Positions 1 to 64,000 of a stretch of 64,000 nt of DNA are shown one piece after another. The stretch spans positions 243,535,474 through 243,599,473 of the forward strand of contig CP136065.1 in the NCBI GenBank assembly GCA_032622095.1, read 5' to 3'. Position 1 is the first letter of the stretch. Each line of letters opens with the position of its first letter. A program made the position numbers and the translations under genes. Source of the stretch: Siphonodentalium dalli (lineage: Eukaryota > Mollusca > Scaphopoda > Gadilida > Siphonodentaliidae). Below the pieces are notes generated by a model. The model worked only from the letters and a program-made list of their open reading frames with translations. It had not been told where the DNA came from and ran no database searches.

Positions 1-180
1 CATAGCTAAATCAACAGAACCCATCAGCATCATAGCTAAAGGACCCAACAACACCACGGCTAAGTCAATAGGACCCAGCAGCATCATAGATAAATAAATA
101 CGACTCATCCACAGCATAGGAAAATTAACCGGACCCACGGACATCAGAGTCATGTTTGCAGGATCCATCAACATCATATA
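1..180. repeat. Degenerate ~30-bp minisatellite
   Basis: Diverged tandem units of about 30 bp carry the words CATAGCTAAATCAACAG and ACCCATCAACATCAT. Two more units lie at about 683-745, so the array has been split by the palindrome at 180-338 and the unrelated DNA after it. No coding potential is seen. Confidence 0.6.
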
Positions 181-338
181 AGGATTAACTGTCATGTGGA
201 CTGTTTTTATGGAGATGTAACCGTGAGGTAAGTGATCATAACTTGTGTAAAACCCGAAGGTTTTACATACAAGTTATGACCACTTACCTCACGGTTACAT
301 CTCCATAAAAACAGTCCACATGACAGTTAATCCTTATA
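180..338. repeat. Near-perfect 158-bp hairpin palindrome
   Basis: The left arm starts AAGGATTAACTGTCATG and the right arm ends CATGACAGTTAATCCTT. The arms are about 76 bp and pair almost perfectly around a short GAA centre. It sits inside the 30-bp minisatellite, as expected for a small foldback MITE. No transposase or clear target duplication is visible. Confidence 0.75.
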
Positions 339-1380
339 TTTATATACATTTAGCGAAAAAGCCACTTTTGTAAATGGATTTAAATCGAAAAGTGTATCGT
401 GGCAAACCAGCCCAAAATATCCCATAGCACCTTTGGAAAAATTAACAGAACAATTTCTTTATATTGAAACCTGATTATTTAATTTAAGTCAATCCTGCGC
501 GAGTCCAAATGCGCCCAAAACATTACGCGTTTTCTTTCCGGTATAGATGACGTATCGATGTAATTATGGGGTTGTAGTTATGAGCTGTTGCGCGTTCACC
601 GAGAAATAACTGCAACAAGTCACGTGGGCGCCGACCAAATGGAATGCTGGATTTAGTGATAATCACACTTAGTATGTAAATATAGCTAAATCAACAGTAC
701 TCATCAATATCATAGTTAAATCAACAAGACCCATCAACTCACGGATAGAGTTACGCTAGTCGTATTTGTAAATTCATGTTGGGGCAAGAAACATCTACAA
801 TGTTATAATTATCATTATCAGTAACTATCCAATGACATTGTTATGTAATCATTACTCTTACAGTCAGAGTTGCATTGCTGATCAATGTCTATTTAGTCCA
901 TTAAGATAATAAAATTTGTAAAAACAAATCTCGACATTAATCATTGGACAAGGTCACAGCATTGAGCAATATTCTAATAATATCTCGACTAAATATTCGA
1001 ACTTATTTCATGATTAACAGTGTCTGTTGACAAATCACAGTAACAGTACTGTTTACTTAATAATTTTTCCATTTTGTTATTGGAGAGCTTTCAATAATGA
1101 TTTGGCAACGCAGCTTATCTATTTGGACGTGTGGCTTGTAACCAATACCTGTATAATGTTTACCTAAAAAGGGGTAGGGTTATAAACATTACTATTACAG
1201 TCAGAGTTGCATTGCTGATAATTGTCTAATGAGTCCAATAGGATACTAAGGTATGCAAAACAAATTGACATTGAACATTGAAAAATGTCAAAACATTGAG
1301 AAATATTCTAATAATATGTTAACTAGGTATTCGAACCTATCTGGTGTGTCGACAAATCACTTGTAGGGAAACATATATAC
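339..1380. repeat. Intergenic DNA with a diverged ~185-bp direct repeat
   Basis: Two diverged copies of a block lie at roughly 845-1030 and 1188-1370. Both contain TTACAGTCAGAGTTGCATTG, an ATATTCTAATAATAT word and a final GACAAATCAC. The first 300 bases show nothing recognisable beyond two minisatellite units near 683-745. No gene is seen. Confidence 0.45.
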
Positions 1381-3034
1381 AATGTTTGGGGATGTTTGTC
1401 GAGTTTGTAATTCGGAAGTGAACACGGGATCATTGTATCATCCTATAAATTATCGGCTTAAGCCGCCTAATGCAAAATTGCAGGATGGAAACCTGTGCCC
1501 AGAATATATGATGTACGGTACCACTTGTGATATTTGTGAAGGTCTTACACAATGTCTAGTGGTGGGAAAATGTACTGGTGCAATGCATAATCGTGACTAT
1601 GGGTGGTAGAGTGAGGTGGAGATGGTACACTGAGATGGGCGTAGTAACACATTATACTACTAGTATTACTAGGCTTTGAAAGTTTGATTGAATTTTATAT
1701 GAAACGAAAAAAAAAAAGTTGTGTAAGTTTAGCCATGCATTTCGTTATAAAACGTTGCAAATACAACATTTATTCTTTGTAAACAGTTTGGAAATGTTTA
1801 ATTCATTGTATTTAGTTGGATATAGAATTACGATTCTTTTGTCGGCTTTGTTTAATGCCGTTCGTAAATAATAAAAAAAACAAAAAACAAAAACAGCGAG
1901 TACAAAGAAAGTACCGTGGTAGCTTTCTATGCAACGGACTACACACTATCATTTGGGCTAGTACTTTCGTGTCGTTTTCGCTGCACTGTTAAAAATCTCG
2001 ACCTAATGTAATTATGCGATTTAAATATATTATTTTTTATAATCTGAACGGGAATTTACTATATAAAATGAAATGGGTGTAATTATTGTAGATTCAAGTT
2101 ACAAGAGTCGTGTTATCGATCACCTCGTGTTCGTTCAACATTAACTGGGCTTCTAACTCATCTTTGATTTAGTTTGTTTCCGTCTTTCATGTAGGCATAC
2201 TATCAGTAAAGTACAGTTTTTATGTTCAATGTTTTGATATAAAACTGGAATAAGCAAACAATTCATCGCTGTAAGTATGTCGACTTATGACAGCATATGG
2301 TAATTAGCTACGCTTGGTAGCTCTATGTTGTCATCAGAAGCGTCAATTCATCATGATTCGTTTGCGACTCGTTTTTGACGCAAACCCTATCAGCTGAAAG
2401 GCAGGCTGCCAGGTCAGAAATTCCCAAAGGCAAACTGGACGCTGAATATTAGCTAGTAAGTCGTGAGTTAGTATGTGCGTGTTATTGCTGGCCCATAAGG
2501 AACTTATAAGGTATTATGAGTCGATAATGACACTAAAACGCTCTCATTTCCAGTTCGCTGTGGATTCAAAATGATGCGATTCTACGCCGGTTATGAACGT
2601 AAAACAATTCTTATTATACGCTGATAACTTGCTGATTTTCTGGCGAACATGGTGAGCTGACCAAGGTGAATGAATGATGCTTTAATCTCATGGAACATGA
2701 GCGATGGGTTAATTATTTACACTATTTACATATATAGAACATTATATAAATGTGTATACAATAAACTAGAGGTTGTAAACATATAAGGAACATGTAATAC
2801 ATTGAATTAAACAAACGGGCAGCATTAACACACACTACACATACAAAACACACGCAATAAAGCTACAAACAAACACTATTTGCATGTATTACGTATCTTA
2901 TTCGTCATTCAAAATTGTCCCCTTATTTATTATAATTTTTTCAGCCGAGTTTTAGAAAGATCGCCAAATTGTTTACATCAAGTTAAGAAGTTCGAATAAT
3001 AGTTCCCTCGGAATCAATGCATTGTTGTAATTGT
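1381..3034. other. Unrecognised AT-rich intergenic DNA
   Basis: There is one short cysteine-containing open frame (1382-1609, 75 codons) with no recognised domain; I do not call it a gene. The rest is AT-rich, with homopolymer A runs near 1700 and 1870, and shows no repeat, RNA gene or coding pattern I can support. Confidence 0.4.
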
Positions 3035-3223
3035 TCACGTTGTGGATACAACATAATTTAATTGGAATTCATTGCATAGCAAGGCGTTACGAAATGCGCA
3101 TGAACTTTCTTTGTTATAGTTTTTATGTTTGCGATTCCATTTTCTCCAGGTCTCAATACCTAATCTATGATTGGACGTTCTTACTTTCAAAACGTAGACC
3201 ATCATGCCAAATGACATGTTCAT
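3035..3223 (-). pseudogene. Scrap of a non-LTR retrotransposon ORF2 C-terminus
   Basis: The minus-strand translation contains LKVRTSNHRLGIETWRKWNR. This matches in pattern the LRTANHRLAIEVSKW stretch in the separate fragment at 14,270-14,701. That arginine- and histidine-containing block precedes the terminal Cys/His motif of many animal non-LTR retrotransposon ORF2 proteins. No reverse transcriptase is present, so this is a short decayed 3' fragment. The family link is inferred from one motif. Confidence 0.45.
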
Positions 3224-3949
3224 ATAGTGCCAGCTAATTTAAGGCTGTACTTTCACATGTTTATAAAACACTCCTTTTTCTGAAGAATCAACATCGTTTC
3301 CTCACTGAGTTCTAAACTCTTCAATTAATGTTTCATCAAATCTTCTAAAGGAGCTGCACGACAGAGGAGTTTGGTTGTCCCAATCCCAGGTACCAGATCC
3401 GGATTACATATTGTTTGCGACTTTTCGGAACTCATTTTGCTTCGGGTATCATATCGTCGTGAAAATCGATTCATATTGGAGTTAAATATTCATATAAGTT
3501 CAGATTATAAAGAGCGTATACATCTAGCTAGCACGTAAGTTGATTTAGGTTCATATAGAGCAAAGTTGATCGCGAAGTCGGCTCACCATTTCGTGTAAAT
3601 CGGGCACATGCCATTGAACTGAGACCTACACTTATTGTAATATACATTATTAAGGAACAGGTATTATCTAAGAACTATATTCCCTGTGTTGTTTTTAAAT
3701 TTTATAAAAGTCCCCATCAGAACATTAACAAGTTCCCGGGCGAATATGATAGCCAGATTAGATATTCATGATATTAACTACAACTGTTAATCTAATCGGT
3801 TCAGCTATACATTATATTATTTATTATTATATATAAATGTTGCATGTAGTCTCGAACTAACCGAACCCCATGGCCATTGGTAATACCATTAACAGTATCT
3901 AGTTTTGTTATGGTAGACGCTGATTGAAATAAAGGTGAATGACCAAGGA

Positions 3950-4585
3950 AAGTCGTAACATAAATATCACGCTAATCTGTGTAAAGTTTAGTTACCCCTG
4001 TCGTAATATCACGATAATCTGTGTACATTTAAGTTAGCTATGTCGTAATATCATGTTAATCTGTGTAAAGTTGAGTTAACAAAGTCCTAATATCAGGTTA
4101 ATCTGTGTTAAGTTAAGTTAACCCTGTCGTAATTTTCCGTTAATCTGTGTAAAGTTAATTTAACCATCGTAATATCACGTTAATCAGTGTAAAGTTAAGT
4201 TAACGCTGTCATAATATCACGTTAATCTGTGTAAAGTTTAGTTAACTATGTCGTAATATCACGATAATATGTTTACATTTAAGTTAACTATGTCGTAATA
4301 TCATGTTAATCTGTGTAAAGTTAAGTTAACAAAGTCCTAATATCAGGTTAATCTGTGTAAAGTTAAGTTAACAAAGTCCTAATATCAGGTTAATCTGTGT
4401 TATGTTAAGTTAACCCTGTCGTAATTTTCCGTTAATCTGTGTAAAGTTAATTTAACTCTCGTAATATCACGTTAATCTGTGTAAAGTTTAGTTAACCCTG
4501 TCGTATTATCACGTTAATCTGTGTACATTTCGGTTAACCCTGTCGTAATATCACGTTCATCTGTATAAAGTTACGTTAACTCTCT
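3950..4585. repeat. ~42-bp minisatellite, about 15 copies
   Basis: Units of about 42 bp of the form CGTAATATCACGTTAATCTG followed by TGTAAAGTTAAGTTAACC run continuously. Sub-variants (TCACG versus TCAGG; ACATTTAAG versus AAAGTTAAG) recur in blocks, so groups of units were co-amplified. No open frame of note crosses it. Confidence 0.85.
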
Positions 4586-6000
4586 CTGGGATTATGCCAT
4601 CAAGACAAGCAGATAATACAAGCACAGAAGGGTGTCACCTGAACATGTCCCAAGAGAGCTACTCCTTAATGGGTATCTAGTAAAGAAATGGTTAATCTCT
4701 GAAAACAAAAGTGAATAGGGTGGATCCATATTTTGACGATGAAGTCGTAAATATATTTAACAGTTTGACGCAATTTTACGGATCATAGATCCGGCAAAAA
4801 CAATTTGGCTACCTGTTCCATAAAGTTACAGAAAAGTTTTCATAATAGTGAACCAGGTACATGGCCCATAAAACAGCTACTCACCGACCACTCTCTTGCA
4901 ATGGTGTCCACCATCCGCCACGTCACGGCTCAGCATCAATTCGTCTTGTGAGCACAACGAGGATGTTTGCTTTATCTGTCAAGGAATATGAAACATGCAG
5001 TTTACATTGTACCGGCTTACATCAAGCGACATTTAACCCTATTTTATGCAGTTGTCATCTAACATGGGATTGTTTTTGTTTATTTAGGTTTATCGCTGTT
5101 TCAGCCGCTAGGTTTTATCACAGTGTGTGTGATTGGAATAGCTCTGGGAGGGTTGACGTCATTGTGGAATAACTCAATTCATAAACACGAACACATTTCC
5201 GGACACGAGCCAGACACAAAAACCAGCCATTTGGCACACGCCATCCACTTTTACCTGTTACATTTACCCACTCCTTTTTTGGATGGACAGTTTTTTCAGT
5301 TCAAATTCTGAGATTGGGACCCACCTCGTTAAATCGTTATCAATCACATATTTGTCGACTATTTGACATAAAGACAACACACAACTAACAATTGGGAGAA
5401 ATATAACCAGCTTCTGAACATATTAATTATGAATAAATCCAGAGAACATTGTAGACGTCTTTAATGTAGCCTGGAACACACTTTATACACACATCAGATG
5501 TAAATTTATAATAACGAAACCTCATCAATAACATGTTACAAAAAACAACATATTATGACTTTGATTGACATTTAAATGCCTTTGTATACGCATTGATAAG
5601 GCAGCCTCTAAAACTGTTCCACCTAATAGGATCTTCCATCCGTGGTGGACTATGCCTTACGTGTGAAATTTATATAATAAATTCAAAGTGATAAATTTAG
5701 TGATAATTTCAGCTATTTTTCACATTCACATTTAGGAGGTGGAATTACATCATCCTATTTTCTCCTCATTTCAAACAATTTACTATTAACACTAAGGAGG
5801 AAACTTAGTCATTGATTAAGTCGTTGATTTATCCTATGCCATCACCTGTACAATTAAATGTGCGTATTCACATTGTGGAAAGTGTCTTTCTGAATATTAT
5901 GCCCCTTGTTATTCACTTAATGTAGAACCCTGCCACAATATCAAAATGTCATTTAAAATATAAAAATATCAAAAAGATTGATGTAGCAATTAAAAGCACG
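4586..6000. other. Unrecognised intergenic DNA
   Basis: Open frames here (for example 4861-5172) have no domain pattern, signal or splice context I can defend. The DNA is AT-rich without obvious tandem repeats. Confidence 0.35.
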
Positions 6001-6023
6001 TGCTCTCATCTCAATAATGGTAA

Positions 6024-6210
6024 CATAGAGATCATGTTCCTCTAGTCCGTGCCACGAATCTCTACCCTGGCCATAATGTAGAGGTCATGTTCCTCAAGTC
6101 CGTGCCACGAATCTCTACTCTGGTCATAATATAGAGGTCATGTTCCTCAAGTCCACGTCATTAATCTCTATCTACTCTAACCACACTGTAGAGATCACGT
6201 TCCTATCCAT
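6024..6210. repeat. 53-bp tandem repeat, about 3.5 copies
   Basis: Units beginning AGAGGTCATGTTCCTCAAGT start at about 6027, 6080, 6133 and 6190. The first two steps are 53 bp and the last about 57 bp. Later units are more diverged. No coding or transposon link is seen. Confidence 0.7.
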
Positions 6211-6501
6211 GCCAATAAGATTATTATTGGATCCACGTTGACCAGATGTGGTAAATTGTCATTGTCATGTCACACAGCGTTACCAGCCTCATTCTGGTGA
6301 TGAACGTAACCCCTTCAAGTTCACTCAGAACAGTTATATTTAAAAATCATGTAATCATTTCTGAGCCATTTTATTGCATTATTTTAAATTAAATATGACC
6401 ACTGACAAAATAAGTACAGGGCAAACTGTGTTGTGTGTGCTGCTGGAGTGCCCACCCACCCCACATAGTGTCTGGAAAACAAATGCAGACCCCCCCCCCT
6501 C

Positions 6502-6740
6502 CACAATACGAACCTTTATACAATAAGGTTTCATGAGGAATATGAAGTCCGATATACAAGTTTGCAATTAGGTGTTGGCGTATTTCAATCTCGATTCACG
6601 AGAACATCCAAAATAATACGATATATATTATATATACAATCGTGAATCGAGATTGAAATACGCCAACACGTACTTGCTACACTTGTATACCGGACTTCAT
6701 ATTCATCATGAAAACTTATTGGATAAAGGTTCGAATTGTG
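6502..6740. repeat. ~240-bp hairpin palindrome
   Basis: The inner 28 bp of each arm (GTTGGCGTATTTCAATCTCG on the left) are perfect, and diverged complementarity continues outward to about 110 bp per arm. The roughly 40-bp loop is AT-rich. It resembles the other hairpin elements in the window and is probably a foldback-type MITE. Confidence 0.7.
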
Positions 6741-6754
6741 AATTTAGTTTGGCT

Positions 6755-6845
6755 AAAGTGTTGCTAATTTGGCCAAAATACATTTGGCCAATTTTCTTTA
6801 ATTTGGCCACTAAAACTTTCATTTGGCCACTTTTTGGCCAGAAGA
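6755..6845. repeat. Cluster of TTTGGCC words
   Basis: Several near-regular copies of ATTTGGCCA or TTTTGGCCA occur within about 90 bp. It looks like a short degenerate tandem array; a protein-binding role cannot be judged. Confidence 0.4.
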
Positions 6846-7093
6846 TTTTACGGTCCAGCGCGAACACTGCACTAGGTGGGTGCTAACAATCACACATGCA
6901 ACTTTAATATTTTAATATTTTAATTTACGGTTTAAGTGGAAAATAGGTCTACAAAAGTTTGATTTGGTTTCAAGTCTGATGGGCAAGAGATATATGGATA
7001 GAGAAATGGAGCCAGAAATGCGGGGGAGATGACGGTTGGGTGAAGAGACCAGGACCATCATTTGTTTGTTGTAAACGTTTGTATAAAACTCAC

Positions 7094-7426
7094 CATTATG
7101 AACTTATTCTGCTTGCTGGACTCACTCACATCGATACCACCAGAGGTTGCATTTTTGAAGAGCGTGCACTCACGCGTATCAATGTTAAATTTCACAAGAT
7201 CACACTCAGAGTTTTTTATGCCAAGTTTTTCACATCGTAAAATGTTTGAGCATTTCGTGTGAGTAATATCCTTAACTGGTTCAGTTATGAACTCGGCTGA
7301 AATAATGTCAGGTAAATTATTAGCTGCTGTAACCGCAAACACACTTGCAGCGACACCGACGAGAAGAATCCACATTGTGTTAACTAAGCGAAAAAACGGG
7401 GTCGTTCTCTCTGATGAAGGTTTCAT
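7094..7426 (-). CDS. Candidate first exon of a secreted cysteine-containing (PAN/apple-like?) protein
   Basis: The minus-strand frame from ATG at 7426 encodes a hydrophobic segment (MWILLVGVAASVFAVTA) that looks like a signal peptide ending about residue 35. A cysteine pattern follows with spacing reminiscent of PAN/apple domains (CSNILRCEKLGIKNSECDLV, then CTLF). Directly after a methionine codon is a strong splice donor (GTGAGT, 7093 down to 7088), so coding probably stops at 7094 and the frame beyond it is intron. A TATA-like stretch lies upstream near 7455-7475. No second exon was found between here and the window start. This is the best host-gene candidate in the window, but the domain call is weak. 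Confidence 0.4.
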
Positions 7427-8220
7427 ATTGTTGTCTCTGTCTAGCGGTTAATTATTATTATATAAATATAAATATTCTCGGAGGTAGATGTTCTCTTGCC
7501 TTTGATCGGGTTGAAAGACACTCCTGCAGCGAGTGACACTCCCGATCAACTGGTGAGAGGCGCGTAACAGCGTGGCCTTGTTATATTCTTGAACAATCAA
7601 TCGATATCAGTATGGCATGACTCCTCTCATAGAGTGGGATGCGGATAATTACTCTCACTAGCTAGCACATCTCATGCAATATAATTATTCTCGTGCAAAA
7701 AGGAAGGAACCAAAACATATATAGGTATATATAAACACATAGGTTCATATTGGACGTTTGTGATTCTGAAATAAGCCCATAGTGAACGTGTACAGCACAC
7801 CATGATGTCCAGTCTGTTCTCCCGACAAATCACCATGTCTCACGAAAACAAGGGTGACAACTGTTTTGTTATCTGACAAAGGAGTACAAACGAACCTTCT
7901 GAATGGCAGGCCTAAGTGCGCGCGTATATTCTCCTTACTCCAGTTCGAAGAGTTAATTTTTTGTTGGAATCAATGCTTTTTAGAAAATAAACGTACACAT
8001 TTTTGATCAATTGATATATCCATCATTTGCGCATCTTTTGTCCGGTCAGTTTGATAGCCGCGTGGTGGGAAAAATGTCGACGTTCACGTGACATAATGGC
8101 GGACGTTTATTTTTGACAGCGTATTTTTATCGACTAAAATTGTTTTAAAGTGTGGTAATACACAGTGGATCGTACTGGATTATAGGATTCCTGTTCAGTG
8201 TGATATTCGTGCGATTTGAT
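7427..8220. other. Unrecognised intergenic DNA upstream of a retrotransposon
   Basis: No domain-bearing frame or repeat is seen. The last 150 bases may be the 5' UTR of the retrotransposon starting near 8220. Confidence 0.35.
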
Positions 8221-8809
8221 GATGGCTACACAAACACAAACACAACGTATGTTGACAATATCTTTCTCAAAAGAAAAATTCGGCTATGTCGGCCATGAAA
8301 CTGTAGTGAAGTCAATTGAAAGAGTTGTCCCACTTTCGGCAGTCAGAGCAGTGCAAATCACCGATAAAGACTGATATATAACTATACAAGACACTGAGAC
8401 TATGAACCAACTAATTGATAATGGATTCTACATAAACAGAGAATTTGTGCGCCCCTCCGATGTTGAAAATCGGGCAACACATATCACAATAAGAAATGCA
8501 CCAGTTGAAATGGAAGATCAGTTATTATTAGACGCCATTGCAAAATATGGGTAAATCATCGAGGGAAGTTTCCGAAGAGGATTTCTAAAGGGGAGGGACA
8601 ATATTGAAAATGGATCACGTTATATGCAGCTCAAAGTGAATGATGATGTAGAAATTCCCAGTTTACTGACCGTTGATAACTTCATGATCAAAGTTTATTC
8701 TGACAAAACTAAACAAAAATGCAGTTTCTGCAATGGCCTACATTTGCCACATGTCAGGTGTCAACAACAGCTGGATAGATATAACCAGTGCTCACGATGT
8801 TGTTTCTGA
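8221..8809 (+). pseudogene. Retrotransposon ORF1, N-terminal part (broken)
   Basis: From an ATG near 8221 the frame reads a basic nucleic-acid-binding type sequence. It is interrupted by TGA near 8373 and TAA near 8552, then runs to 8809. Its end carries a Cys/His run (CSFCNGLHLPHVRC) that starts the zinc-binding part of ORF1. The continuation (second zinc knuckle and SGNH-like domain) lies in another frame from 8733, so a shift near 8750-8800 separates them. It presumably once made an RNA-binding ORF1 protein. Confidence 0.6.
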
Positions 8810-9689
8810 TTCACATACGTCACGCGTGTGCTCCAATCCAATTGTGTGCAGGCATTGCCTGGTTTCTGGTCACGTGATCGCCCGGTGTCCCCAATTGAAC
8901 GAGTACAACAAAGGAAGTAACGGTACTGGCTACTACGAAAACGGTACTGGATACTACGACAGACGTACAAAGCCAACAGTCAATTATCGGCAAGAGGATA
9001 ATGAGCGACAATCCCAAGCGGGTGACGATGAAAACTCCGAGACGGATGCGGGAAAAGCGGATGAGCGGAATGATAAGCCCACAATTGACACAGTTATTCT
9101 GGGAGCGAGCAACTGTCGCGGTCTGAATATTGGTGAACCAAATATACAATTATTTCAAATCTCTGGTGCATGTTTTGAAAACATAGGTGATTTGTTGAAT
9201 ATGGCAACGGCAGACAAAACAATTAATATAGCTAATATTAATTCGGGCATCGTTCATTTGGGAACAAATGACATCGTCCACCACAAGGGGAAATCTGGCG
9301 TTGCTATTGGCTTCATTCCTGACGCCCTGAATGACATTAAGGAGACTTTCCCGACAGCTGAGATTAGCTTATGCAGTGTTCCGCCAAGGAGGGGCAGGAG
9401 CGCTAAGGCACAAGACCACAATAGTGCAGCAATTGTTGTGAATGAATATATGGAGCATGTGTGCGGCAGGAAACGGAACATGAAGTATGTGGATAGCACC
9501 CACACTTTCTGGGAGGGCGATAGTGTGGTAAAGGTACTGTTTGATGATGAGGACAGAAATGGGCTGCATCTTAGCCACGAGGGGCGTAATAAATTGAGTG
9601 AAATTCTCATTGAAGCTTCCTCCAAGCGCCGTCGTGACAAAACACCACCTCCTTCGGCCAAAAACAAACAACATAAATGTGATACATGA
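8733..9689 (+). CDS. Retrotransposon ORF1: CCHC zinc knuckle plus SGNH/GDSL-like domain
   Basis: The frame encodes a CCHC zinc knuckle (CRHCLVSGHVIARC, spacing C-2-C-4-H-4-C) at about residues 40-53 and then a low-complexity acidic linker. A domain with the SGNH hydrolase layout follows: GASNC (block I position), HLGTND (block III) and a late GLHLSHEG (block V position). Such esterase-like domains are known in ORF1 proteins of CR1-group elements; their role may be in membrane or particle association. The first ~25 codons are probably out of frame with the true ORF1 start. It ends 36 bp before the ORF2 frame. Confidence 0.65.
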   Translation: MAYICHMSGVNNSWIDITSAHDVVSDSHTSRVCSNPIVCRHCLVSGHVIARCPQLNEYNKGSNGTGYYENGTGYYDRRTKPTVNYRQEDNERQSQAGDDENSETDAGKADERNDKPTIDTVILGASNCRGLNIGEPNIQLFQISGACFENIGDLLNMATADKTINIANINSGIVHLGTNDIVHHKGKSGVAIGFIPDALNDIKETFPTAEISLCSVPPRRGRSAKAQDHNSAAIVVNEYMEHVCGRKRNMKYVDSTHTFWEGDSVVKVLFDDEDRNGLHLSHEGRNKLSEILIEASSKRRRDKTPPPSAKNKQHKCDT

Positions 9690-9725
9690 ACATCTCTGAA
9701 CAGTACTCAAACTTTATCTCAATAC

Positions 9726-11342
9726 GTGTGCATGGATGAAACTGTTAATGGTTGTAAGGGACGGGCTGTTATATACTCGCCTGCAGTAGACACAATTGCT
9801 GATCATATTACCAAAGTCACTACTGAATGCAATTATATACATGCCAATGCAAATGTAGCACGTGGATTCAATTACAAATGCACTGATATTAATGATTGTA
9901 ATACTTGTCTTTCAGAGTTCGGTGTTATGAATTTCACCTCCGAATTTTTTACGGGTGACAATTATATGCACCAAAATGACAATACCCATGCATTAGGTTC
10001 CGTATATAGCGGTTCGGGTGACTACAACAACAAAGAATGTTTTTCCGATCAAATGGATGTTGTTTATTCCTCGTTATCTGATACATGTTCTCGCACCCAT
10101 GTTAGAGACGAGAATATAGACCATGCTACCATTAGTTCTCTCGACGCTGCGCTCATTCAAAATAATAATCTTTCCTTGTCGTGTACAGCATACATCGCTA
10201 ATTTATCAGAGCTTAACGCTAGCAGTTCATCAATTATCGAAGCATTTTACACTGCACGTGCAACCCCACCGACTGGCGCCCATATTGATAGTCTTTCCTC
10301 ATCTGTATTTAACATGGAAACAGACGATGATGTTTCGACTGATACTAATGACAGTGTCAACCTTGGTGATTTCGTTTCTGATACACATAATGTCTCCGAC
10401 CACAAAAATATGTTCGATCATGGTAGTTCGAGTGATGACGAATCCGAGTACTCATCCAGTGAGGAATCGCTGACTGCTAAAAGTCATACTGATGACGAAA
10501 TAAGAATACTCTCTCTTGACGTAGGTGGATTGCACAAGAGACTAAATTACCCAGAGTTCATGGAATTGCTTAACGATTATGATATAATATGCATGTGTGA
10601 AATTAAAATGTTTATGGAGGACACGATCTCCATACCAGGGTTTGATATAGTTGCGATGAAATGCAGATCAATGGGCAATGGGAACCGATCGGGCGGAATT
10701 ATTATCGCTGCCAAATCTTCTAGACAATTTAGCATCAAAAAGGTTACTACGACATCCGAGCACGCGATATGGGTCTCCTTATTAACGTCAAAACACACAC
10801 CAGCACGAAACTTTGTTTTGGGTGCGGTATATGTACCGCCGACAAACACAAAATATGCAGATAATGAATGGTGTAACAATCGTTTACAAGATGTCTTAGA
10901 ACTCCGTAGCCATGGGAATGAAATTCTCTTGGTGGGCGATATTAATGCCAGAACTGCGCGTCTCAAAGATTTTATATATGACGCTGGCACGGGAATTGAC
11001 TTCCTGGATAAATTCATGGCTATATGCGACGACTTCTCGTCGACAAATGATATCGATATAACTGCCAGATACTCCGAAGATGCAGGAAAACCAAATTCAT
11101 ATGGGTATCGTCTTATCGACTTATGCACGGGAGGGTCCATCAATATTATGAATGGCAGACTCGGCAAGGATCGCGGTATCGGGAAACGCACATGCCGGGA
11201 CGCGAGCGTAGTAGATTATACAATCAGTACCAGACACATTTTCTCTATTGTTCGCGGGTTTGATATACTAGATTTTTCTAATATTTATTCTGACGTACAT
11301 TGCGGATTAAGTATTCAACTAGGTCTAAGGTTGGCACACTAG
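9726..11342 (+). CDS. Retrotransposon ORF2, N-terminal: APE-type endonuclease
   Basis: The first ~255 residues form a long serine/aspartate-rich region. From residue ~258 an apurinic-like endonuclease follows, with LSLDVGGL (the usual metal-binding Asn replaced by Asp), the Glu block CMCEIKM, ILLVGDINAR, SVVDYTIS and the His block SDVHCGL. This enzyme nicks target DNA for target-primed reverse transcription. The frame ends at 11,342; the ORF2 middle continues in the frame of 11,300-12,667, so a frameshift lies near 11,320. The Asn-to-Asp change is probably decay. Confidence 0.75.
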   Translation: MCMDETVNGCKGRAVIYSPAVDTIADHITKVTTECNYIHANANVARGFNYKCTDINDCNTCLSEFGVMNFTSEFFTGDNYMHQNDNTHALGSVYSGSGDYNNKECFSDQMDVVYSSLSDTCSRTHVRDENIDHATISSLDAALIQNNNLSLSCTAYIANLSELNASSSSIIEAFYTARATPPTGAHIDSLSSSVFNMETDDDVSTDTNDSVNLGDFVSDTHNVSDHKNMFDHGSSSDDESEYSSSEESLTAKSHTDDEIRILSLDVGGLHKRLNYPEFMELLNDYDIICMCEIKMFMEDTISIPGFDIVAMKCRSMGNGNRSGGIIIAAKSSRQFSIKKVTTTSEHAIWVSLLTSKHTPARNFVLGAVYVPPTNTKYADNEWCNNRLQDVLELRSHGNEILLVGDINARTARLKDFIYDAGTGIDFLDKFMAICDDFSSTNDIDITARYSEDAGKPNSYGYRLIDLCTGGSINIMNGRLGKDRGIGKRTCRDASVVDYTISTRHIFSIVRGFDILDFSNIYSDVHCGLSIQLGLRLAH

Positions 11343-12667
11343 CTCATCGCCCTCAAATGGAATATGGTGGCATTCCGATGATTCAGAAAATAAAAAAATG
11401 GGACAAAAATAAAGAAAGGGACTATATAGAAGCGGTACAAAGCAGGCTAAGTACACTTGTAACAACTTTTGATATTACAAATAAAATGGGTTCTACAGAT
11501 CACATTGAAGCAATGACTCAATCTATCGCAGATATTTGGAATACCGCCGCTGAAAAAACGTTTGGAGTAACCTCAAACAAACCTCATTTGAATTTATATC
11601 ATGATAAAAAGTGGTTCGATGGCGATTGTAAACGCAAGCGAAAATCATTCAACAAGGCCAAGCGGAAATATAATAAGAACCGATCAATAGGCAATAAAGC
11701 TAATTTGAAAAATACTAGTAAATGCTACAAGAGAACTATGGACGCAAAAAGAAACAGTATGTTAGACCAATGCGCATCAGATTTACGAACGTTATAAAAA
11801 AATAGCCCATCCGAATTTTGGAAATCTGTTAGGAAGTATACGCAAAATCGAACAGACCATGATATACCCGTGAAACTTGAAACATTTTATGAACATTTTA
11901 AAGGATTGAACTACTCCGAAGGTGATGACATTACCGATCTTTTAAACCAAATGGACGAATTCAATATGTGTGATGAAATTAACACCCCAATAACCATCGA
12001 AGAAATATCTTGTATTATTAACTCGCTTAAGAATAACAAGTCTGCTGGTATCGATAGGGTATGCAATGAGTATATCAAATGCACATCGGACATTCTTTTG
12101 CCGTTTTATGTTCGCCTGTTCAACCTAATTTTAGATACGGGGTACTTCCCAAGAGACTGGGCAACTGGAATGATAGTACCCTTGTACAAAAATAAAGGCG
12201 ACAAAACTAACCCGGACTCATATAGGGGTATTACATTGGTCAGTTGTGTTGGAAAACTATTCACTGGTGTAATCAATAAACGACTTACTGATTTCATCGA
12301 CCAAACAGGTAAATTGAACGATAATCAATCAGGGTTCAGAAAAGGTCGATCAACTACATGTATTGATAATATATTTACATTGTTTTGTATCATACACATT
12401 TACTTGAAAGCCAAAAGAAAGCTATTTTGCTGTTTTGTCGACTTTCGAAAAGCTTTTGACACTGTATGGCGACAAGGACTTTGGATGAAATTACTAAGAA
12501 CTGACATAAATGGCAAGGTCCTCAATATCATCCGTAGCACGTACGATGCTTCAAAGTCCTGCATCTTTAATAATAGTAAACGCTCCGAATATTTTGCTTG
12601 TAAGACTGGAGTGAGACAGGGAGTAACTTATCACCGTTGTTATTTTCCATGTATCTTAATGATCTAG
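11300..12667 (+). pseudogene. Retrotransposon ORF2, middle: linker and reverse transcriptase fingers/palm
   Basis: This frame carries the lysine-rich linker, an in-frame TAA at 11,795-11,797, and then reverse transcriptase motifs: NNKSAGIDRV, VPLYKNKGD, SGFRKGRSTT, the palm block DFRKAFDTVW and TGVRQG. It runs out of frame near 12,640, just before the catalytic YADD, which is in the overlapping frame from 12,637. The stop and the shift mark it as inactive. Confidence 0.75.
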
Positions 12668-13515
12668 AAGATTTTCTTGAAAGTTGTGCTGTAAATGGCT
12701 TAAGTTATCTGGATAGATGTATGCAAGATGAATTGGGCGATTTTCTTAAAGTCTTGTGCATACTCTATGCAGATGACACGGTTATATTTGCCGACAACCC
12801 CGAGAATATGCAACGCGCGCTTAATGCTTTCAATGATTATTCAAGTGCATGGGGTCTACAAGTTAACACAGAGAAAACGAAGGTGATGATTTTCGCTGGG
12901 AAACATCTCAATACTAACTATACGTTTACTATGGGTGATGATCAATTGGAAATCGTGAAAGAGTTTCGGTATCTGGGCATTGACTTCTTCTTTAATTGTA
13001 GATTTTGTCGAGCGATTAAAAACACACGAACCAAGGCAACCAAAGCTATGTACGGCCTACTGTCGAAGGCCAAAACTTTACACTTACCTGTCGATCTGTC
13101 ACTCAAGTTATATGATTATCTTATTTGTGAAGTATGGGGATTTGAAAATACGAAAGACATAGAAGTTGTCCATCTGAAATTTTGTAAATTGCTAACAGGT
13201 ATGAAATCTAGTACGCCAAACTACATGGTTTATTGTGAATTGGGGAGATGGCCCATGGAACTGCAAATTAAAAAGCGAATTATCTCTTTCTGGTCCAAAT
13301 TGGTTGCAAATGACAATAGAGACCGACACCCCTCGAAGATTTACTCTTTACTATTAGCAATGGACGAACGTGGAGAAACACCACCAACAATAGAACAATA
13401 CAAATCAATTTTATCGGTGACTGGATTCAGTCGAACCTGGGAGACACAACACCCATTGACTAACTCGATGACAACTAGCCTATACCAGGCACTAATTAAA
13501 CAGATTCCGATGTGA
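12637..13515 (+). CDS. Retrotransposon ORF2, C-terminal: reverse transcriptase catalytic palm and thumb
   Basis: This part holds the catalytic box (LYADDTVIFADN), the WGLQVNTEKTKVM block and the FRYLGIDF block of non-LTR reverse transcriptases, then a ~150-residue thumb/connection region. It stops at 13,513-13,515. The terminal Cys/His motif continues one frame over at 13,517. It belongs to the same decayed element as the pieces before it. Confidence 0.75.
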   Translation: MLFSMYLNDLEDFLESCAVNGLSYLDRCMQDELGDFLKVLCILYADDTVIFADNPENMQRALNAFNDYSSAWGLQVNTEKTKVMIFAGKHLNTNYTFTMGDDQLEIVKEFRYLGIDFFFNCRFCRAIKNTRTKATKAMYGLLSKAKTLHLPVDLSLKLYDYLICEVWGFENTKDIEVVHLKFCKLLTGMKSSTPNYMVYCELGRWPMELQIKKRIISFWSKLVANDNRDRHPSKIYSLLLAMDERGETPPTIEQYKSILSVTGFSRTWETQHPLTNSMTTSLYQALIKQIPM

Positions 13516-13516
13516 T

Positions 13517-13777
13517 ATGTTCAATAATTATATCGCTGACAGCCCCGCATGCTCATGTGGAAATAGATCTGAAGACGCATATCACTATTTCTTCATGTGC
13601 CCATTGTACCAACGTGAGCGCTCAGTTCTCTTTGAGAAACTAGACCGCGTAAATCTCAAAGTAAGCCATATTTCAGAACTCATGTCTGGATTACCTTATC
13701 TCTCGTCCCAACAAAATATGAAACTATTTTCCATCACACAGCAATATATTGCAGCGACTAAGCGTTTTGACCCCTAA
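13517..13777 (+). pseudogene. Retrotransposon ORF2 terminal Cys/His motif
   Basis: The short frame contains CSCGNRSEDAYHYFFMCPLY, the C-C-H-C motif typical of the extreme C-terminus of animal non-LTR ORF2 proteins (probable nucleic-acid binding). It is shifted relative to the preceding reverse transcriptase frame. About 480 bp of AT-rich 3' UTR follow, up to 14,258. Confidence 0.65.
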
Positions 13778-14269
13778 TGATTATATTTATCTTATTTGCG
13801 AATCTATACTTGCTTCCGGAATTTCAACTTTTACCTCACAAGTGGACAAACCTCCCATTCAAACATCTCATTCTGATTTATCATCTGTATTGCCTTCCAG
13901 AGCACAACAATAACAAAATAGAGAACGAATCAAGTGTACCATTATATTTTACAACCAACACAAAAGTGCTTAGAATAGATAATATATTGGCACTTGTCAA
14001 TCATTCCAACATTAATAAAATAGTGACATTCTTCAAATACAAATTTTCTCACAGATAAGAAGCAATCTCATGTTGGATCATCTCTGGAAGGCGCTACACA
14101 TTATATCTCCCATAACTTCTCACCATGTAAATAAGTTAGTACCGTCATCTTGATCACATGTGTGTTACAATATTGTATTAGGAGAGGGGCTTCATAAGTT
14201 GCAAAAACTTGTGCCCCAATCCCTTTTGTATATTTGCAAATAAAATATGTTTCAAGTCATTAAACAGAT

Positions 14270-14701
14270 CCATTTGAACTGGAAAACGATGTTGAGAAAT
14301 CTACACGTGGTGAGCTGTACTTTAAATTGAAACATTTACCTTCCCTATCAGCATATTATAATTTGCCATTTAGTATTTATATTAGCATACAGAAATTAAG
14401 AACTGCTAACCACAGATTGGCAATTGAGGTGAGCAAATGGAAAAAGAAGAAAAAGAAAAGCACAATACAAACCGATAGTGGATTATGCCTTGCCTGTAAA
14501 CATGAACACGGAGACGAATTTCATTTTATAATGAACTGCACTAAACTGCATGAGCTAAGAACCCGATACATACCTGAAATTATATGGAAAACTGGCTCAC
14601 ATGAAGCGTTTTATGACCTTCTCAATGACACTAACGAGAATACAATGAAGAAACTGTCAATTTACATCACGAAAGGGCTTAAGATCAATGAAATTAAATA
14701 A
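14270..14701 (+). pseudogene. 5'-truncated fragment of a second non-LTR retrotransposon ORF2
   Basis: The frame ends with LRTANHRLAIEVSKW, then a Cys/His motif (CLACKHEHGDEFHFIMNC) of the ORF2 C-terminus type. No reverse transcriptase precedes it. It abuts the 3' tail of the element at 8221-14,258 but differs from that element's own terminal motif, so it is a separate truncated insertion or the target of the larger one. Confidence 0.65.
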
Positions 14702-15275
14702 CACCGCTTTATTAATATTTATACTTGAAGTTGATTGACATTTCCTTGCAGGTTTACACTGGCATTTATGTACTTGCTTTCATGTAGTGACTTCGTTTAT
14801 TTGTATTACTGTATAATTATGTGCACACAACCTTGTATATATGTTATATATCTCATGTTACACATATGTGTCTGAGAATAAACTATTACAGCAACAACAG
14901 AATCGGTTCTCGGAAAGATGAGTAAACGATTTAGAAGTAGAGTAGCCATGCGGCGAAATGTTCCGTTTCCTTTTAAATGAGCGTAAAGATGCAGGTAGAC
15001 GAGAACGCTAAATTGTGAAACTAACACGTTGTAGTGGTGCAAAAAGAAATTGACAACTGTTATAGACTGTTACGCAACATAAGTTTATCCTTGTGAAGTC
15101 GGGGGAATGTATAAACGAAAGTAAATTGTCAATTGATAAACAGTAAAGAGTGGCTATTTGATCTTTATACCTCACTACAGAAACGTTTTTGTGACGCATG
15201 TAATCGCGTGTGCAATTGTCTACAATACATAACAACTGCTTAAAAAGGTTTATCTATTTGTTCCACGGTATTTAA
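14702..15275. other. Unrecognised AT-rich DNA
   Basis: The first part may be the 3' UTR of the retrotransposon fragment ending at 14,701. Open frames on the minus strand (14,806-15,235) lack any recognisable pattern. No tandem repeats are seen. Confidence 0.35.
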
Positions 15276-15430
15276 TATTGATATAAAAAGGTCCAATAGG
15301 AACATTAGACCTTATAACGGATTCATATCCGTGATAACACCATATATACATAGCGTGCTTTAATTGCAAATTAAAAACAACAATTATGCAAATTAGCAAA
15401 CACCACAATTCGCGGTTGTTACGAAACAGT

Positions 15431-15605
15431 AAGCAATTATTTCATGTGTCTTTTGGGAACAGTCAAAATTGTTGTCCCGAGGTATCAGGAATGACTATCG
15501 AACTGTTGCCCAAGGCCGAAGGCCGAGGGCAACAGTTCTATAGTCATTCCTGATACCGAGGGACAACAATTTTGCCTGTTCCCAAAAGACACATGCAATA
15601 ATTGC
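15431..15605. repeat. 175-bp near-perfect palindrome
   Basis: The left arm (GCAATTATTTCATGTGTC onward) pairs with the right arm (ending GACACATGCAATAATTGC) over about 82 bp around the centre GGCCGAAGGCC. The arms include GAACTGTTGCCC and its complement, the same word that is tandemly repeated at 15,765-15,907. Confidence 0.8.
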
Positions 15606-15606
15606 T

Positions 15607-15997
15607 TTGTTACCCAATACATTTACTTGTATATAATCAGGTCATTGCTAATTAATCACACTCTTTAATAGTGACAGTGACAATGCGGAAATCCGGTATA
15701 ATTAAAAAACGAAACCGGAAATTTCCGGAAATAGCCGAAACGTCACGGAAATTGCAAACCATGTAACAGTTCGTTCGGGCCAGTCAACAGTTAGCTCGGA
15801 GCCAGTCAACAGTTCGCTTGGGTCGGGCAACAGTTCACTCGTGACGTCACCGAAGCTGACCGTGATTGCAAACCGGGCAACAGTTCATTCAGGGCGGGCA
15901 ACAGTTCGTTGTGGCGTTACGAACGCGAATGTGGGGTTAACCAGTTAATTCTAAATCCCAATGATTTACGAAGTAAAACTCTACTATTGGGTAACAA
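15607..15997. mobile_element. 391-bp inverted-repeat element (MITE candidate)
   Basis: It begins TTGTTACCCAATA and ends with the exact complement TATTGGGTAACAA (13 bp). No coding capacity is present. The interior holds six phased AACAGTT(C) words. A target duplication could not be recognised because both flanks are repetitive. Confidence 0.5.
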
Positions 15998-16734
15998 TGG
16001 GGTTTATAAAATGCGTGTTTTCGTAAAGCTGTGAGGAATATGTACGTTGAGTTCTTCGTAGTTCTATGTTTACTGGTAATCGCTGAGCGGTCAACATTTC
16101 TCGAAATGTTACCCTCGAGGGTAACAAGTGATTTGCGACCCGCCATGTGACGCACCCTCAGCCAATCAGAAGAGAGGAAAATGGGATGAAGGTTAACAAT
16201 ACCCGTTATTAACCACGCTACGGAGGATATAAAAAGGTCCAATAGGAACATTAGACCTTATAACGGATTCATATCCGTGATAACACCATATGTACACATC
16301 GTGCTTTAATTGCAAATTAAAAACAGCAATTAAGCAAATTAGCAAACACCACAGTTCGCGGTTGTTACGAAACAGTGGGGTTTATAAAATGCGTGTTTTC
16401 GGAAAGCTGTGAGGAATCTGTACGTTGAGTTCTTCGTAGTTCTATGTTTACTGGTAATCGCTGAGAGGTCAACATTTCTCGAAATGTCACCCTCGAGGGT
16501 AACAAGTGATTTGCGGCCCGCCATGTGACGCACCCTCAGCCAATCAGAAGAGAGGAAAATGGGATGAAGGTTAACAATACCCGTTATCAACCACGCCACG
16601 GAGGACAGGGTGAACCGACCGCGTTTGTTTCATGACAAAGACATATGCATAAATTCCAACCATGATGTATGAGGTTTCTTCCGAAAAAGTTGTTCGTGTC
16701 TCCTGGAATGTTGTCCGTATCTCCATGAATGTTT

Positions 16735-18710
16735 GCTATATACCATTGATGGGAGCCTGCCCGCCTACGAATATGAACTCGGTCTGCATGGTGTAATTTG
16801 TTTTTCGTATAGTGTTAATGGCTACCTTTAAATCCACATATTGGTTTATATACGGTCCGCATTAATATGACCATACGCTAGCGTAATTAACGAACCACAG
16901 CTAAAATACGCGTATAAGCCAGGATATATATGTGTCTTTTGAATCCTATAAAATAACTTCATAGATGCGTATTCTCATCCAATAAGATTAACTTAGGCCT
17001 TAAATATAGTGTGGTGTGATTATGATATATTACACTCCACACATGCACAAGGATTCATCAACAGAGTGGGTTCTATAGAAATTTCGTGTATAAATTAGGT
17101 CAATCATATTATATCATATCAAGGCATACCAGTGAGAAATCCGAGCTCACCGACTCAGACTTAAAACCTAAATAAAAAACTTTTAAAAGCCATTCCTTTT
17201 GAACAAATTATTATAGAATATAAACTACCAACATCAAACTGAAAGTATTCAAAAGTCAAGACTGTTGGTTGTTGTCTAGACATGAAAATATAAGGATATC
17301 TGAGGATTATCAGATTCACGTATGTACTATGTAATATTAGGATAACTTAAACGCGATATAATAACGTTTGCTTGCATCACGAATTTCGATTTCGATTCCA
17401 GTATTGTCCCCAGCCCAGCAAGAGTGATTGAGATTTTTCCATTTCACGCGACATTTATATTTTAGGCCACTCCAATGCAAATATTTGACAGTCCATAATC
17501 TATCTATCTATACTATATATTTTGAGACTTCGTATATATGTGTGTATATGTGTGTGTGTGTACTTCATAGAATCCAATACGCGTGTACAGATTGAGCTCA
17601 AATTTCCTATGTAAGTGTCAAATCACACCGACACGACCGTGGTCGCAGTTTAGAAAAGCTCAGAGCACCCGTTCTCCAATCTCAAATCACCGCAAAGGCA
17701 CGGCGTGGGTTAATCAAGTGATTATTTAATGAGCGTTTGTTTTTGACGCATCTCTATAAAGAGCGTCTGTTTGCCATTCAACGCTATTTGCATCTGCAGA
17801 GAGATATACGGAATATACATTAAATTTAAAAAACATTTGTTTCTGACCAACCCTGCGAGCACGGATGGCGCGCTTTGTTTTTACAGTATATAGTTATATA
17901 CCGAAATCATCCCAGATAATCACGAATATAGCATCAGATTTCTCCCCAGATATACCGTTATAAAAAGCTACTGGAATCTGCCAATCTACGGGAAATTCCA
18001 GGGAATGCCGATTGAGCTCAAACTTGCTACCCACGGGAAGTGTCATATATATGAGTGTGTCCTTTATAGACTCGAACCGATTGAGCTCAAACTTGCTAAA
18101 TAAGAAAATAGACCCCAAGCCGTAAATATCAACAACAACGATATTGCTACCTACGGGGAGCAACGTTATTAGCATCTGCAGAATTATGCAGAGAGAAAAT
18201 GCTTTCCTATTTTTAGAACGCAACACATGTTTACGTCGCGTTGGTGATTGAGGTTCACAACGGGGTTAATTGACTGTCCGCTCTTTTTTGCGACGATGAG
18301 GTTCACGGCGGGGACTATTGACCAACACTCACAATTTCGTCTTTTGCATCAAATACCAACACCTCGACCGATCGGGACGAAACTTGGTACGTGAGTGTAG
18401 TTTGACCAGGTGGTCGTCGCTGTCGTATTGGCGAGCCCGTGCGACGCCCGTGCAGCGCATGCGCAGACGAGATCTCGGAAACGGGTGGAGCTATCGACTT
18501 GAAATTTGCTATGTGAATGTATCTTGCGCCGGGTACAAATTTTATCTGGTCGCCGAGTCCATGCGACGCCAGCTTCGCGCATGCGCAGACCAGATCTCGG
18601 AAACGGGTGGAGCTACCGGGTACAAATTTTTCTTATTGAAACGCGTGGAGCTAAAAATTAAAAAAAAATATAAAAAAAATGTCATGTTTCGGACAAGCCG
18701 CCGGTGGCGG
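16735..18710. repeat. 1976-bp duplicated unit, copy A (flank plus Helitron-like unit 1)
   Basis: An apparently identical 1976-bp block starts again at 18,711. The first ~764 bp are ordinary flanking DNA. A Helitron-like unit then starts at about 17,499 (A|TCTATCTATCTATACTATAT) and runs to the 3' hairpin. The copy ends inside that hairpin (GGCGGGCT) without its final CTAG, because the duplication joint falls there on a shared GCT. Confidence 0.8.
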
Positions 18711-20699
18711 GCTATATACCATTGATGGGAGCCTGCCCGCCTACGAATATGAACTCGGTCTGCATGGTGTAATTTGTTTTTCGTATAGTGTTAATGGCTA
18801 CCTTTAAATCCACATATTGGTTTATATACGGTCCGCATTAATATGACCATACGCTAGCGTAATTAACGAACCACAGCTAAAATACGCGTATAAGCCAGGA
18901 TATATATGTGTCTTTTGAATCCTATAAAATAACTTCATAGATGCGTATTCTCATCCAATAAGATTAACTTAGGCCTTAAATATAGTGTGGTGTGATTATG
19001 ATATATTACACTCCACACATGCACAAGGATTCATCAACAGAGTGGGTTCTATAGAAATTTCGTGTATAAATTAGGTCAATCATATTATATCATATCAAGG
19101 CATACCAGTGAGAAATCCGAGCTCACCGACTCAGACTTAAAACCTAAATAAAAAACTTTTAAAAGCCATTCCTTTTGAACAAATTATTATAGAATATAAA
19201 CTACCAACATCAAACTGAAAGTATTCAAAAGTCAAGACTGTTGGTTGTTGTCTAGACATGAAAATATAAGGATATCTGAGGATTATCAGATTCACGTATG
19301 TACTATGTAATATTAGGATAACTTAAACGCGATATAATAACGTTTGCTTGCATCACGAATTTCGATTTCGATTCCAGTATTGTCCCCAGCCCAGCAAGAG
19401 TGATTGAGATTTTTCCATTTCACGCGACATTTATATTTTAGGCCACTCCAATGCAAATATTTGACAGTCCATAATCTATCTATCTATACTATATATTTTG
19501 AGACTTCGTATATATGTGTGTATATGTGTGTGTGTGTACTTCATAGAATCCAATACGCGTGTACAGATTGAGCTCAAATTTCCTATGTAAGTGTCAAATC
19601 ACACCGACACGACCGTGGTCGCAGTTTAGAAAAGCTCAGAGCACCCGTTCTCCAATCTCAAATCACCGCAAAGGCACGGCGTGGGTTAATCAAGTGATTA
19701 TTTAATGAGCGTTTGTTTTTGACGCATCTCTATAAAGAGCGTCTGTTTGCCATTCAACGCTATTTGCATCTGCAGAGAGATATACGGAATATACATTAAA
19801 TTTAAAAAACATTTGTTTCTGACCAACCCTGCGAGCACGGATGGCGCGCTTTGTTTTTACAGTATATAGTTATATACCGAAATCATCCCAGATAATCACG
19901 AATATAGCATCAGATTTCTCCCCAGATATACCGTTATAAAAAGCTACTGGAATCTGCCAATCTACGGGAAATTCCAGGGAATGCCGATTGAGCTCAAACT
20001 TGCTACCCACGGGAAGTGTCATATATATGAGTGTGTCCTTTATAGACTCGAACCGATTGAGCTCAAACTTGCTAAATAAGAAAATAGACCCCAAGCCGTA
20101 AATATCAACAACAACGATATTGCTACCTACGGGGAGCAACGTTATTAGCATCTGCAGAATTATGCAGAGAGAAAATGCTTTCCTATTTTTAGAACGCAAC
20201 ACATGTTTACGTCGCGTTGGTGATTGAGGTTCACAACGGGGTTAATTGACTGTCCGCTCTTTTTTGCGACGATGAGGTTCACGGCGGGGACTATTGACCA
20301 ACACTCACAATTTCGTCTTTTGCATCAAATACCAACACCTCGACCGATCGGGACGAAACTTGGTACGTGAGTGTAGTTTGACCAGGTGGTCGTCGCTGTC
20401 GTATTGGCGAGCCCGTGCGACGCCCGTGCAGCGCATGCGCAGACGAGATCTCGGAAACGGGTGGAGCTATCGACTTGAAATTTGCTATGTGAATGTATCT
20501 TGCGCCGGGTACAAATTTTATCTGGTCGCCGAGTCCATGCGACGCCAGCTTCGCGCATGCGCAGACCAGATCTCGGAAACGGGTGGAGCTACCGGGTACA
20601 AATTTTTCTTATTGAAACGCGTGGAGCTAAAAATTAAAAAAAAATATAAAAAAAATGTCATGTTTCGGACAAGCCGCCGGTGGCGGGCTAACCTGCTAG
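18711..20699. repeat. 1976-bp duplicated unit, copy B, with complete Helitron-like unit 2
   Basis: It repeats copy A and then completes the Helitron-like 3' end (hairpin, then CTAG at 20,696-20,699). The Helitron-like part spans about 19,475-20,699. The frames at 19,870 (minus) and 20,294 (plus) repeat those of copy A and show no domain; they come from repeat DNA. Confidence 0.8.
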
Positions 20700-21916
20700 T
20701 CTATACTATATATTTTGAGACTTCGTATATATGTGTGTATATGTGTGTGTGTGTACTTCATAGAATCCAATACGCGTGTACAGATTGAGCTCAAATTTCC
20801 TATGTAAGTGTCAAATCACACCGACACGACCGTGGTCGCAGTTTAGAAAAGCTCAGAGCACCCGTTCTCCAATCTCAAATCACCGCAAAGGCACGGCGTG
20901 GGTTAATCAAGTGATTATTTAATGAGCGTTTGTTTTTGACGCATCTCTATAAAGAGCGTCTGTTTGCCATTCAACGCTATTTGCATCTGCAGAGAGATAT
21001 ACGGAATATACATTAAATTTAAAAAACATTTGTTTCTGACCAACCCTGCGAGCACGGATGGCGCGCTTTGTTTTTACAGTATATAGTTATATACCGAAAT
21101 CATCCCAGATAATCACGAATATAGCATCAGATTTCTCCCCAGATATACCGTTATAAAAAGCTACTGGAATCTGCCAATCTACGGGAAATTCCAGGGAATG
21201 CCGATTGAGCTCAAACTTGCTACCCACGGGAAGTGTCATATATATGAGTGTGTCCTTTATAGACTCGAACCGATTGAGCTCAAACTTGCTAAATAAGAAA
21301 ATAGACCCCAAGCCGTAAATATCAACAACAACGATATTGCTACCTACGGGGAGCAACGTTATTAGCATCTGCAGAATTATGCAGAGAGAAAATGCTTTCC
21401 TATTTTTAGAACGCAACACATGTTTACGTCGCGTTGGTGATTGAGGTTCACAACGGGGTTAATTGACTGTCCGCTCTTTTTTGCGACGATGAGGTTCACG
21501 GCGGGGACTATTGACCAACACTCACAATTTCGTCTTTTGCATCAAATACCAACACCTCGACCGATCGGGACGAAACTTGGTACGTGAGTGTAGTTTGACC
21601 AGGTGGTCGTCGCTGTCGTATTGGCGAGCCCGTGCGACGCCCGTGCAGCGCATGCGCAGACGAGATCTCGGAAACGGGTGGAGCTATCGACTTGAAATTT
21701 GCTATGTGAATGTATCTTGCGCCGGGTACAAATTTTATCTGGTCGCCGAGTCCATGCGACGCCAGCTTCGCGCATGCGCAGACCAGATCTCGGAAACGGG
21801 TGGAGCTACCGGGTACAAATTTTTCTTATTGAAACGCGTGGAGCTAAAAATTAAAAAAAAATATAAAAAAAATGTCATGTTTCGGACAAGCCGCCGGTGG
21901 CGGGCTAACCTGCTAG
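20700..21916 (+). mobile_element. Helitron-like tandem unit 3 (1217 bp)
   Basis: It starts TCTATACTATATATTTTGAG and ends with the GC hairpin and CTAG. Its internal sequence matches the Helitron-like part of copies A and B. It is non-coding, with no Rep or helicase. Confidence 0.65.
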
Positions 21917-23996
21917 TACTATATATTTTGAGACTTCGTATATATGTGTGTATGTGTGTGTGTGTGTGTGTACTTCATAGAATCCAAAACGCGTGTACAG
22001 ATTGAGATCAAATTTTGTATGTAAGTGTAAAATCCCACCGACACCGCCGTAATCGTGTTTTCGAGAAGCTCTGAGCACCCTTTATCCACTCCCAGTCATC
22101 GAAATCAGCTCAAACGGCACGGCCGGGGTTAATAACGTCATTATATATATATATGAAGTCAGAGTCTCCAAAGTTATACCGGAACAAACACGTGTTTACG
22201 TCGTCTTGGGGGTCCACGATGGGAGTCTGACTTCAATGCAATGTTATCGCTCGAAACACGTGTTAACTTCGTGTTGAGGTTCACGATGGGAGTCTGACAA
22301 TTGTTATCGCTCGAAATAGTACATTAGGACGGTAACGGCTGGACAGATTGAGCTCAAACTTCCTATCTAAAGGTAAAATACCACGTACGATGTCGTCCAC
22401 GCGTTTTCCAGAAGCTCAGAGCACCCGTACTCCACTCCCAGTCATAAAAATCAGCTCAAACGGCACGGCCGGGGTTAATAACGTCATTATATATATATAT
22501 ACGAAGTCAACGTTATTAGCATCTGCATTGAGTGCATTTCCTAGAACGCAACACGTGTTTTACGTCGTCTTGAGGTTCACGATGGGAGTCATTTCAATGC
22601 AATGTTATCGCTCGAAACACGTGTTTACTTCGTGTTGAGGTTCACGATGGGAGTCTGACATTTCAATGCAATGTTATTGCTCGAAATATTATGCAGAAAG
22701 GCAGATCTCGGAAACGGGTGGAGCTATCGACCTGAAATTTGCTATGTGAATGTATCTTGCGCCGGGTACAAATTTTATCGGGTCGCCGAGTACGTGCGAC
22801 GCCAGCTTCGCGCATGCGCAGACCAGATCTCGGAAACGGGTGGAGCTACCGGGTACAAATTTTTCTTATTGAAACGCGTGGAGCTAAAAATTAAAAAAAA
22901 AAATTAAAAAAATGTCATGTTTCGGACAAGCCGCCGGTGGCGGGCTAACCTGCTAGTACTATATATTTTGAGACTTCGTATATATGTGTGTATGTGTGTG
23001 TGTGTGTGTGTACTTCATAGAATCCAAAACGCGTGTACAGATTGAGATCAAATTTTGTATGTAAGTGTAAAATCCCACCGACACCGCCGTAATCGTGTTT
23101 TCGAGAAGCTCTGAGCACCCTTTATCCACTCCCAGTCATCGAAATCAGCTCAAACGGCACGGCCGGGGTTAATAACGTCATTATATATATATATGAAGTC
23201 AGAGTCTCCAAAGTTATACCGGAACAAACACGTGTTTACGTCGTCTTGGGGGTCCACGATGGGAGTCTGACTTCAATGCAATGTTATCGCTCGAAACACG
23301 TGTTAACTTCGTGTTGAGGTTCACGATGGGAGTCTGACAATTGTTATCGCTCGAAATAGTACATTAGGACGGTAACGGCTGGACAGATTGAGCTCAAACT
23401 TCCTATCTAAAGGTAAAATACCACGTACGATGTCGTCCACGCGTTTTCCAGAAGCTCAGAGCACCCGTACTCCACTCCCAGTCATAAAAATCAGCTCAAA
23501 CGGCACGGCCGGGGTTAATAACGTCATTATATATATATATACGAAGTCAACGTTATTAGCATCTGCATTGAGTGCATTTCCTAGAACGCAACACGTGTTT
23601 TACGTCGTCTTGAGGTTCACGATGGGAGTCATTTCAATGCAATGTTATCGCTCGAAACACGTGTTTACTTCGTGTTGAGGTTCACGATGGGAGTCTGACA
23701 TTTCAATGCAATGTTATTGCTCGAAATATTATGCAGAAAGGCAGATCTCGGAAACGGGTGGAGCTATCGACCTGAAATTTGCTATGTGAATGTATCTTGC
23801 GCCGGGTACAAATTTTATCGGGTCGCCGAGTACGTGCGACGCCAGCTTCGCGCATGCGCAGACCAGATCTCGGAAACGGGTGGAGCTACCGGGTACAAAT
23901 TTTTCTTATTGAAACGCGTGGAGCTAAAAATTAAAAAAAAAAATTAAAAAAATGTCATGTTTCGGACAAGCCGCCGGTGGCGGGCTAACCTGCTAG
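21917..23996 (+). mobile_element. Helitron-like tandem units 4 and 5 (2 x 1040 bp)
   Basis: Two apparently identical 1040-bp units (21,917-22,956 and 22,957-23,996) each end in hairpin plus CTAG and start TACTATATATTTTGAG, lacking the first TCTA. They differ from units 6-10 mainly by having one fewer ~122-bp internal repeat in the 3' part and by a longer GT microsatellite. Confidence 0.65.
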
Positions 23997-26900
23997 TCTA
24001 TCTATACTATATATTTTGAGACTTCCGTATATATGTGTGTATATATATATGTGTGTGTGTACTTCATAGAATCCAAAACGCGTGTACAGATTGAGATCAA
24101 ATTTCGTATGTAAGTGTAAAATCCCACCGACACCGCCGTAGATGTGTTTTCGAGAAGCTCTGAGCACCCTTTATCCACTCCCAGTCATCGAAATCAGCTC
24201 AAACGGCACGGCCGGGGTTAATAACGTCATTATATATATATATGAAGTCAGAGTCTCCAAAGTTATACCGGAACAAACACGTGTTTACGTCGTCTTGGGG
24301 GTCCACGATGGGAGTCTGACTTCAATGCAATGTTATCGCTCGAAACACGTGTTTACTTCGTGTTGAGGTTCACGATGGGAGTCTGACAATTGTTATCGCT
24401 CGAAATAGTACATTAGGACGGGAACGGCTGGACAGATTGAGCTCAAACTTCCTATCTAAAGGTAAAATACCACGTACGATGTCGTCCACGCGTTTTCCAG
24501 AAGCTCCGAGCACCCGTACTCCACTCCCAGTCATAAAAATCAGCTCAAACGGCATGGCCGGGGTTAATAACGTCATTATATATATATATATACGAAGTCA
24601 ACGTTATTAGCATCTGCATTGAGTGCATTTCCTAGAACGCAACACGTGTTTTACGTCGTCTTGAGGTTCACGATGGGAGTCATTTCAATGCAATGTTATC
24701 GCTCGAAACACGTGTTTACTTCGTGTTGAGGTTCACGATGGGAGTCTGACATTTCAATGCAATGTTATCGCTCGAAATATTATGCAGAAAGGCAGATCTC
24801 GGAAACGGGTGGAGCTATCGACCTGAAATTTGCTATGTGAATGTATCTTGCACCGGGTACAAATTTTATCGGGTCGCCGAGTTTATGCGACGCCCGTGCA
24901 GCGCATGCGCAGACGAGATCTCGGAAACGGGTGGAGCTATCGACTTGAAATTTGCTATGTGAATGTATCTTGCGCCGGGTACAAAATTTATCGGGTCGCC
25001 GAGTCCGTGCGACGCCAGCTTCGCGCATGCGCAGACCAGATCTCGGAAACGGGTGGAGCTACCGGGTACAAATTTTTCTTATTGAAACGCGTGGAGCTAA
25101 AAATTAAAAACAAATATTAAAAAAATGTCATGTTTCGGACAAGCCGCCGGTGGCGGGCTAACCTGCTAGTCTATACTATATATTTTGAGACTTCCGTATA
25201 TATGTGTGTATATATATATGTGTGTGTGTACTTCATAGAATCCAAAACGCGTGTACAGATTGAGATCAAATTTCGTATGTAAGTGTAAAATCCCACCGAC
25301 ACCGCCGTAGATGTGTTTTCGAGAAGCTCTGAGCACCCTTTATCCACTCCCAGTCATCGAAATCAGCTCAAACGGCACGGCCGGGGTTAATAACGTCATT
25401 ATATATATATATGAAGTCAGAGTCTCCAAAGTTATACCGGAACAAACACGTGTTTACGTCGTCTTGGGGGTCCACGATGGGAGTCTGACTTCAATGCAAT
25501 GTTATCGCTCGAAACACGTGTTTACTTCGTGTTGAGGTTCACGATGGGAGTCTGACAATTGTTATCGCTCGAAATAGTACATTAGGACGGGAACGGCTGG
25601 ACAGATTGAGCTCAAACTTCCTATCTAAAGGTAAAATACCACGTACGATGTCGTCCACGCGTTTTCCAGAAGCTCCGAGCACCCGTACTCCACTCCCAGT
25701 CATAAAAATCAGCTCAAACGGCATGGCCGGGGTTAATAACGTCATTATATATATATATATACGAAGTCAACGTTATTAGCATCTGCATTGAGTGCATTTC
25801 CTAGAACGCAACACGTGTTTTACGTCGTCTTGAGGTTCACGATGGGAGTCATTTCAATGCAATGTTATCGCTCGAAACACGTGTTTACTTCGTGTTGAGG
25901 TTCACGATGGGAGTCTGACATTTCAATGCAATGTTATCGCTCGAAATATTATGCAGAAAGGCAGATCTCGGAAACGGGTGGAGCTATCGACCTGAAATTT
26001 GCTATGTGAATGTATCTTGCACCGGGTACAAATTTTATCGGGTCGCCGAGTCCATGCGACGCCCGTGCAGCGCATGCGCAGACGAGATCTCGGAAACGGG
26101 TGGAGCTATCGACTTGAAATTTGCTATGTGAATGTATCTTGCGCCGGGTACAAATTTTATCGGGTCGCCGAGTCCGTGCGACGCCAGCTTCGCGCATGCG
26201 CAGACCAGATCTCGGAAACGGGTGGAGCTACCGGGTACAAATTTTTCTTATTGAAACGCGTGGAGCTAAAAATTAAAAACAAATATTAAAAAAATGTCAT
26301 GTTTCGGACAAGCCGCCGGTGGCGGGCTAACCTGCTAGTCTATACTATATATTTTGAGACTTCCGTATATATGTGTGTATATATATATGTGTGTGTGTAC
26401 TTCATAGAATCCAAAACGCGTGTACAGATTGAGATCAAATTTCGTATGTAAGTGTAAAATCCCACCGACACCGCCGTAGATGTGTTTTCGAGAAGCTCTG
26501 AGCACCCTTTATCCACTCCCAGTCATCGAAATCAGCTCAAACGGCACGGCCGGGGTTAATAACGTCATTATATATATATATGAAGTCAGAGTCTCCAAAG
26601 TTATACCGGAACAAACACGTGTTTACGTCGTCTTGGGGGTCCACGATGGGAGTCTGACTTCAATGCAATGTTATCGCTCGAAACACGTGTTTACTTCGTG
26701 TTGAGGTTCACGATGGGAGTCTGACAATTGTTATCGCTCGAAATAGTACATTAGGACGGGAACGGCTGGACAGATTGAGCTCAAACTTCCTATCTAAAGG
26801 TAAAATACCACGTACGATGTCGTCCACGCGTTTTCCAGAAGCTCCGAGCACCCGTACTCCACTCCCAGTCATAAAAATCAGCTCAAACGGCATGGCCGGG

Positions 26901-28676
26901 GTTAATAACGTCATTATATATATATATATACGAAGTCAACGTTATTAGCATCTGCATTGAGTGCATTTCCTAGAACGCAACACGTGTTTTACGTCGTCTT
27001 GAGGTTCACGATGGGAGTCATTTCAATGCAATGTTATCGCTCGAAACACGTGTTTACTTCGTGTTGAGGTTCACGATGGGAGTCTGACATTTCAATGCAA
27101 TGTTATCGCTCGAAATATTATGCAGAAAGGCAGATCTCGGAAACGGGTGGAGCTATCGACCTGAAATTTGCTATGTGAATGTATCTTGCACCGGGTACAA
27201 ATTTTATCGGGTCGCCGAGTCCATGCGACGCCCGTGCAGCGCATGCGCAGACGAGATCTCGGAAACGGGTGGAGCTATCGACTTGAAATTTGCTATGTGA
27301 ATGTATCTTGCGCCGGGTACAAATTTTATCGGGTCGCCGAGTCCGTGCGACGCCAGCTTCGCGCATGCGCAGACCAGATCTCGGAAACGGGTGGAGCTAC
27401 CGGGTACAAATTTTTCTTATTGAAACGCGTGGAGCTAAAAATTAAAAACAAATATTAAAAAAATGTCATGTTTCGGACAAGCCGCCGGTGGCGGGCTAAC
27501 CTGCTAGTCTATACTATATATTTTGAGACTTCCGTATATATGTGTGTATATATATATGTGTGTGTGTACTTCATAGAATCCAAAACGCGTGTACAGATTG
27601 AGATCAAATTTCGTATGTAAGTGTAAAATCCCACCGACACCGCCGTAGATGTGTTTTCGAGAAGCTCTGAGCACCCTTTATCCACTCCCAGTCATCGAAA
27701 TCAGCTCAAACGGCACGGCCGGGGTTAATAACGTCATTATATATATATATGAAGTCAGAGTCTCCAAAGTTATACCGGAACAAACACGTGTTTACGTCGT
27801 CTTGGGGGTCCACGATGGGAGTCTGACTTCAATGCAATGTTATCGCTCGAAACACGTGTTTACTTCGTGTTGAGGTTCACGATGGGAGTCTGACAATTGT
27901 TATCGCTCGAAATAGTACATTAGGACGGGAACGGCTGGACAGATTGAGCTCAAACTTCCTATCTAAAGGTAAAATACCACGTACGATGTCGTCCACGCGT
28001 TTTCCAGAAGCTCCGAGCACCCGTACTCCACTCCCAGTCATAAAAATCAGCTCAAACGGCATGGCCGGGGTTAATAACGTCATTATATATATATATATAC
28101 GAAGTCAACGTTATTAGCATCTGCATTGAGTGCATTTCCTAGAACGCAACACGTGTTTTACGTCGTCTTGAGGTTCACGATGGGAGTCATTTCAATGCAA
28201 TGTTATCGCTCGAAACACGTGTTTACTTCGTGTTGAGGTTCACGATGGGAGTCTGACATTTCAATGCAATGTTATCGCTCGAAATATTATGCAGAAAGGC
28301 AGATCTCGGAAACGGGTGGAGCTATCGACCTGAAATTTGCTATGTGAATGTATCTTGCACCGGGTACAAATTTTATCGGGTCGCCGAGTCCATGCGACGC
28401 CCGTGCAGCGCATGCGCAGACGAGATCTCGGAAACGGGTGGAGCTATCGACTTGAAATTTGCTATGTGAATGTATCTTGCGCCGGGTACAAATTTTATCG
28501 GGTCGCCGAGTCCGTGCGACGCCAGCTTCGCGCATGCGCAGACCAGATCTCGGAAACGGGTGGAGCTACCGGGTACAAATTTTTCTTATTGAAACGCGTG
28601 GAGCTAAAAATTAAAAACAAATATTAAAAAAATGTCATGTTTCGGACAAGCCGCCGGTGGCGGGCTAACCTGCTAG
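23997..28676 (+). mobile_element. Helitron-like tandem units 6-9 (about 1169 bp each)
   Basis: Units span 23,997-25,169 (4 bp longer at its start), 25,170-26,338, 26,339-27,507 and 27,508-28,676. They are almost identical. Each has a TATATGTG microsatellite near the start, several copies of a word like GATTGAGCTCAAACTTCCTA, two full ~122-bp internal repeats starting AGATCTCGGAAACGGGTGGA, and the 3' hairpin plus CTAG. No protein domain is present; all open frames recur because of the repeats. Confidence 0.7.
25142..25169 (+). promoter_or_regulatory. Helitron-type 3' terminus (example): hairpin then CTAG
   Basis: AGCCGCCGGTGGCGGGCT folds into a 7-bp stem with one bulged G and a GGT loop. Ten bases later the unit ends in CTAG, followed by T. 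This is the canonical Helitron 3' layout (subterminal hairpin, CTRR end, insertion before T). The same terminus closes every unit in the array. Confidence 0.65.
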
Positions 28677-29619
28677 TCTATACTATATATTTTGAGACTT
28701 CCGTATATATGTGTGTATATATATATGTGTGTGTGTACTTCATAGAATCCAAAACGCGTGTACAGATTGAGATCAAATTTCGTATGTAAGTGTAAAATCA
28801 CACCGACACCGCCGTAGATGTGTTTTCGAGAAGCTCTGAGCACCCTTTATCCACTCCCAGTCATCGAAATCAGCTCAAACGGCACGGCCGGGGTTAATAA
28901 CGTCATTATATATATATATGAAGTCAGAGTCTCCAAAGTTATACCGGAACAAACACGTGTTTACGTCGTCTTGGGGGTCCACGATGGGAGTCTGACTTCA
29001 ATGCAATGTTATCGCTCGAAACACGTGTTTACTTCGTGTTGAGGTTCACGATGGGAGTCTGACAATTGTTATCGCTCGAAATAGTACATTAGGACGGGAA
29101 CGGCTGGACAGATTGAGCTCAAACTTCCTATCTAAAGGTAAAATACCACGTACGATGTCGTCCACGCGTTTTCCAGAAGCTCCGAGCACCCGTACTCCAC
29201 TCCCAGTCATAAAAATCAGCTCAAACGGCATGGCCGGGGTTAATAACGTCATTATATATATATATATACGAAGTCAACGTTATTAGCATCTGCATTGAGT
29301 GCATTTCCTAGAACGCAACACGTGTTTTACGTCGTCTTGAGGTTCACGATGGGAGTCATTTCAATGCAATGTTATCGCTCGAAACACGTGTTTACTTCGT
29401 GTTGAGGTTCACGATGGGAGTCTGACATTTCAATGCAATGTTATCGCTCGAAATATTATGCAGAAAGGCAGATCTCGGAAACGGGTGGAGCTATCGACCT
29501 GAAATTTGCTATGTGAATGTATCTTGCACCGGGTACAAATTTTATCGGGTCGCCGAGTCCATGCGACGCCCGTGCAGCGCATGCGCAGACGAGATCTCGG
29601 AAACGGGTGGAGCTATCGA
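28677..29619 (+). mobile_element. Helitron-like unit 10, left part (split by Polinton)
   Basis: This unit is interrupted after TATCGA (29,614-29,619) by the Polinton. Its remaining 226 bp resume at 45,175-45,400. The two pieces add up to 1169 bp, exactly the length of the neighbouring units. Confidence 0.8.
29614..29619. repeat. Polinton target-site duplication, left (TATCGA)
   Basis: TATCGA directly precedes the element's TGATGATACAGGGCCC end and recurs directly after the other end at 45,169-45,174. Intact array units carry this hexamer once at the same place. Six-base duplications are typical of Polinton integration. Confidence 0.9.
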
Positions 29620-29757
29620 TGATGATACAGGGCCCAGTTGGTGCCATTTCAGGAACGATAACTCTATCTGACCTATATGCCGCAGTACTCCCGTCGGAGT
29701 TTGACCTATATTCTCCGCCCACGCGTCGGTCTATTATCCCCATTAGCATATTATTAT
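29620..29757 (+). repeat. Polinton left terminal inverted repeat
   Basis: It starts TGATGATACAGGGCCC and matches the reverse complement of 45,034-45,168 over about 135 bp with small differences, including ACGATAACTCTATCTG and GTCGGAGTTTGACCTATATT. In Polintons the termini are the probable protein-primed replication origins and integrase sites. Confidence 0.9.
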
Positions 29758-29880
29758 ACGGAAGGGATTTTTTTTGTCCGGACATGTTCAGACACGCATT
29801 CTCACGTCATATACTACGAGTCAATATCGATTTACTCTGTGTCCACTCGGTGATGTGCTTCTGTATAAATTATCGATTAA

Positions 29881-31010
29881 CTCTTTCACCCCCGCTGCCC
29901 GCTATAGCGGGCACGGCGTCATTTACGTTCTACCCCGCTGCCCGCTATAGCGGGCAGAAGCGTTCGCCTGTTTATCCGGTTTTTTAAAAACGAACCGTGT
30001 CACGGCTACATAACGTAATAGCTCCCACAATTCATATAGGTCCCGCTGGGGATCCCTCTATGTGTCCCTGCTATGTGTCCCTGCCATAGAAAACTAAAAT
30101 ATTATATCTGAATTACATTGGAAGCATGCCTGAATTTAAGCGGTCGGTCGGACACGGACATTTTCCGATACCTATCGCCAAATGTCCGACCATTTTCATT
30201 TTTAGCCTGACATTATATCCGGCAGTATATTTTTAAATAAAATCTCATATATTTGGCAAGAATGTTGTCTAAAGTGTTATAGTTGTGCGTATCATACACC
30301 TTTTACGCAGACAATCAGGCCTAATACCCCTGAAAACGAACGCAATATTGAAGCAGAAACCGCACACTCATTATACTGGAATTCCCAAAGTTATAAATAG
30401 ATAGTACCAAGGGAGTGAATTCAGTTTCGATTGATTTAGTTTTGAGGAAGTTTGTGTTCTAAGTTCGTCAATAAAAGGACTTCTAGTGTGTGAAGTTCAT
30501 TTGATTTTAGTGTGAGATATAATTAGATCGATTAGAGTGATTTTGGTCAATATAGTCAATTATTTATAAATCATTGAATGTGATCACTGGGTGATTTATT
30601 TTTGCATTGCCTATTTTCGTTTTTGGCTGATATTTTAAACAAGGTGAAATAACTGCTTCAAATTTGACCATATGGTGATCACCAGTGTGTGCACAATAAA
30701 TAAATAGCCAGCATTGTAGTCAGTGTATGAGTGCCATTCAGTAGCAAATTGATCAAAATCTTGTGTTTTCCAATGACCGGTGTTTCCATAGCAACCGTTG
30801 TCAAGGAAGTTCGGCACCCGAAGGTCATCTATGACCCTCATGTGAACATAAATTCACTGCTGATCACGGCAATATATGGTTTGCCATACCCACGATCCCT
30901 CTAAACATTAGTATTTAGGCTTAGCGCTAAAGACAACAACAAATCCTAATTAAGTCATGTAAACATGGGGTCTGGGGCATTTTACCCTCATATAGTCGTT
31001 GGTGAAAGAG
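29881..31010. mobile_element. Non-autonomous piggyBac-like element (1130 bp) nested in the Polinton
   Basis: The ends are CTCTTTCACC and its exact complement GGTGAAAGAG, flanked on both sides by TTAA (29,877-29,880 and 31,011-31,014), the piggyBac target duplication. Near the left end, two copies of the 16-bp palindrome GCCCGCTATAGCGGGC lie about 50 bp apart, like subterminal transposase sites. It has no transposase. A TATA-like TATAAATAG sits inside near 30,391. Confidence 0.7.
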
Positions 31011-31014
31011 TTAA

Positions 31015-31550
31015 AACGTGTCATGACACAGCCGCTTTCTGCAGGCCAGTCGATTCGCTATAACACGTTCAGACTCGATCCCCCATCTATAAATATATAA
31101 ACACGTACGGACATGTTTATTATATATAGCTTTTTTCGTCGACCCCCCTCAGGTATATAAACGGTCGTTTCTTGATGTGATATCATAGATGGCTCAATGA
31201 AAATAGATACGACGAGGGACGTTTGATATAATGTGAGTATAAGTATATATTCTATACAAAATTGTTTTGAAATATATCTCTGTCTATGGTGGTACATTGA
31301 TAAATTCGCAAATTTGCCAAGTAAACTTTATTTATAATCCCCAGCCTCATAAAATTAATATATACGAAATGTTTTAGTGTTTGCCGTAAAATTTGCGAGT
31401 GTATGAACGCACCCCCACGCATACAGTTATAAAATGCGTACATCAAATTATAGTGAATAAAATATATATGTATACTATACCCTTTTTTACACAGATTGGA
31501 ACGAAATCCGATAAAACATTAATCCGTTTAATAACTAATAATAAGGGGCG
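31015..31550. other. Polinton left-side DNA without a visible gene
   Basis: It is AT-rich. Short minus-strand frames (31,058-31,297; 31,252-31,446) show no domain or composition suggesting real genes. Nothing else is seen. Confidence 0.35.
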
Positions 31551-32190
31551 TTAATCCGTATTGTCCCCTTTCTTCTTCGGCGGCTCTACGTCATCGCTGT
31601 CCCACGTGCACGAAGTCATTGTCTTTTCCTCGTCGCCCAGCTCCCAATCGTCCCAATTACTCAAATCTTCCAAGTTCTTTGACTGGAAACAGAAGAAAAG
31701 ATGTTCGGATTAAAAAAAAAATATATTATACGGACACGAGTGATTAACGAAGGTGTGTCAATCTCGGGTTATCAATATGGTTCCTTACTATTTTAGGGGC
31801 CAGTAGTAAAAAATATAGGCTTTACATGAATATGTTATAAAAATCGTGTTCCAAGTAACTCGTCTTTCGTTTAGCCCACGGATGTAGTAAAGAGCGTTAT
31901 TAGTTACTGTTTTCCCGATATGAATAAAGAGCGTTTGGGGTTGTATAATTAAAAACCAATAAAATCGCACCGCTGACAGAATACGAGTATACTATATAAA
32001 TTGTTCGAATTCAAAAACAATACACAAAGAAATCCCCGGTTTCAACGAGTATGAATATTTCTCAAACGAACGCTACTATTGTCTCTAACTAAATATCATG
32101 TTCAATTTAAAATGAAATAAAAGTTATATTTATACATACCATTTCCATCGTGGGTGTCTCGCCGTCACTAAATGCGTTAGGTGTTTCCAT
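31551..32190 (-). CDS. Small spliced acidic protein of the Polinton (60 aa, two exons)
   Basis: The minus-strand ATG at 32,190 opens a 17-codon exon (32,190-32,140) that ends at a consensus donor GTATGT. A pyrimidine-rich acceptor ending CAG at 31,683 leads into a 44-codon exon (31,682-31,551) in the same phase, ending in TAA. Exon 2 is rich in Asp, Glu and Trp (DLSNWDDWELGDEEK) and finishes with a PPKKKG stretch resembling a nuclear signal. A TATA-like TATAATATAAGG lies about 35-45 bp before the ATG. The 456-bp intron is larger than those of the polymerase. No family is recognised. The reading rests on splice signals and composition. Confidence 0.45.
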
Positions 32191-32932
32191 GTCTGTAGTT
32201 TTATGTCAAGTGAAGAATTTCACCTTATATTATACCCAGTAACGAATCATCGCCACTATGCTTGACCGAAATTCACGTTACAGTATAATTACACCAGATG
32301 TTTCAACGTTCTGCCCATTTCCGTTCATTGGAATTAGCCGATACACTCGGAGTCATTTTCATTCCGCGACACGTGCGCAGCGGTGTATTAACAGCTAGTA
32401 TAGTTTGTAATGTAGTATAATTGGCTTATTAGCATACTGCCGGCCTGTCCTATAAAAGGGTAAATAACCGCCATGCTTAATTAAATAACGCATTAGTTGT
32501 GTGCGAACATAGTTGTCTACTTTTAAACTTGACAGATATAACACGGTTTTGAATATTTGTCAGTCAAATTCCTACGTCGCCCTATTATAAAGAGGGTCCA
32601 CGTTTCCGACCAATAAATTCACAATTTGGAGAATTTGTAATCTTTTTCGGCGATGTATCGTGTAAATGATAGTGATGGCCTACGGTACTCGTTCAGTTCT
32701 GAAATGAACTAAATTGTTTAAACAGTTCTTCGGGGTAATCTTTAAAATGAGTGTTCGCGAGTATATACATTATTTCCATGGGGGTAAAATAGAGGGATCC
32801 CGCTAATTGGCAAAATAAATTAAAAAACTTAATATCTCGTCTTAACCGACCACAAACGATAGTCCCCTTCTGTCTGAAAAATAATCTGAAAACGACTCGT
32901 CCGTACCTCTCTCCGCCTCGGAGATAGTAGAG
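32191..32932. other. Polinton spacer with a TATAAAAG box but no frame
   Basis: TATAAAAGGG at 32,451-32,460 (plus strand) looks like a core promoter, yet no open frame of note follows before 33.5 kb. It may drive a non-coding or highly spliced transcript, or be chance. The rest is unremarkable AT-rich DNA. Confidence 0.3.
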
Positions 32933-33252
32933 GAGCGGTCTTGACCAGAATTTTTTTTTAATTTTTTCTTTTACACACGGAAAAATTATATATCATATGA
33001 AAGTAGAAGATGTAGGCTTCATGTTCCGCCCTGCTGTAAAATGTGAAAGTGGTGCCGTTGCCATGGAAACAGAATGTAACCAATGTAGACACAGTTTGAT
33101 ATTAAACCATTTACGCAAATGGTAAAAACTAATTTAAGCCCATTCTAGGACAGGAACAGACGTTGAAGATAATTTATTGATGTATAATTTTTCCGTGTGT
33201 AAAGAAAAAAATTAAACTCGAAAAATAAGCCCCGTTTGGGCCAAGACCGCTC
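32933..33252. mobile_element. 320-bp inverted-repeat element nested in the Polinton
   Basis: Terminal GAGCGGTCTTG pairs with CAAGACCGCTC. An inner inverted repeat (TTTACACACGGAAAAATTAT against its complement near 33,185-33,210) makes the arms about 65-75 bp with gaps. No coding capacity is present. It is probably a MITE; the target duplication is unclear. Confidence 0.5.
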
Positions 33253-33569
33253 ATCTATAGGCTATTTTGAAATATCTATGACGTCATTAAAGCCGCACGT
33301 GCAGTGGACATAATATGCCTTATCTAGAGTTCTAGAAGTCGGATCTTGACGCGGTTTTCACCATGTAGGAAGGTTCGACGTCGCCGTCAATAAAATAAAT
33401 AAAAATAGAGATCTTTCGATAATTCACCGAAACATTTAAACATGAATAATCGTCGCACACACACACCCTCCCCCCAACGCGGGTATATGTCCGAAATAAT
33501 TGAGAATAACATGGTATAAGTTAATATTTTATTTACGATGAAAATAAGTATTCCTCACACGGTCAAAGT
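33253..33569. other. Polinton spacer downstream of the PC4-like gene
   Basis: AT-rich DNA with a CA/CCCC-rich patch near 33,455. No gene is visible. Minus-strand AATAAA signals for the PC4-like gene are possible in the TTTATT-rich stretch near 33,525. Confidence 0.35.
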
Positions 33570-34082
33570 TCAATAATCACGTTGAGTGTAAAATCCATAA
33601 CCTCCGGGATTGCATTCTGTACACGCTAACGCTTCCATCTGTCCATCGTGCGTTAAATAACAAGCTTTCACATTCTCTAATTCAGGTAAAACCTGATTAA
33701 CGGCGTCAATGTGTTGAAACAATATATCAAATTCCTGTTTGTTAATCGTACAGCCTTTCTTCGTGGGGTGCAAATGTTCAGAGTCCTTCGGTGTGAAATA
33801 CTGGCGTAAGTGTACTACACCATTATTATGGTCTAAAACCGCATGTAGATTGTGTCCCAGATGCACTTTATCCATAGGACTCCTGGATACTAAATGTTCG
33901 CCGATGGACTTTATATTTTCAGTCAGACATTGCCATCTTTGTAAGCTCATACGAGCCCCGAATGTCGTAGGGATTTTGCCTTCTTTCCATATTCGTAAGT
34001 CAACGTATTTCCGGTCCTCATATTCACCGACTGTGAGAAATCGGTCCCTCCTTAAATTTTTGACGAGAATCTTAGAATCCAT
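33570..34082 (-). CDS. Protein with two PC4-like (single-stranded DNA-binding) modules, 170 aa
   Basis: The protein contains two copies of a pattern seen in the C-terminal domain of transcription coactivator PC4/Sub1: a strand of the type [VI]xLR[IQ][WY], a Lys/Gly turn, then an amphipathic helix. Module 1 is at about residues 26-60 (KYVDLRIWKEGKIPTTFGA, then SLQRWQCLTENI). Module 2 is at about 80-130 (VVHLRQYF, TKKGCTINKQEFDILFQHI). PC4 family proteins bind single-stranded DNA and help form transcription preinitiation complexes. Here the protein could coat replicating DNA or aid transcription of the element. It is divergent from the polymerase gene, with TATAAAAAG at 34,146-34,138, about 56 bp before its ATG. 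The assignment rests on pattern, not a database search. Confidence 0.6.
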   Translation of the reverse strand: MDSKILVKNLRRDRFLTVGEYEDRKYVDLRIWKEGKIPTTFGARMSLQRWQCLTENIKSIGEHLVSRSPMDKVHLGHNLHAVLDHNNGVVHLRQYFTPKDSEHLHPTKKGCTINKQEFDILFQHIDAVNQVLPELENVKACYLTHDGQMEALACTECNPGGYGFYTQRDY

Positions 34083-34137
34083 GATCCTTTCTTAATGAAA
34101 ATTTAGCTGCGAATGAGCTAGTACCTCGAATCACCGT

Positions 34138-34146
34138 CTTTTTATA
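34138..34146 (-). promoter_or_regulatory. TATA box of the PC4-like gene
   Basis: TATAAAAAG on the minus strand lies about 56 bp upstream of the ATG at 34,082, a normal spacing for transcription start plus a short leader. Confidence 0.55.
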
Positions 34147-34232
34147 TGATGGGTGACGTTGAAAAAATGAAATTGACCAATCGAGTAGCGCCTACGGCGG
34201 AGCCATTAATAATTAATGCCCGCCCCTTTTTT

Positions 34233-34505
34233 GATCACAGGTCAATGAAATTTCGTAATCTCTATATATAGCTCTTACACGTCACGTGTTTCAAATAAAT
34301 GTATGACTCATGCGCTATAAATAGAAACCAATCATTAAGCACCGTGATTTCGAGTTGATGCTATAATGATCATAGGTCAATGAAATTTCGTAATGTCTAT
34401 ATATATAGCTCTTACACGTCACGTGTTTTTAAATAAATGGATGACTCATGCGCTATAAATAGCAACCAATCATTAAGCACCGTGATTTCGAGTTGCTATA
34501 AATAT
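34233..34505 (+). promoter_or_regulatory. Duplicated TATA-containing promoter cassette before the polymerase
   Basis: A 135-bp block (34,233-34,367) is repeated from 34,368. Each copy contains TCAATGAAATTTCGTAAT, TCTATATATAG, CACGTCACGTG, ATGACTCATGCG and CTATAAATAG (34,315-34,324 and 34,453-34,462). A further TATAAATAT at 34,497-34,505, degenerate in copy 1, lies 45 bp before the polymerase ATG. The cassette sits between two divergent genes and probably serves the polymerase operon. Confidence 0.6.
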
Positions 34506-34549
34506 GTTATATGGAACCTCTAGCTCATTAAAGTATTTGCTTTTTTCAG

Positions 34550-37500
34550 ATGGAGCGGTTAATCGATGAATTGCACGCCGAGGGATTTAGTAGCGATGAC
34601 TTTCTAAGAGGCATCACCGGGAGAGTGGACTCAATGTCCGATACAGACAGAAATACGTATGACAGATTGATATATCTGGAGGGTAGACAGCAGTCGCCCG
34701 ATAATGACGGGCCAAACCCCGCACCGTCTCAACCCCAGGACTCATCCCGAGCCGCTCACCAGTCATCCGCTCTAGATTTAAACGGACGGAATGAACCGCA
34801 GGAAGTTACTCTCGACACTAGTCACGATGAGCAAACGCAACAGACGGCTAATCAGTCCTACACGATCAATCTTCGTGAAATAAAATCATTCATGAGGTCA
34901 TCGGCTGTGGAAAGTATATACGACGTGAAATTTGATCATCAATGGCGCGGTGAACTGTTGTCAGACTTGACGGAACGACTTACCAACATGTTCGATCATA
35001 TACTAAGAACGACGAGAGGTGATTTGGCAGACAATGATCTGGGAAGAGTTATCCTTCATACCGATCAGCTGGATAAACCCATCATAGTACCGTTAACGGC
35101 ATGGGCGGACCTGAATTCTCAGTTGATTATCGACAAAATAGCTAATGTGCTCACATCGCACGAACATATTGACTTGGACCGATCATTTCGAATAACTGTA
35201 GGGTCACTGAGGCAACCCAGTGGCTCAGGCGGTGGAGTTCCTATCGACGGTGACAAATCACTTCTGGACAAAAAATCAACAGTCTTCATCCACAATACTG
35301 ACAACTCCTGTTTGCCTAGAGCTATAGGCGTCGCGATGGCCAGGATTGGTACAGTTTCCGAAGATCTTAAATCGTCTTATCCCGGATTATCACGGCTCGA
35401 AATTTTTCTAAAACACGGTAAAGTGACGAAAGACTATTATAAGCACCTAACAGCTAAAGGACGAAATGAACAAAAAGTGTTAGCAAACACCCTGCTTAAA
35501 AATTTATGTATTTCCGCCGACCGACCGGGATCATACGCCGACCTACCAAAGTATGAATCGTTCTTCAAGGTGAATATTATAATCATATGCGGCGAAATTG
35601 GAAAAAAAGTATCCAGAGTCAGCAACACCTATGACAGGAACATATATTTGTATCATAATTAGGACCACTACACACCGATAGTCAGCGTTTCAGGATTCTA
35701 CGGCCTATCTTACTTTTGTGAAATTTGTTTAAAGCCTTTCAAGGAGAAAGATAGACATAACTGCACGTCATATTGCATAGTATGCAAAACAGAGGGATGT
35801 TTGATTGACCCTTTATTAATGGGCAAGTTATTAACGTGCCACGATTGTAATATGGACTGTAGATCTTTGAACTGTTACCAGAGACACAAAGAGGCACCTG
35901 ATAATAAACTATCCAATTGTTGTAAATATTTGAAGTGTAGAGAGTGTGGAAGCGTAATGAATAGAGCGAAGAGGGATCTGACAGAAATACCCCACATTTG
36001 CGGAGAATGGTCGTGTTCATCTTGTAAGGAATGGGTACTTTCGGGTCACCTCTGTTATTTGCGACCTCCGAAACAGAAAGTGAAAGATGTCAACAAGTTC
36101 ATATTCTACGACTTTGAATGTTCACAAGATGAGGTGTACCTATGTGACGGTGGATACAAAATGGGACTCCCGTGCTCTACGTGCAGTGAAACGGAAAGAT
36201 GCAGTCAATGTCGCCGGTAAGTACATTATTTTATGTGGAACGAAAAATGTATTGTTGTACCCGCATCTCACCAACCCGCAGTAATCTAAACAAATTTGTT
36301 TCATTTTTTAGGTGCTCAAACTGTAAACGACCGGCCTGCGGATTAAATCGACATCAGCCCAATTTGGTGGTGGCCCAAACAGCCTGCGACTCTTGTTTGG
36401 ACTCGCCGGTGAACTCAGATTCGACTTGCGACGTTTGCGGTACTCGATGCGATCATTGCGGTAGCCTGGATAAAGAAGGCGATTACAAAAAGACACCGTG
36501 TAGCGACACGTGCGGGAGAAGACAGTACATAGCGTCTGGTTCGGACACTCTACTGAACTTCGGAACCTGGCTGTTTACTAAACACCATAAACACGCCACG
36601 GTATTGGCTCATAACAACAAGGCTTACGACGCTATATTGTTGCTGGAATACATGGTTTTCCAGGGGATGAGGCCTAGCAAAATTATTTATTCTGGATCGA
36701 AGGTCATGTACATGCTAGGTCACCATGGGATTCGAATAATAGATTCGCTAAATTTTCTGACGATGCGATTGGCTGCTCTCCCGAAGGCTTTCGATTTGAA
36801 GGAACTAAAAAAAGGTATACGCATTTCTTTTTTATATTTGTTTTTAAATATTAAATTTACACATTCTTAAAATTTTTATTTCAGGATATTTTCCCCCATT
36901 TCTTCAATAATATATATATATCGTTTCCATTTGTTTTTAAATATTAAATTTAAACATTTTATTTCAGGATATTTCCCTCATTTCTTCAATAGGAAGGAGA
37001 ACCGACTGTATGAGGGGCCGTATCCCGATTCAACGTATTACGGGGCTGACACCATGTCGACGACAGACAGGGAGGCGTTTCTACGTTGGCACGAAACTAA
37101 AGCCGGTGAAATCTTCAATTTAGAGAAAGAATTATTGGCTTACTGCATTTCTGACGTTGATATCTTGCGTCAGGCTTGTTTGAAGTTTCGGTCATTGTTT
37201 TTGAAAGTTACCGAGAATAAGGTAGATCCTTTCATGTCGATAACGATATCTTCTGCGTGCATGAAGGCCTATAAAATATTGTTCTTGGAAGAAACTTATT
37301 CTATAACTCTCACTAACTCTGATCAATCAGAAACCAGTTTGCTGAAGAAATTGAATGATAAAGAGCGAGTATTGCTCGGTGATGATTGGGTAGAACGGGA
37401 TACGGCCGAGGAGTCTGGAATTGAAATTACTGATGAAAAATTCATTAGTACGCCTATAGGCAAAGTTCCTAACGGGTTTTACGGTGACAAGGACCAATAT

Positions 37501-39920
37501 TCGAACGTCTCCATCCAATGGTTGTCCTGGTTGGCCCACAATAAAAATAGAGACATACAACACGCTTTGAACCGCGGTGAATTCAAGGTACCAAATTCAA
37601 AGTACAAGGTGGATGGATATTGTCAGGAGACCAACACCTGCTACGAATTTCACGGTGAGTACGACGTATAGTCATCTTAAAACATTTATCCCATCCCCCC
37701 TTAATTGTTCATATACAATAAATGGTATTTTTATTCTTTAGGTCGTTTTTATCACGCTCGTTTGACACGTTACCCCCGAAACAGACACATCTCCAGTACG
37801 ACATATAATCATTTTAAAACAGTTGTCCCATCCTCCCCTAATTGATCATATACAATAAACGGTATTTTTTCTTCTTTAGGTTGTTTTCATCACGCTTGTT
37901 TGACGTGTTACCCACGAAACAGACACATCTCCAAACACCCGCTGACTAAACAGACACTGAATCAACTGTACACACTGACCATCAAAAAGCGTGAATTTTT
38001 GAAGAAGGCGGGTTACAAATATGTATGCATTTGGGAGCATACATTCACTGAGCAGAAAAAAAATAATGAAATACTGCGGGACTTCTTGTCGCAGCTGGAT
38101 GTACAACCTCGACTTATGCCACGAGATGCTTTCTTCGGAGGTAAGTTTCCATATTTAAAAAAAAAAAAAATGAAGTTTATAAAATAAAAATAAATAAAAT
38201 TTATTTCTAAAAAAAAATCTTTTATCTTTTTAGGTAGGACAAATGCCTGCAAATTATACAAAGACGCGGGCCCCCGTGCGAGCATCAAATACGTCGATTT
38301 CACGTCCCTGTATCCTAATATAAATAAATCGGGCAAAATGCCAGTAGGGCATCCTGAAATAATAACTAAGGACTTTAAAGATATCAGCGCATATTTCGGG
38401 CTGGCTAAGGTGAAGGTTTCTCCTCCGAGGAAATTGTACCACCCCGTATTGCCATTGAGATCTCACGGAAAACTCACCTTTCCTTTGTGTCGATCATGCG
38501 CGGAAGATCAAAGACAAACGACGTGCGATCACGGAACCGATGCGAGATCTATAACAGGGACGTGGACGACGCCGGAGATAATGAAGGCCATAGAGAAGGG
38601 TTACGTGGTGACGAAAATATATGAAGTATATCACTGGACAGATACCACGCAATACAATCAGGCTACTAAGAAAGGTGGACTCTTCTCGGAATACGTCAAT
38701 TCGTAAGTATATTTTTTTAAACGAAAAGCGCCGCCGCCCCCTCCCCTCCCTTTTTTTGGTCGGGGGGTATCATTGAGTACGGGATGAAAAAAAACATTTT
38801 TATTTTTTGTTTTCAGCTTTCTCAAACTCAAACAAGAAGCTAGCGGTTGGCCAGCCTGGGTGAAAACTGCCGAGGACGAGTGCAGATATCTGAATGATTA
38901 CGAAAGGGTCGAGGGGATTCGTTTGGATCCCGAAAATGTAAAAAAACAGCCAGCACTCAGAGCCACTTCGAAACTCATGTTGAACGTTCTCTGGTAAGTA
39001 GTTATTTTTTTTTAGATAAATAATTTTAATTATTCGCATAAACTATATCGCATTACTAATTCATTCATCCATTACAGGGGAAAATTTGGAGAGAGACAGA
39101 ACATGACGCAGACGGAGATAATTCACGACAGTGAACCGAAGAAATTCTTCAGTTTGATTTCCGACCCAAAGAAGCTCGTGAAGGACTTCCACATTATCAA
39201 TGACAGCCACATTCAGTTATCCTACACCCACGACGACCATTTCCTACCCGATGAAAATAAGACTAATATATTTCTGGCCATATACACTACCTCCTGGGCT
39301 CGTCTCAAGTTGTATCATGTACTGGATCATCTAGGAGAAAATGTGCTGTATTTTGACACTGGTGAGTACTAATTTTATTTTGCGTACCAAATTATGCTCT
39401 AGCTTGATATTAGGTCCTCAAAATATTTTACATTTCTGTTTTAGATTCCATCATCTACGTACAAAAGACGGGAGGCCCCGACGTCAGCTGCGGTGATTTT
39501 CTCGGGGATCTGACCGATGAGTTAAAGGGGGACACTATCACACAATTCAGAAGCGCCGGACCGAAGAATTATGCTTACAGGACGACTGCCTGCGATGAGG
39601 TGTGCAAGGTGCGGGGCTTCAGTTTAAATTATATCAATTCTGAGGCCATTAATTTCAAGACTATGAGCACCCTGATTGATGGAAAGAGAAAGGCATTGGA
39701 CGACCCTGATGTTGTAGAGCCGAAGAGACGACATTTGGTAGATAAAGAGCGGGAAGGTGAATCCGGCGTACCCGACAAGGTGTTCATAACTGAAAAGAAG
39801 ATATGTAGAGGTAGTGCCCGTCCTATCCTATACAACAGAATTCAAAAGAAGGTATACAGAGTGGTATACACGAAGAGAGTGATACTAGAAAATATGGACA
39901 CTATCCCTTTCGGATATTGA
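34550..39920 (+). CDS. Protein-primed family-B DNA polymerase of the Polinton (8 exons, one in-frame TAG)
   Basis: It replicates the element from its termini. Exons by consensus GT/AG and continuous phase: 34,550-36,216; 36,312-36,814; 36,968-37,654; 37,880-38,140; 38,234-38,702; 38,817-38,993; 39,079-39,361; 39,445-39,920. In order there is a low-complexity N-terminus, an OTU-like block (NTDNSCLPRAIGV), a Cys-rich region with many CxxC pairs, Exo I (FYDFEC), Exo II (AHNNKAYDA), Exo III (YCISDVD), motif A (VDFTSLYPN), motif B (RATSKLMLNVLW) and motif C. Motif C is split by the last intron between its DT and DS. An in-frame TAG at 35,660-35,662 interrupts exon 1. Introns are 83-225 bp; two carry duplications. 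The stop makes full-length product doubtful unless it is read through or an assembly error. Confidence 0.85.
35660..35662 (+). other. In-frame TAG in polymerase exon 1
   Basis: The same frame stays open on both sides for hundreds of codons and the downstream part is needed for the exonuclease and polymerase domains. It therefore looks like a single nonsense change rather than a gene boundary. Confidence 0.8.
36836..36991 (+). repeat. Tandem duplication of intron 2 end and exon 3 start
   Basis: A segment beginning ATTTGTTTTTAAATATTAAA, including a splice acceptor and the first ~25 bp of exon 3, occurs at 36,836 and again at 36,929 (93-bp step). The upstream exon copy runs into a stop; the downstream acceptor (AG at 36,966-36,967) keeps the frame. 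Confidence 0.8.
37658..37931 (+). repeat. Tandem duplication of intron 3 and exon 4 start (137-bp step)
   Basis: Copy 1 (37,658-37,794) and copy 2 (37,795-37,931) each carry intron sequence, a TTCTTTAG acceptor and the first ~50 bp of exon 4. In copy 1 three Cys codons of copy 2 read as Arg (GRFYHARLTR against GCFHHACLTC), and copy 1 then runs into a stop. Copy 2 is probably the functional exon start. Confidence 0.8.
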
Positions 39921-39964
39921 GAGTAGTTTATAAGGAATATGTGACACGTTCGTTCGCCTTAGGC

Positions 39965-40615
39965 ATGTCATTAATACCGTTCTTACCGAATTCCAGCTAC
40001 GTGATCGCGGGTGCGACAAAGAGCGGGAAAACCAGATGGACTTTCCGCTTCTTACAAAATATAGAAGACATGATAGATGGCCCTCATCCCCAGAAATTTC
40101 TATACTGTTTCGGAGTGCATCAGGACTTATTCGATGAAATGGAAATAGCCATCCCACACATAAATTTCCACGAAGGTCTTCCCTCCAAAGAACTACTGAG
40201 TGAATTTGCGGACGGTACGACGGCTATGATAATTCTGGATGATTTGGCTCACAAAGTTTTGGACAATTCCGATATGGAATGTTTATTCACACAAGGCTGC
40301 CATCATAAGAACTTATCAGTTATATTTTTAACTCAAAACTTGTTCCAAAAAGGTAAACACGCCAGAACTATAGCTTTGAATACTTCCTATACCATTCTTT
40401 TGAAAAGCGTGCGTGATGCGAATCAAATAAAATATTTAGGTCAACAGCTGTTTCCGGGAAAATCACGTTTTCTGACTGATTGTTATAAGGATGCGGTGTT
40501 GGACAGACCCTATGGATATCTCATAATCGACGCTACGCCTAATACTGATTCAGAGTTTCGTGTAAGAACTGACACCTTTCCCGGTGAATATCCTATAATA
40601 TACAAATCTTTATAA
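39965..40615 (+). CDS. Polinton DNA-packaging ATPase (HerA/FtsK-type), 216 aa
   Basis: It is predicted to drive genome packaging into capsids. Walker A is AGATKSGKTRW at about residues 13-23 and Walker B is AMIILDDLA near 95-103. A glutamine-containing sensor stretch (IFLTQNLFQKGKHARTI) follows, as in other Polinton and adenovirus-like packaging ATPases. The first ATG in frame is 39,965, 44 bp after the polymerase stop. Only 2 bp separate its stop from the next gene. The frame is intact. A diverged homologue is at 53,959-54,609. Confidence 0.88.
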   Translation: MSLIPFLPNSSYVIAGATKSGKTRWTFRFLQNIEDMIDGPHPQKFLYCFGVHQDLFDEMEIAIPHINFHEGLPSKELLSEFADGTTAMIILDDLAHKVLDNSDMECLFTQGCHHKNLSVIFLTQNLFQKGKHARTIALNTSYTILLKSVRDANQIKYLGQQLFPGKSRFLTDCYKDAVLDRPYGYLIIDATPNTDSEFRVRTDTFPGEYPIIYKSL

Positions 40616-40617
40616 GG

Positions 40618-40923
40618 ATGAGTGCCAGGATCTCTAGAAATGCAGCGTTCTTGTCACTACTCGCATCCTGTTCTAGGAAGCAGTTAATATCTCTGTTGAA
40701 GACGGCTACTACGGACCAGATAAACGCATTATCGGAAATATGTTTGAATGTGTTGCAGGGTGTTTTGACTGTTACGAATATACAAACATTAGTGCCTTAC
40801 AAGAAGTTTTATAGACTCTTGGCTGACGAGAAATATAGCGTGCTTAGGAAGAGACAAAATTTGCTTAAAAATTTGAAAGCAGTGCCTCTGTTACTCAAGG
40901 ACGTACCGATTGAACATTTATAA
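40618..40923 (+). CDS. Small helical protein next to the ATPase, 101 aa
   Basis: A predominantly helical, Leu/Lys-rich protein (LKTATTDQINALSEICLNVL; KFYRLLADEKYSVLRKRQNL). Its position directly after the ATPase and its basic mid-segment match the ORF at 54,644-55,141 in the second Polinton-like fragment (FFQRNKNVLKKISD, then RKLILQRGG), so it is a conserved element gene. In related elements such small proteins are suspected virion or core components, but no function can be read from the sequence. It overlaps the next ATG by one base. Confidence 0.65.
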   Translation: MSARISRNAAFLSLLASCSRKQLISLLKTATTDQINALSEICLNVLQGVLTVTNIQTLVPYKKFYRLLADEKYSVLRKRQNLLKNLKAVPLLLKDVPIEHL

Positions 40924-41123
40924 TGTCGACATATTCAAAAAATGTGGTCATACCTTATGACAAATATGAACGTTTACTGAAAAATACCATCAAGAAAACG
41001 GCTGTAAAGACTCAATCACCTACAACGTCCTCAGCAATTCGGAAACCATCGATGATGAAGAAGATAGATAAACCACCGGGGGAAAGATTATTGAATAAGA
41101 AATGGATAACTATGTCAAAATAA
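40923..41123 (+). CDS. Small basic protein, 66 aa
   Basis: It begins MSTYSKNVVIPYDKYERLL and continues as a Lys/Pro-rich basic tail. The ATG overlaps the previous stop (TAATG). A polyadenylation signal AATAAA (41,119-41,124) overlaps its own stop codon, marking the end of the rightward gene group. The PYDKYERLL block looks conserved, but I can give no function; a nucleic-acid or capsid-associated role is only a guess from its charge. Confidence 0.6.
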   Translation: MSTYSKNVVIPYDKYERLLKNTIKKTAVKTQSPTTSSAIRKPSMMKKIDKPPGERLLNKKWITMSK

Positions 41124-41230
41124 AACTTATATTTGTATTATAATCCAATGTTGTTGTTTTTCTATACCTTCGGTGGGGGATCCCTGAAATAACGAGACGA
41201 AACTTATGTTTTATTTTCAAAAAATTTATT
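41119..41230. terminator. Convergent polyadenylation signals
   Basis: AATAAA on the plus strand at 41,119-41,124 ends the polymerase-side transcripts. On the minus strand AATAAA occurs at 41,230-41,225 and 41,215-41,210, just past the capsid gene stop at 41,259. The two gene sets meet here. Confidence 0.7.
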
Positions 41231-41258
41231 TTCAACACTAATAATATACACAAAAATA

Positions 41259-42503
41259 TTAGTTGGCAGATGACACATTGCGAGCCTCGTTTATGCTGAA
41301 GTATGATGGAAAAGTCCCGTATACCAATAACACTATAGTCTGCGGCAATGCTTCTGTGAACTTAATATCCATTTGCGCCAATCCCTTGACCACCGGTTGT
41401 CCGTCTTCGATAGATCCAGTCGGGTCAATACAGTAAATAGCATAACCACCGTCAAAATCCTCTCGTGATATGGACGTTCCGGGATACGCTCGTACCAAGT
41501 TACTGTAAGCTTCGAGATAATCTTCCTTCCCGTAATTCATGCTCAGTGGTCGGCTAGGTAATGACTGTCCATTCACTGTGAAAGCCACGCTACTGCAATT
41601 GAAATGTTGAAAGTTCAGTGGATTTTTCTTGTAATTTCCATTAAATCCCGCAGCATCAATCATAACCGCTATGATACGCCGAGGTATATCTCCTTGAAAC
41701 AAGTCAGTGGCTGTGAAATTGAAAGACCCTTTGGCGATAGAGAAAGCCTTCACTGCGGATCTCAGGTAGGGATAAATGGCATCAGATTTTTTCAACCGTT
41801 CTTCGATTTCGTTGGTAACACTAGGAATCATTTTGCAAAAGCAAACTCTGATACTAGCACCGGTTATTTTAACTTTGTAATTTTCATTCTCTTCGCCATT
41901 CATTAGTGCGAAAGCATTCTTCACGGGCCATAATTTAATGCGGACGGGCACACCGTTGATAATATATCTATCCTGTTGGCACAGATCATGTAGTATCGGT
42001 CCGGAAACTTTTATTTCTTTGCTTTCCGCAGTGAGCTTCACTCTTTCATAAAAACCTAGATTGCCTCCGATGGGTGTTGTATCGTCGAATTCGTTGGGCG
42101 TGTCTTTGTACCACATCCGCTGTTGTAGACCATTGTTGATAGCATTTTCATCCGCGCTCAATAGCATGTCCAGATAAGACTTGTAAGGATAAAACGGCCC
42201 TAATGTTGATAACGTAGTTTGCTGAAGCTCGATGTCAACTGACGAGAACAATGAGTGGACTGGTGCGTTAATAATTCCTACTTTTGAAGTTTTTTTCAAA
42301 GCGCTTCCATCACCTTTCACAATTTTCAAAGTCAAGTTTAGAAAACTGTTTCGAAAATCAATATATTTCTGAGACGTCGATGGTACGTTGAACTCTATAG
42401 GAGCACCGTCTACTATCTGGTTAACGGGGTTGTATTCCATCCATTCCCTTTGCATAACTTCCGGCCTTTCAGTAGCCTTCGAAAATGTAGGTAAGTTACT
42501 CAT
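41259..42503 (-). CDS. Polinton major capsid protein (double jelly-roll), 414 aa
   Basis: The sequence has the features of the Polinton major capsid family: an N-terminal strand set (IEFNVPSTSQKYIDFRNSFL), a VHSLFSSVDIEL block, a YPYKSYLDMLL helix, a second jelly-roll beginning near residue 250 with IPRRIIAVMIDAAGFNG, NPLNFQHFNC, and the C-terminal QTIVLLVYGTFPSYF. Length is normal for the family. It would form trimeric capsomers of an icosahedral particle. The frame is intact. Its ATG overlaps the stop of the small basic gene by 4 bp. It is last in the leftward cluster and is followed by polyadenylation signals. Confidence 0.85.
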   Translation of the reverse strand: MSNLPTFSKATERPEVMQREWMEYNPVNQIVDGAPIEFNVPSTSQKYIDFRNSFLNLTLKIVKGDGSALKKTSKVGIINAPVHSLFSSVDIELQQTTLSTLGPFYPYKSYLDMLLSADENAINNGLQQRMWYKDTPNEFDDTTPIGGNLGFYERVKLTAESKEIKVSGPILHDLCQQDRYIINGVPVRIKLWPVKNAFALMNGEENENYKVKITGASIRVCFCKMIPSVTNEIEERLKKSDAIYPYLRSAVKAFSIAKGSFNFTATDLFQGDIPRRIIAVMIDAAGFNGNYKKNPLNFQHFNCSSVAFTVNGQSLPSRPLSMNYGKEDYLEAYSNLVRAYPGTSISREDFDGGYAIYCIDPTGSIEDGQPVVKGLAQMDIKFTEALPQTIVLLVYGTFPSYFSINEARNVSSAN

Positions 42504-42721
42504 TTTGGTGAGGAGAATATGTCGTTTGCGGGTTCCGTTTTAACTTTTCCAATGTTTGTCTTCTTCGCTTTTCCTGCTTTTATCTTTTTAACTTTTATCT
42601 TCTTAGCTGCGGCTTTCCTTATAAGTTTTTCAGGTTTCGCTTCAGTCTCGGGTAGGTACTTCGAGTCATCATAGGGTACATATTTTTTAAGATCAAAGTC
42701 ATAATAGTACGGAGTCCCCAT
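42500..42721 (-). CDS. Small Lys-rich protein (core/DNA-condensing candidate), 73 aa
   Basis: The N-terminus is Tyr-rich (PYYYDFDLKKYVPYDD) and the rest is very basic (KKIKVKKIKAGKAKKTNIGK), a composition fitting DNA condensation inside a particle. It lies between the penton-like and major capsid genes and overlaps both (23 bp and 4 bp). No enzyme motif. The role is inferred from charge and position only. Confidence 0.6.
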   Translation of the reverse strand: MGTPYYYDFDLKKYVPYDDSKYLPETEAKPEKLIRKAAAKKIKVKKIKAGKAKKTNIGKVKTEPANDIFSSPK

Positions 42722-43109
42722 TATGGCTAAAGTTCAACGTGTACTCTGAAGTAGTAATTTTTATAGGCGCCAAATTACCATCCAAGACGTATACCCTTAT
42801 AAACTGCGGGTCAGTCCTAGTAACGCGCACGTCATGACTCTTACCGTACTTATAAGTTGATTTACTGCCTCTATAAATAACTCTTAGTACGGGTGCCATT
42901 TTATTATAAACGAATGAATGTTCGCATACGTCACAACATACGTACATAACGTCATGCGGGTCCTCGGGTTTTATAGAAAATTGTTCCAGGCAACACGTCC
43001 ATCGTGAATCTAGTAACCAATCAGCGGGTAGTGGCGTTGTGAAATCACCCGCTTCATTTCCGGGAAAAGAATCGTCACTATGACGGCTAGATAAGTATAA
43101 TCTCATCAC
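42699..43109 (-). CDS. Penton-like minor capsid protein (single jelly-roll), 136 aa
   Basis: The start (LYLSSRHSDDSFPGNEAGDF, then TTPLP) and the following Trp/Glu block (LDSRWTCCLEQFSI) match the pattern of Polinton minor capsid proteins, which form a single jelly-roll at fivefold vertices. CCDVC near residue 60 may bind metal. At 136 aa it is short for the family, so one or more strands may be reduced or the real gene could be spliced. It overlaps the integrase stop by 4 bp. Confidence 0.6.
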   Translation of the reverse strand: MMRLYLSSRHSDDSFPGNEAGDFTTPLPADWLLDSRWTCCLEQFSIKPEDPHDVMYVCCDVCEHSFVYNKMAPVLRVIYRGSKSTYKYGKSHDVRVTRTDPQFIRVYVLDGNLAPIKITTSEYTLNFSHNGDSVLL

Positions 43110-44179
43110 TTTCCGTATTTCACTAGATCAGTTCTCAATATCCAAGAGTCGTATTTAGAACCCCAATTCAGCCAACGAACTAAAACTGTGTTCCCGCTCC
43201 TTTTTAGTATTTTCTCGATTCTGTAAACTGCATCAGGGTCCACTTTAATTGCTTGTAATTCTTGCGCGTAAAATGAGCCTGTGACTTCTTCCTCGTCCCA
43301 ATCTTTCAACTTGTAAACGTTCACACCTCCTCTTCTATATCGCAGTACCACCGTGAAAATTTCACCCGTCCACTTCTTATAAAATTCTTTGTCATAAACT
43401 CCTTTGATGTGTGATATCCTCACTCTGTCACCGACCTTGAACTCGTACTTTTTTAATTTGACACTACCCTCTCGAAGAAGTAGTTTCTGTTGATAGCGCA
43501 CCTCAGATTCGTTGCCTTTATTAACTGACGTCGGTGTGTAACCGGTGGAACGGTGTACCGTGTTATTGTAGCTTTCCACAATATCCTGCAATACACTGGA
43601 ATATTCTTGAATACTATTGTGAACGAGATATCTATATAACCTCGTCTTCAGGGTCTTTATTAATCTCTCCGCGTAATTGGCTTTAGTTTCATTTTCGGTC
43701 GACAGGTATTTGATTCCTTCCCGCTTGAATAACCTCTGAACGGGTCTTGAATTAAAGTCCGTCCCCTTGTCCGTTCTCAGTATGGATGGTCTACGTGTTT
43801 CGTGAAGAAACACATCTTCGAAAGCTTCACTTACGTGTTTCGCATCTTTCTTTATCAAGGCACGACACCAAGCGTATCTTGAAAATACATCGATTATAAC
43901 CAAAATGTATTTATAACGACTTCCTGAAGCAGTCAAGTCTGCCAAATCACAGTCCCACAACGAGTCTAAGCCTTCAACCACGACTCTACTTCTAGGAAAT
44001 TTGTGTCTAGATGGTTTAATTAGCGTATAGGTCTCTTGAGAACTGAACCAATCTCGAATTTTCTTCCTGCTGATAACGTGTGATCCTTCAGCTTTAACAG
44101 CCTGATATAGTTTTTCAACTCCTCCGAAACTACCTGGTTTACTAGGGTCATAATACAGAGAATGTAGATATTCATCCAT
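43106..44179 (-). CDS. Polinton integrase (DDE type) with C-terminal chromodomain, 357 aa
   Basis: It catalyses insertion with 6-bp target duplication. The catalytic triad is visible in WDCDLADL (first Asp), LRTDKGTDFN (second Asp) and KANYAERLIKTLK (Glu), spaced as in retroviral-type integrases. A YNNTVHRSTGYTP block follows. The C-terminus (from about residue 315, YRIEKILKRSGNTVLVRWLN) has the chromodomain pattern, which can steer integration to marked chromatin. The frame is intact. Its ATG overlaps the stop of the TBP-like gene by 8 bp, so the two were probably expressed from one leftward transcript. Confidence 0.88.
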   Translation of the reverse strand: MDEYLHSLYYDPSKPGSFGGVEKLYQAVKAEGSHVISRKKIRDWFSSQETYTLIKPSRHKFPRSRVVVEGLDSLWDCDLADLTASGSRYKYILVIIDVFSRYAWCRALIKKDAKHVSEAFEDVFLHETRRPSILRTDKGTDFNSRPVQRLFKREGIKYLSTENETKANYAERLIKTLKTRLYRYLVHNSIQEYSSVLQDIVESYNNTVHRSTGYTPTSVNKGNESEVRYQQKLLLREGSVKLKKYEFKVGDRVRISHIKGVYDKEFYKKWTGEIFTVVLRYRRGGVNVYKLKDWDEEEVTGSFYAQELQAIKVDPDAVYRIEKILKRSGNTVLVRWLNWGSKYDSWILRTDLVKYGK

Positions 44180-44683
44180 TACTGCAGATTTCGAGTTCTA
44201 GAATTTTCGGTAGCACCTCACGTACGATCTGTCGTTGATTCTTTATACCCGTTATTAAAATAGATCCACTCAGGTGACAAGCGAAGTGGATACCCTCAGT
44301 GTAGAATGTCACAGCAGGAAAAATTTCTGGATAATAGTTACCACCGAGATATTCGACCAATAACCTTAATGATAATGGGCTGCATTTATGAACGGCTGAC
44401 ATGGTAATTATACGAACTCTGGACAGGCATACTGGGTATCCGATCTTTTGAATTATTCTGGCATACTTTCGCAGTCTTCGATTCCATCTTCCGCGTGACT
44501 AGCGGCTCCCGCACACATAAGTTTACCCGTCTTATAGAGCCAGCATGATCCGCCTATAGAACGATTCCTCCAAATTAAGAAACCCCTCTTACATACGACG
44601 TTACGTAGTGCATTAGCCAAATATATCACATCCACAGGACATCCTAACTGACTGGAACATACTACATTAGTTACGCGTACCAT
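44172..44683 (-). pseudogene. TATA-binding-protein-like gene (two TBP repeats, one frameshift)
   Basis: Two adjacent minus-strand frames cover the two halves of a TBP core fold. The first (44,683-44,453) has VTNVVCSSQLGCPVDVIYL, a GFLIWR strand and TGKLMCAGA. The second (open from about 44,486, ATG at 44,402, to 44,172) has RKYARIIQKIG, YYPEIFPAV and LSGSILITGI. Together they cover about 170 residues, close to the ~180 of a TBP core. The halves are joined by a frameshift within about 30 bp near 44,455-44,487 and no slippery heptamer is obvious. Of the four DNA-intercalating Phe positions, two look retained and two changed (Tyr, His), by eye. TATAAAAGG lies 36 bp before the ATG. TBP binds TATA boxes to start transcription. 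A TBP-like gene in a Polinton is unexpected. Confidence 0.75.
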
Positions 44684-44710
44684 AGTGACAACATTATGAT
44701 ATACACATTA

Positions 44711-44719
44711 CCTTTTATA
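44711..44719 (-). promoter_or_regulatory. TATA box of the TBP-like/integrase gene group
   Basis: TATAAAAGG on the minus strand lies about 36 bp upstream of the first ATG (44,683). Transcription would begin almost at the start codon, giving a very short leader. Confidence 0.6.
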
Positions 44720-44945
44720 CCACGACGCTTCTTCTATTTATAGTAGGGGCCGGAAGCAGGTACCCAACAGACGAACTTAATAGACTCGTCCATAATGTCG
44801 AGGCCTCGTGACCTATTGACAAATTAACGATAGATGTGATTACTATCGTATAAATAATAATAATTTGACAGAAATATACAATCTCGGATCTAGGTACTTT
44901 CTGGCCGAGCCAATACCACTTTTCTGAAGAACCGTCACTCTCCAT
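44715..44945 (-). CDS. Two-membrane-segment small protein, 76 aa
   Basis: After a polar start (KWYWLGQKVPRSEI) comes a strong hydrophobic segment (YFCQIIIIYTIVITSIV, about residues 25-42) and a second weaker one (LWTSLLSSSVGYLLPAP, residues 51-67), so a hairpin membrane protein is likely. It is the outermost gene, 89 bp from the right inverted repeat, and its 3' end overlaps the TATA box of the TBP-like gene. A role in particle or host-membrane interaction is possible; the sequence does not decide it. Confidence 0.65.
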   Translation of the reverse strand: MESDGSSEKWYWLGQKVPRSEIVYFCQIIIIYTIVITSIVNLSIGHEASTLWTSLLSSSVGYLLPAPTINRRSVVV

Positions 44946-45033
44946 AATAAATTATTATAAAATAGTACATTCAAAACCCTTATAACGATATCACGTGACA
45001 TAGATAATACACTGATATATACACCGTATCTAA

Positions 45034-45168
45034 ATAATAATATGCTAATGAGGATCATAGACCGACGCGTGGGCGGAGAATATAGGTCAAACTCCGACGG
45101 TAGTACTGCATATAGGTCGGATAGAGTTATCGTTCCTGATTTGCAACCAAACGGGCCCTGTATCATCA
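45034..45168 (-). repeat. Polinton right terminal inverted repeat
   Basis: It ends GGGCCCTGTATCATCA and is the inverted counterpart of 29,620-29,757, about 135 bp with a few mismatches and small gaps. Confidence 0.9.
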
Positions 45169-45174
45169 TATCGA
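45169..45174. repeat. Polinton target-site duplication, right (TATCGA)
   Basis: It is identical to 29,614-29,619 and is followed by CTTGAAATTTGC exactly as in uninterrupted array units. Confidence 0.9.
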
Positions 45175-45400
45175 CTTGAAATTTGCTATGTGAATGTATC
45201 TTGCGCCGGGTACAAATTTTATCGGGTCGCCGAGTCCGTGCGACGCCAGCTTCGCGCATGCGCAGACCAGATCTCGGAAACGGGTGGAGCTACCGGGTAC
45301 AAATTTTTCTTATTGAAACGCGTGGAGCTAAAAATTAAAAACAAATATTAAAAAAATGTCATGTTTCGGACAAGCCGCCGGTGGCGGGCTAACCTGCTAG
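45175..45400 (+). mobile_element. Helitron-like unit 10, right part
   Basis: This is the 3' remainder of the interrupted unit, with the last internal repeat, hairpin and CTAG (45,397-45,400). It closes the array. Confidence 0.8.
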
Positions 45401-45760
45401 TATAATATATAATTTGGGACTTCTGTTTCTCTGTCTGTTTGTCTGTCTGTCTGTTTGTCTGTTAGCTATGGCCGGGAAAACTGCTGGACGGATTTCGACG
45501 AAATTTGATACCTATGGGTTACTTTTGTCCGGGGAGTGTTTTGGACGGGCCAAATCATTACCCTGACCGACCTTGACCTTCAAAATGGTCAAATCAAGGT
45601 CAAATCGGGTAAAACGGACGGATTTCGACGAAATTTGATACATAGGGATGCTTTTGTCCTGGGAGTGTTTTTGACGGGTCAAATCGTGATCCCCACCTGA
45701 CCTTGACCTTCAAAATGGTCAAGTCACGGTCAAATCGCGCCTTTCGACGGAAAGCAGAGG
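45401..45760 (+). mobile_element. Start of a second, different Helitron-like repeat
   Basis: Directly after the array's CTAG comes TATAATATATAATTTGGGAC, similar to the array's 5' end, then a (TCTG/TTTG) microsatellite. Two ~125-bp repeats built around ACGGATTTCGACGAAATTTG follow, a word related to the GATTGAGCTCAAACTT word of the array, alternating with TGACCTTGACCTTCAAAATG. No 3' end or coding region was found. Confidence 0.45.
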
Positions 45761-47160
45761 GGAAACAGCCTCATTTTGGAACGCCCACCATTGAAAGACG
45801 CACACGTTTATTTCAGGTTACGACATTAATGCTTTAAGCCCACCGATCTACTGTGCAACAAAAGTGCTCGCAAAAATTCAAAACAGCAGTGTCGTATTAG
45901 ATAATAATTGGTGATGTCACAAAATCAGATATAGTCTATATACGACCAAAGGCGGCTGGCGTTGCGCATTATGACACACTTGAACTCACACTGGTATATT
46001 GGTAAAATTCTTGTTATTACATCAGGCTAAGAAACTCCCCCAAAATACAGACAATTTTAATACATGTAGCCACCTTTAAATTAGTGCATTGCAATTTGCA
46101 ACGATGCGGGTATAGGGGAAATTTGTCATAAGATTGGTCGACTCTGGCTGTTTTTGCATATTCAATGTTCCCATTGTACGCGAGTCAAGAAGATTCACGA
46201 CTCTTGATGTGCAGTTTTGTCAGAACTGGGTTTCGAATTAAAGTCACATGGCCGTTTGTTCCGCAAATTACCTAATAATGTTCGCATTTTAATTTCCCCC
46301 CGTATCGAAATAGGTCGATAACTACTCGAAATATTATGTGGAAACATTTGAAACAGCTCGACAATATAGCTGTAACCATGGCAATTATTTTTCAAAAATT
46401 ATGAAGCCGGTATATCAATATTTTGTGTACTTGTCAACCATAAATGCGGCATTATACGAAAACAAAAACAGTCAGCAAAGCCCTAATTATAAACACGTCT
46501 CTCCTCAGTTACTCCTCCCCATTTCTATATATAACTGCTCCTTGTTCTATACACTGGAGGAGGGTGGGTATATGGGCTTGCGCCACGTACTCGCCGAGAT
46601 CGCGGGGGCGCCACATAAAATCTGGGATAAATATAGACGTGGCTGCGGACGGGGGGATACAGAGGAGGTCGGGGAGGAGTGGACTGAGAGGAGAAGAGGA
46701 GTAAATAGAGAGACATGGAGAGCCTTTCCCCCATAGTCAATATCCCATGGGCGGGCATAGAGGCAAACTCATATAGATCAGAAGAGTTGCTTCTCATGGT
46801 CAAGAGCGCCCCTGTCGGTACATCCGGGGTGGATCCTACTCTAAACCATTCCGGAGGCATCTCATCCCGCCAGCCGAAATAATATAGTGTGTCTATATAT
46901 CCAGTCTATAACACGAATGCCTCTTTCAGCTTATATAGCGTTATCCCGCATACATAAACTGCACTAACTAACTGAATACTACTTCCGGTGTACATGGCGG
47001 ACGCAAGATTTCTCGCAGCGATAAAATAATTCGAAAATCCACATCGTATTCGCATCTATTCAAACAATCTGAGGCTAAAAATGGGGCAAAATGAAAATAT
47101 AAACATTGATTTATATGTATATTGTGTATTTGAATTAATAATGTCAGTTTTGATTGAATG
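45761..47160. other. Unrecognised DNA
   Basis: No recognised gene. A GA-rich patch near 46,555-46,720 produces open frames without domains. A short frame from an ATG near 46,714 (about 55 codons) is the only other candidate and has no known pattern. Confidence 0.35.
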
Positions 47161-47203
47161 TTTTATGTTTGTAAATCAGTCACCAATTTCACAGATAAAA
47201 TAA

Positions 47204-47917
47204 ATGGCAAACACCACGAGGAAAATTAAACAGGAGAAGAGACGGATTGAGATAATAGAGAGAAGATATCACAGCATAAGAAGACAACGAAAAGTAATAA
47301 TTGTAGCTGATAGTAAAGGCAGACATCTTTTACAGGCCAAAGAGAATGAAGATAGAATTTCTGTTCACATAATCTATGAAAAAGGAGCAACGGCAGCTGA
47401 CACAAAACAGCTTGAAAATAAATTACAGAAACAAATAAAAGGAAGAACTCGGCCAGTTGTAATTTACTGGTTTGGAACCTGCGAGCTCACGCAAATAGAA
47501 AGAAGAAGGGTTGATCTCAGACAGAAGAGTATTCAACAGATCATAGAAGAATACAGATCTCTGAAGGCACGTACTCACAGTATAAATAAATCAGCAGAAG
47601 TATATTTCCTTGAATGTCCATTCTATTCTGCCAAAAGGTGGAACGAAAAATACCACAAGGAAAGAAATGGTGATGATGAAATAGACAAAGAAATTGCATC
47701 AAAGGTTACAGAATTGAACGCAGCAGCAAAGGATCTGAACAGAACTGATCTTCCTAAAATTAGTAACGACCAGCTGTACTACTGTAAATCCAAAGGTAAG
47801 CAGAGAGAACGAAAAGATTACAAAGGAACAACTACTGATGGTATACACCCAGACAGTAATATCTCACGTCTCTGGTTACTACGTCTGTACCAATTTATCA
47901 GGAAAATAATGCATTAG
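47204..47917 (+). CDS. Retrotransposon accessory ORF: SGNH/GDSL-like protein, 237 aa
   Basis: A basic N-terminus (about residues 1-30) precedes an SGNH-type fold: VIIVADSKGRHLLQ (block I, Asp-Ser), VIYWFGTCELT (block III region), FLECPFYSAKRW and the late GIHPDSNISRLW (block V type with His). Esterase-like domains occur in ORF1 of CR1-group elements, but here it is a separate ORF in front of the PHD-containing ORF. Whether the catalytic residues are complete cannot be judged by eye. The frame is intact. Confidence 0.55.
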   Translation: MANTTRKIKQEKRRIEIIERRYHSIRRQRKVIIVADSKGRHLLQAKENEDRISVHIIYEKGATAADTKQLENKLQKQIKGRTRPVVIYWFGTCELTQIERRRVDLRQKSIQQIIEEYRSLKARTHSINKSAEVYFLECPFYSAKRWNEKYHKERNGDDEIDKEIASKVTELNAAAKDLNRTDLPKISNDQLYYCKSKGKQRERKDYKGTTTDGIHPDSNISRLWLLRLYQFIRKIMH

Positions 47918-47918
47918 A

Positions 47919-48056
47919 GAGATCGAGATTGCTCAGTCACTCATTGCAAAAAGAAGATAAAACTAGGGAGATCGAGATTGCTCAGTCACCCTAAAACAGA
48001 GTGAAAGACGGGATAAATTAGGGAGATCGAGATTGCTCAGTCACCCTAAAAATACA
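47919..48056 (+). repeat. Three direct repeats between the SGNH ORF and ORF1
   Basis: GAGATCGAGATTGCTCAGTCAC occurs at about 47,921, 47,970 and 48,025 (steps of 49 and 55 bp), each followed by related spacer. They fill the whole gap between the two ORFs, as if part of a promoter or internal start region. Confidence 0.75.
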
Positions 48057-48061
48057 AGAAA

Positions 48062-48928
48062 ATGGCAGAAAAAGAAGAAACAAAGGAAAATGAGGACACA
48101 TCCACACCAATAAAATGTGGCAGTTGCAACAAACAAGTCAACGAAAAGGATCAAGCGCTGGCGTGTCTGCTGTGTGACTTCTGGTTCCATGCAAAATGTC
48201 AGAAAGTACAGAAGAATGTATATACATTCTTGCAAGAACAGAGCAGTGAAGACTCTGCAATCCATTGGTACTGTAAGAGCTGTAATATGGGCACAACAAA
48301 AATCCTAGGGAAACTAGTAAAAATGGAAGCCAGGCAAGATAAAATGGACTCAGATATCACACAGTTGAAAAAGAAAGTGGGTGATCTGGAGGAGTGTACA
48401 AACGCCCCAACACTAGACACAGAGAAGAACATAAATGAATTGACGAAGAGAGTCGAAGACATGGAAAAGAAAAAGAATGCATCAGCACAAATACCAGTTA
48501 AACAAATAGAAGGAGAACTCAAAGAGATGAAGAAGAGAGTTGTTGATCTAGAGAGTGGCAGGAATTCACCAGATCTTCAGGCTGACACTGAAGTTATGGA
48601 ATTAAGAAGGAGAGTCGATGAAATGGAGCAAGATGGAAGACCTGCTGGAATCACAGAAAATAAAGATATTCAAGGGGAGGTAATGAAGGTGTTCACTGAA
48701 CAGAAGAAACAAGAGGCAATAGATAACGGAAGAAAGAAAAATGTAATTGCTTTCAACATTCCCGAACCAAAGCAGGAAGAAGGGAAAGATAGGAAGGATA
48801 AAGACACACAAATATTCAATGATCTATGCAGTAAACTTGGAGTAGAAGGGCATAAAGACACACACGTGAAAAATGTCATTAGACTTGGAAGAAGATCAGA
48901 GAAGGAAAATGAGCCCAGACCTCTTTAA
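48062..48928 (+). CDS. Retrotransposon ORF1: PHD finger and coiled coil
   Basis: A PHD-type zinc finger occupies about residues 18-75 (CGSCNKQVNEKDQALACLLC, FWFHAKC, WYCKSC). A long Lys/Glu-rich coiled coil with three KKRV-type heptad blocks (to about residue 200) follows, then an RRM-like segment (VIAFNIPEPKQEE). TAA at 48,926-48,928 interrupts the frame inside the conserved RLGRR...RPL region, and the same frame continues. PHD fingers in CR1 ORF1 proteins probably guide RNA-protein particles to chromatin. Confidence 0.75.
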   Translation: MAEKEETKENEDTSTPIKCGSCNKQVNEKDQALACLLCDFWFHAKCQKVQKNVYTFLQEQSSEDSAIHWYCKSCNMGTTKILGKLVKMEARQDKMDSDITQLKKKVGDLEECTNAPTLDTEKNINELTKRVEDMEKKKNASAQIPVKQIEGELKEMKKRVVDLESGRNSPDLQADTEVMELRRRVDEMEQDGRPAGITENKDIQGEVMKVFTEQKKQEAIDNGRKKNVIAFNIPEPKQEEGKDRKDKDTQIFNDLCSKLGVEGHKDTHVKNVIRLGRRSEKENEPRPL

Positions 48929-50431
48929 GTGATACGGCAAACACAAGACTTGAGGAATAATGTCCTGAAAGCAAATACCAAACTAAAGGAACACAAAGAG
49001 AAAATTCAGTTCGCAGCTGACATGTCAAAGGAAGACAGAGAAGAAAGGAAGAAATGCCTCGAAGAAGCAAAAAAGAAATCAGACGAATCAGATGAGTGGT
49101 TCTATCTAGTTCGGGGCCCTCCATGGACATTGAAGAAAGTCAAGAAAAAAAGACATGGCAGGAAACTGAATCCTATGAAAGGGTCAGTCAACAAACATGT
49201 AAATAAGTTCCAAAATCACACAGAAAATCACATGCACATGGTGGAGGGATTGCACATACTTTTACTGAATGCAGACAGCGTCTGCAACAAACTCAACGAA
49301 CTCAGATGTTTGGCAACAGAATTTGAATATGATGTCATAGCAGTAACAGAAGCGAAACCTAAAGCTACGAAGGAGCCACCACATGTGGCGTCTTACAACA
49401 TGGAAGGATACCAGCTTTTTCACAAAAATCTGGAATCTACAAAAGGAAGAGGAGTAATAATATATGTAAAGAGAAATCTGAAGACAGAGGAATATATAAG
49501 TAAAGAAGAATGTGATGAAGCAGTATGGATAAAAATAGCACTAGACAGAGGAGACAGACTTGTTATTGGAGCAATATATAGGAGCCCAAACAAGAGTTCA
49601 GAAGAAAACGATAAAATCATTAACAGCTGCATAGACAAGGTTTGCAAAGAAAAGAAGAATAGTCATATTCTACTTATGGGAGATATGAACTATCCAAACA
49701 TCAACTGGGAAACAACTGTATCAAAGGAGAAGAAAAGTGATGGCTTTATAGCAGTAATAGAAGAAAATTATCTATATCAACACGTGAGAAAACCCACGAG
49801 ATACAGAGAAGGTCAGCAAGCCAATATATTAGATGTTGTACTTACCAACGAAGAAGAAATGATACACAACTTAGAAGTGAAAAATCCTCTGGGGAAAAGT
49901 GATCATTGCATGCTGGACTTCACATACAAATGCTACATCGACAAAGAGACACAAACACAGAAAAAATTATATGATAAAGGAAATTACGAGAAGATGAGAG
50001 AAGAGCTTGATATAGACTGGAAGAAAATACTATCAGATTGTGAAAATGATATAAATGCACAATGGACAAGATTTTCACTCATCCTTGAAGAAATAATTAA
50101 CAAACATGTACCAATAAGGAAAGCAGACAATGGAAAAAACAGGAGACCATTGAACAAAGAAACCATAAACACCATCAAGAAGAAACATAGAGCATGGACG
50201 AGATACATAGAGAACAAGACGGAAGAACATCACAAAATATACACAAGACTAAGAAATAAAGTCAAGAAGATGACACGCCAAAATCAGATATACCAAGAAA
50301 AGGAGATAGCAAAACAAGCTAAAACAAACCCCAAGAAATTCTGGAATTATGTGTCCAGCAAAACCAAAACCAAGTCTGGAATATCTGATCTGGAAAAACA
50401 AGATGGGACGCTAACAACAAGTGACAGATAA
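48929..50431 (+). CDS. Retrotransposon ORF1 end and ORF2 endonuclease (same frame)
   Basis: It continues the frame of 48,062. The first ~75 codons finish ORF1 (FYLVRGPPWTLKK). From about residue 105 an APE-type endonuclease follows with the expected blocks: LLLNADSV (Asn), AVTEAKP (Glu), AIYRSPN, LLMGDMNYPN, NILDVVLTN and GKSDHCML (His). All catalytic positions look intact. A Lys-rich linker leads towards the reverse transcriptase. A second in-frame TAA (50,429-50,431) separates it from the next part. The frame has no true ATG at its start, since it is a continuation. Confidence 0.8.
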   Translation: MIRQTQDLRNNVLKANTKLKEHKEKIQFAADMSKEDREERKKCLEEAKKKSDESDEWFYLVRGPPWTLKKVKKKRHGRKLNPMKGSVNKHVNKFQNHTENHMHMVEGLHILLLNADSVCNKLNELRCLATEFEYDVIAVTEAKPKATKEPPHVASYNMEGYQLFHKNLESTKGRGVIIYVKRNLKTEEYISKEECDEAVWIKIALDRGDRLVIGAIYRSPNKSSEENDKIINSCIDKVCKEKKNSHILLMGDMNYPNINWETTVSKEKKSDGFIAVIEENYLYQHVRKPTRYREGQQANILDVVLTNEEEMIHNLEVKNPLGKSDHCMLDFTYKCYIDKETQTQKKLYDKGNYEKMREELDIDWKKILSDCENDINAQWTRFSLILEEIINKHVPIRKADNGKNRRPLNKETINTIKKKHRAWTRYIENKTEEHHKIYTRLRNKVKKMTRQNQIYQEKEIAKQAKTNPKKFWNYVSSKTKTKSGISDLEKQDGTLTTSDR

Positions 50432-52045
50432 AAAGCCCAGGTCTTGGCTGACTGCTACACTGAGGTATTTACGATTGAACCAGATGGTGAAGTACCAGAG
50501 ACAAACATCTATAACACAAAGGAAGCACTCGAAACAACGAGCGATATTACACCAGAGGCAGTGGAAATACGACTATCTAGAATAAATCCAACAAAGTCAC
50601 AAGGTCCAGATGGTTTCCACCCTCGAATCCTGAAAGAACTCGCCAAGGAACTGAGCAAGCCATTATCAACAATATACAACAACAGTCTGAGGATGATGAA
50701 ACTGCCAGATGAATGGAAAGCTGCAAATATAACAGCGATATACAAAAAAGGTTCAAAAAAGAGGGCAAGTAACTATCGACCAGTCAGCTTGACAAGTGTG
50801 GTTGGCAAAGTAATGGAGGGATTCATACGGGATAAGATCATGGATCATATGGTAAACAACAAGCTGTTCAGCAAAGGTCAGTTTGGATACATCAAAAGAA
50901 GGTCTACAACACTGCAACTGCTACACACACTAGAAAAATGGACCAAATCTATGGACAGCGGACATCCAACGCATGTGGTATACATGGATTATATGAAAGC
51001 CTTTGATACCGTCCCACACAGGAGGTTGATAAAGAAGACTGGCAGTTACAACATCGGAGGGAACATCCTAGGCTGGATACAAGATTTTCTTACAGGAAGG
51101 AAACAACAAGTCATAGTAAATGGAACATCATCAGAACAACATCCAGTCATTAGCGGTATCCCTCAAGGAAGTGTACTTGGCCCACTACTGTTTGTCCTGT
51201 ACATAAATGACTTACCAGACTGTGTAAAATCAGAAGTGATGCTGTTTGCAGACGACACAAAGATTTTTAAGGAGATAATAGACAAAAATGATATGGACAC
51301 ACTACAAAGCGATCTTGATGAACTCCAAAAGTGGTCAAACAACTGGTTACTAAGATTCCATCCAGAAAATTGTGTTGTCATGAATGTGGGAAAAGAGGAG
51401 TTTCAGCCAAATTACAACTTGAAAGACAAGAATGGGAGTGAAACTAAACTAAAACAGGTGGAAAAAGAAAAGGACATGGGAGTAACCACAGACAGAAACC
51501 TATCATTTGAGGACCACATCAACGAGAAAATACAGAAAGCCAACAGTGTTCTTGGAGCCATCAGAAGATCATTCACCTACTTAGATTATACTACAATGGC
51601 AAAACTATATAAAGGACTGGTAAGACCATTACTCGAATATGCTCAACCTGCTTGGAGACCATATCTAAAAAAACACACAGTTCCAATGGAAAAAGTTCAA
51701 AAGCGAGCAACAAAATTAGTACCAGGACTAAAAGATATGGAATACGAAGATAGACTAAGAAAAATGGAAATACCAACCCTGATGTACAGAAGCCACCGAG
51801 GTGATATGATCGAATGCTTTAAGATATTCAACTGCTACGATCCGGAAGTATCTAACATTCTTACAAGAAACACCAATTCTCGGACCAGAGGCCACAACTA
51901 TAAATTATACAAGGAAAGATCTAACTATGACGTTAGAAAATATACATTCAGCCAGAGAGTGGTCACAACTTGGAACAATCTACCAGACGAAGTGGTGTAT
52001 GCTGAAGATATTAACCAATTCAAAAACAGACTAGATCATCATTGA
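50432..52045 (+). CDS. Retrotransposon ORF2 reverse transcriptase
   Basis: This is the same frame after the TAA at 50,429. Motifs in order: SQGPDGFHPRILKEL, AIYKKGSKKRASNYRPVSL, GQFGYIKRRSTT, palm MDYMKAFDTVPH, SGIPQGSVLGPLLF, catalytic MLFADDTK and WLLRFHPENC. The C-terminus (KYTFSQRVVTTWNNLPDEVV) is typical of the CR1/jockey group. It lacks the terminal Cys/His motif of the element at 8.2 kb, so the two retrotransposons belong to different families. Apart from the two stops the element could be recent. Confidence 0.85.
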   Translation, partial: KAQVLADCYTEVFTIEPDGEVPETNIYNTKEALETTSDITPEAVEIRLSRINPTKSQGPDGFHPRILKELAKELSKPLSTIYNNSLRMMKLPDEWKAANITAIYKKGSKKRASNYRPVSLTSVVGKVMEGFIRDKIMDHMVNNKLFSKGQFGYIKRRSTTLQLLHTLEKWTKSMDSGHPTHVVYMDYMKAFDTVPHRRLIKKTGSYNIGGNILGWIQDFLTGRKQQVIVNGTSSEQHPVISGIPQGSVLGPLLFVLYINDLPDCVKSEVMLFADDTKIFKEIIDKNDMDTLQSDLDELQKWSNNWLLRFHPENCVVMNVGKEEFQPNYNLKDKNGSETKLKQVEKEKDMGVTTDRNLSFEDHINEKIQKANSVLGAIRRSFTYLDYTTMAKLYKGLVRPLLEYAQPAWRPYLKKHTVPMEKVQKRATKLVPGLKDMEYEDRLRKMEIPTLMYRSHRGDMIECFKIFNCYDPEVSNILTRNTNSRTRGHNYKLYKERSNYDVRKYTFSQRVVTTWNNLPDEVVYAEDINQFKNRLDHH

Positions 52046-52423
52046 AAGAATCAGGATATTAAATATAACTATAAAGCGGAATTGGTGACTGATTTTCAAA
52101 CATACAACCCAAATATGTCTAGAGATGCGGCCGAATACGGTGAAATATTACAATGTGAGATGGATATAGTGGCAGACCGCCAGCGTCCACTACAGACGTA
52201 AGGTAACGTAAGGTAACCAATTTTCGTATAGAGTCATCCCTCTTTCATGGTCTTCACTCTGGATTGCACAATTTCTGAAGGGTGCAGACGAGTCTGCAAT
52301 ATAGAGTTCATTCCATCGGGAAGGGGGTTAACGCCGACGAAGAAAAACCCCGTCCCGACTGTGAATGAAACGTGCCGAACGAGTTTCGCCATCGGGAAAA
52401 CGTGCAATATAGCTTTGCTCTTG

Positions 52424-52566
52424 CTCAACTCAAACTCTGCTCACTACTTTTGCGATGACGAATCACCCGGAGCAGGCGCGAATTGACCAATATTGAGCCG
52501 GTCAATTCGCGCCTGCTCCGGGTGATTGGTCATCGCAAAAAGTAGTGAGCAGATTTTGAGTTGAGC
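52424..52566. repeat. 143-bp palindrome
   Basis: CTCAACTCAAACTCTGCTCA on the left pairs with its near-complement ending at 52,566. The arms are about 65 bp around a CCAATATTGAGC centre, with one or two mismatches (CGAATCACCC against CCAATCACCC). Confidence 0.75.
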
Positions 52567-52789
52567 TGCCATATTTGCAAGAAATTATATAAAATTTTGG
52601 GCTGAGGTGAGTTGGTCCAATTACTGTCTAAAGCAAATCCCTTGTTGTCCAGCCAAAACTTCATTCGGATCTTTTGGGTGGGAGCCATAAAATGTTTCCG
52701 AATTTCACTGAAAAACATGGCCGCATTCCTAATCGCTCTATTGACTGAAACACATGAAATTATCCCCCATCCAAGTTGAGCTAGAGTTT

Positions 52790-53240
52790 CATTGACACTT
52801 TCATTCTTTGTTAAGTTCGAGCTATTGCCATGGCTTGGCGTGCGTCAACAATTTCCGTTAGCACACCCCACATGTCACATCTCTCATCCGATCGTCGCCG
52901 ATATTCGGGATGACCTTCGAAATTCGTTAACAAAACAAGGCCGCCAGCAGCCATCTTGGTGCAGCCCGCTCTTATTACAGGCATGTTTTGGATCACCTCT
53001 AGAAAGGAGCTAACGATTTTCGATGAAAAACATGATAGCCAGCAGCCATCTTGGATGACTAAATACTTTGCCACACCTTACGGACCACACCCCTCACCCT
53101 ATCGTCACTAATCTTCATATGGATCTTCGGGGTGACCTCGAGATGGAAGCCAATAATATTTTCCGAAACTCTTAAAAAAACATGGCCGCCAGCAGCCATC
53201 TTGTATTTCAAATTTGAATCGATTGCCGCACCCTGCAGCC
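52790..53240. repeat. Dispersed repeat family with ATGGCCGCCAGCAGCCATCTT
   Basis: Consecutive ~100-150-bp blocks carry CCGATCGTC, CTTCATATGGATCTTCGG, AGATGGAAGCC and GGCCGCCAGCAGCCATCTTG. The same family recurs at 63,380-63,990. It is non-coding, and target-site or end signals are not recognised. Confidence 0.65.
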
Positions 53241-53476
53241 CGCATTTATTGGAGAATTGTTTAAAAAATTGACCGGCTTGTTTTGGCCTCTTGATAGGGC
53301 CCCATGTGGCCCTGGATAAAATATAGGCCTACCGCCCCACCGCGAGGGGTCAAAATCCCCTAATGTTGCACCCTGTTTGCCGTGGGGTGCATCCAGTGAG
53401 GTTCGGTGTAGGAGTCCTGGAGGTACTGGGGCGAATACGGCTTAGCTCATGGACCATTATGGTCCTCTTTGATCCT

Positions 53477-53797
53477 ATGTTTCTTCAAGACGAATGTTTA
53501 CAGAGATTGGACTATCTTGAGACAAGTATATTTTCTCATTTCTCTCAAAAATATATTGAATCATTTATTAAATTCAAAACATTTTTTCTTATTGAAAGAA
53601 TATCTGATTTTTGGATATTTGGTGGTGATGAACACCATTTAGATTTAGAAACTTTTGATGAACATGACTATATTCATTATACAAAGTATGAAGATAATTA
53701 TCGTCTTGCTAGGGGAACCTTTAAATCAGTTCCTAGGATCTATGGGTATTTGTTAACAAAAAAATGTCAACACATGCAAAAATTAAAAACATTATAG
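53477..53797 (+). CDS. Unrecognised ORF of the Polinton-like fragment, 106 aa
   Basis: The open frame begins at 53,363, but AT-rich, element-like codon use starts only near ATG 53,477, so I prefer that start. The protein is rich in aromatic and acidic residues (FWIFGGDEHHLDLETF; HYTKYEDNYRLARGTF). No family is recognised. Its place directly upstream of an ATPase suggests it belongs to the same mobile element. Confidence 0.4.
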   Translation: MFLQDECLQRLDYLETSIFSHFSQKYIESFIKFKTFFLIERISDFWIFGGDEHHLDLETFDEHDYIHYTKYEDNYRLARGTFKSVPRIYGYLLTKKCQHMQKLKTL

Positions 53798-53925
53798 GAA
53801 ATGATTTTTTTGTTTACAGAACAAACAGAAGAATAGAAGACTATAATACTTGGATTATTGAAATGTTTGGAAATATTTACAGCTATGGAGATTTCTGTTT
53901 AAAAACTAAATTCACACGTCGTTAA
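53764..53925 (+). CDS. Small ORF of the Polinton-like fragment, 53 aa
   Basis: ATG at 53,764 overlaps the end of the preceding frame and runs to TAA at 53,923-53,925. Residues are mixed aromatic and basic (NDFFVYRTNRRIEDYNTW). It may be a small gene, or the continuation of the upstream frame after a frameshift, because composition is continuous across the join. Confidence 0.35.
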   Translation: MSTHAKIKNIIGNDFFVYRTNRRIEDYNTWIIEMFGNIYSYGDFCLKTKFTRR

Positions 53926-53958
53926 GTTCACTCTCTGATTAGACATCAAAGTGACAAC

Positions 53959-54609
53959 ATGGAAGAATCTTTACTTTTCCAACATCCGTGTAATTTCTTT
54001 ATCAGCGGACCTAGTGGATCAGGTAAAACAGAATTTGTTAAAAAAGTTATTGATTTTAAACACGAATTATTCCAAACACCACCAAAGAAAATAGTTTGGT
54101 GTTACAAAGAATGGCAAGACACATACAATCGTATAAAAGAAATTGATAACGTTGAGTTTATCGATGGTATTCCAGACGATGATGAGGAAATTGTATCAGA
54201 TAAATCATTTCCTCATCTTGTTGTTTTCGATGACATGATGGGGGAACAAGATGAAGACAAAATAATGCTTTGGTTTACTAGAAAAGGTCACCATCGAAAT
54301 GCTTCAATAATTTACATTACTCAAAACATGTTCCAAAAATCAAAAAGTAGCAGAACTATAAGTTTGAATGCACACTACATGGTTTTATTTCAAAGTGTTC
54401 GAGATAAAAATCAAATAAAAGTTTTGGCTCATCAAATGCAAACCATTCATTTGAAACAAGCATACGAAGATGCAACTTCAATAAATCATGGATATATTTT
54501 AGTAGATTTTCATCCTAGAACAGAAAATTATTTGCGAATTAGAACTGATATTTTCCATAAATGGTTGACAGCTAATGACCGAGGTCCTGTCATTTATTCA
54601 AAAGTATAA
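53959..54609 (+). CDS. Second Polinton-type packaging ATPase, 216 aa
   Basis: Walker A is FISGPSGSGKTEF (about residues 13-25) and Walker B is LVVFDDMMG (near 90-98). The sensor block (YITQNMFQKSKSSRTISLNA) matches in layout the ATPase at 39,965-40,615, with the same total length and the same C-terminal RIRTDIF pattern. The two are diverged, so they come from different Polinton lineages rather than a local duplication. The frame is intact. Confidence 0.85.
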   Translation: MEESLLFQHPCNFFISGPSGSGKTEFVKKVIDFKHELFQTPPKKIVWCYKEWQDTYNRIKEIDNVEFIDGIPDDDEEIVSDKSFPHLVVFDDMMGEQDEDKIMLWFTRKGHHRNASIIYITQNMFQKSKSSRTISLNAHYMVLFQSVRDKNQIKVLAHQMQTIHLKQAYEDATSINHGYILVDFHPRTENYLRIRTDIFHKWLTANDRGPVIYSKV

Positions 54610-54643
54610 ATTCAGTTGTTGTCACTTTTCTCATTTTAGAACC

Positions 54644-55141
54644 ATGTCGTCCGCCGAGATGTTTAGTCATGATGAACTGTCACAAATTATAAATTTCTTC
54701 ACTTTTGCAGCTGAATTATTTCTTGAAAATGATTGGAAATTACCATCACAGACAAAAAAGTTTTTTCAGAGAAATAAAAATGTTCTTAAAAAAATCTCTG
54801 ATCGATCAACTGATATGGAAACAAAACGCAAATTAATTTTACAACGAGGTGGTAGTGGGTTCCTTGGAGGAGTTTTAATTAGAAGTCTTTTGAAAAATTC
54901 ATTTGAACAAACTGGTAGACAATCTAAAAGTAAATCAAAGGTTTCTCCAAAACATTCAAAGATTACACTGATGCAAACACAACAAAGGGGTAGTCAAAAA
55001 GAATCTAAACGTAAAACAAAGCTTTCTCTAAATCATTCAAAGTTTACACCGATGCAAACTCAACAAAATCAACATTCTAAATTTACACCTATACCTTCTC
55101 AGCAGAACCCTCAACATCAACCGTTACAAAAACCTTGGTGA
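54644..55141 (+). CDS. Conserved neighbour of the second ATPase, 165 aa with repeated tail
   Basis: The first ~90 residues are helical and end in KLILQRGGSGFLGGVLIRSL, resembling in position and pattern the 101-aa protein after the Polinton ATPase. The tail (from residue ~95) repeats SKSK and HSKFTPMQTQQ-type units three or four times, is basic and Gln-rich, and looks disordered. The first ATG after the ATPase stop is 54,644. It may be a virion or core protein; the function is unknown. Confidence 0.6.
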   Translation: MSSAEMFSHDELSQIINFFTFAAELFLENDWKLPSQTKKFFQRNKNVLKKISDRSTDMETKRKLILQRGGSGFLGGVLIRSLLKNSFEQTGRQSKSKSKVSPKHSKITLMQTQQRGSQKESKRKTKLSLNHSKFTPMQTQQNQHSKFTPIPSQQNPQHQPLQKPW

Positions 55142-55157
55142 CAAGTCAACAGAACAG

Positions 55158-55335
55158 ATGATTGACGAACATAGAGACCGCTTTGAACTACATGAAGAAA
55201 AATGCCGGCGTATAGCATCAAAGATCATTGAAGAAAATAACAAGAAAGACCTCTACAACAAGCAACAAGCAATGAAACTTATGCCATGGCAGAAAGAGAT
55301 AGTCAAGCTGATAGACACCGAGAATGACGATAGGA
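55158..55335 (+). pseudogene. Scrap resembling a Rep/SF3 helicase N-terminal region
   Basis: About 58 codons are rich in charged residues and contain AMKLMPWQKEIVKLIDTE followed by NDDR. This resembles the PWQ...L...(P)DDR stretch just before the Walker A of Rep proteins from small circular DNA viruses and related SF3 helicases. The frame then enters a 30-bp minisatellite and no Walker motif is present. If correct, it is a short integrated remnant. It is identified from a single motif only. Confidence 0.3.
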
Positions 55336-55552
55336 CAATGGCCCAGTGGGCCATAGTGGCCATGTCTGGGGGACACTGGGCCATAGTGTCCATGTCTGGG
55401 GGGTACTGGGCCATAGTGTCCCTGTCTGGGGGGTACTGGGCCATAGTGTCCCTGTCTGGGGGGTACTGGGACATAGTGTCCCTGTCTGGGGGGTACTGGG
55501 CCATAGGATCCCTGTCTGGGGGGTACTGGGCCATAGTGTCCCCCATTACAAC
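55336..55552. repeat. 30-bp minisatellite, about 7 copies
   Basis: Units of 30 bp contain GGTACTGGGCCATAGTGTCC followed by CTGTCTGGGG, with few differences. Length divisible by three keeps frames open on both strands, giving repetitive false proteins. Confidence 0.9.
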
Positions 55553-55767
55553 TAATGCTACAAATTTCCCCGTCAGAACATAGTCGGGGAGCCAATAAGG
55601 TCCACGTGCACCCCCCCCCCCCGATGATTACAAATAACCTTATTTTTATTGTTCCCTATGGTATCCAGATAAAGAATCCGGATTTCACCGAAACATAAAG
55701 GTGGCCCCACTAGGTGCTAGAGCCATTTGAATCCAAGATGGCCGCCATTTCCTCTAATTCCGACCAG

Positions 55768-56490
55768 CTGTATTTAATCGTTGTAATCGATCGGTTGTTA
55801 GCAAAAGACACAGACAAAATGTATGGCATTTTGTTGGTATGATGTCCTTCTTCAAAATGACGGCAAATAATTTCGAAAAAAATTCAAAATGGCCGCCGAA
55901 AAATGACGTCATATGCACGAAAATAGGAAATTTAATTAATATTTCACCATATCTACCATTTTTCTTCACATTAATCATAAGTAAATGGCAATGTTTTTGA
56001 AATAGTCATCAAGCGTGATATTATAGCGTCATTTTAAGACATTTGCCATTGACGATGGTTCAGTAATAGATACAGAAAGAGGATTTGAAAAACAGGGATG
56101 AAATTTTCGATTTTTTTTGCCAGACGATTTTGCTGTATTTAATCGTTGTAATAGATCGGTTGTTAGCAAAAGACACAGACAAAATGTATGCCATTTTGTT
56201 GGTATGATGTCCTTCTTCAAAATGACGGCAAATAATTTCGAAAAAAATTCAAAATGGCCGCCGAAAAATGACGTCATATGCACGAAAATAGGAAATTTAA
56301 TTAATATTTCACCATATCTTCCATTTTTATTCACATTAATCATTAGTAAATGGCAATGTTTTGCGACAATCATCAAGCGTGATATTATAGAGTCATTTTA
56401 AGACATTTGCCATTCACGATGGTTCAGTAATAGATACAGAAAGAGGATTTTAAAAAGAGGGGTGAAATTTTCGATTTTTTTTGCAAGACG
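55768..56490. repeat. 365-bp direct repeat in the left foldback arm
   Basis: CTGTATTTAATCGTTGTAAT starts one copy at 55,768 and another at 56,133. The mirrored right arm has only one copy (about 60,340-60,710). Confidence 0.75.
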
Positions 56491-57339
56491 ATTTTGATAG
56501 TCATTTTAACGACAAACCACACAGGATGTTAATAGAATGTCAACAACTATGTGCTTTATTTTATTGGACGGATGTTTTACTTCAATGGGAATGAAATTGG
56601 TGTAGAAAATTTCCAAAATGGCCGCCGAAAATATGAAAAATGGTAAATATTGCCCCAGGGTGTCCTGCAATGGCTTACAAGTTGTGGTTGATATATAAAA
56701 TTGGCTAATATGTATTATATACATTGAATACTAACATGTCTGATGCACCATGGATCATTGTTTCTATTGTCACCACTGACATCACCAGAAATATTGGATA
56801 TTTCTCTCACAAACTTGACATAAATATCGGCAAAAATTAACTTTTCAGGGTTGGACAATTTGTTTAAGTAAAATGCAACTATCATTGGTATCAAAAGTAT
56901 TTATTGTTTTGGTCTATCTTAAATGTGTCACACTACGGTGTTTATAGGCCAAATTGCTCAAGATGGCTTCCAAAATGGCAACCAAATTTGTAAAAAGTTA
57001 ATTTTTTACATATATCCCGAACATTATTATCTGCGTTATTCGACAAGGTGGCAAACTGTGACTCACTTGGTTATTATACGTGTTAGTTAATTAACCGACA
57101 ACTACGTTCTATTCTGTTTGTGCCAGTTCCGTATGGGGCGTGACAAATTCATTTTAAAGTTGCAGTATGAAATTTTGCGGAGAACTTCTTTTGTGATTCT
57201 GGCCATATTATTGAAAGGAAATGGGCAATACTTTGAGACGGAACTGAGATGAACCATAATATGTGGCTATTCTGGCCCATTATGATAAAAAGTGATCAAC
57301 TGGATAAAAGATGGATGCCAATCTGGCAGCCAGGGAGTT

Positions 57340-58500
57340 ACTGTATGATCAGAGGTGATGTGAATAGGTATACAGGGAGTTACTGTATGGTCATGAATGA
57401 TGTGAATAGGTATACAATGAGTGACTATATGGTTATGAGTAGGTATACAATGAGTGACTATATGGTTATGAGTGGGGTGTCCATGGTGAGATGCATAGGA
57501 ATATAAGGAGTGGCTGTATGTGCATGTGTGAGGTGAATCGGTATACATGTAGTGACTGTACGGTATATTGTGTGTGGCCGATGTGATCGTATGGGCATTG
57601 CTGTGGTGTATATATATAACGAGAGTAGCTACATGGTCATCCGTGTGTTGTTTATGTATATATGGAGTGACTGTAAGGTCGTGGTGGTCGTGCTGTATAT
57701 GTGTACCGTGTGTGGCTGTATTGTGACATGTGGTGTTTATGTATATTTGTGCTGTCTGTATGATCATGGATGGAGTGCGTAGATAAATAGGGAGTGATTT
57801 TATGGTTATGGGTAATGTGTATAGGTGCACATTGTATGCATGTAGTCAAGATTGAAGTTATATGCATACCTGGAATAAGCTGTATGGTCATTGATGAGCG
57901 TGTGGCTATATAGGGAGTGCCCTTTTGGTAACGGGTGGGTCGTATATGTATATATGTTGTGGATGTATTATCATCGGTGGTGTATATGATGTAGATGAAT
58001 GATCATGGATGGCGTGTATGAGTATACAGTGAGTTGATGAATTGTCATGTGTGAGGTGTATATGCAAGTATGATACTTATGAGTGGTCGTGTGTGCGGGT
58101 ATTGGTATATTTGGAAGGGCTCACCATTGGTGGGTGAGGTGTATATGTATATCTGGATTGACTCTATGGTCATGGGTATGGCGAATAGATATACATGGTG
58201 TGGCTGTATGGTCTATGGTGAGGTGAATAGGTATACAATGAGTGACTGTATTGTCGTGAATGTGGTGAATATGTATACATATAGTGACTATATGGTCAGG
58301 TGTAGGAGTATACCTGGTGTTCATGCATGGTGATTCATGGCTGTATCGTCATTTGTGGCATGTACCGGTATATCCAAATAAGGCTGTATGGTCAGGTGTA
58401 CGTGTATATAGTGGGTGACTATATTGTCATGTGTGTGGTGTTTATGTACATATGAGGTCATGGGATGCGTTGTACATGTGTAATTTGGGTGGCTATCGCT
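57340..58500. repeat. Degenerate ~42-60-bp minisatellite, left arm of the foldback
   Basis: Repeated words GTGAATAGGTATACA and GTGACTGTATGGTCATG alternate irregularly. The complement fills about 58,605-59,520. Minus-strand frames translate as His/Thr-rich repeats only because of this array. Confidence 0.75.
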
Positions 58501-58604
58501 TTCCACAATAACTCAAGGATATGTTAAACAATAGAGAGGTCGTGTCAAATAGTTCTCCACCTTGATAGTGTTTGTGTACATTGGGGAACTTTAAACGTGA
58601 AAAG

Positions 58605-59520
58605 CGATAGCCACCCATTACCACACAGTCATTTCATATATGCATAAACACCACAGACATAACAATATAGTGACCAACTGTATAAACGTACACCTGACCC
58701 ATGACCAAGGATGGCCATACAGCCATGCGTCACAATGCAAGCACACCGGGTATAATCCAAAGCATGACCCATAACCATAGAGTCACTCTTTGTATACCCA
58801 TTCACCTCACCATTGGCCATACGGTCATCCCATGTATACCTATTCTCCACACACACATGGTCAAATAGACATTCAATATATACATCAACACCACAACAAT
58901 GACGATAAGGTGACCCCGGGTATACATATCCACCTCACCAATGGTCATATAGCCACTCGCTTCATAAACATACCCTCATCCATGGCACCTGGTATACTCC
59001 TTCATCTGACCTATGGCCATATAGTCACCCCGTGTGTACCTATTCAAAACATTCATACATGATCATGGTCAATCATTGTATATATATTCACCTCACTATT
59101 GGCCATGTCACTCCCTGTATCCCTATCTGTCACACCATAGCAGAATAGCCACTCAAGATATACTAATACTCCCCAGCCATGTCAGTATATTCAATCCATG
59201 TATGCATATGCACATCATCCATGGCCATATAGCCGCTCGCTATATACACATACCCCTCGCCCATAACCATATAGCAACACATGTGTATGCCCGTATAACC
59301 TACACATGACCATACCGCAACGAGTCACCAAGCAGGAATACCGGGCATACTCATACACCTGACACATGACAATTTAGTCACTCCCTGCATAGCTATTCAT
59401 TACACTTATGATCATACAGTCACTCATTGTATACATACATGTACTCGTCTCACCATTGACCATACAATAACTCCCTGTATACCTATTCACATTACCTATG
59501 ATCATATAGTAACTCCCTGG
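58605..59520. repeat. Degenerate minisatellite, right arm of the foldback
   Basis: This is the inverted counterpart of 57,340-58,500, with TGTATACCTATTCACCTCAC and GACCATACAGTCAC words. Confidence 0.75.
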
Positions 59521-60893
59521 CATTCACCCTATATCCAGTTGATATGTCTTATCATAATGCACCAGAATAGCCACATATTATGGTTCATCTCAGTTCCATT
59601 TCAAAGTTCTGCCCATTTCCTTTCAATAATATGGCAAGAATCACAAAAGAGGTTCTCCGCCAAATTTCATACTGCAACTTTAAAATGAATTTGTCATGCC
59701 CCATACGGAACTGGGACAAACATAATAGAACGTGGTTGTCAGCTAATTAACTAACACGTATAATAACCAAGTGAGTCACAATTTAATACCTTGTCGGATA
59801 ACGCAGAGAATAATGTTCGGGATACATGTAAAAACTAACTTTTTACAAATTTGGTTGCCATTTTGGAAGCCATCTTGAGCAATTTGGCCTATAAACACCG
59901 TAGTGTGACACATTTAAGATAGACCAAAACAATAAATACCTTTGATACCAATGATAGTTGCATTTTACTTAAAAAAAATGTCCAACCCTGAAAAGTTAAT
60001 TTTTGCCGATATTTATGTCAAGTTTGTGAGATAAAAATCCAATATTTCTGGTGATGTCAGTGGTGACAATAGAAACAATAATCCATGGTGCATCAGACAT
60101 GTTAGTATTCAATGTATATAATACAGATTAGCCAATTTTATATATCAACCACAACTTGTAAGCCATTGCAGGACACCCTGGGGCAATATTTACCATTTTT
60201 CATATTTTCGGCGGCCATTTTGGAAATTTTCTACATCAATTTTATTCCCATTGAAGTAAAACATCCGTCCAATAAAATAAAGCACATAGTTGTTGACATT
60301 CTATTAACATCCTGTGTGGTTTGTCGTTAAAATGACTATCAAAATCGTCTTGCAAAAAAAATCGAAAATTTCACCCCTCTTTTTAAAATCCTCTTTCTGT
60401 ATCTATTACTGAACCATCGTGAATGGCAAATGTTTTAAAATGACGCTATAATATCACGCTTGATGCGTGTCGCAAAAACATTGTTATTTACTATGATTAA
60501 TGTGAAGAAAAATGGAAGATATGGTGAAATATTAATTAAATTTCCTATTTTCGTGCATATGACGTCATTTTTCGGCGGCCATTTTGAATTTGTTTCGAAA
60601 TTATTTGCCGTCATTTTGAAGAAGGACATCATACCAACAAAATGGCATACATTTTGTCTGTGTCTTTTGCTAACAACCAATCTATTACAACGATTAAATA
60701 CAGCCTGTCGGAATTAGAGGAAATGGCGGCCATCTTGGATTCAAATGGCTCTAGCTCCTAGTAGTGCCACCTTTATTTTTCGGTAAAATCCGGATTCTTT
60801 ATCTGGATACCATAGGGAACAATAAAAATAAGGTTATTTGTAATCATCGGGGGGGGGGGGGGTGCACGTGGACATTATTGGCTCCCCGACTAT

Positions 60894-63370
60894 ACCATAT
60901 ATAGGCTTAAAATAGAAAGGCATCTCAACATAATGATTTTGTATTATATTATATTATAATTATTATTATGTTCCTTTCTGAAACCCCCCTTGTACCATAG
61001 AAGCAATTTTAAAATAACCATCCAATTTTTATTTCAGCGCCCCAACAGGTAATACTGAGCATACTGAATATTCAAAATCAACAACTACCAAAACATAAAC
61101 ACAAAATTGTGCCAATGGAGTGACGTACCTTTGACAACAATCTAAATTATCTTATGTATACACTTGAAACTACATAGTATGACCAGAAACTGTGGACGCA
61201 AATATGTATGATTCGGGGGGCAGCACGCGTGACTCTATGCCGGGATGTTCTTGAATATTCATAATGCCTGATTGCAAGATAGTCTGTCATAACTAACACA
61301 ACTAACACCATTTTAACATCATAACACGGGGCCCGTTCCTCATTTCAGCGCACCACACGACTCGCTCAGCAACTACAGCAACTACAAAAACATTAAAGGG
61401 ACAATTCGGGACTCCCCGAATTATAGCTCGTGTACTCTTCCCCGTACAACATTCATTCAATTCAATTCAACTTTTGCCGGGTTCAGAAATGACGATTTTC
61501 TATGTTCAGATATCCTCACAACAACAAATCGTGGGGTGAAGAAGAAGATCACTGGATCTTTTCGACCATCCCGGGCGCTTCGTGGCCGCTCACTCCCTCA
61601 TCGTATGCCCAGTCGATCACAGGCAGCTGTGCATGGTGCATCCACAATATCAGAAGACACACAATACCACGTCTGTGTATATTATACTACATGGTTTGTT
61701 TGAAGAACTGCTTACTGATCAAATGATTGTCATACATTATGCAGGCCGTATGAATGATCACTGATGGAAACGATAATTGAGTCGGGTTTGTTAAAAAAGT
61801 GATAGTATAGCTCATAATTATGGCATGCTTATTGATAATTTGATACAGGATGGGAGATTGGTTGAAACTGAACACTGAACAACATTCAGTGTAACACAAG
61901 TTTGAAGTTTATATTTTATCAAACCGGTTACGATATCGATACTTGCACACGTGATACACTGAGCATGACAATCAACACAGTATGTGAAGGCTGAAAGTGA
62001 CTGATAACATCATAAATATGAAATCACAATGCAACGAATGTAGTGATATGATCATCGACAATGTATCTTGTTTGTGGAGACTGATGTTACTGTACACTAT
62101 TTAAGTGCTAATAATGGTGGGTGCCATATTGAGTTACCAATCGTTACGTGATCATTGTCACTACATTGTCCCATTCATCCGGTTCCTACCTGTCAGTGAA
62201 TATAACAGCTGCCATTTATTGTTGAGGATTATTACAGATGCTAACAAGCCTGAATTTAGGGTGTCTATATTTGCAGAACGACGTCCTAACACGGTGAATT
62301 TAATGACGCTATCCCACATAGCGGACTAGCATCACCAAATTCAACATCTGGGGACAATATTCTGCTTAGGCCTCAACAGCTGTGGGAGACCTAGGATAAG
62401 ATTGAAGTTCCCCATTTGAAGCAGCTGGGTGACGTTCACCCATTATAACCTCGATTATGTAATTTATCTTCTGCAAATTAGGGGATATAGAAACTGAACA
62501 GAAGGGAAAAAGTAAGTAAAACAATGTCCATTTGAGACTATAGATACTTCCCAGAAGATGAGGACCAAGCAGGATGAGGTCCCCAGATGGTGAATTTGGT
62601 GATGCTAGCCTGCTAAATTCACCCTATGTGGACCTCATTCTGCAAATACCAGACACTAAATTCAGACATGGATGCCAAGGCCAAAGAAATATACATATAT
62701 GGTTGGAGTTTACCTACCGAGCCTAATTTAATTAAACTGACGTGAAACACTCCATAGGGTGATAAAATAGAAATGGAGAATAATCTAGCTCAAAGTAGTA
62801 ATTTTTACAAATATATCCAAATTGACAACACACGCTGTCATTCTTATATATTAATTAAACACAGTCACTCTCGATGGCGAAATTGTTACCGTTAGCTTAT
62901 CGCAGATTGTTGCGTCCCGAATCGAGAAGTAAATATTTACATATAGAACGTCGTTTAGACGCTGATTTCTATGGAGTGGTACGGTCGATTTGTTTGAAAT
63001 GTTCAGCGATGTTACTAGAATGCTATATTCCTCCAGTTGGTATAGTGCCTGGTACTAACTTATCAGTTTCAGACACCCGAAAACGTACATATGTCTTTAA
63101 ACCACCTATCCTAAAAGTGTCCATGTTTTTTTAGTTAAGTTTGTGTAGCTTACCTACCTTTGGGTTTATTAGTATACATATTTAGGGTTGTTACTAACGA
63201 CACTAATTTTTTCGGACTCATACTAGACAAACCGTTGTATGTGTACCCTCATAAGAATGAGGGCAGGCATCTGCAAAACGAAGAATACTGTCACGTGCAA
63301 TTCAGCGCGTGGGTTTTTCAGTCGCACACATAGTGTAACACATCAAAGTTTTATAGTACTCTCTCCCTTT
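60894..63370. other. Unrecognised DNA
   Basis: No domain-bearing gene is visible. A frame at 62,874-63,134 (86 codons, basic start MAKLLPLAYRRLLRPESR) has an ATG in fair context and ordinary composition but no known pattern; it could be an exon of an unknown gene. A (TATTA)-type AT run lies near 60,945. Confidence 0.35.
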
Positions 63371-63379
63371 ATTAGCTGA

Positions 63380-63995
63380 ACTTGAGAATGTCAAGTTTGG
63401 AATATTGCTATGTGTTGGCGTCCGTCCATCCACGCGTCCGTCAACAATTTCCTTTACTGCACACTACAGGCTACATCTTTCATCCGATCATCACCAAACT
63501 TCATATGCATCTTCGGGTGACCTCCAGATGGGAGCCATCATTTTTTTCCAAATTCGTTAAAAAAATATGGCCGCCAGCAGCCATCACGGATTTTAAATTT
63601 GAATCCATCGCCGCACCCTGCAGCCCACATTTATTGGGGAATTGTTTTGAAAATGTACAGGCGTGTTTAGGATCACCTGTTGACAGGAGATATCGATTTT
63701 GAACAATTTTAGATGAAAAACATGGCCGTCGGCATGGATTTTACTCCTTTGGAACACTCTGTGGACCACATTCCTCATCCGATCGTTACCAAACTGCATA
63801 TGAATCTTCAGGGTGACATCTAGATGGGAGTCGTGAATTTGTTTTCCGAAATTCGTTAAATTATATGGCCGGCGGCAGCCATCTTGGATTTCAAACAGGC
63901 ATGTTGGATCACCTCTAGATACGAGCTATCGAATTTGAACAATTTTAGATGAAAAACGTGGCCGCAGGCAGCCATCTTGGATTTACTCTTTGTAT
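63380..63995. repeat. Dispersed repeat family, second copy
   Basis: Four or so blocks carry CATCCGATCATCACCAAACT, CATATGCATCTTCGGGTGAC and GGCCGCCAGCAGCCATC, as at 52,790-53,240. They probably continue past the window end. Confidence 0.65.
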
Positions 63996-64000
63996 GACTA

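What the first reader, a model, noticed from the sequence alone, without database searches (positions are those of the whole stretch)
44172..44683. TATA-binding-protein-like gene inside a Polinton
Seen: two adjacent minus-strand frames carry, in order, four blocks typical of the two TBP repeats (VTNVVCSSQLGCPVDV and TGKLMCAGA, then YYPEIFPAV and LSGSILITGI), plus the inter-repeat helix RKYARIIQKIG. The combined size equals a TBP core. Known: TBPs are host and large-virus transcription factors; I know of no Polinton described as carrying one. Inferred: a captured or ancient TBP serving the element's own promoters.
Basis: partly seen in the sequence, partly recalled or inferred. Interest (0 to 1): 0.92.

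Follow-up and report, generated by a model that had tools for sequence, protein, structure and literature searches.

The report
TBP and PC4 genes in Polintons
A clade of virus-like mobile elements (Polintons) in an animal genome carries its own version of the cell's central gene-switch protein, the TATA-binding protein, intact in many copies and lineages, which suggests the elements help start transcription of their own genes.

Summary
Two adjacent minus-strand frames at 44172-44683 match the two repeats of TBP (Pfam PF00352 E=3.2e-8 and 2.3e-4, the second just under the curated cut-off) inside a 15.5-kb Polinton with 137-bp terminal repeats and a 6-bp target duplication. The frame break is damage of this copy: in 28 of 30 family copies opened, window included, both halves share one open frame directly upstream of the integrase. 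Of 19 loci from subfamilies with 55-76% integrase identity, 19 have TBP there, 14 full-length. A second, divergent family (149 further profile matches, 62 counted) carries a 174-codon TBP 11 nt after a double-PC4 gene; 54 of 62 are full-length. Across six lineages synonymous sites are saturated while nonsynonymous difference is 0.22-0.43, so the gene was kept by selection. The window's element also has the PC4 gene (E=1.2e-12). My searches found no paper describing either gene in a Polinton. Likeliest role: core-promoter factor steering host RNA polymerase II to the element's genes. That role is inferred; conserved TATA boxes are only partly found.

The parts
29620..45168 (.). the Polinton (15,549 bp)
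   Evidence: terminal repeats, 6-bp target duplication, PolB, integrase, ATPase and capsid-like genes
29614..29619 (.). left target-site duplication TATCGA
   Evidence: the flanks joined without the duplicate match the host satellite over 296 of 296 bases
45169..45174 (.). right target-site duplication TATCGA
29620..29757 (+). left terminal inverted repeat
   Evidence: 90.6% identity over 139 aligned positions to the right repeat
45034..45168 (-). right terminal inverted repeat
44453..44683 (-). TBP gene, first repeat (first frame of the broken gene)
   Evidence: PF00352 33.8 bits, E=3.2e-8; human TBP 20 of 62 identical
44172..44498 (-). TBP gene, inter-repeat helix and second repeat (second frame of the broken gene)
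   Evidence: PF00352 21.3 bits, cut-off 22.9; human TBP E=1.2e-6, 26 of 84 identical; 47% to family-B TBP
44734..44742 (-). TATAAATAG box, 59 nt before the TBP start codon
   Evidence: a second box, TATAAAA, lies 36 nt before the start
43106..44179 (-). integrase (rve core, weak chromodomain E=0.025); start codon overlaps the TBP stop by 8 nt
   Evidence: PF00665 E=5.8e-11; junction
42699..43109 (-). 136-aa gene (first ATG at 43106), related to a 146-aa gene of family B; probable minor capsid protein by position only
   Evidence: 33% identity, E=1e-22
42500..42721 (-). 73-aa gene overlapping both neighbours
41259..42503 (-). major capsid protein candidate, 'F54H12.2-like' family
   Evidence: 12 homologues at 26-37% identity, one named in Mytilus trossulus; 40% to the family-B gene. 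No Pfam match; the capsid assignment itself is recalled.
39917..40615 (+). packaging ATPase
   Evidence: weak Pox_A32 match (E=0.0088); 52% to the family-B ATPase; 34% to a copy at 53959 that matches Pox_A32 at 9.9e-9
34550..39917 (+). DNA polymerase B gene in pieces, with candidate GT-AG introns and one in-frame stop at 35660-35662
   Evidence: PF03175 in three frames, best E=5.3e-12; splice-like signals; 43-49% to family-B PolB
33570..34091 (-). double-PC4 gene (transcriptional coactivator p15 family, two domains)
   Evidence: PF02229 47.5 bits, E=1.2e-12; each half alone 24.0 and 26.5 bits, cut-off 25; no PC4 chain in a single-sequence PDB search

Best explanation
This is a genuine gene of a Polinton clade: a divergent TATA-binding protein, carried together with a double-PC4 protein, inherited with the rest of the element and kept by purifying selection (shown). 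The window's copy is broken by one frame lesion that 28 of the 30 copies opened do not have (shown). Most likely mechanism (inferred): the proteins are made from host-transcribed, partly spliced mRNA in the nucleus; the TBP bends the minor groove of A/T-rich core promoters of the element and recruits host TFIIB and RNA polymerase II there, and the PC4 protein supports initiation by holding melted DNA. The element would thus favour its own genes without encoding an RNA polymerase.
For: Identity: intact copies score PF00352 47-67 bits (family A and four subfamily loci) and 112 bits with two repeats (family B, E=1.3e-32); PDB TBPs to E=1.2e-24. Conservation: 28 of 30 family-A copies have both halves in one frame, 19 of 19 subfamily loci have TBP upstream of the integrase, 54 of 62 family-B loci are full-length. 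Selection: pS 0.76-0.86 against pN 0.22-0.43 in 15 pairs of six representatives. Co-inheritance between families A and B: INT 45%, ATPase 52%, capsid 40 and 33%, PolB 43-49%, PC4 31%, TBP 30% (first half) and 47% (second frame). Both families have TBP and a double PC4; in family B they are 11 nt apart. Surfaces (positions recalled): family B keeps all four intercalating phenylalanines and the E-E-L residues that contact TFIIB; family A has F, Y, F, H and Y-E-I there (alignments). Promoters: TATAAAA/T stands 36-64 nt before PC4, PolB and TBP in the window. Splice-like introns in PolB point to the nucleus and host RNA polymerase II. No RNA polymerase family appears among the 69 frames scanned.
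Against: No functional assay. In the window only 4 of 10 genes have TATAWAW within 150 nt upstream (TBP, PolB, PC4 and the 73-aa gene; background 0.15-0.19). TATAAATAG is absent from the five family-B stretches scanned, and family B has no TATAWAW within 150 nt before PC4 or TBP. TATAWAW precedes TBP in 8 of 22 loci, 5 of the 19 subfamily ones (background 0.13; in three broken loci the start used is internal). In 9 of 9 aligned Polinton TBP rows a threonine stands where the two cellular TBPs have the second-repeat asparagine, so classical TATA binding is not assured. Codon usage did not separate the TBP frames from noncoding DNA. PC4 could instead serve replication as a single-strand-binding protein.
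Confidence: 0.6

Rival explanations
1. The Polinton TBP acts on the host: it competes with or replaces host TBP at TFIIB or other partners and dampens or redirects host transcription (a viral regulator rather than a promoter factor of the element).
For: Changed DNA-facing residues with a better kept TFIIB surface in family B; no conserved TATA box before most element genes.
Against: In the window TBP, PolB and PC4, which lead their transcription units, do have a TATA-like box at 36-64 nt, though the ATPase does not. The company of PC4 fits use at promoters.
Confidence: 0.17
2. The protein is a DNA-bending factor for replication, packaging or integration of the element (for example holding terminal repeats, or guiding the integrase whose gene overlaps it) and does not act in transcription.
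For: In family A and in 19 of 19 subfamily loci the TBP gene lies directly before the integrase gene, with an 8-nt overlap in the window. PC4 proteins bind single-stranded DNA (recalled), which would suit strand-displacement replication.
Against: In family B the TBP lies beside PC4 and some genes away from the integrase, so the neighbourhood of the integrase is not constant.
Confidence: 0.13
3. A passenger: a host TBP fragment captured by chance, without function.
For: The window copy is broken; copies within family B show no constraint among themselves.
Against: Intact in most copies opened of two families, saturated synonymous against limited nonsynonymous change between lineages, 14 Polinton TBPs apart from two cellular TBPs at 100/100.
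Confidence: 0.02
4. The frame break is a programmed ribosomal frameshift rather than damage.
For: The two frames overlap by about 43 nt without a stop.
Against: No slippery heptamer in the overlap; 28 of 30 family copies have one frame.
Confidence: 0.01

Closest known systems
Polinton/Maverick elements of vertebrates (PMC8097293, passages read)
   Same: integrase, PolB, ATPase and capsid-like genes, inverted repeats, 6-bp target duplication
   Different: [quoted passage not shown] here TBP and double PC4 are present and PolB has splice-like introns. No protease was found in the window copy, though family B has one.
TATA-binding proteins of mirusviruses (PMC10132985, passages read) and of Bodo saltans virus (PMC5871332, one passage read)
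   Same: a DNA virus of eukaryotes encodes a TBP
   Different: those are large genomes; Bodo saltans virus also encodes RNA polymerase subunits. The Polinton is 15.5 kb and no RNA polymerase family was recognised in it.
Cellular TBP
   Same: two repeats, inter-repeat helix, most signature blocks; intercalating phenylalanines in family B (positions recalled)
   Different: about 33% identity to human, second-repeat asparagine replaced by threonine in the 9 rows aligned, shorter second repeat, no N-terminal extension
PC4 / p15 coactivators
   Same: PF02229 domain
   Different: two domains in one chain

Membership tests
TBP (PF00352) | profile match over the curated cut-off | tested here: met
   window first half 33.8 bits; second half 21.3-21.4, under the cut-off of 22.9; intact copies 47-112 bits
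TBP (PF00352) | two tandem repeats with inter-repeat helix | tested here: met
   colinear match to human TBP; two stretches in family B
TBP (PF00352) | saddle fold | tested here: inconclusive
   single-sequence models too poor; fold search not accepted
TBP (PF00352) | TATA-box binding and TFIIB recruitment | not testable with these tools
   residues partly kept; no assay
Polinton/Maverick | rve integrase | tested here: met
   E=5.8e-11; family B rve 6.4e-15 with chromodomain 5.5e-8
Polinton/Maverick | PolB of the organellar and viral type | tested here: met
   PF03175
[quoted passage not shown]
   (window element only)
Polinton/Maverick | packaging ATPase | tested here: met
   weak in the window (Pox_A32 E=0.0088), 52% to family B, 34% to the copy at 53959 with Pox_A32 9.9e-9
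Polinton/Maverick | double jelly-roll capsid protein | tested here: inconclusive
   homologous to 'F54H12.2-like' proteins but no Pfam match and no fold test; capsid role recalled
Polinton/Maverick | adenovirus-type protease | tested here: not met
   no convincing match in the window (tblastn of the family-B protease, best E=1.7); family B has a Peptidase_C5 match just below cut-off (20.0 against 21.3 bits). Loss or gap of one gene in this copy does not outweigh the other features.
PC4 (PF02229) | profile match over the curated cut-off | tested here: met
   47.5 bits against 25; 55.1 bits in family B

The most novel reading that the evidence does not exclude
A whole clade of animal Polintons encodes an orthogonal promoter-recognition pair (TBP with altered DNA-facing residues plus a two-domain, single-chain PC4) that turns host RNA polymerase II toward element-specific promoters: a minimal viral initiation kit without a viral polymerase, old enough to predate the split of element families that share only 45% integrase identity.
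Probability: 0.35. Interest if true: 0.93.

Novelty: new variant of a known kind. Interest (0 to 1): 0.87.

Why it matters
TBP is a universal initiation factor of eukaryotes and archaea, and Polintons are often placed near the root of many eukaryotic DNA viruses (both recalled). A small, integrating, virus-like element that keeps its own TBP and PC4 across many lineages would be a case of general transcription factors carried without an RNA polymerase. It makes testable how such elements escape host control, whether viral TBPs share one origin, and whether a divergent TBP can set up a separate promoter code in an animal nucleus.

Tried and rejected
IMG/VR (8 of 8 scans) gave no confirmed relative for either TBP half, the integrase, the capsid protein, PC4, two alignments (ATPase A2, capsid A4) or the family-B TBP. 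The 5.8-billion protein collection gave nothing for the TBP frames and 12 capsid relatives. The phage collection gave nothing for the capsid protein. A PDB search with the window's PC4 protein gave no PC4 chain (11 other hits, best E=0.54). Structure prediction of the two TBP frames was too poor to use. A codon-usage test was uninformative: 0.037 and 0.032 bits per codon against a noncoding mean of 0.028. A programmed frameshift was rejected. Differences between family-B copies show no constraint (mean pN/pS 1.1, 39 full-length copies of 42), as expected of a young burst; the selection claim rests on the between-lineage comparison, which used six of ten planned representatives because the script's start pattern missed four subfamilies, and where dS itself could not be computed because of saturation. 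TATAAATAG as a shared element promoter was not borne out in family B. A tree with archaeal, giant-virus or TBP-related-factor sequences was not made: no such full sequences were in hand.

Full report
What is in the window. The minus-strand frames at 44453-44683 and 44172-44498 match the first and second repeat of TBP. On human TBP the two matches are colinear and nearly abut: chain residues 8-72 and 77-165, 20 of 62 and 26 of 84 identical. Only 14 nt lie between them, so this is one gene with a frame break, not two genes and not an intron. Among 69 open frames of at least 55 codons in the element, Pfam at E<=0.01 recognises five families: PolB (3 frames), TBP (2), PC4 (1), integrase core (1) and a helix-turn-helix model (1).

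The element. It spans 29620-45168. Its terminal repeats are about 137 bp and 90.6% identical, and the insertion duplicated TATCGA in a host satellite array: the flanks joined without the duplicate match the satellite over 296 of 296 bases. On the minus strand TBP, integrase, a 136-aa gene, a 73-aa gene and the capsid-like gene follow each other with ends overlapping by 8, 1, 23 and 4 nt. On the plus strand are PolB and the ATPase; the PC4 gene points away from PolB. PolB is broken up by intervals with GTRAGT donors (six) and pyrimidine-rich acceptors, and by one in-frame stop at 35660-35662.

The same genome answers the main question. The window lies in a 2.23-Gb assembly of nine contigs with no name given. 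A TBP profile search scored 150 of 600 candidates. One is the host TBP exon (L001; 56 of 61 residues identical to human). The other 149 rows score 63.3-68.5 bits; 138 of the 150 rows list a 185-codon frame, two of these with one stop inside (my count). All seven of these rows fetched automatically (L002-L008) show the same order: PC4 gene, TBP of 174 codons, protease (Pfam was run on L002 alone). In two of them (L002, L003) the neighbouring pieces hold PolB on one side and capsid-like gene, integrase and ATPase on the other. This is a second Polinton family, here called B. Its TBP scores 112 bits with both repeats (E=1.3e-32). Of 62 loci counted, 54 are full-length and 8 broken; one further row opened (L013) was left out of that count, and 86 of the 149 rows were not opened. 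The 53 copies of 174 codons differ at 3.6 of 522 sites on average, so the burst is young.

The window's own family (A). Searching with its integrase listed 115 matches of 3416 candidates, about 60 of them at 90% identity or more, and further subfamilies from 76 down to 47%. I opened 30 family-A loci including the window, and 20 of other subfamilies. Both TBP halves lie in one open frame in 28 of 30 family-A copies (one of them, L077, lacks the N-terminal part); the exceptions are the window copy and L118. All 19 loci with 55-76% integrase identity have TBP upstream of the integrase; the two halves share one frame in 17 and 14 are full-length, that is 165 codons or more, one of these (L084) with an altered end. 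The one 47% locus (L098) has none there, as expected of a B-like order. Five intact loci, family A and four subfamilies, score 47-67 bits, all over the cut-off.

Selection and descent. Between six representatives synonymous difference is 0.76-0.86 (saturated) and nonsynonymous 0.22-0.43, in all 15 pairs. Four other subfamilies were planned but missed by the script's start pattern. Between families A and B the TBP is about as diverged as the other genes: integrase 45%, ATPase 52%, capsid 40 and 33%, PolB 43-49%, PC4 31%, TBP 30 and 47%. The gene order differs (TBP before integrase in A, TBP after PC4 in B), yet both genes are kept. In a maximum-likelihood tree of 16 rows the 14 Polinton TBPs separate from human and microsporidian TBP with 100/100 support; only two cellular sequences were available and the root is a midpoint. 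The match is better to eukaryotic than to archaeal TBPs: 79-90 against 53-66 bits.

How it may work. Shown: the protein family, its retention, its company with PC4 in both families. Inferred: promoter use. For it: PC4 is a coactivator family; family B keeps the four intercalating phenylalanines and the TFIIB-contact residues (positions recalled; alignments); in the window TATAAAA/T lies 36-64 nt before PC4, PolB and TBP; TATAAATAG occurs four times in the window, all in the element, two of them in one tandem duplication, against 1.16 expected in the whole window, reached by 3 of 100 shuffles. Against: 6 of 10 window genes have no such box, the 9-base box is not found in family B, and TATAWAW precedes TBP in only 8 of 22 loci, with a background of 0.13. 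In 9 of 9 aligned Polinton TBP rows a threonine replaces the second-repeat asparagine, which may mean a different target sequence.

Literature. Ten searches of the held library were used; most showed only the top of a longer list. Of the 3 papers holding both 'TATA-binding protein' and 'Polinton', none describes a Polinton TBP in the passages read: TBP is reported in mirusvirus-like elements of Cymbomonas (PMC10675990) and in mirusviruses (59% of genomes, PMC10132985); the third is a review of transposons (PMC7786948). No paper held both whole words 'polinton' and 'PC4' (the plural was not covered), and none held 'TATA-box binding protein' with 'Maverick element'. Term searches in two surveys found no TATA or TBP (PMC11071308, PMC11071296). 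Subscription journals are largely missing from the library, so this is not proof of novelty.

Noticed in passing
33570-34091 (-): Double-PC4 gene in the same Polinton; family B has it directly before TBP. My searches found no Polinton described with PC4.
   Followed up: yes
34550-39917 (+): PolB carries six GTRAGT donors with matching acceptors (splice-like introns), whereas intact vertebrate Mavericks are reported intronless (PMC8097293). One in-frame stop at 35660-35662.
   Followed up: partly
41259-44683 (-): Five genes in a row with overlapping ends (8, 1, 23, 4 nt), an arrangement like a polycistronic unit in an animal genome.
   Followed up: partly
L119-L122 (pairs): Eight pairs of family-A integrase copies lie convergent, about 3-14 kb apart. 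In the four pairs opened the stretch between holds inverted arms of the element's late end, 98.6-100% identical, some of unequal length. Fold-back replication products?
   Followed up: partly
53926-54609 (+): A second Polinton-type packaging ATPase (Pox_A32 E=9.9e-9) outside the element, 34% identical to the element's own; perhaps a remnant of another family.
   Followed up: partly
17900-29618 and 45175-45295: Host satellite with about 122-bp units and copies spaced 1040-1217 bp, the insertion site of the element.
   Followed up: partly
29758-33569: About 3.8 kb of the element without any recognised gene; no protease found in this copy.
   Followed up: no
55611-60860: Large nested inverted repeats with arms of up to 648 nt, 98% complementary.
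   Followed up: no
8688-13515 and 48050-52045 (+): Long frames that look like non-LTR retrotransposon ORFs with endonuclease and reverse transcriptase, by eye only.
   Followed up: no
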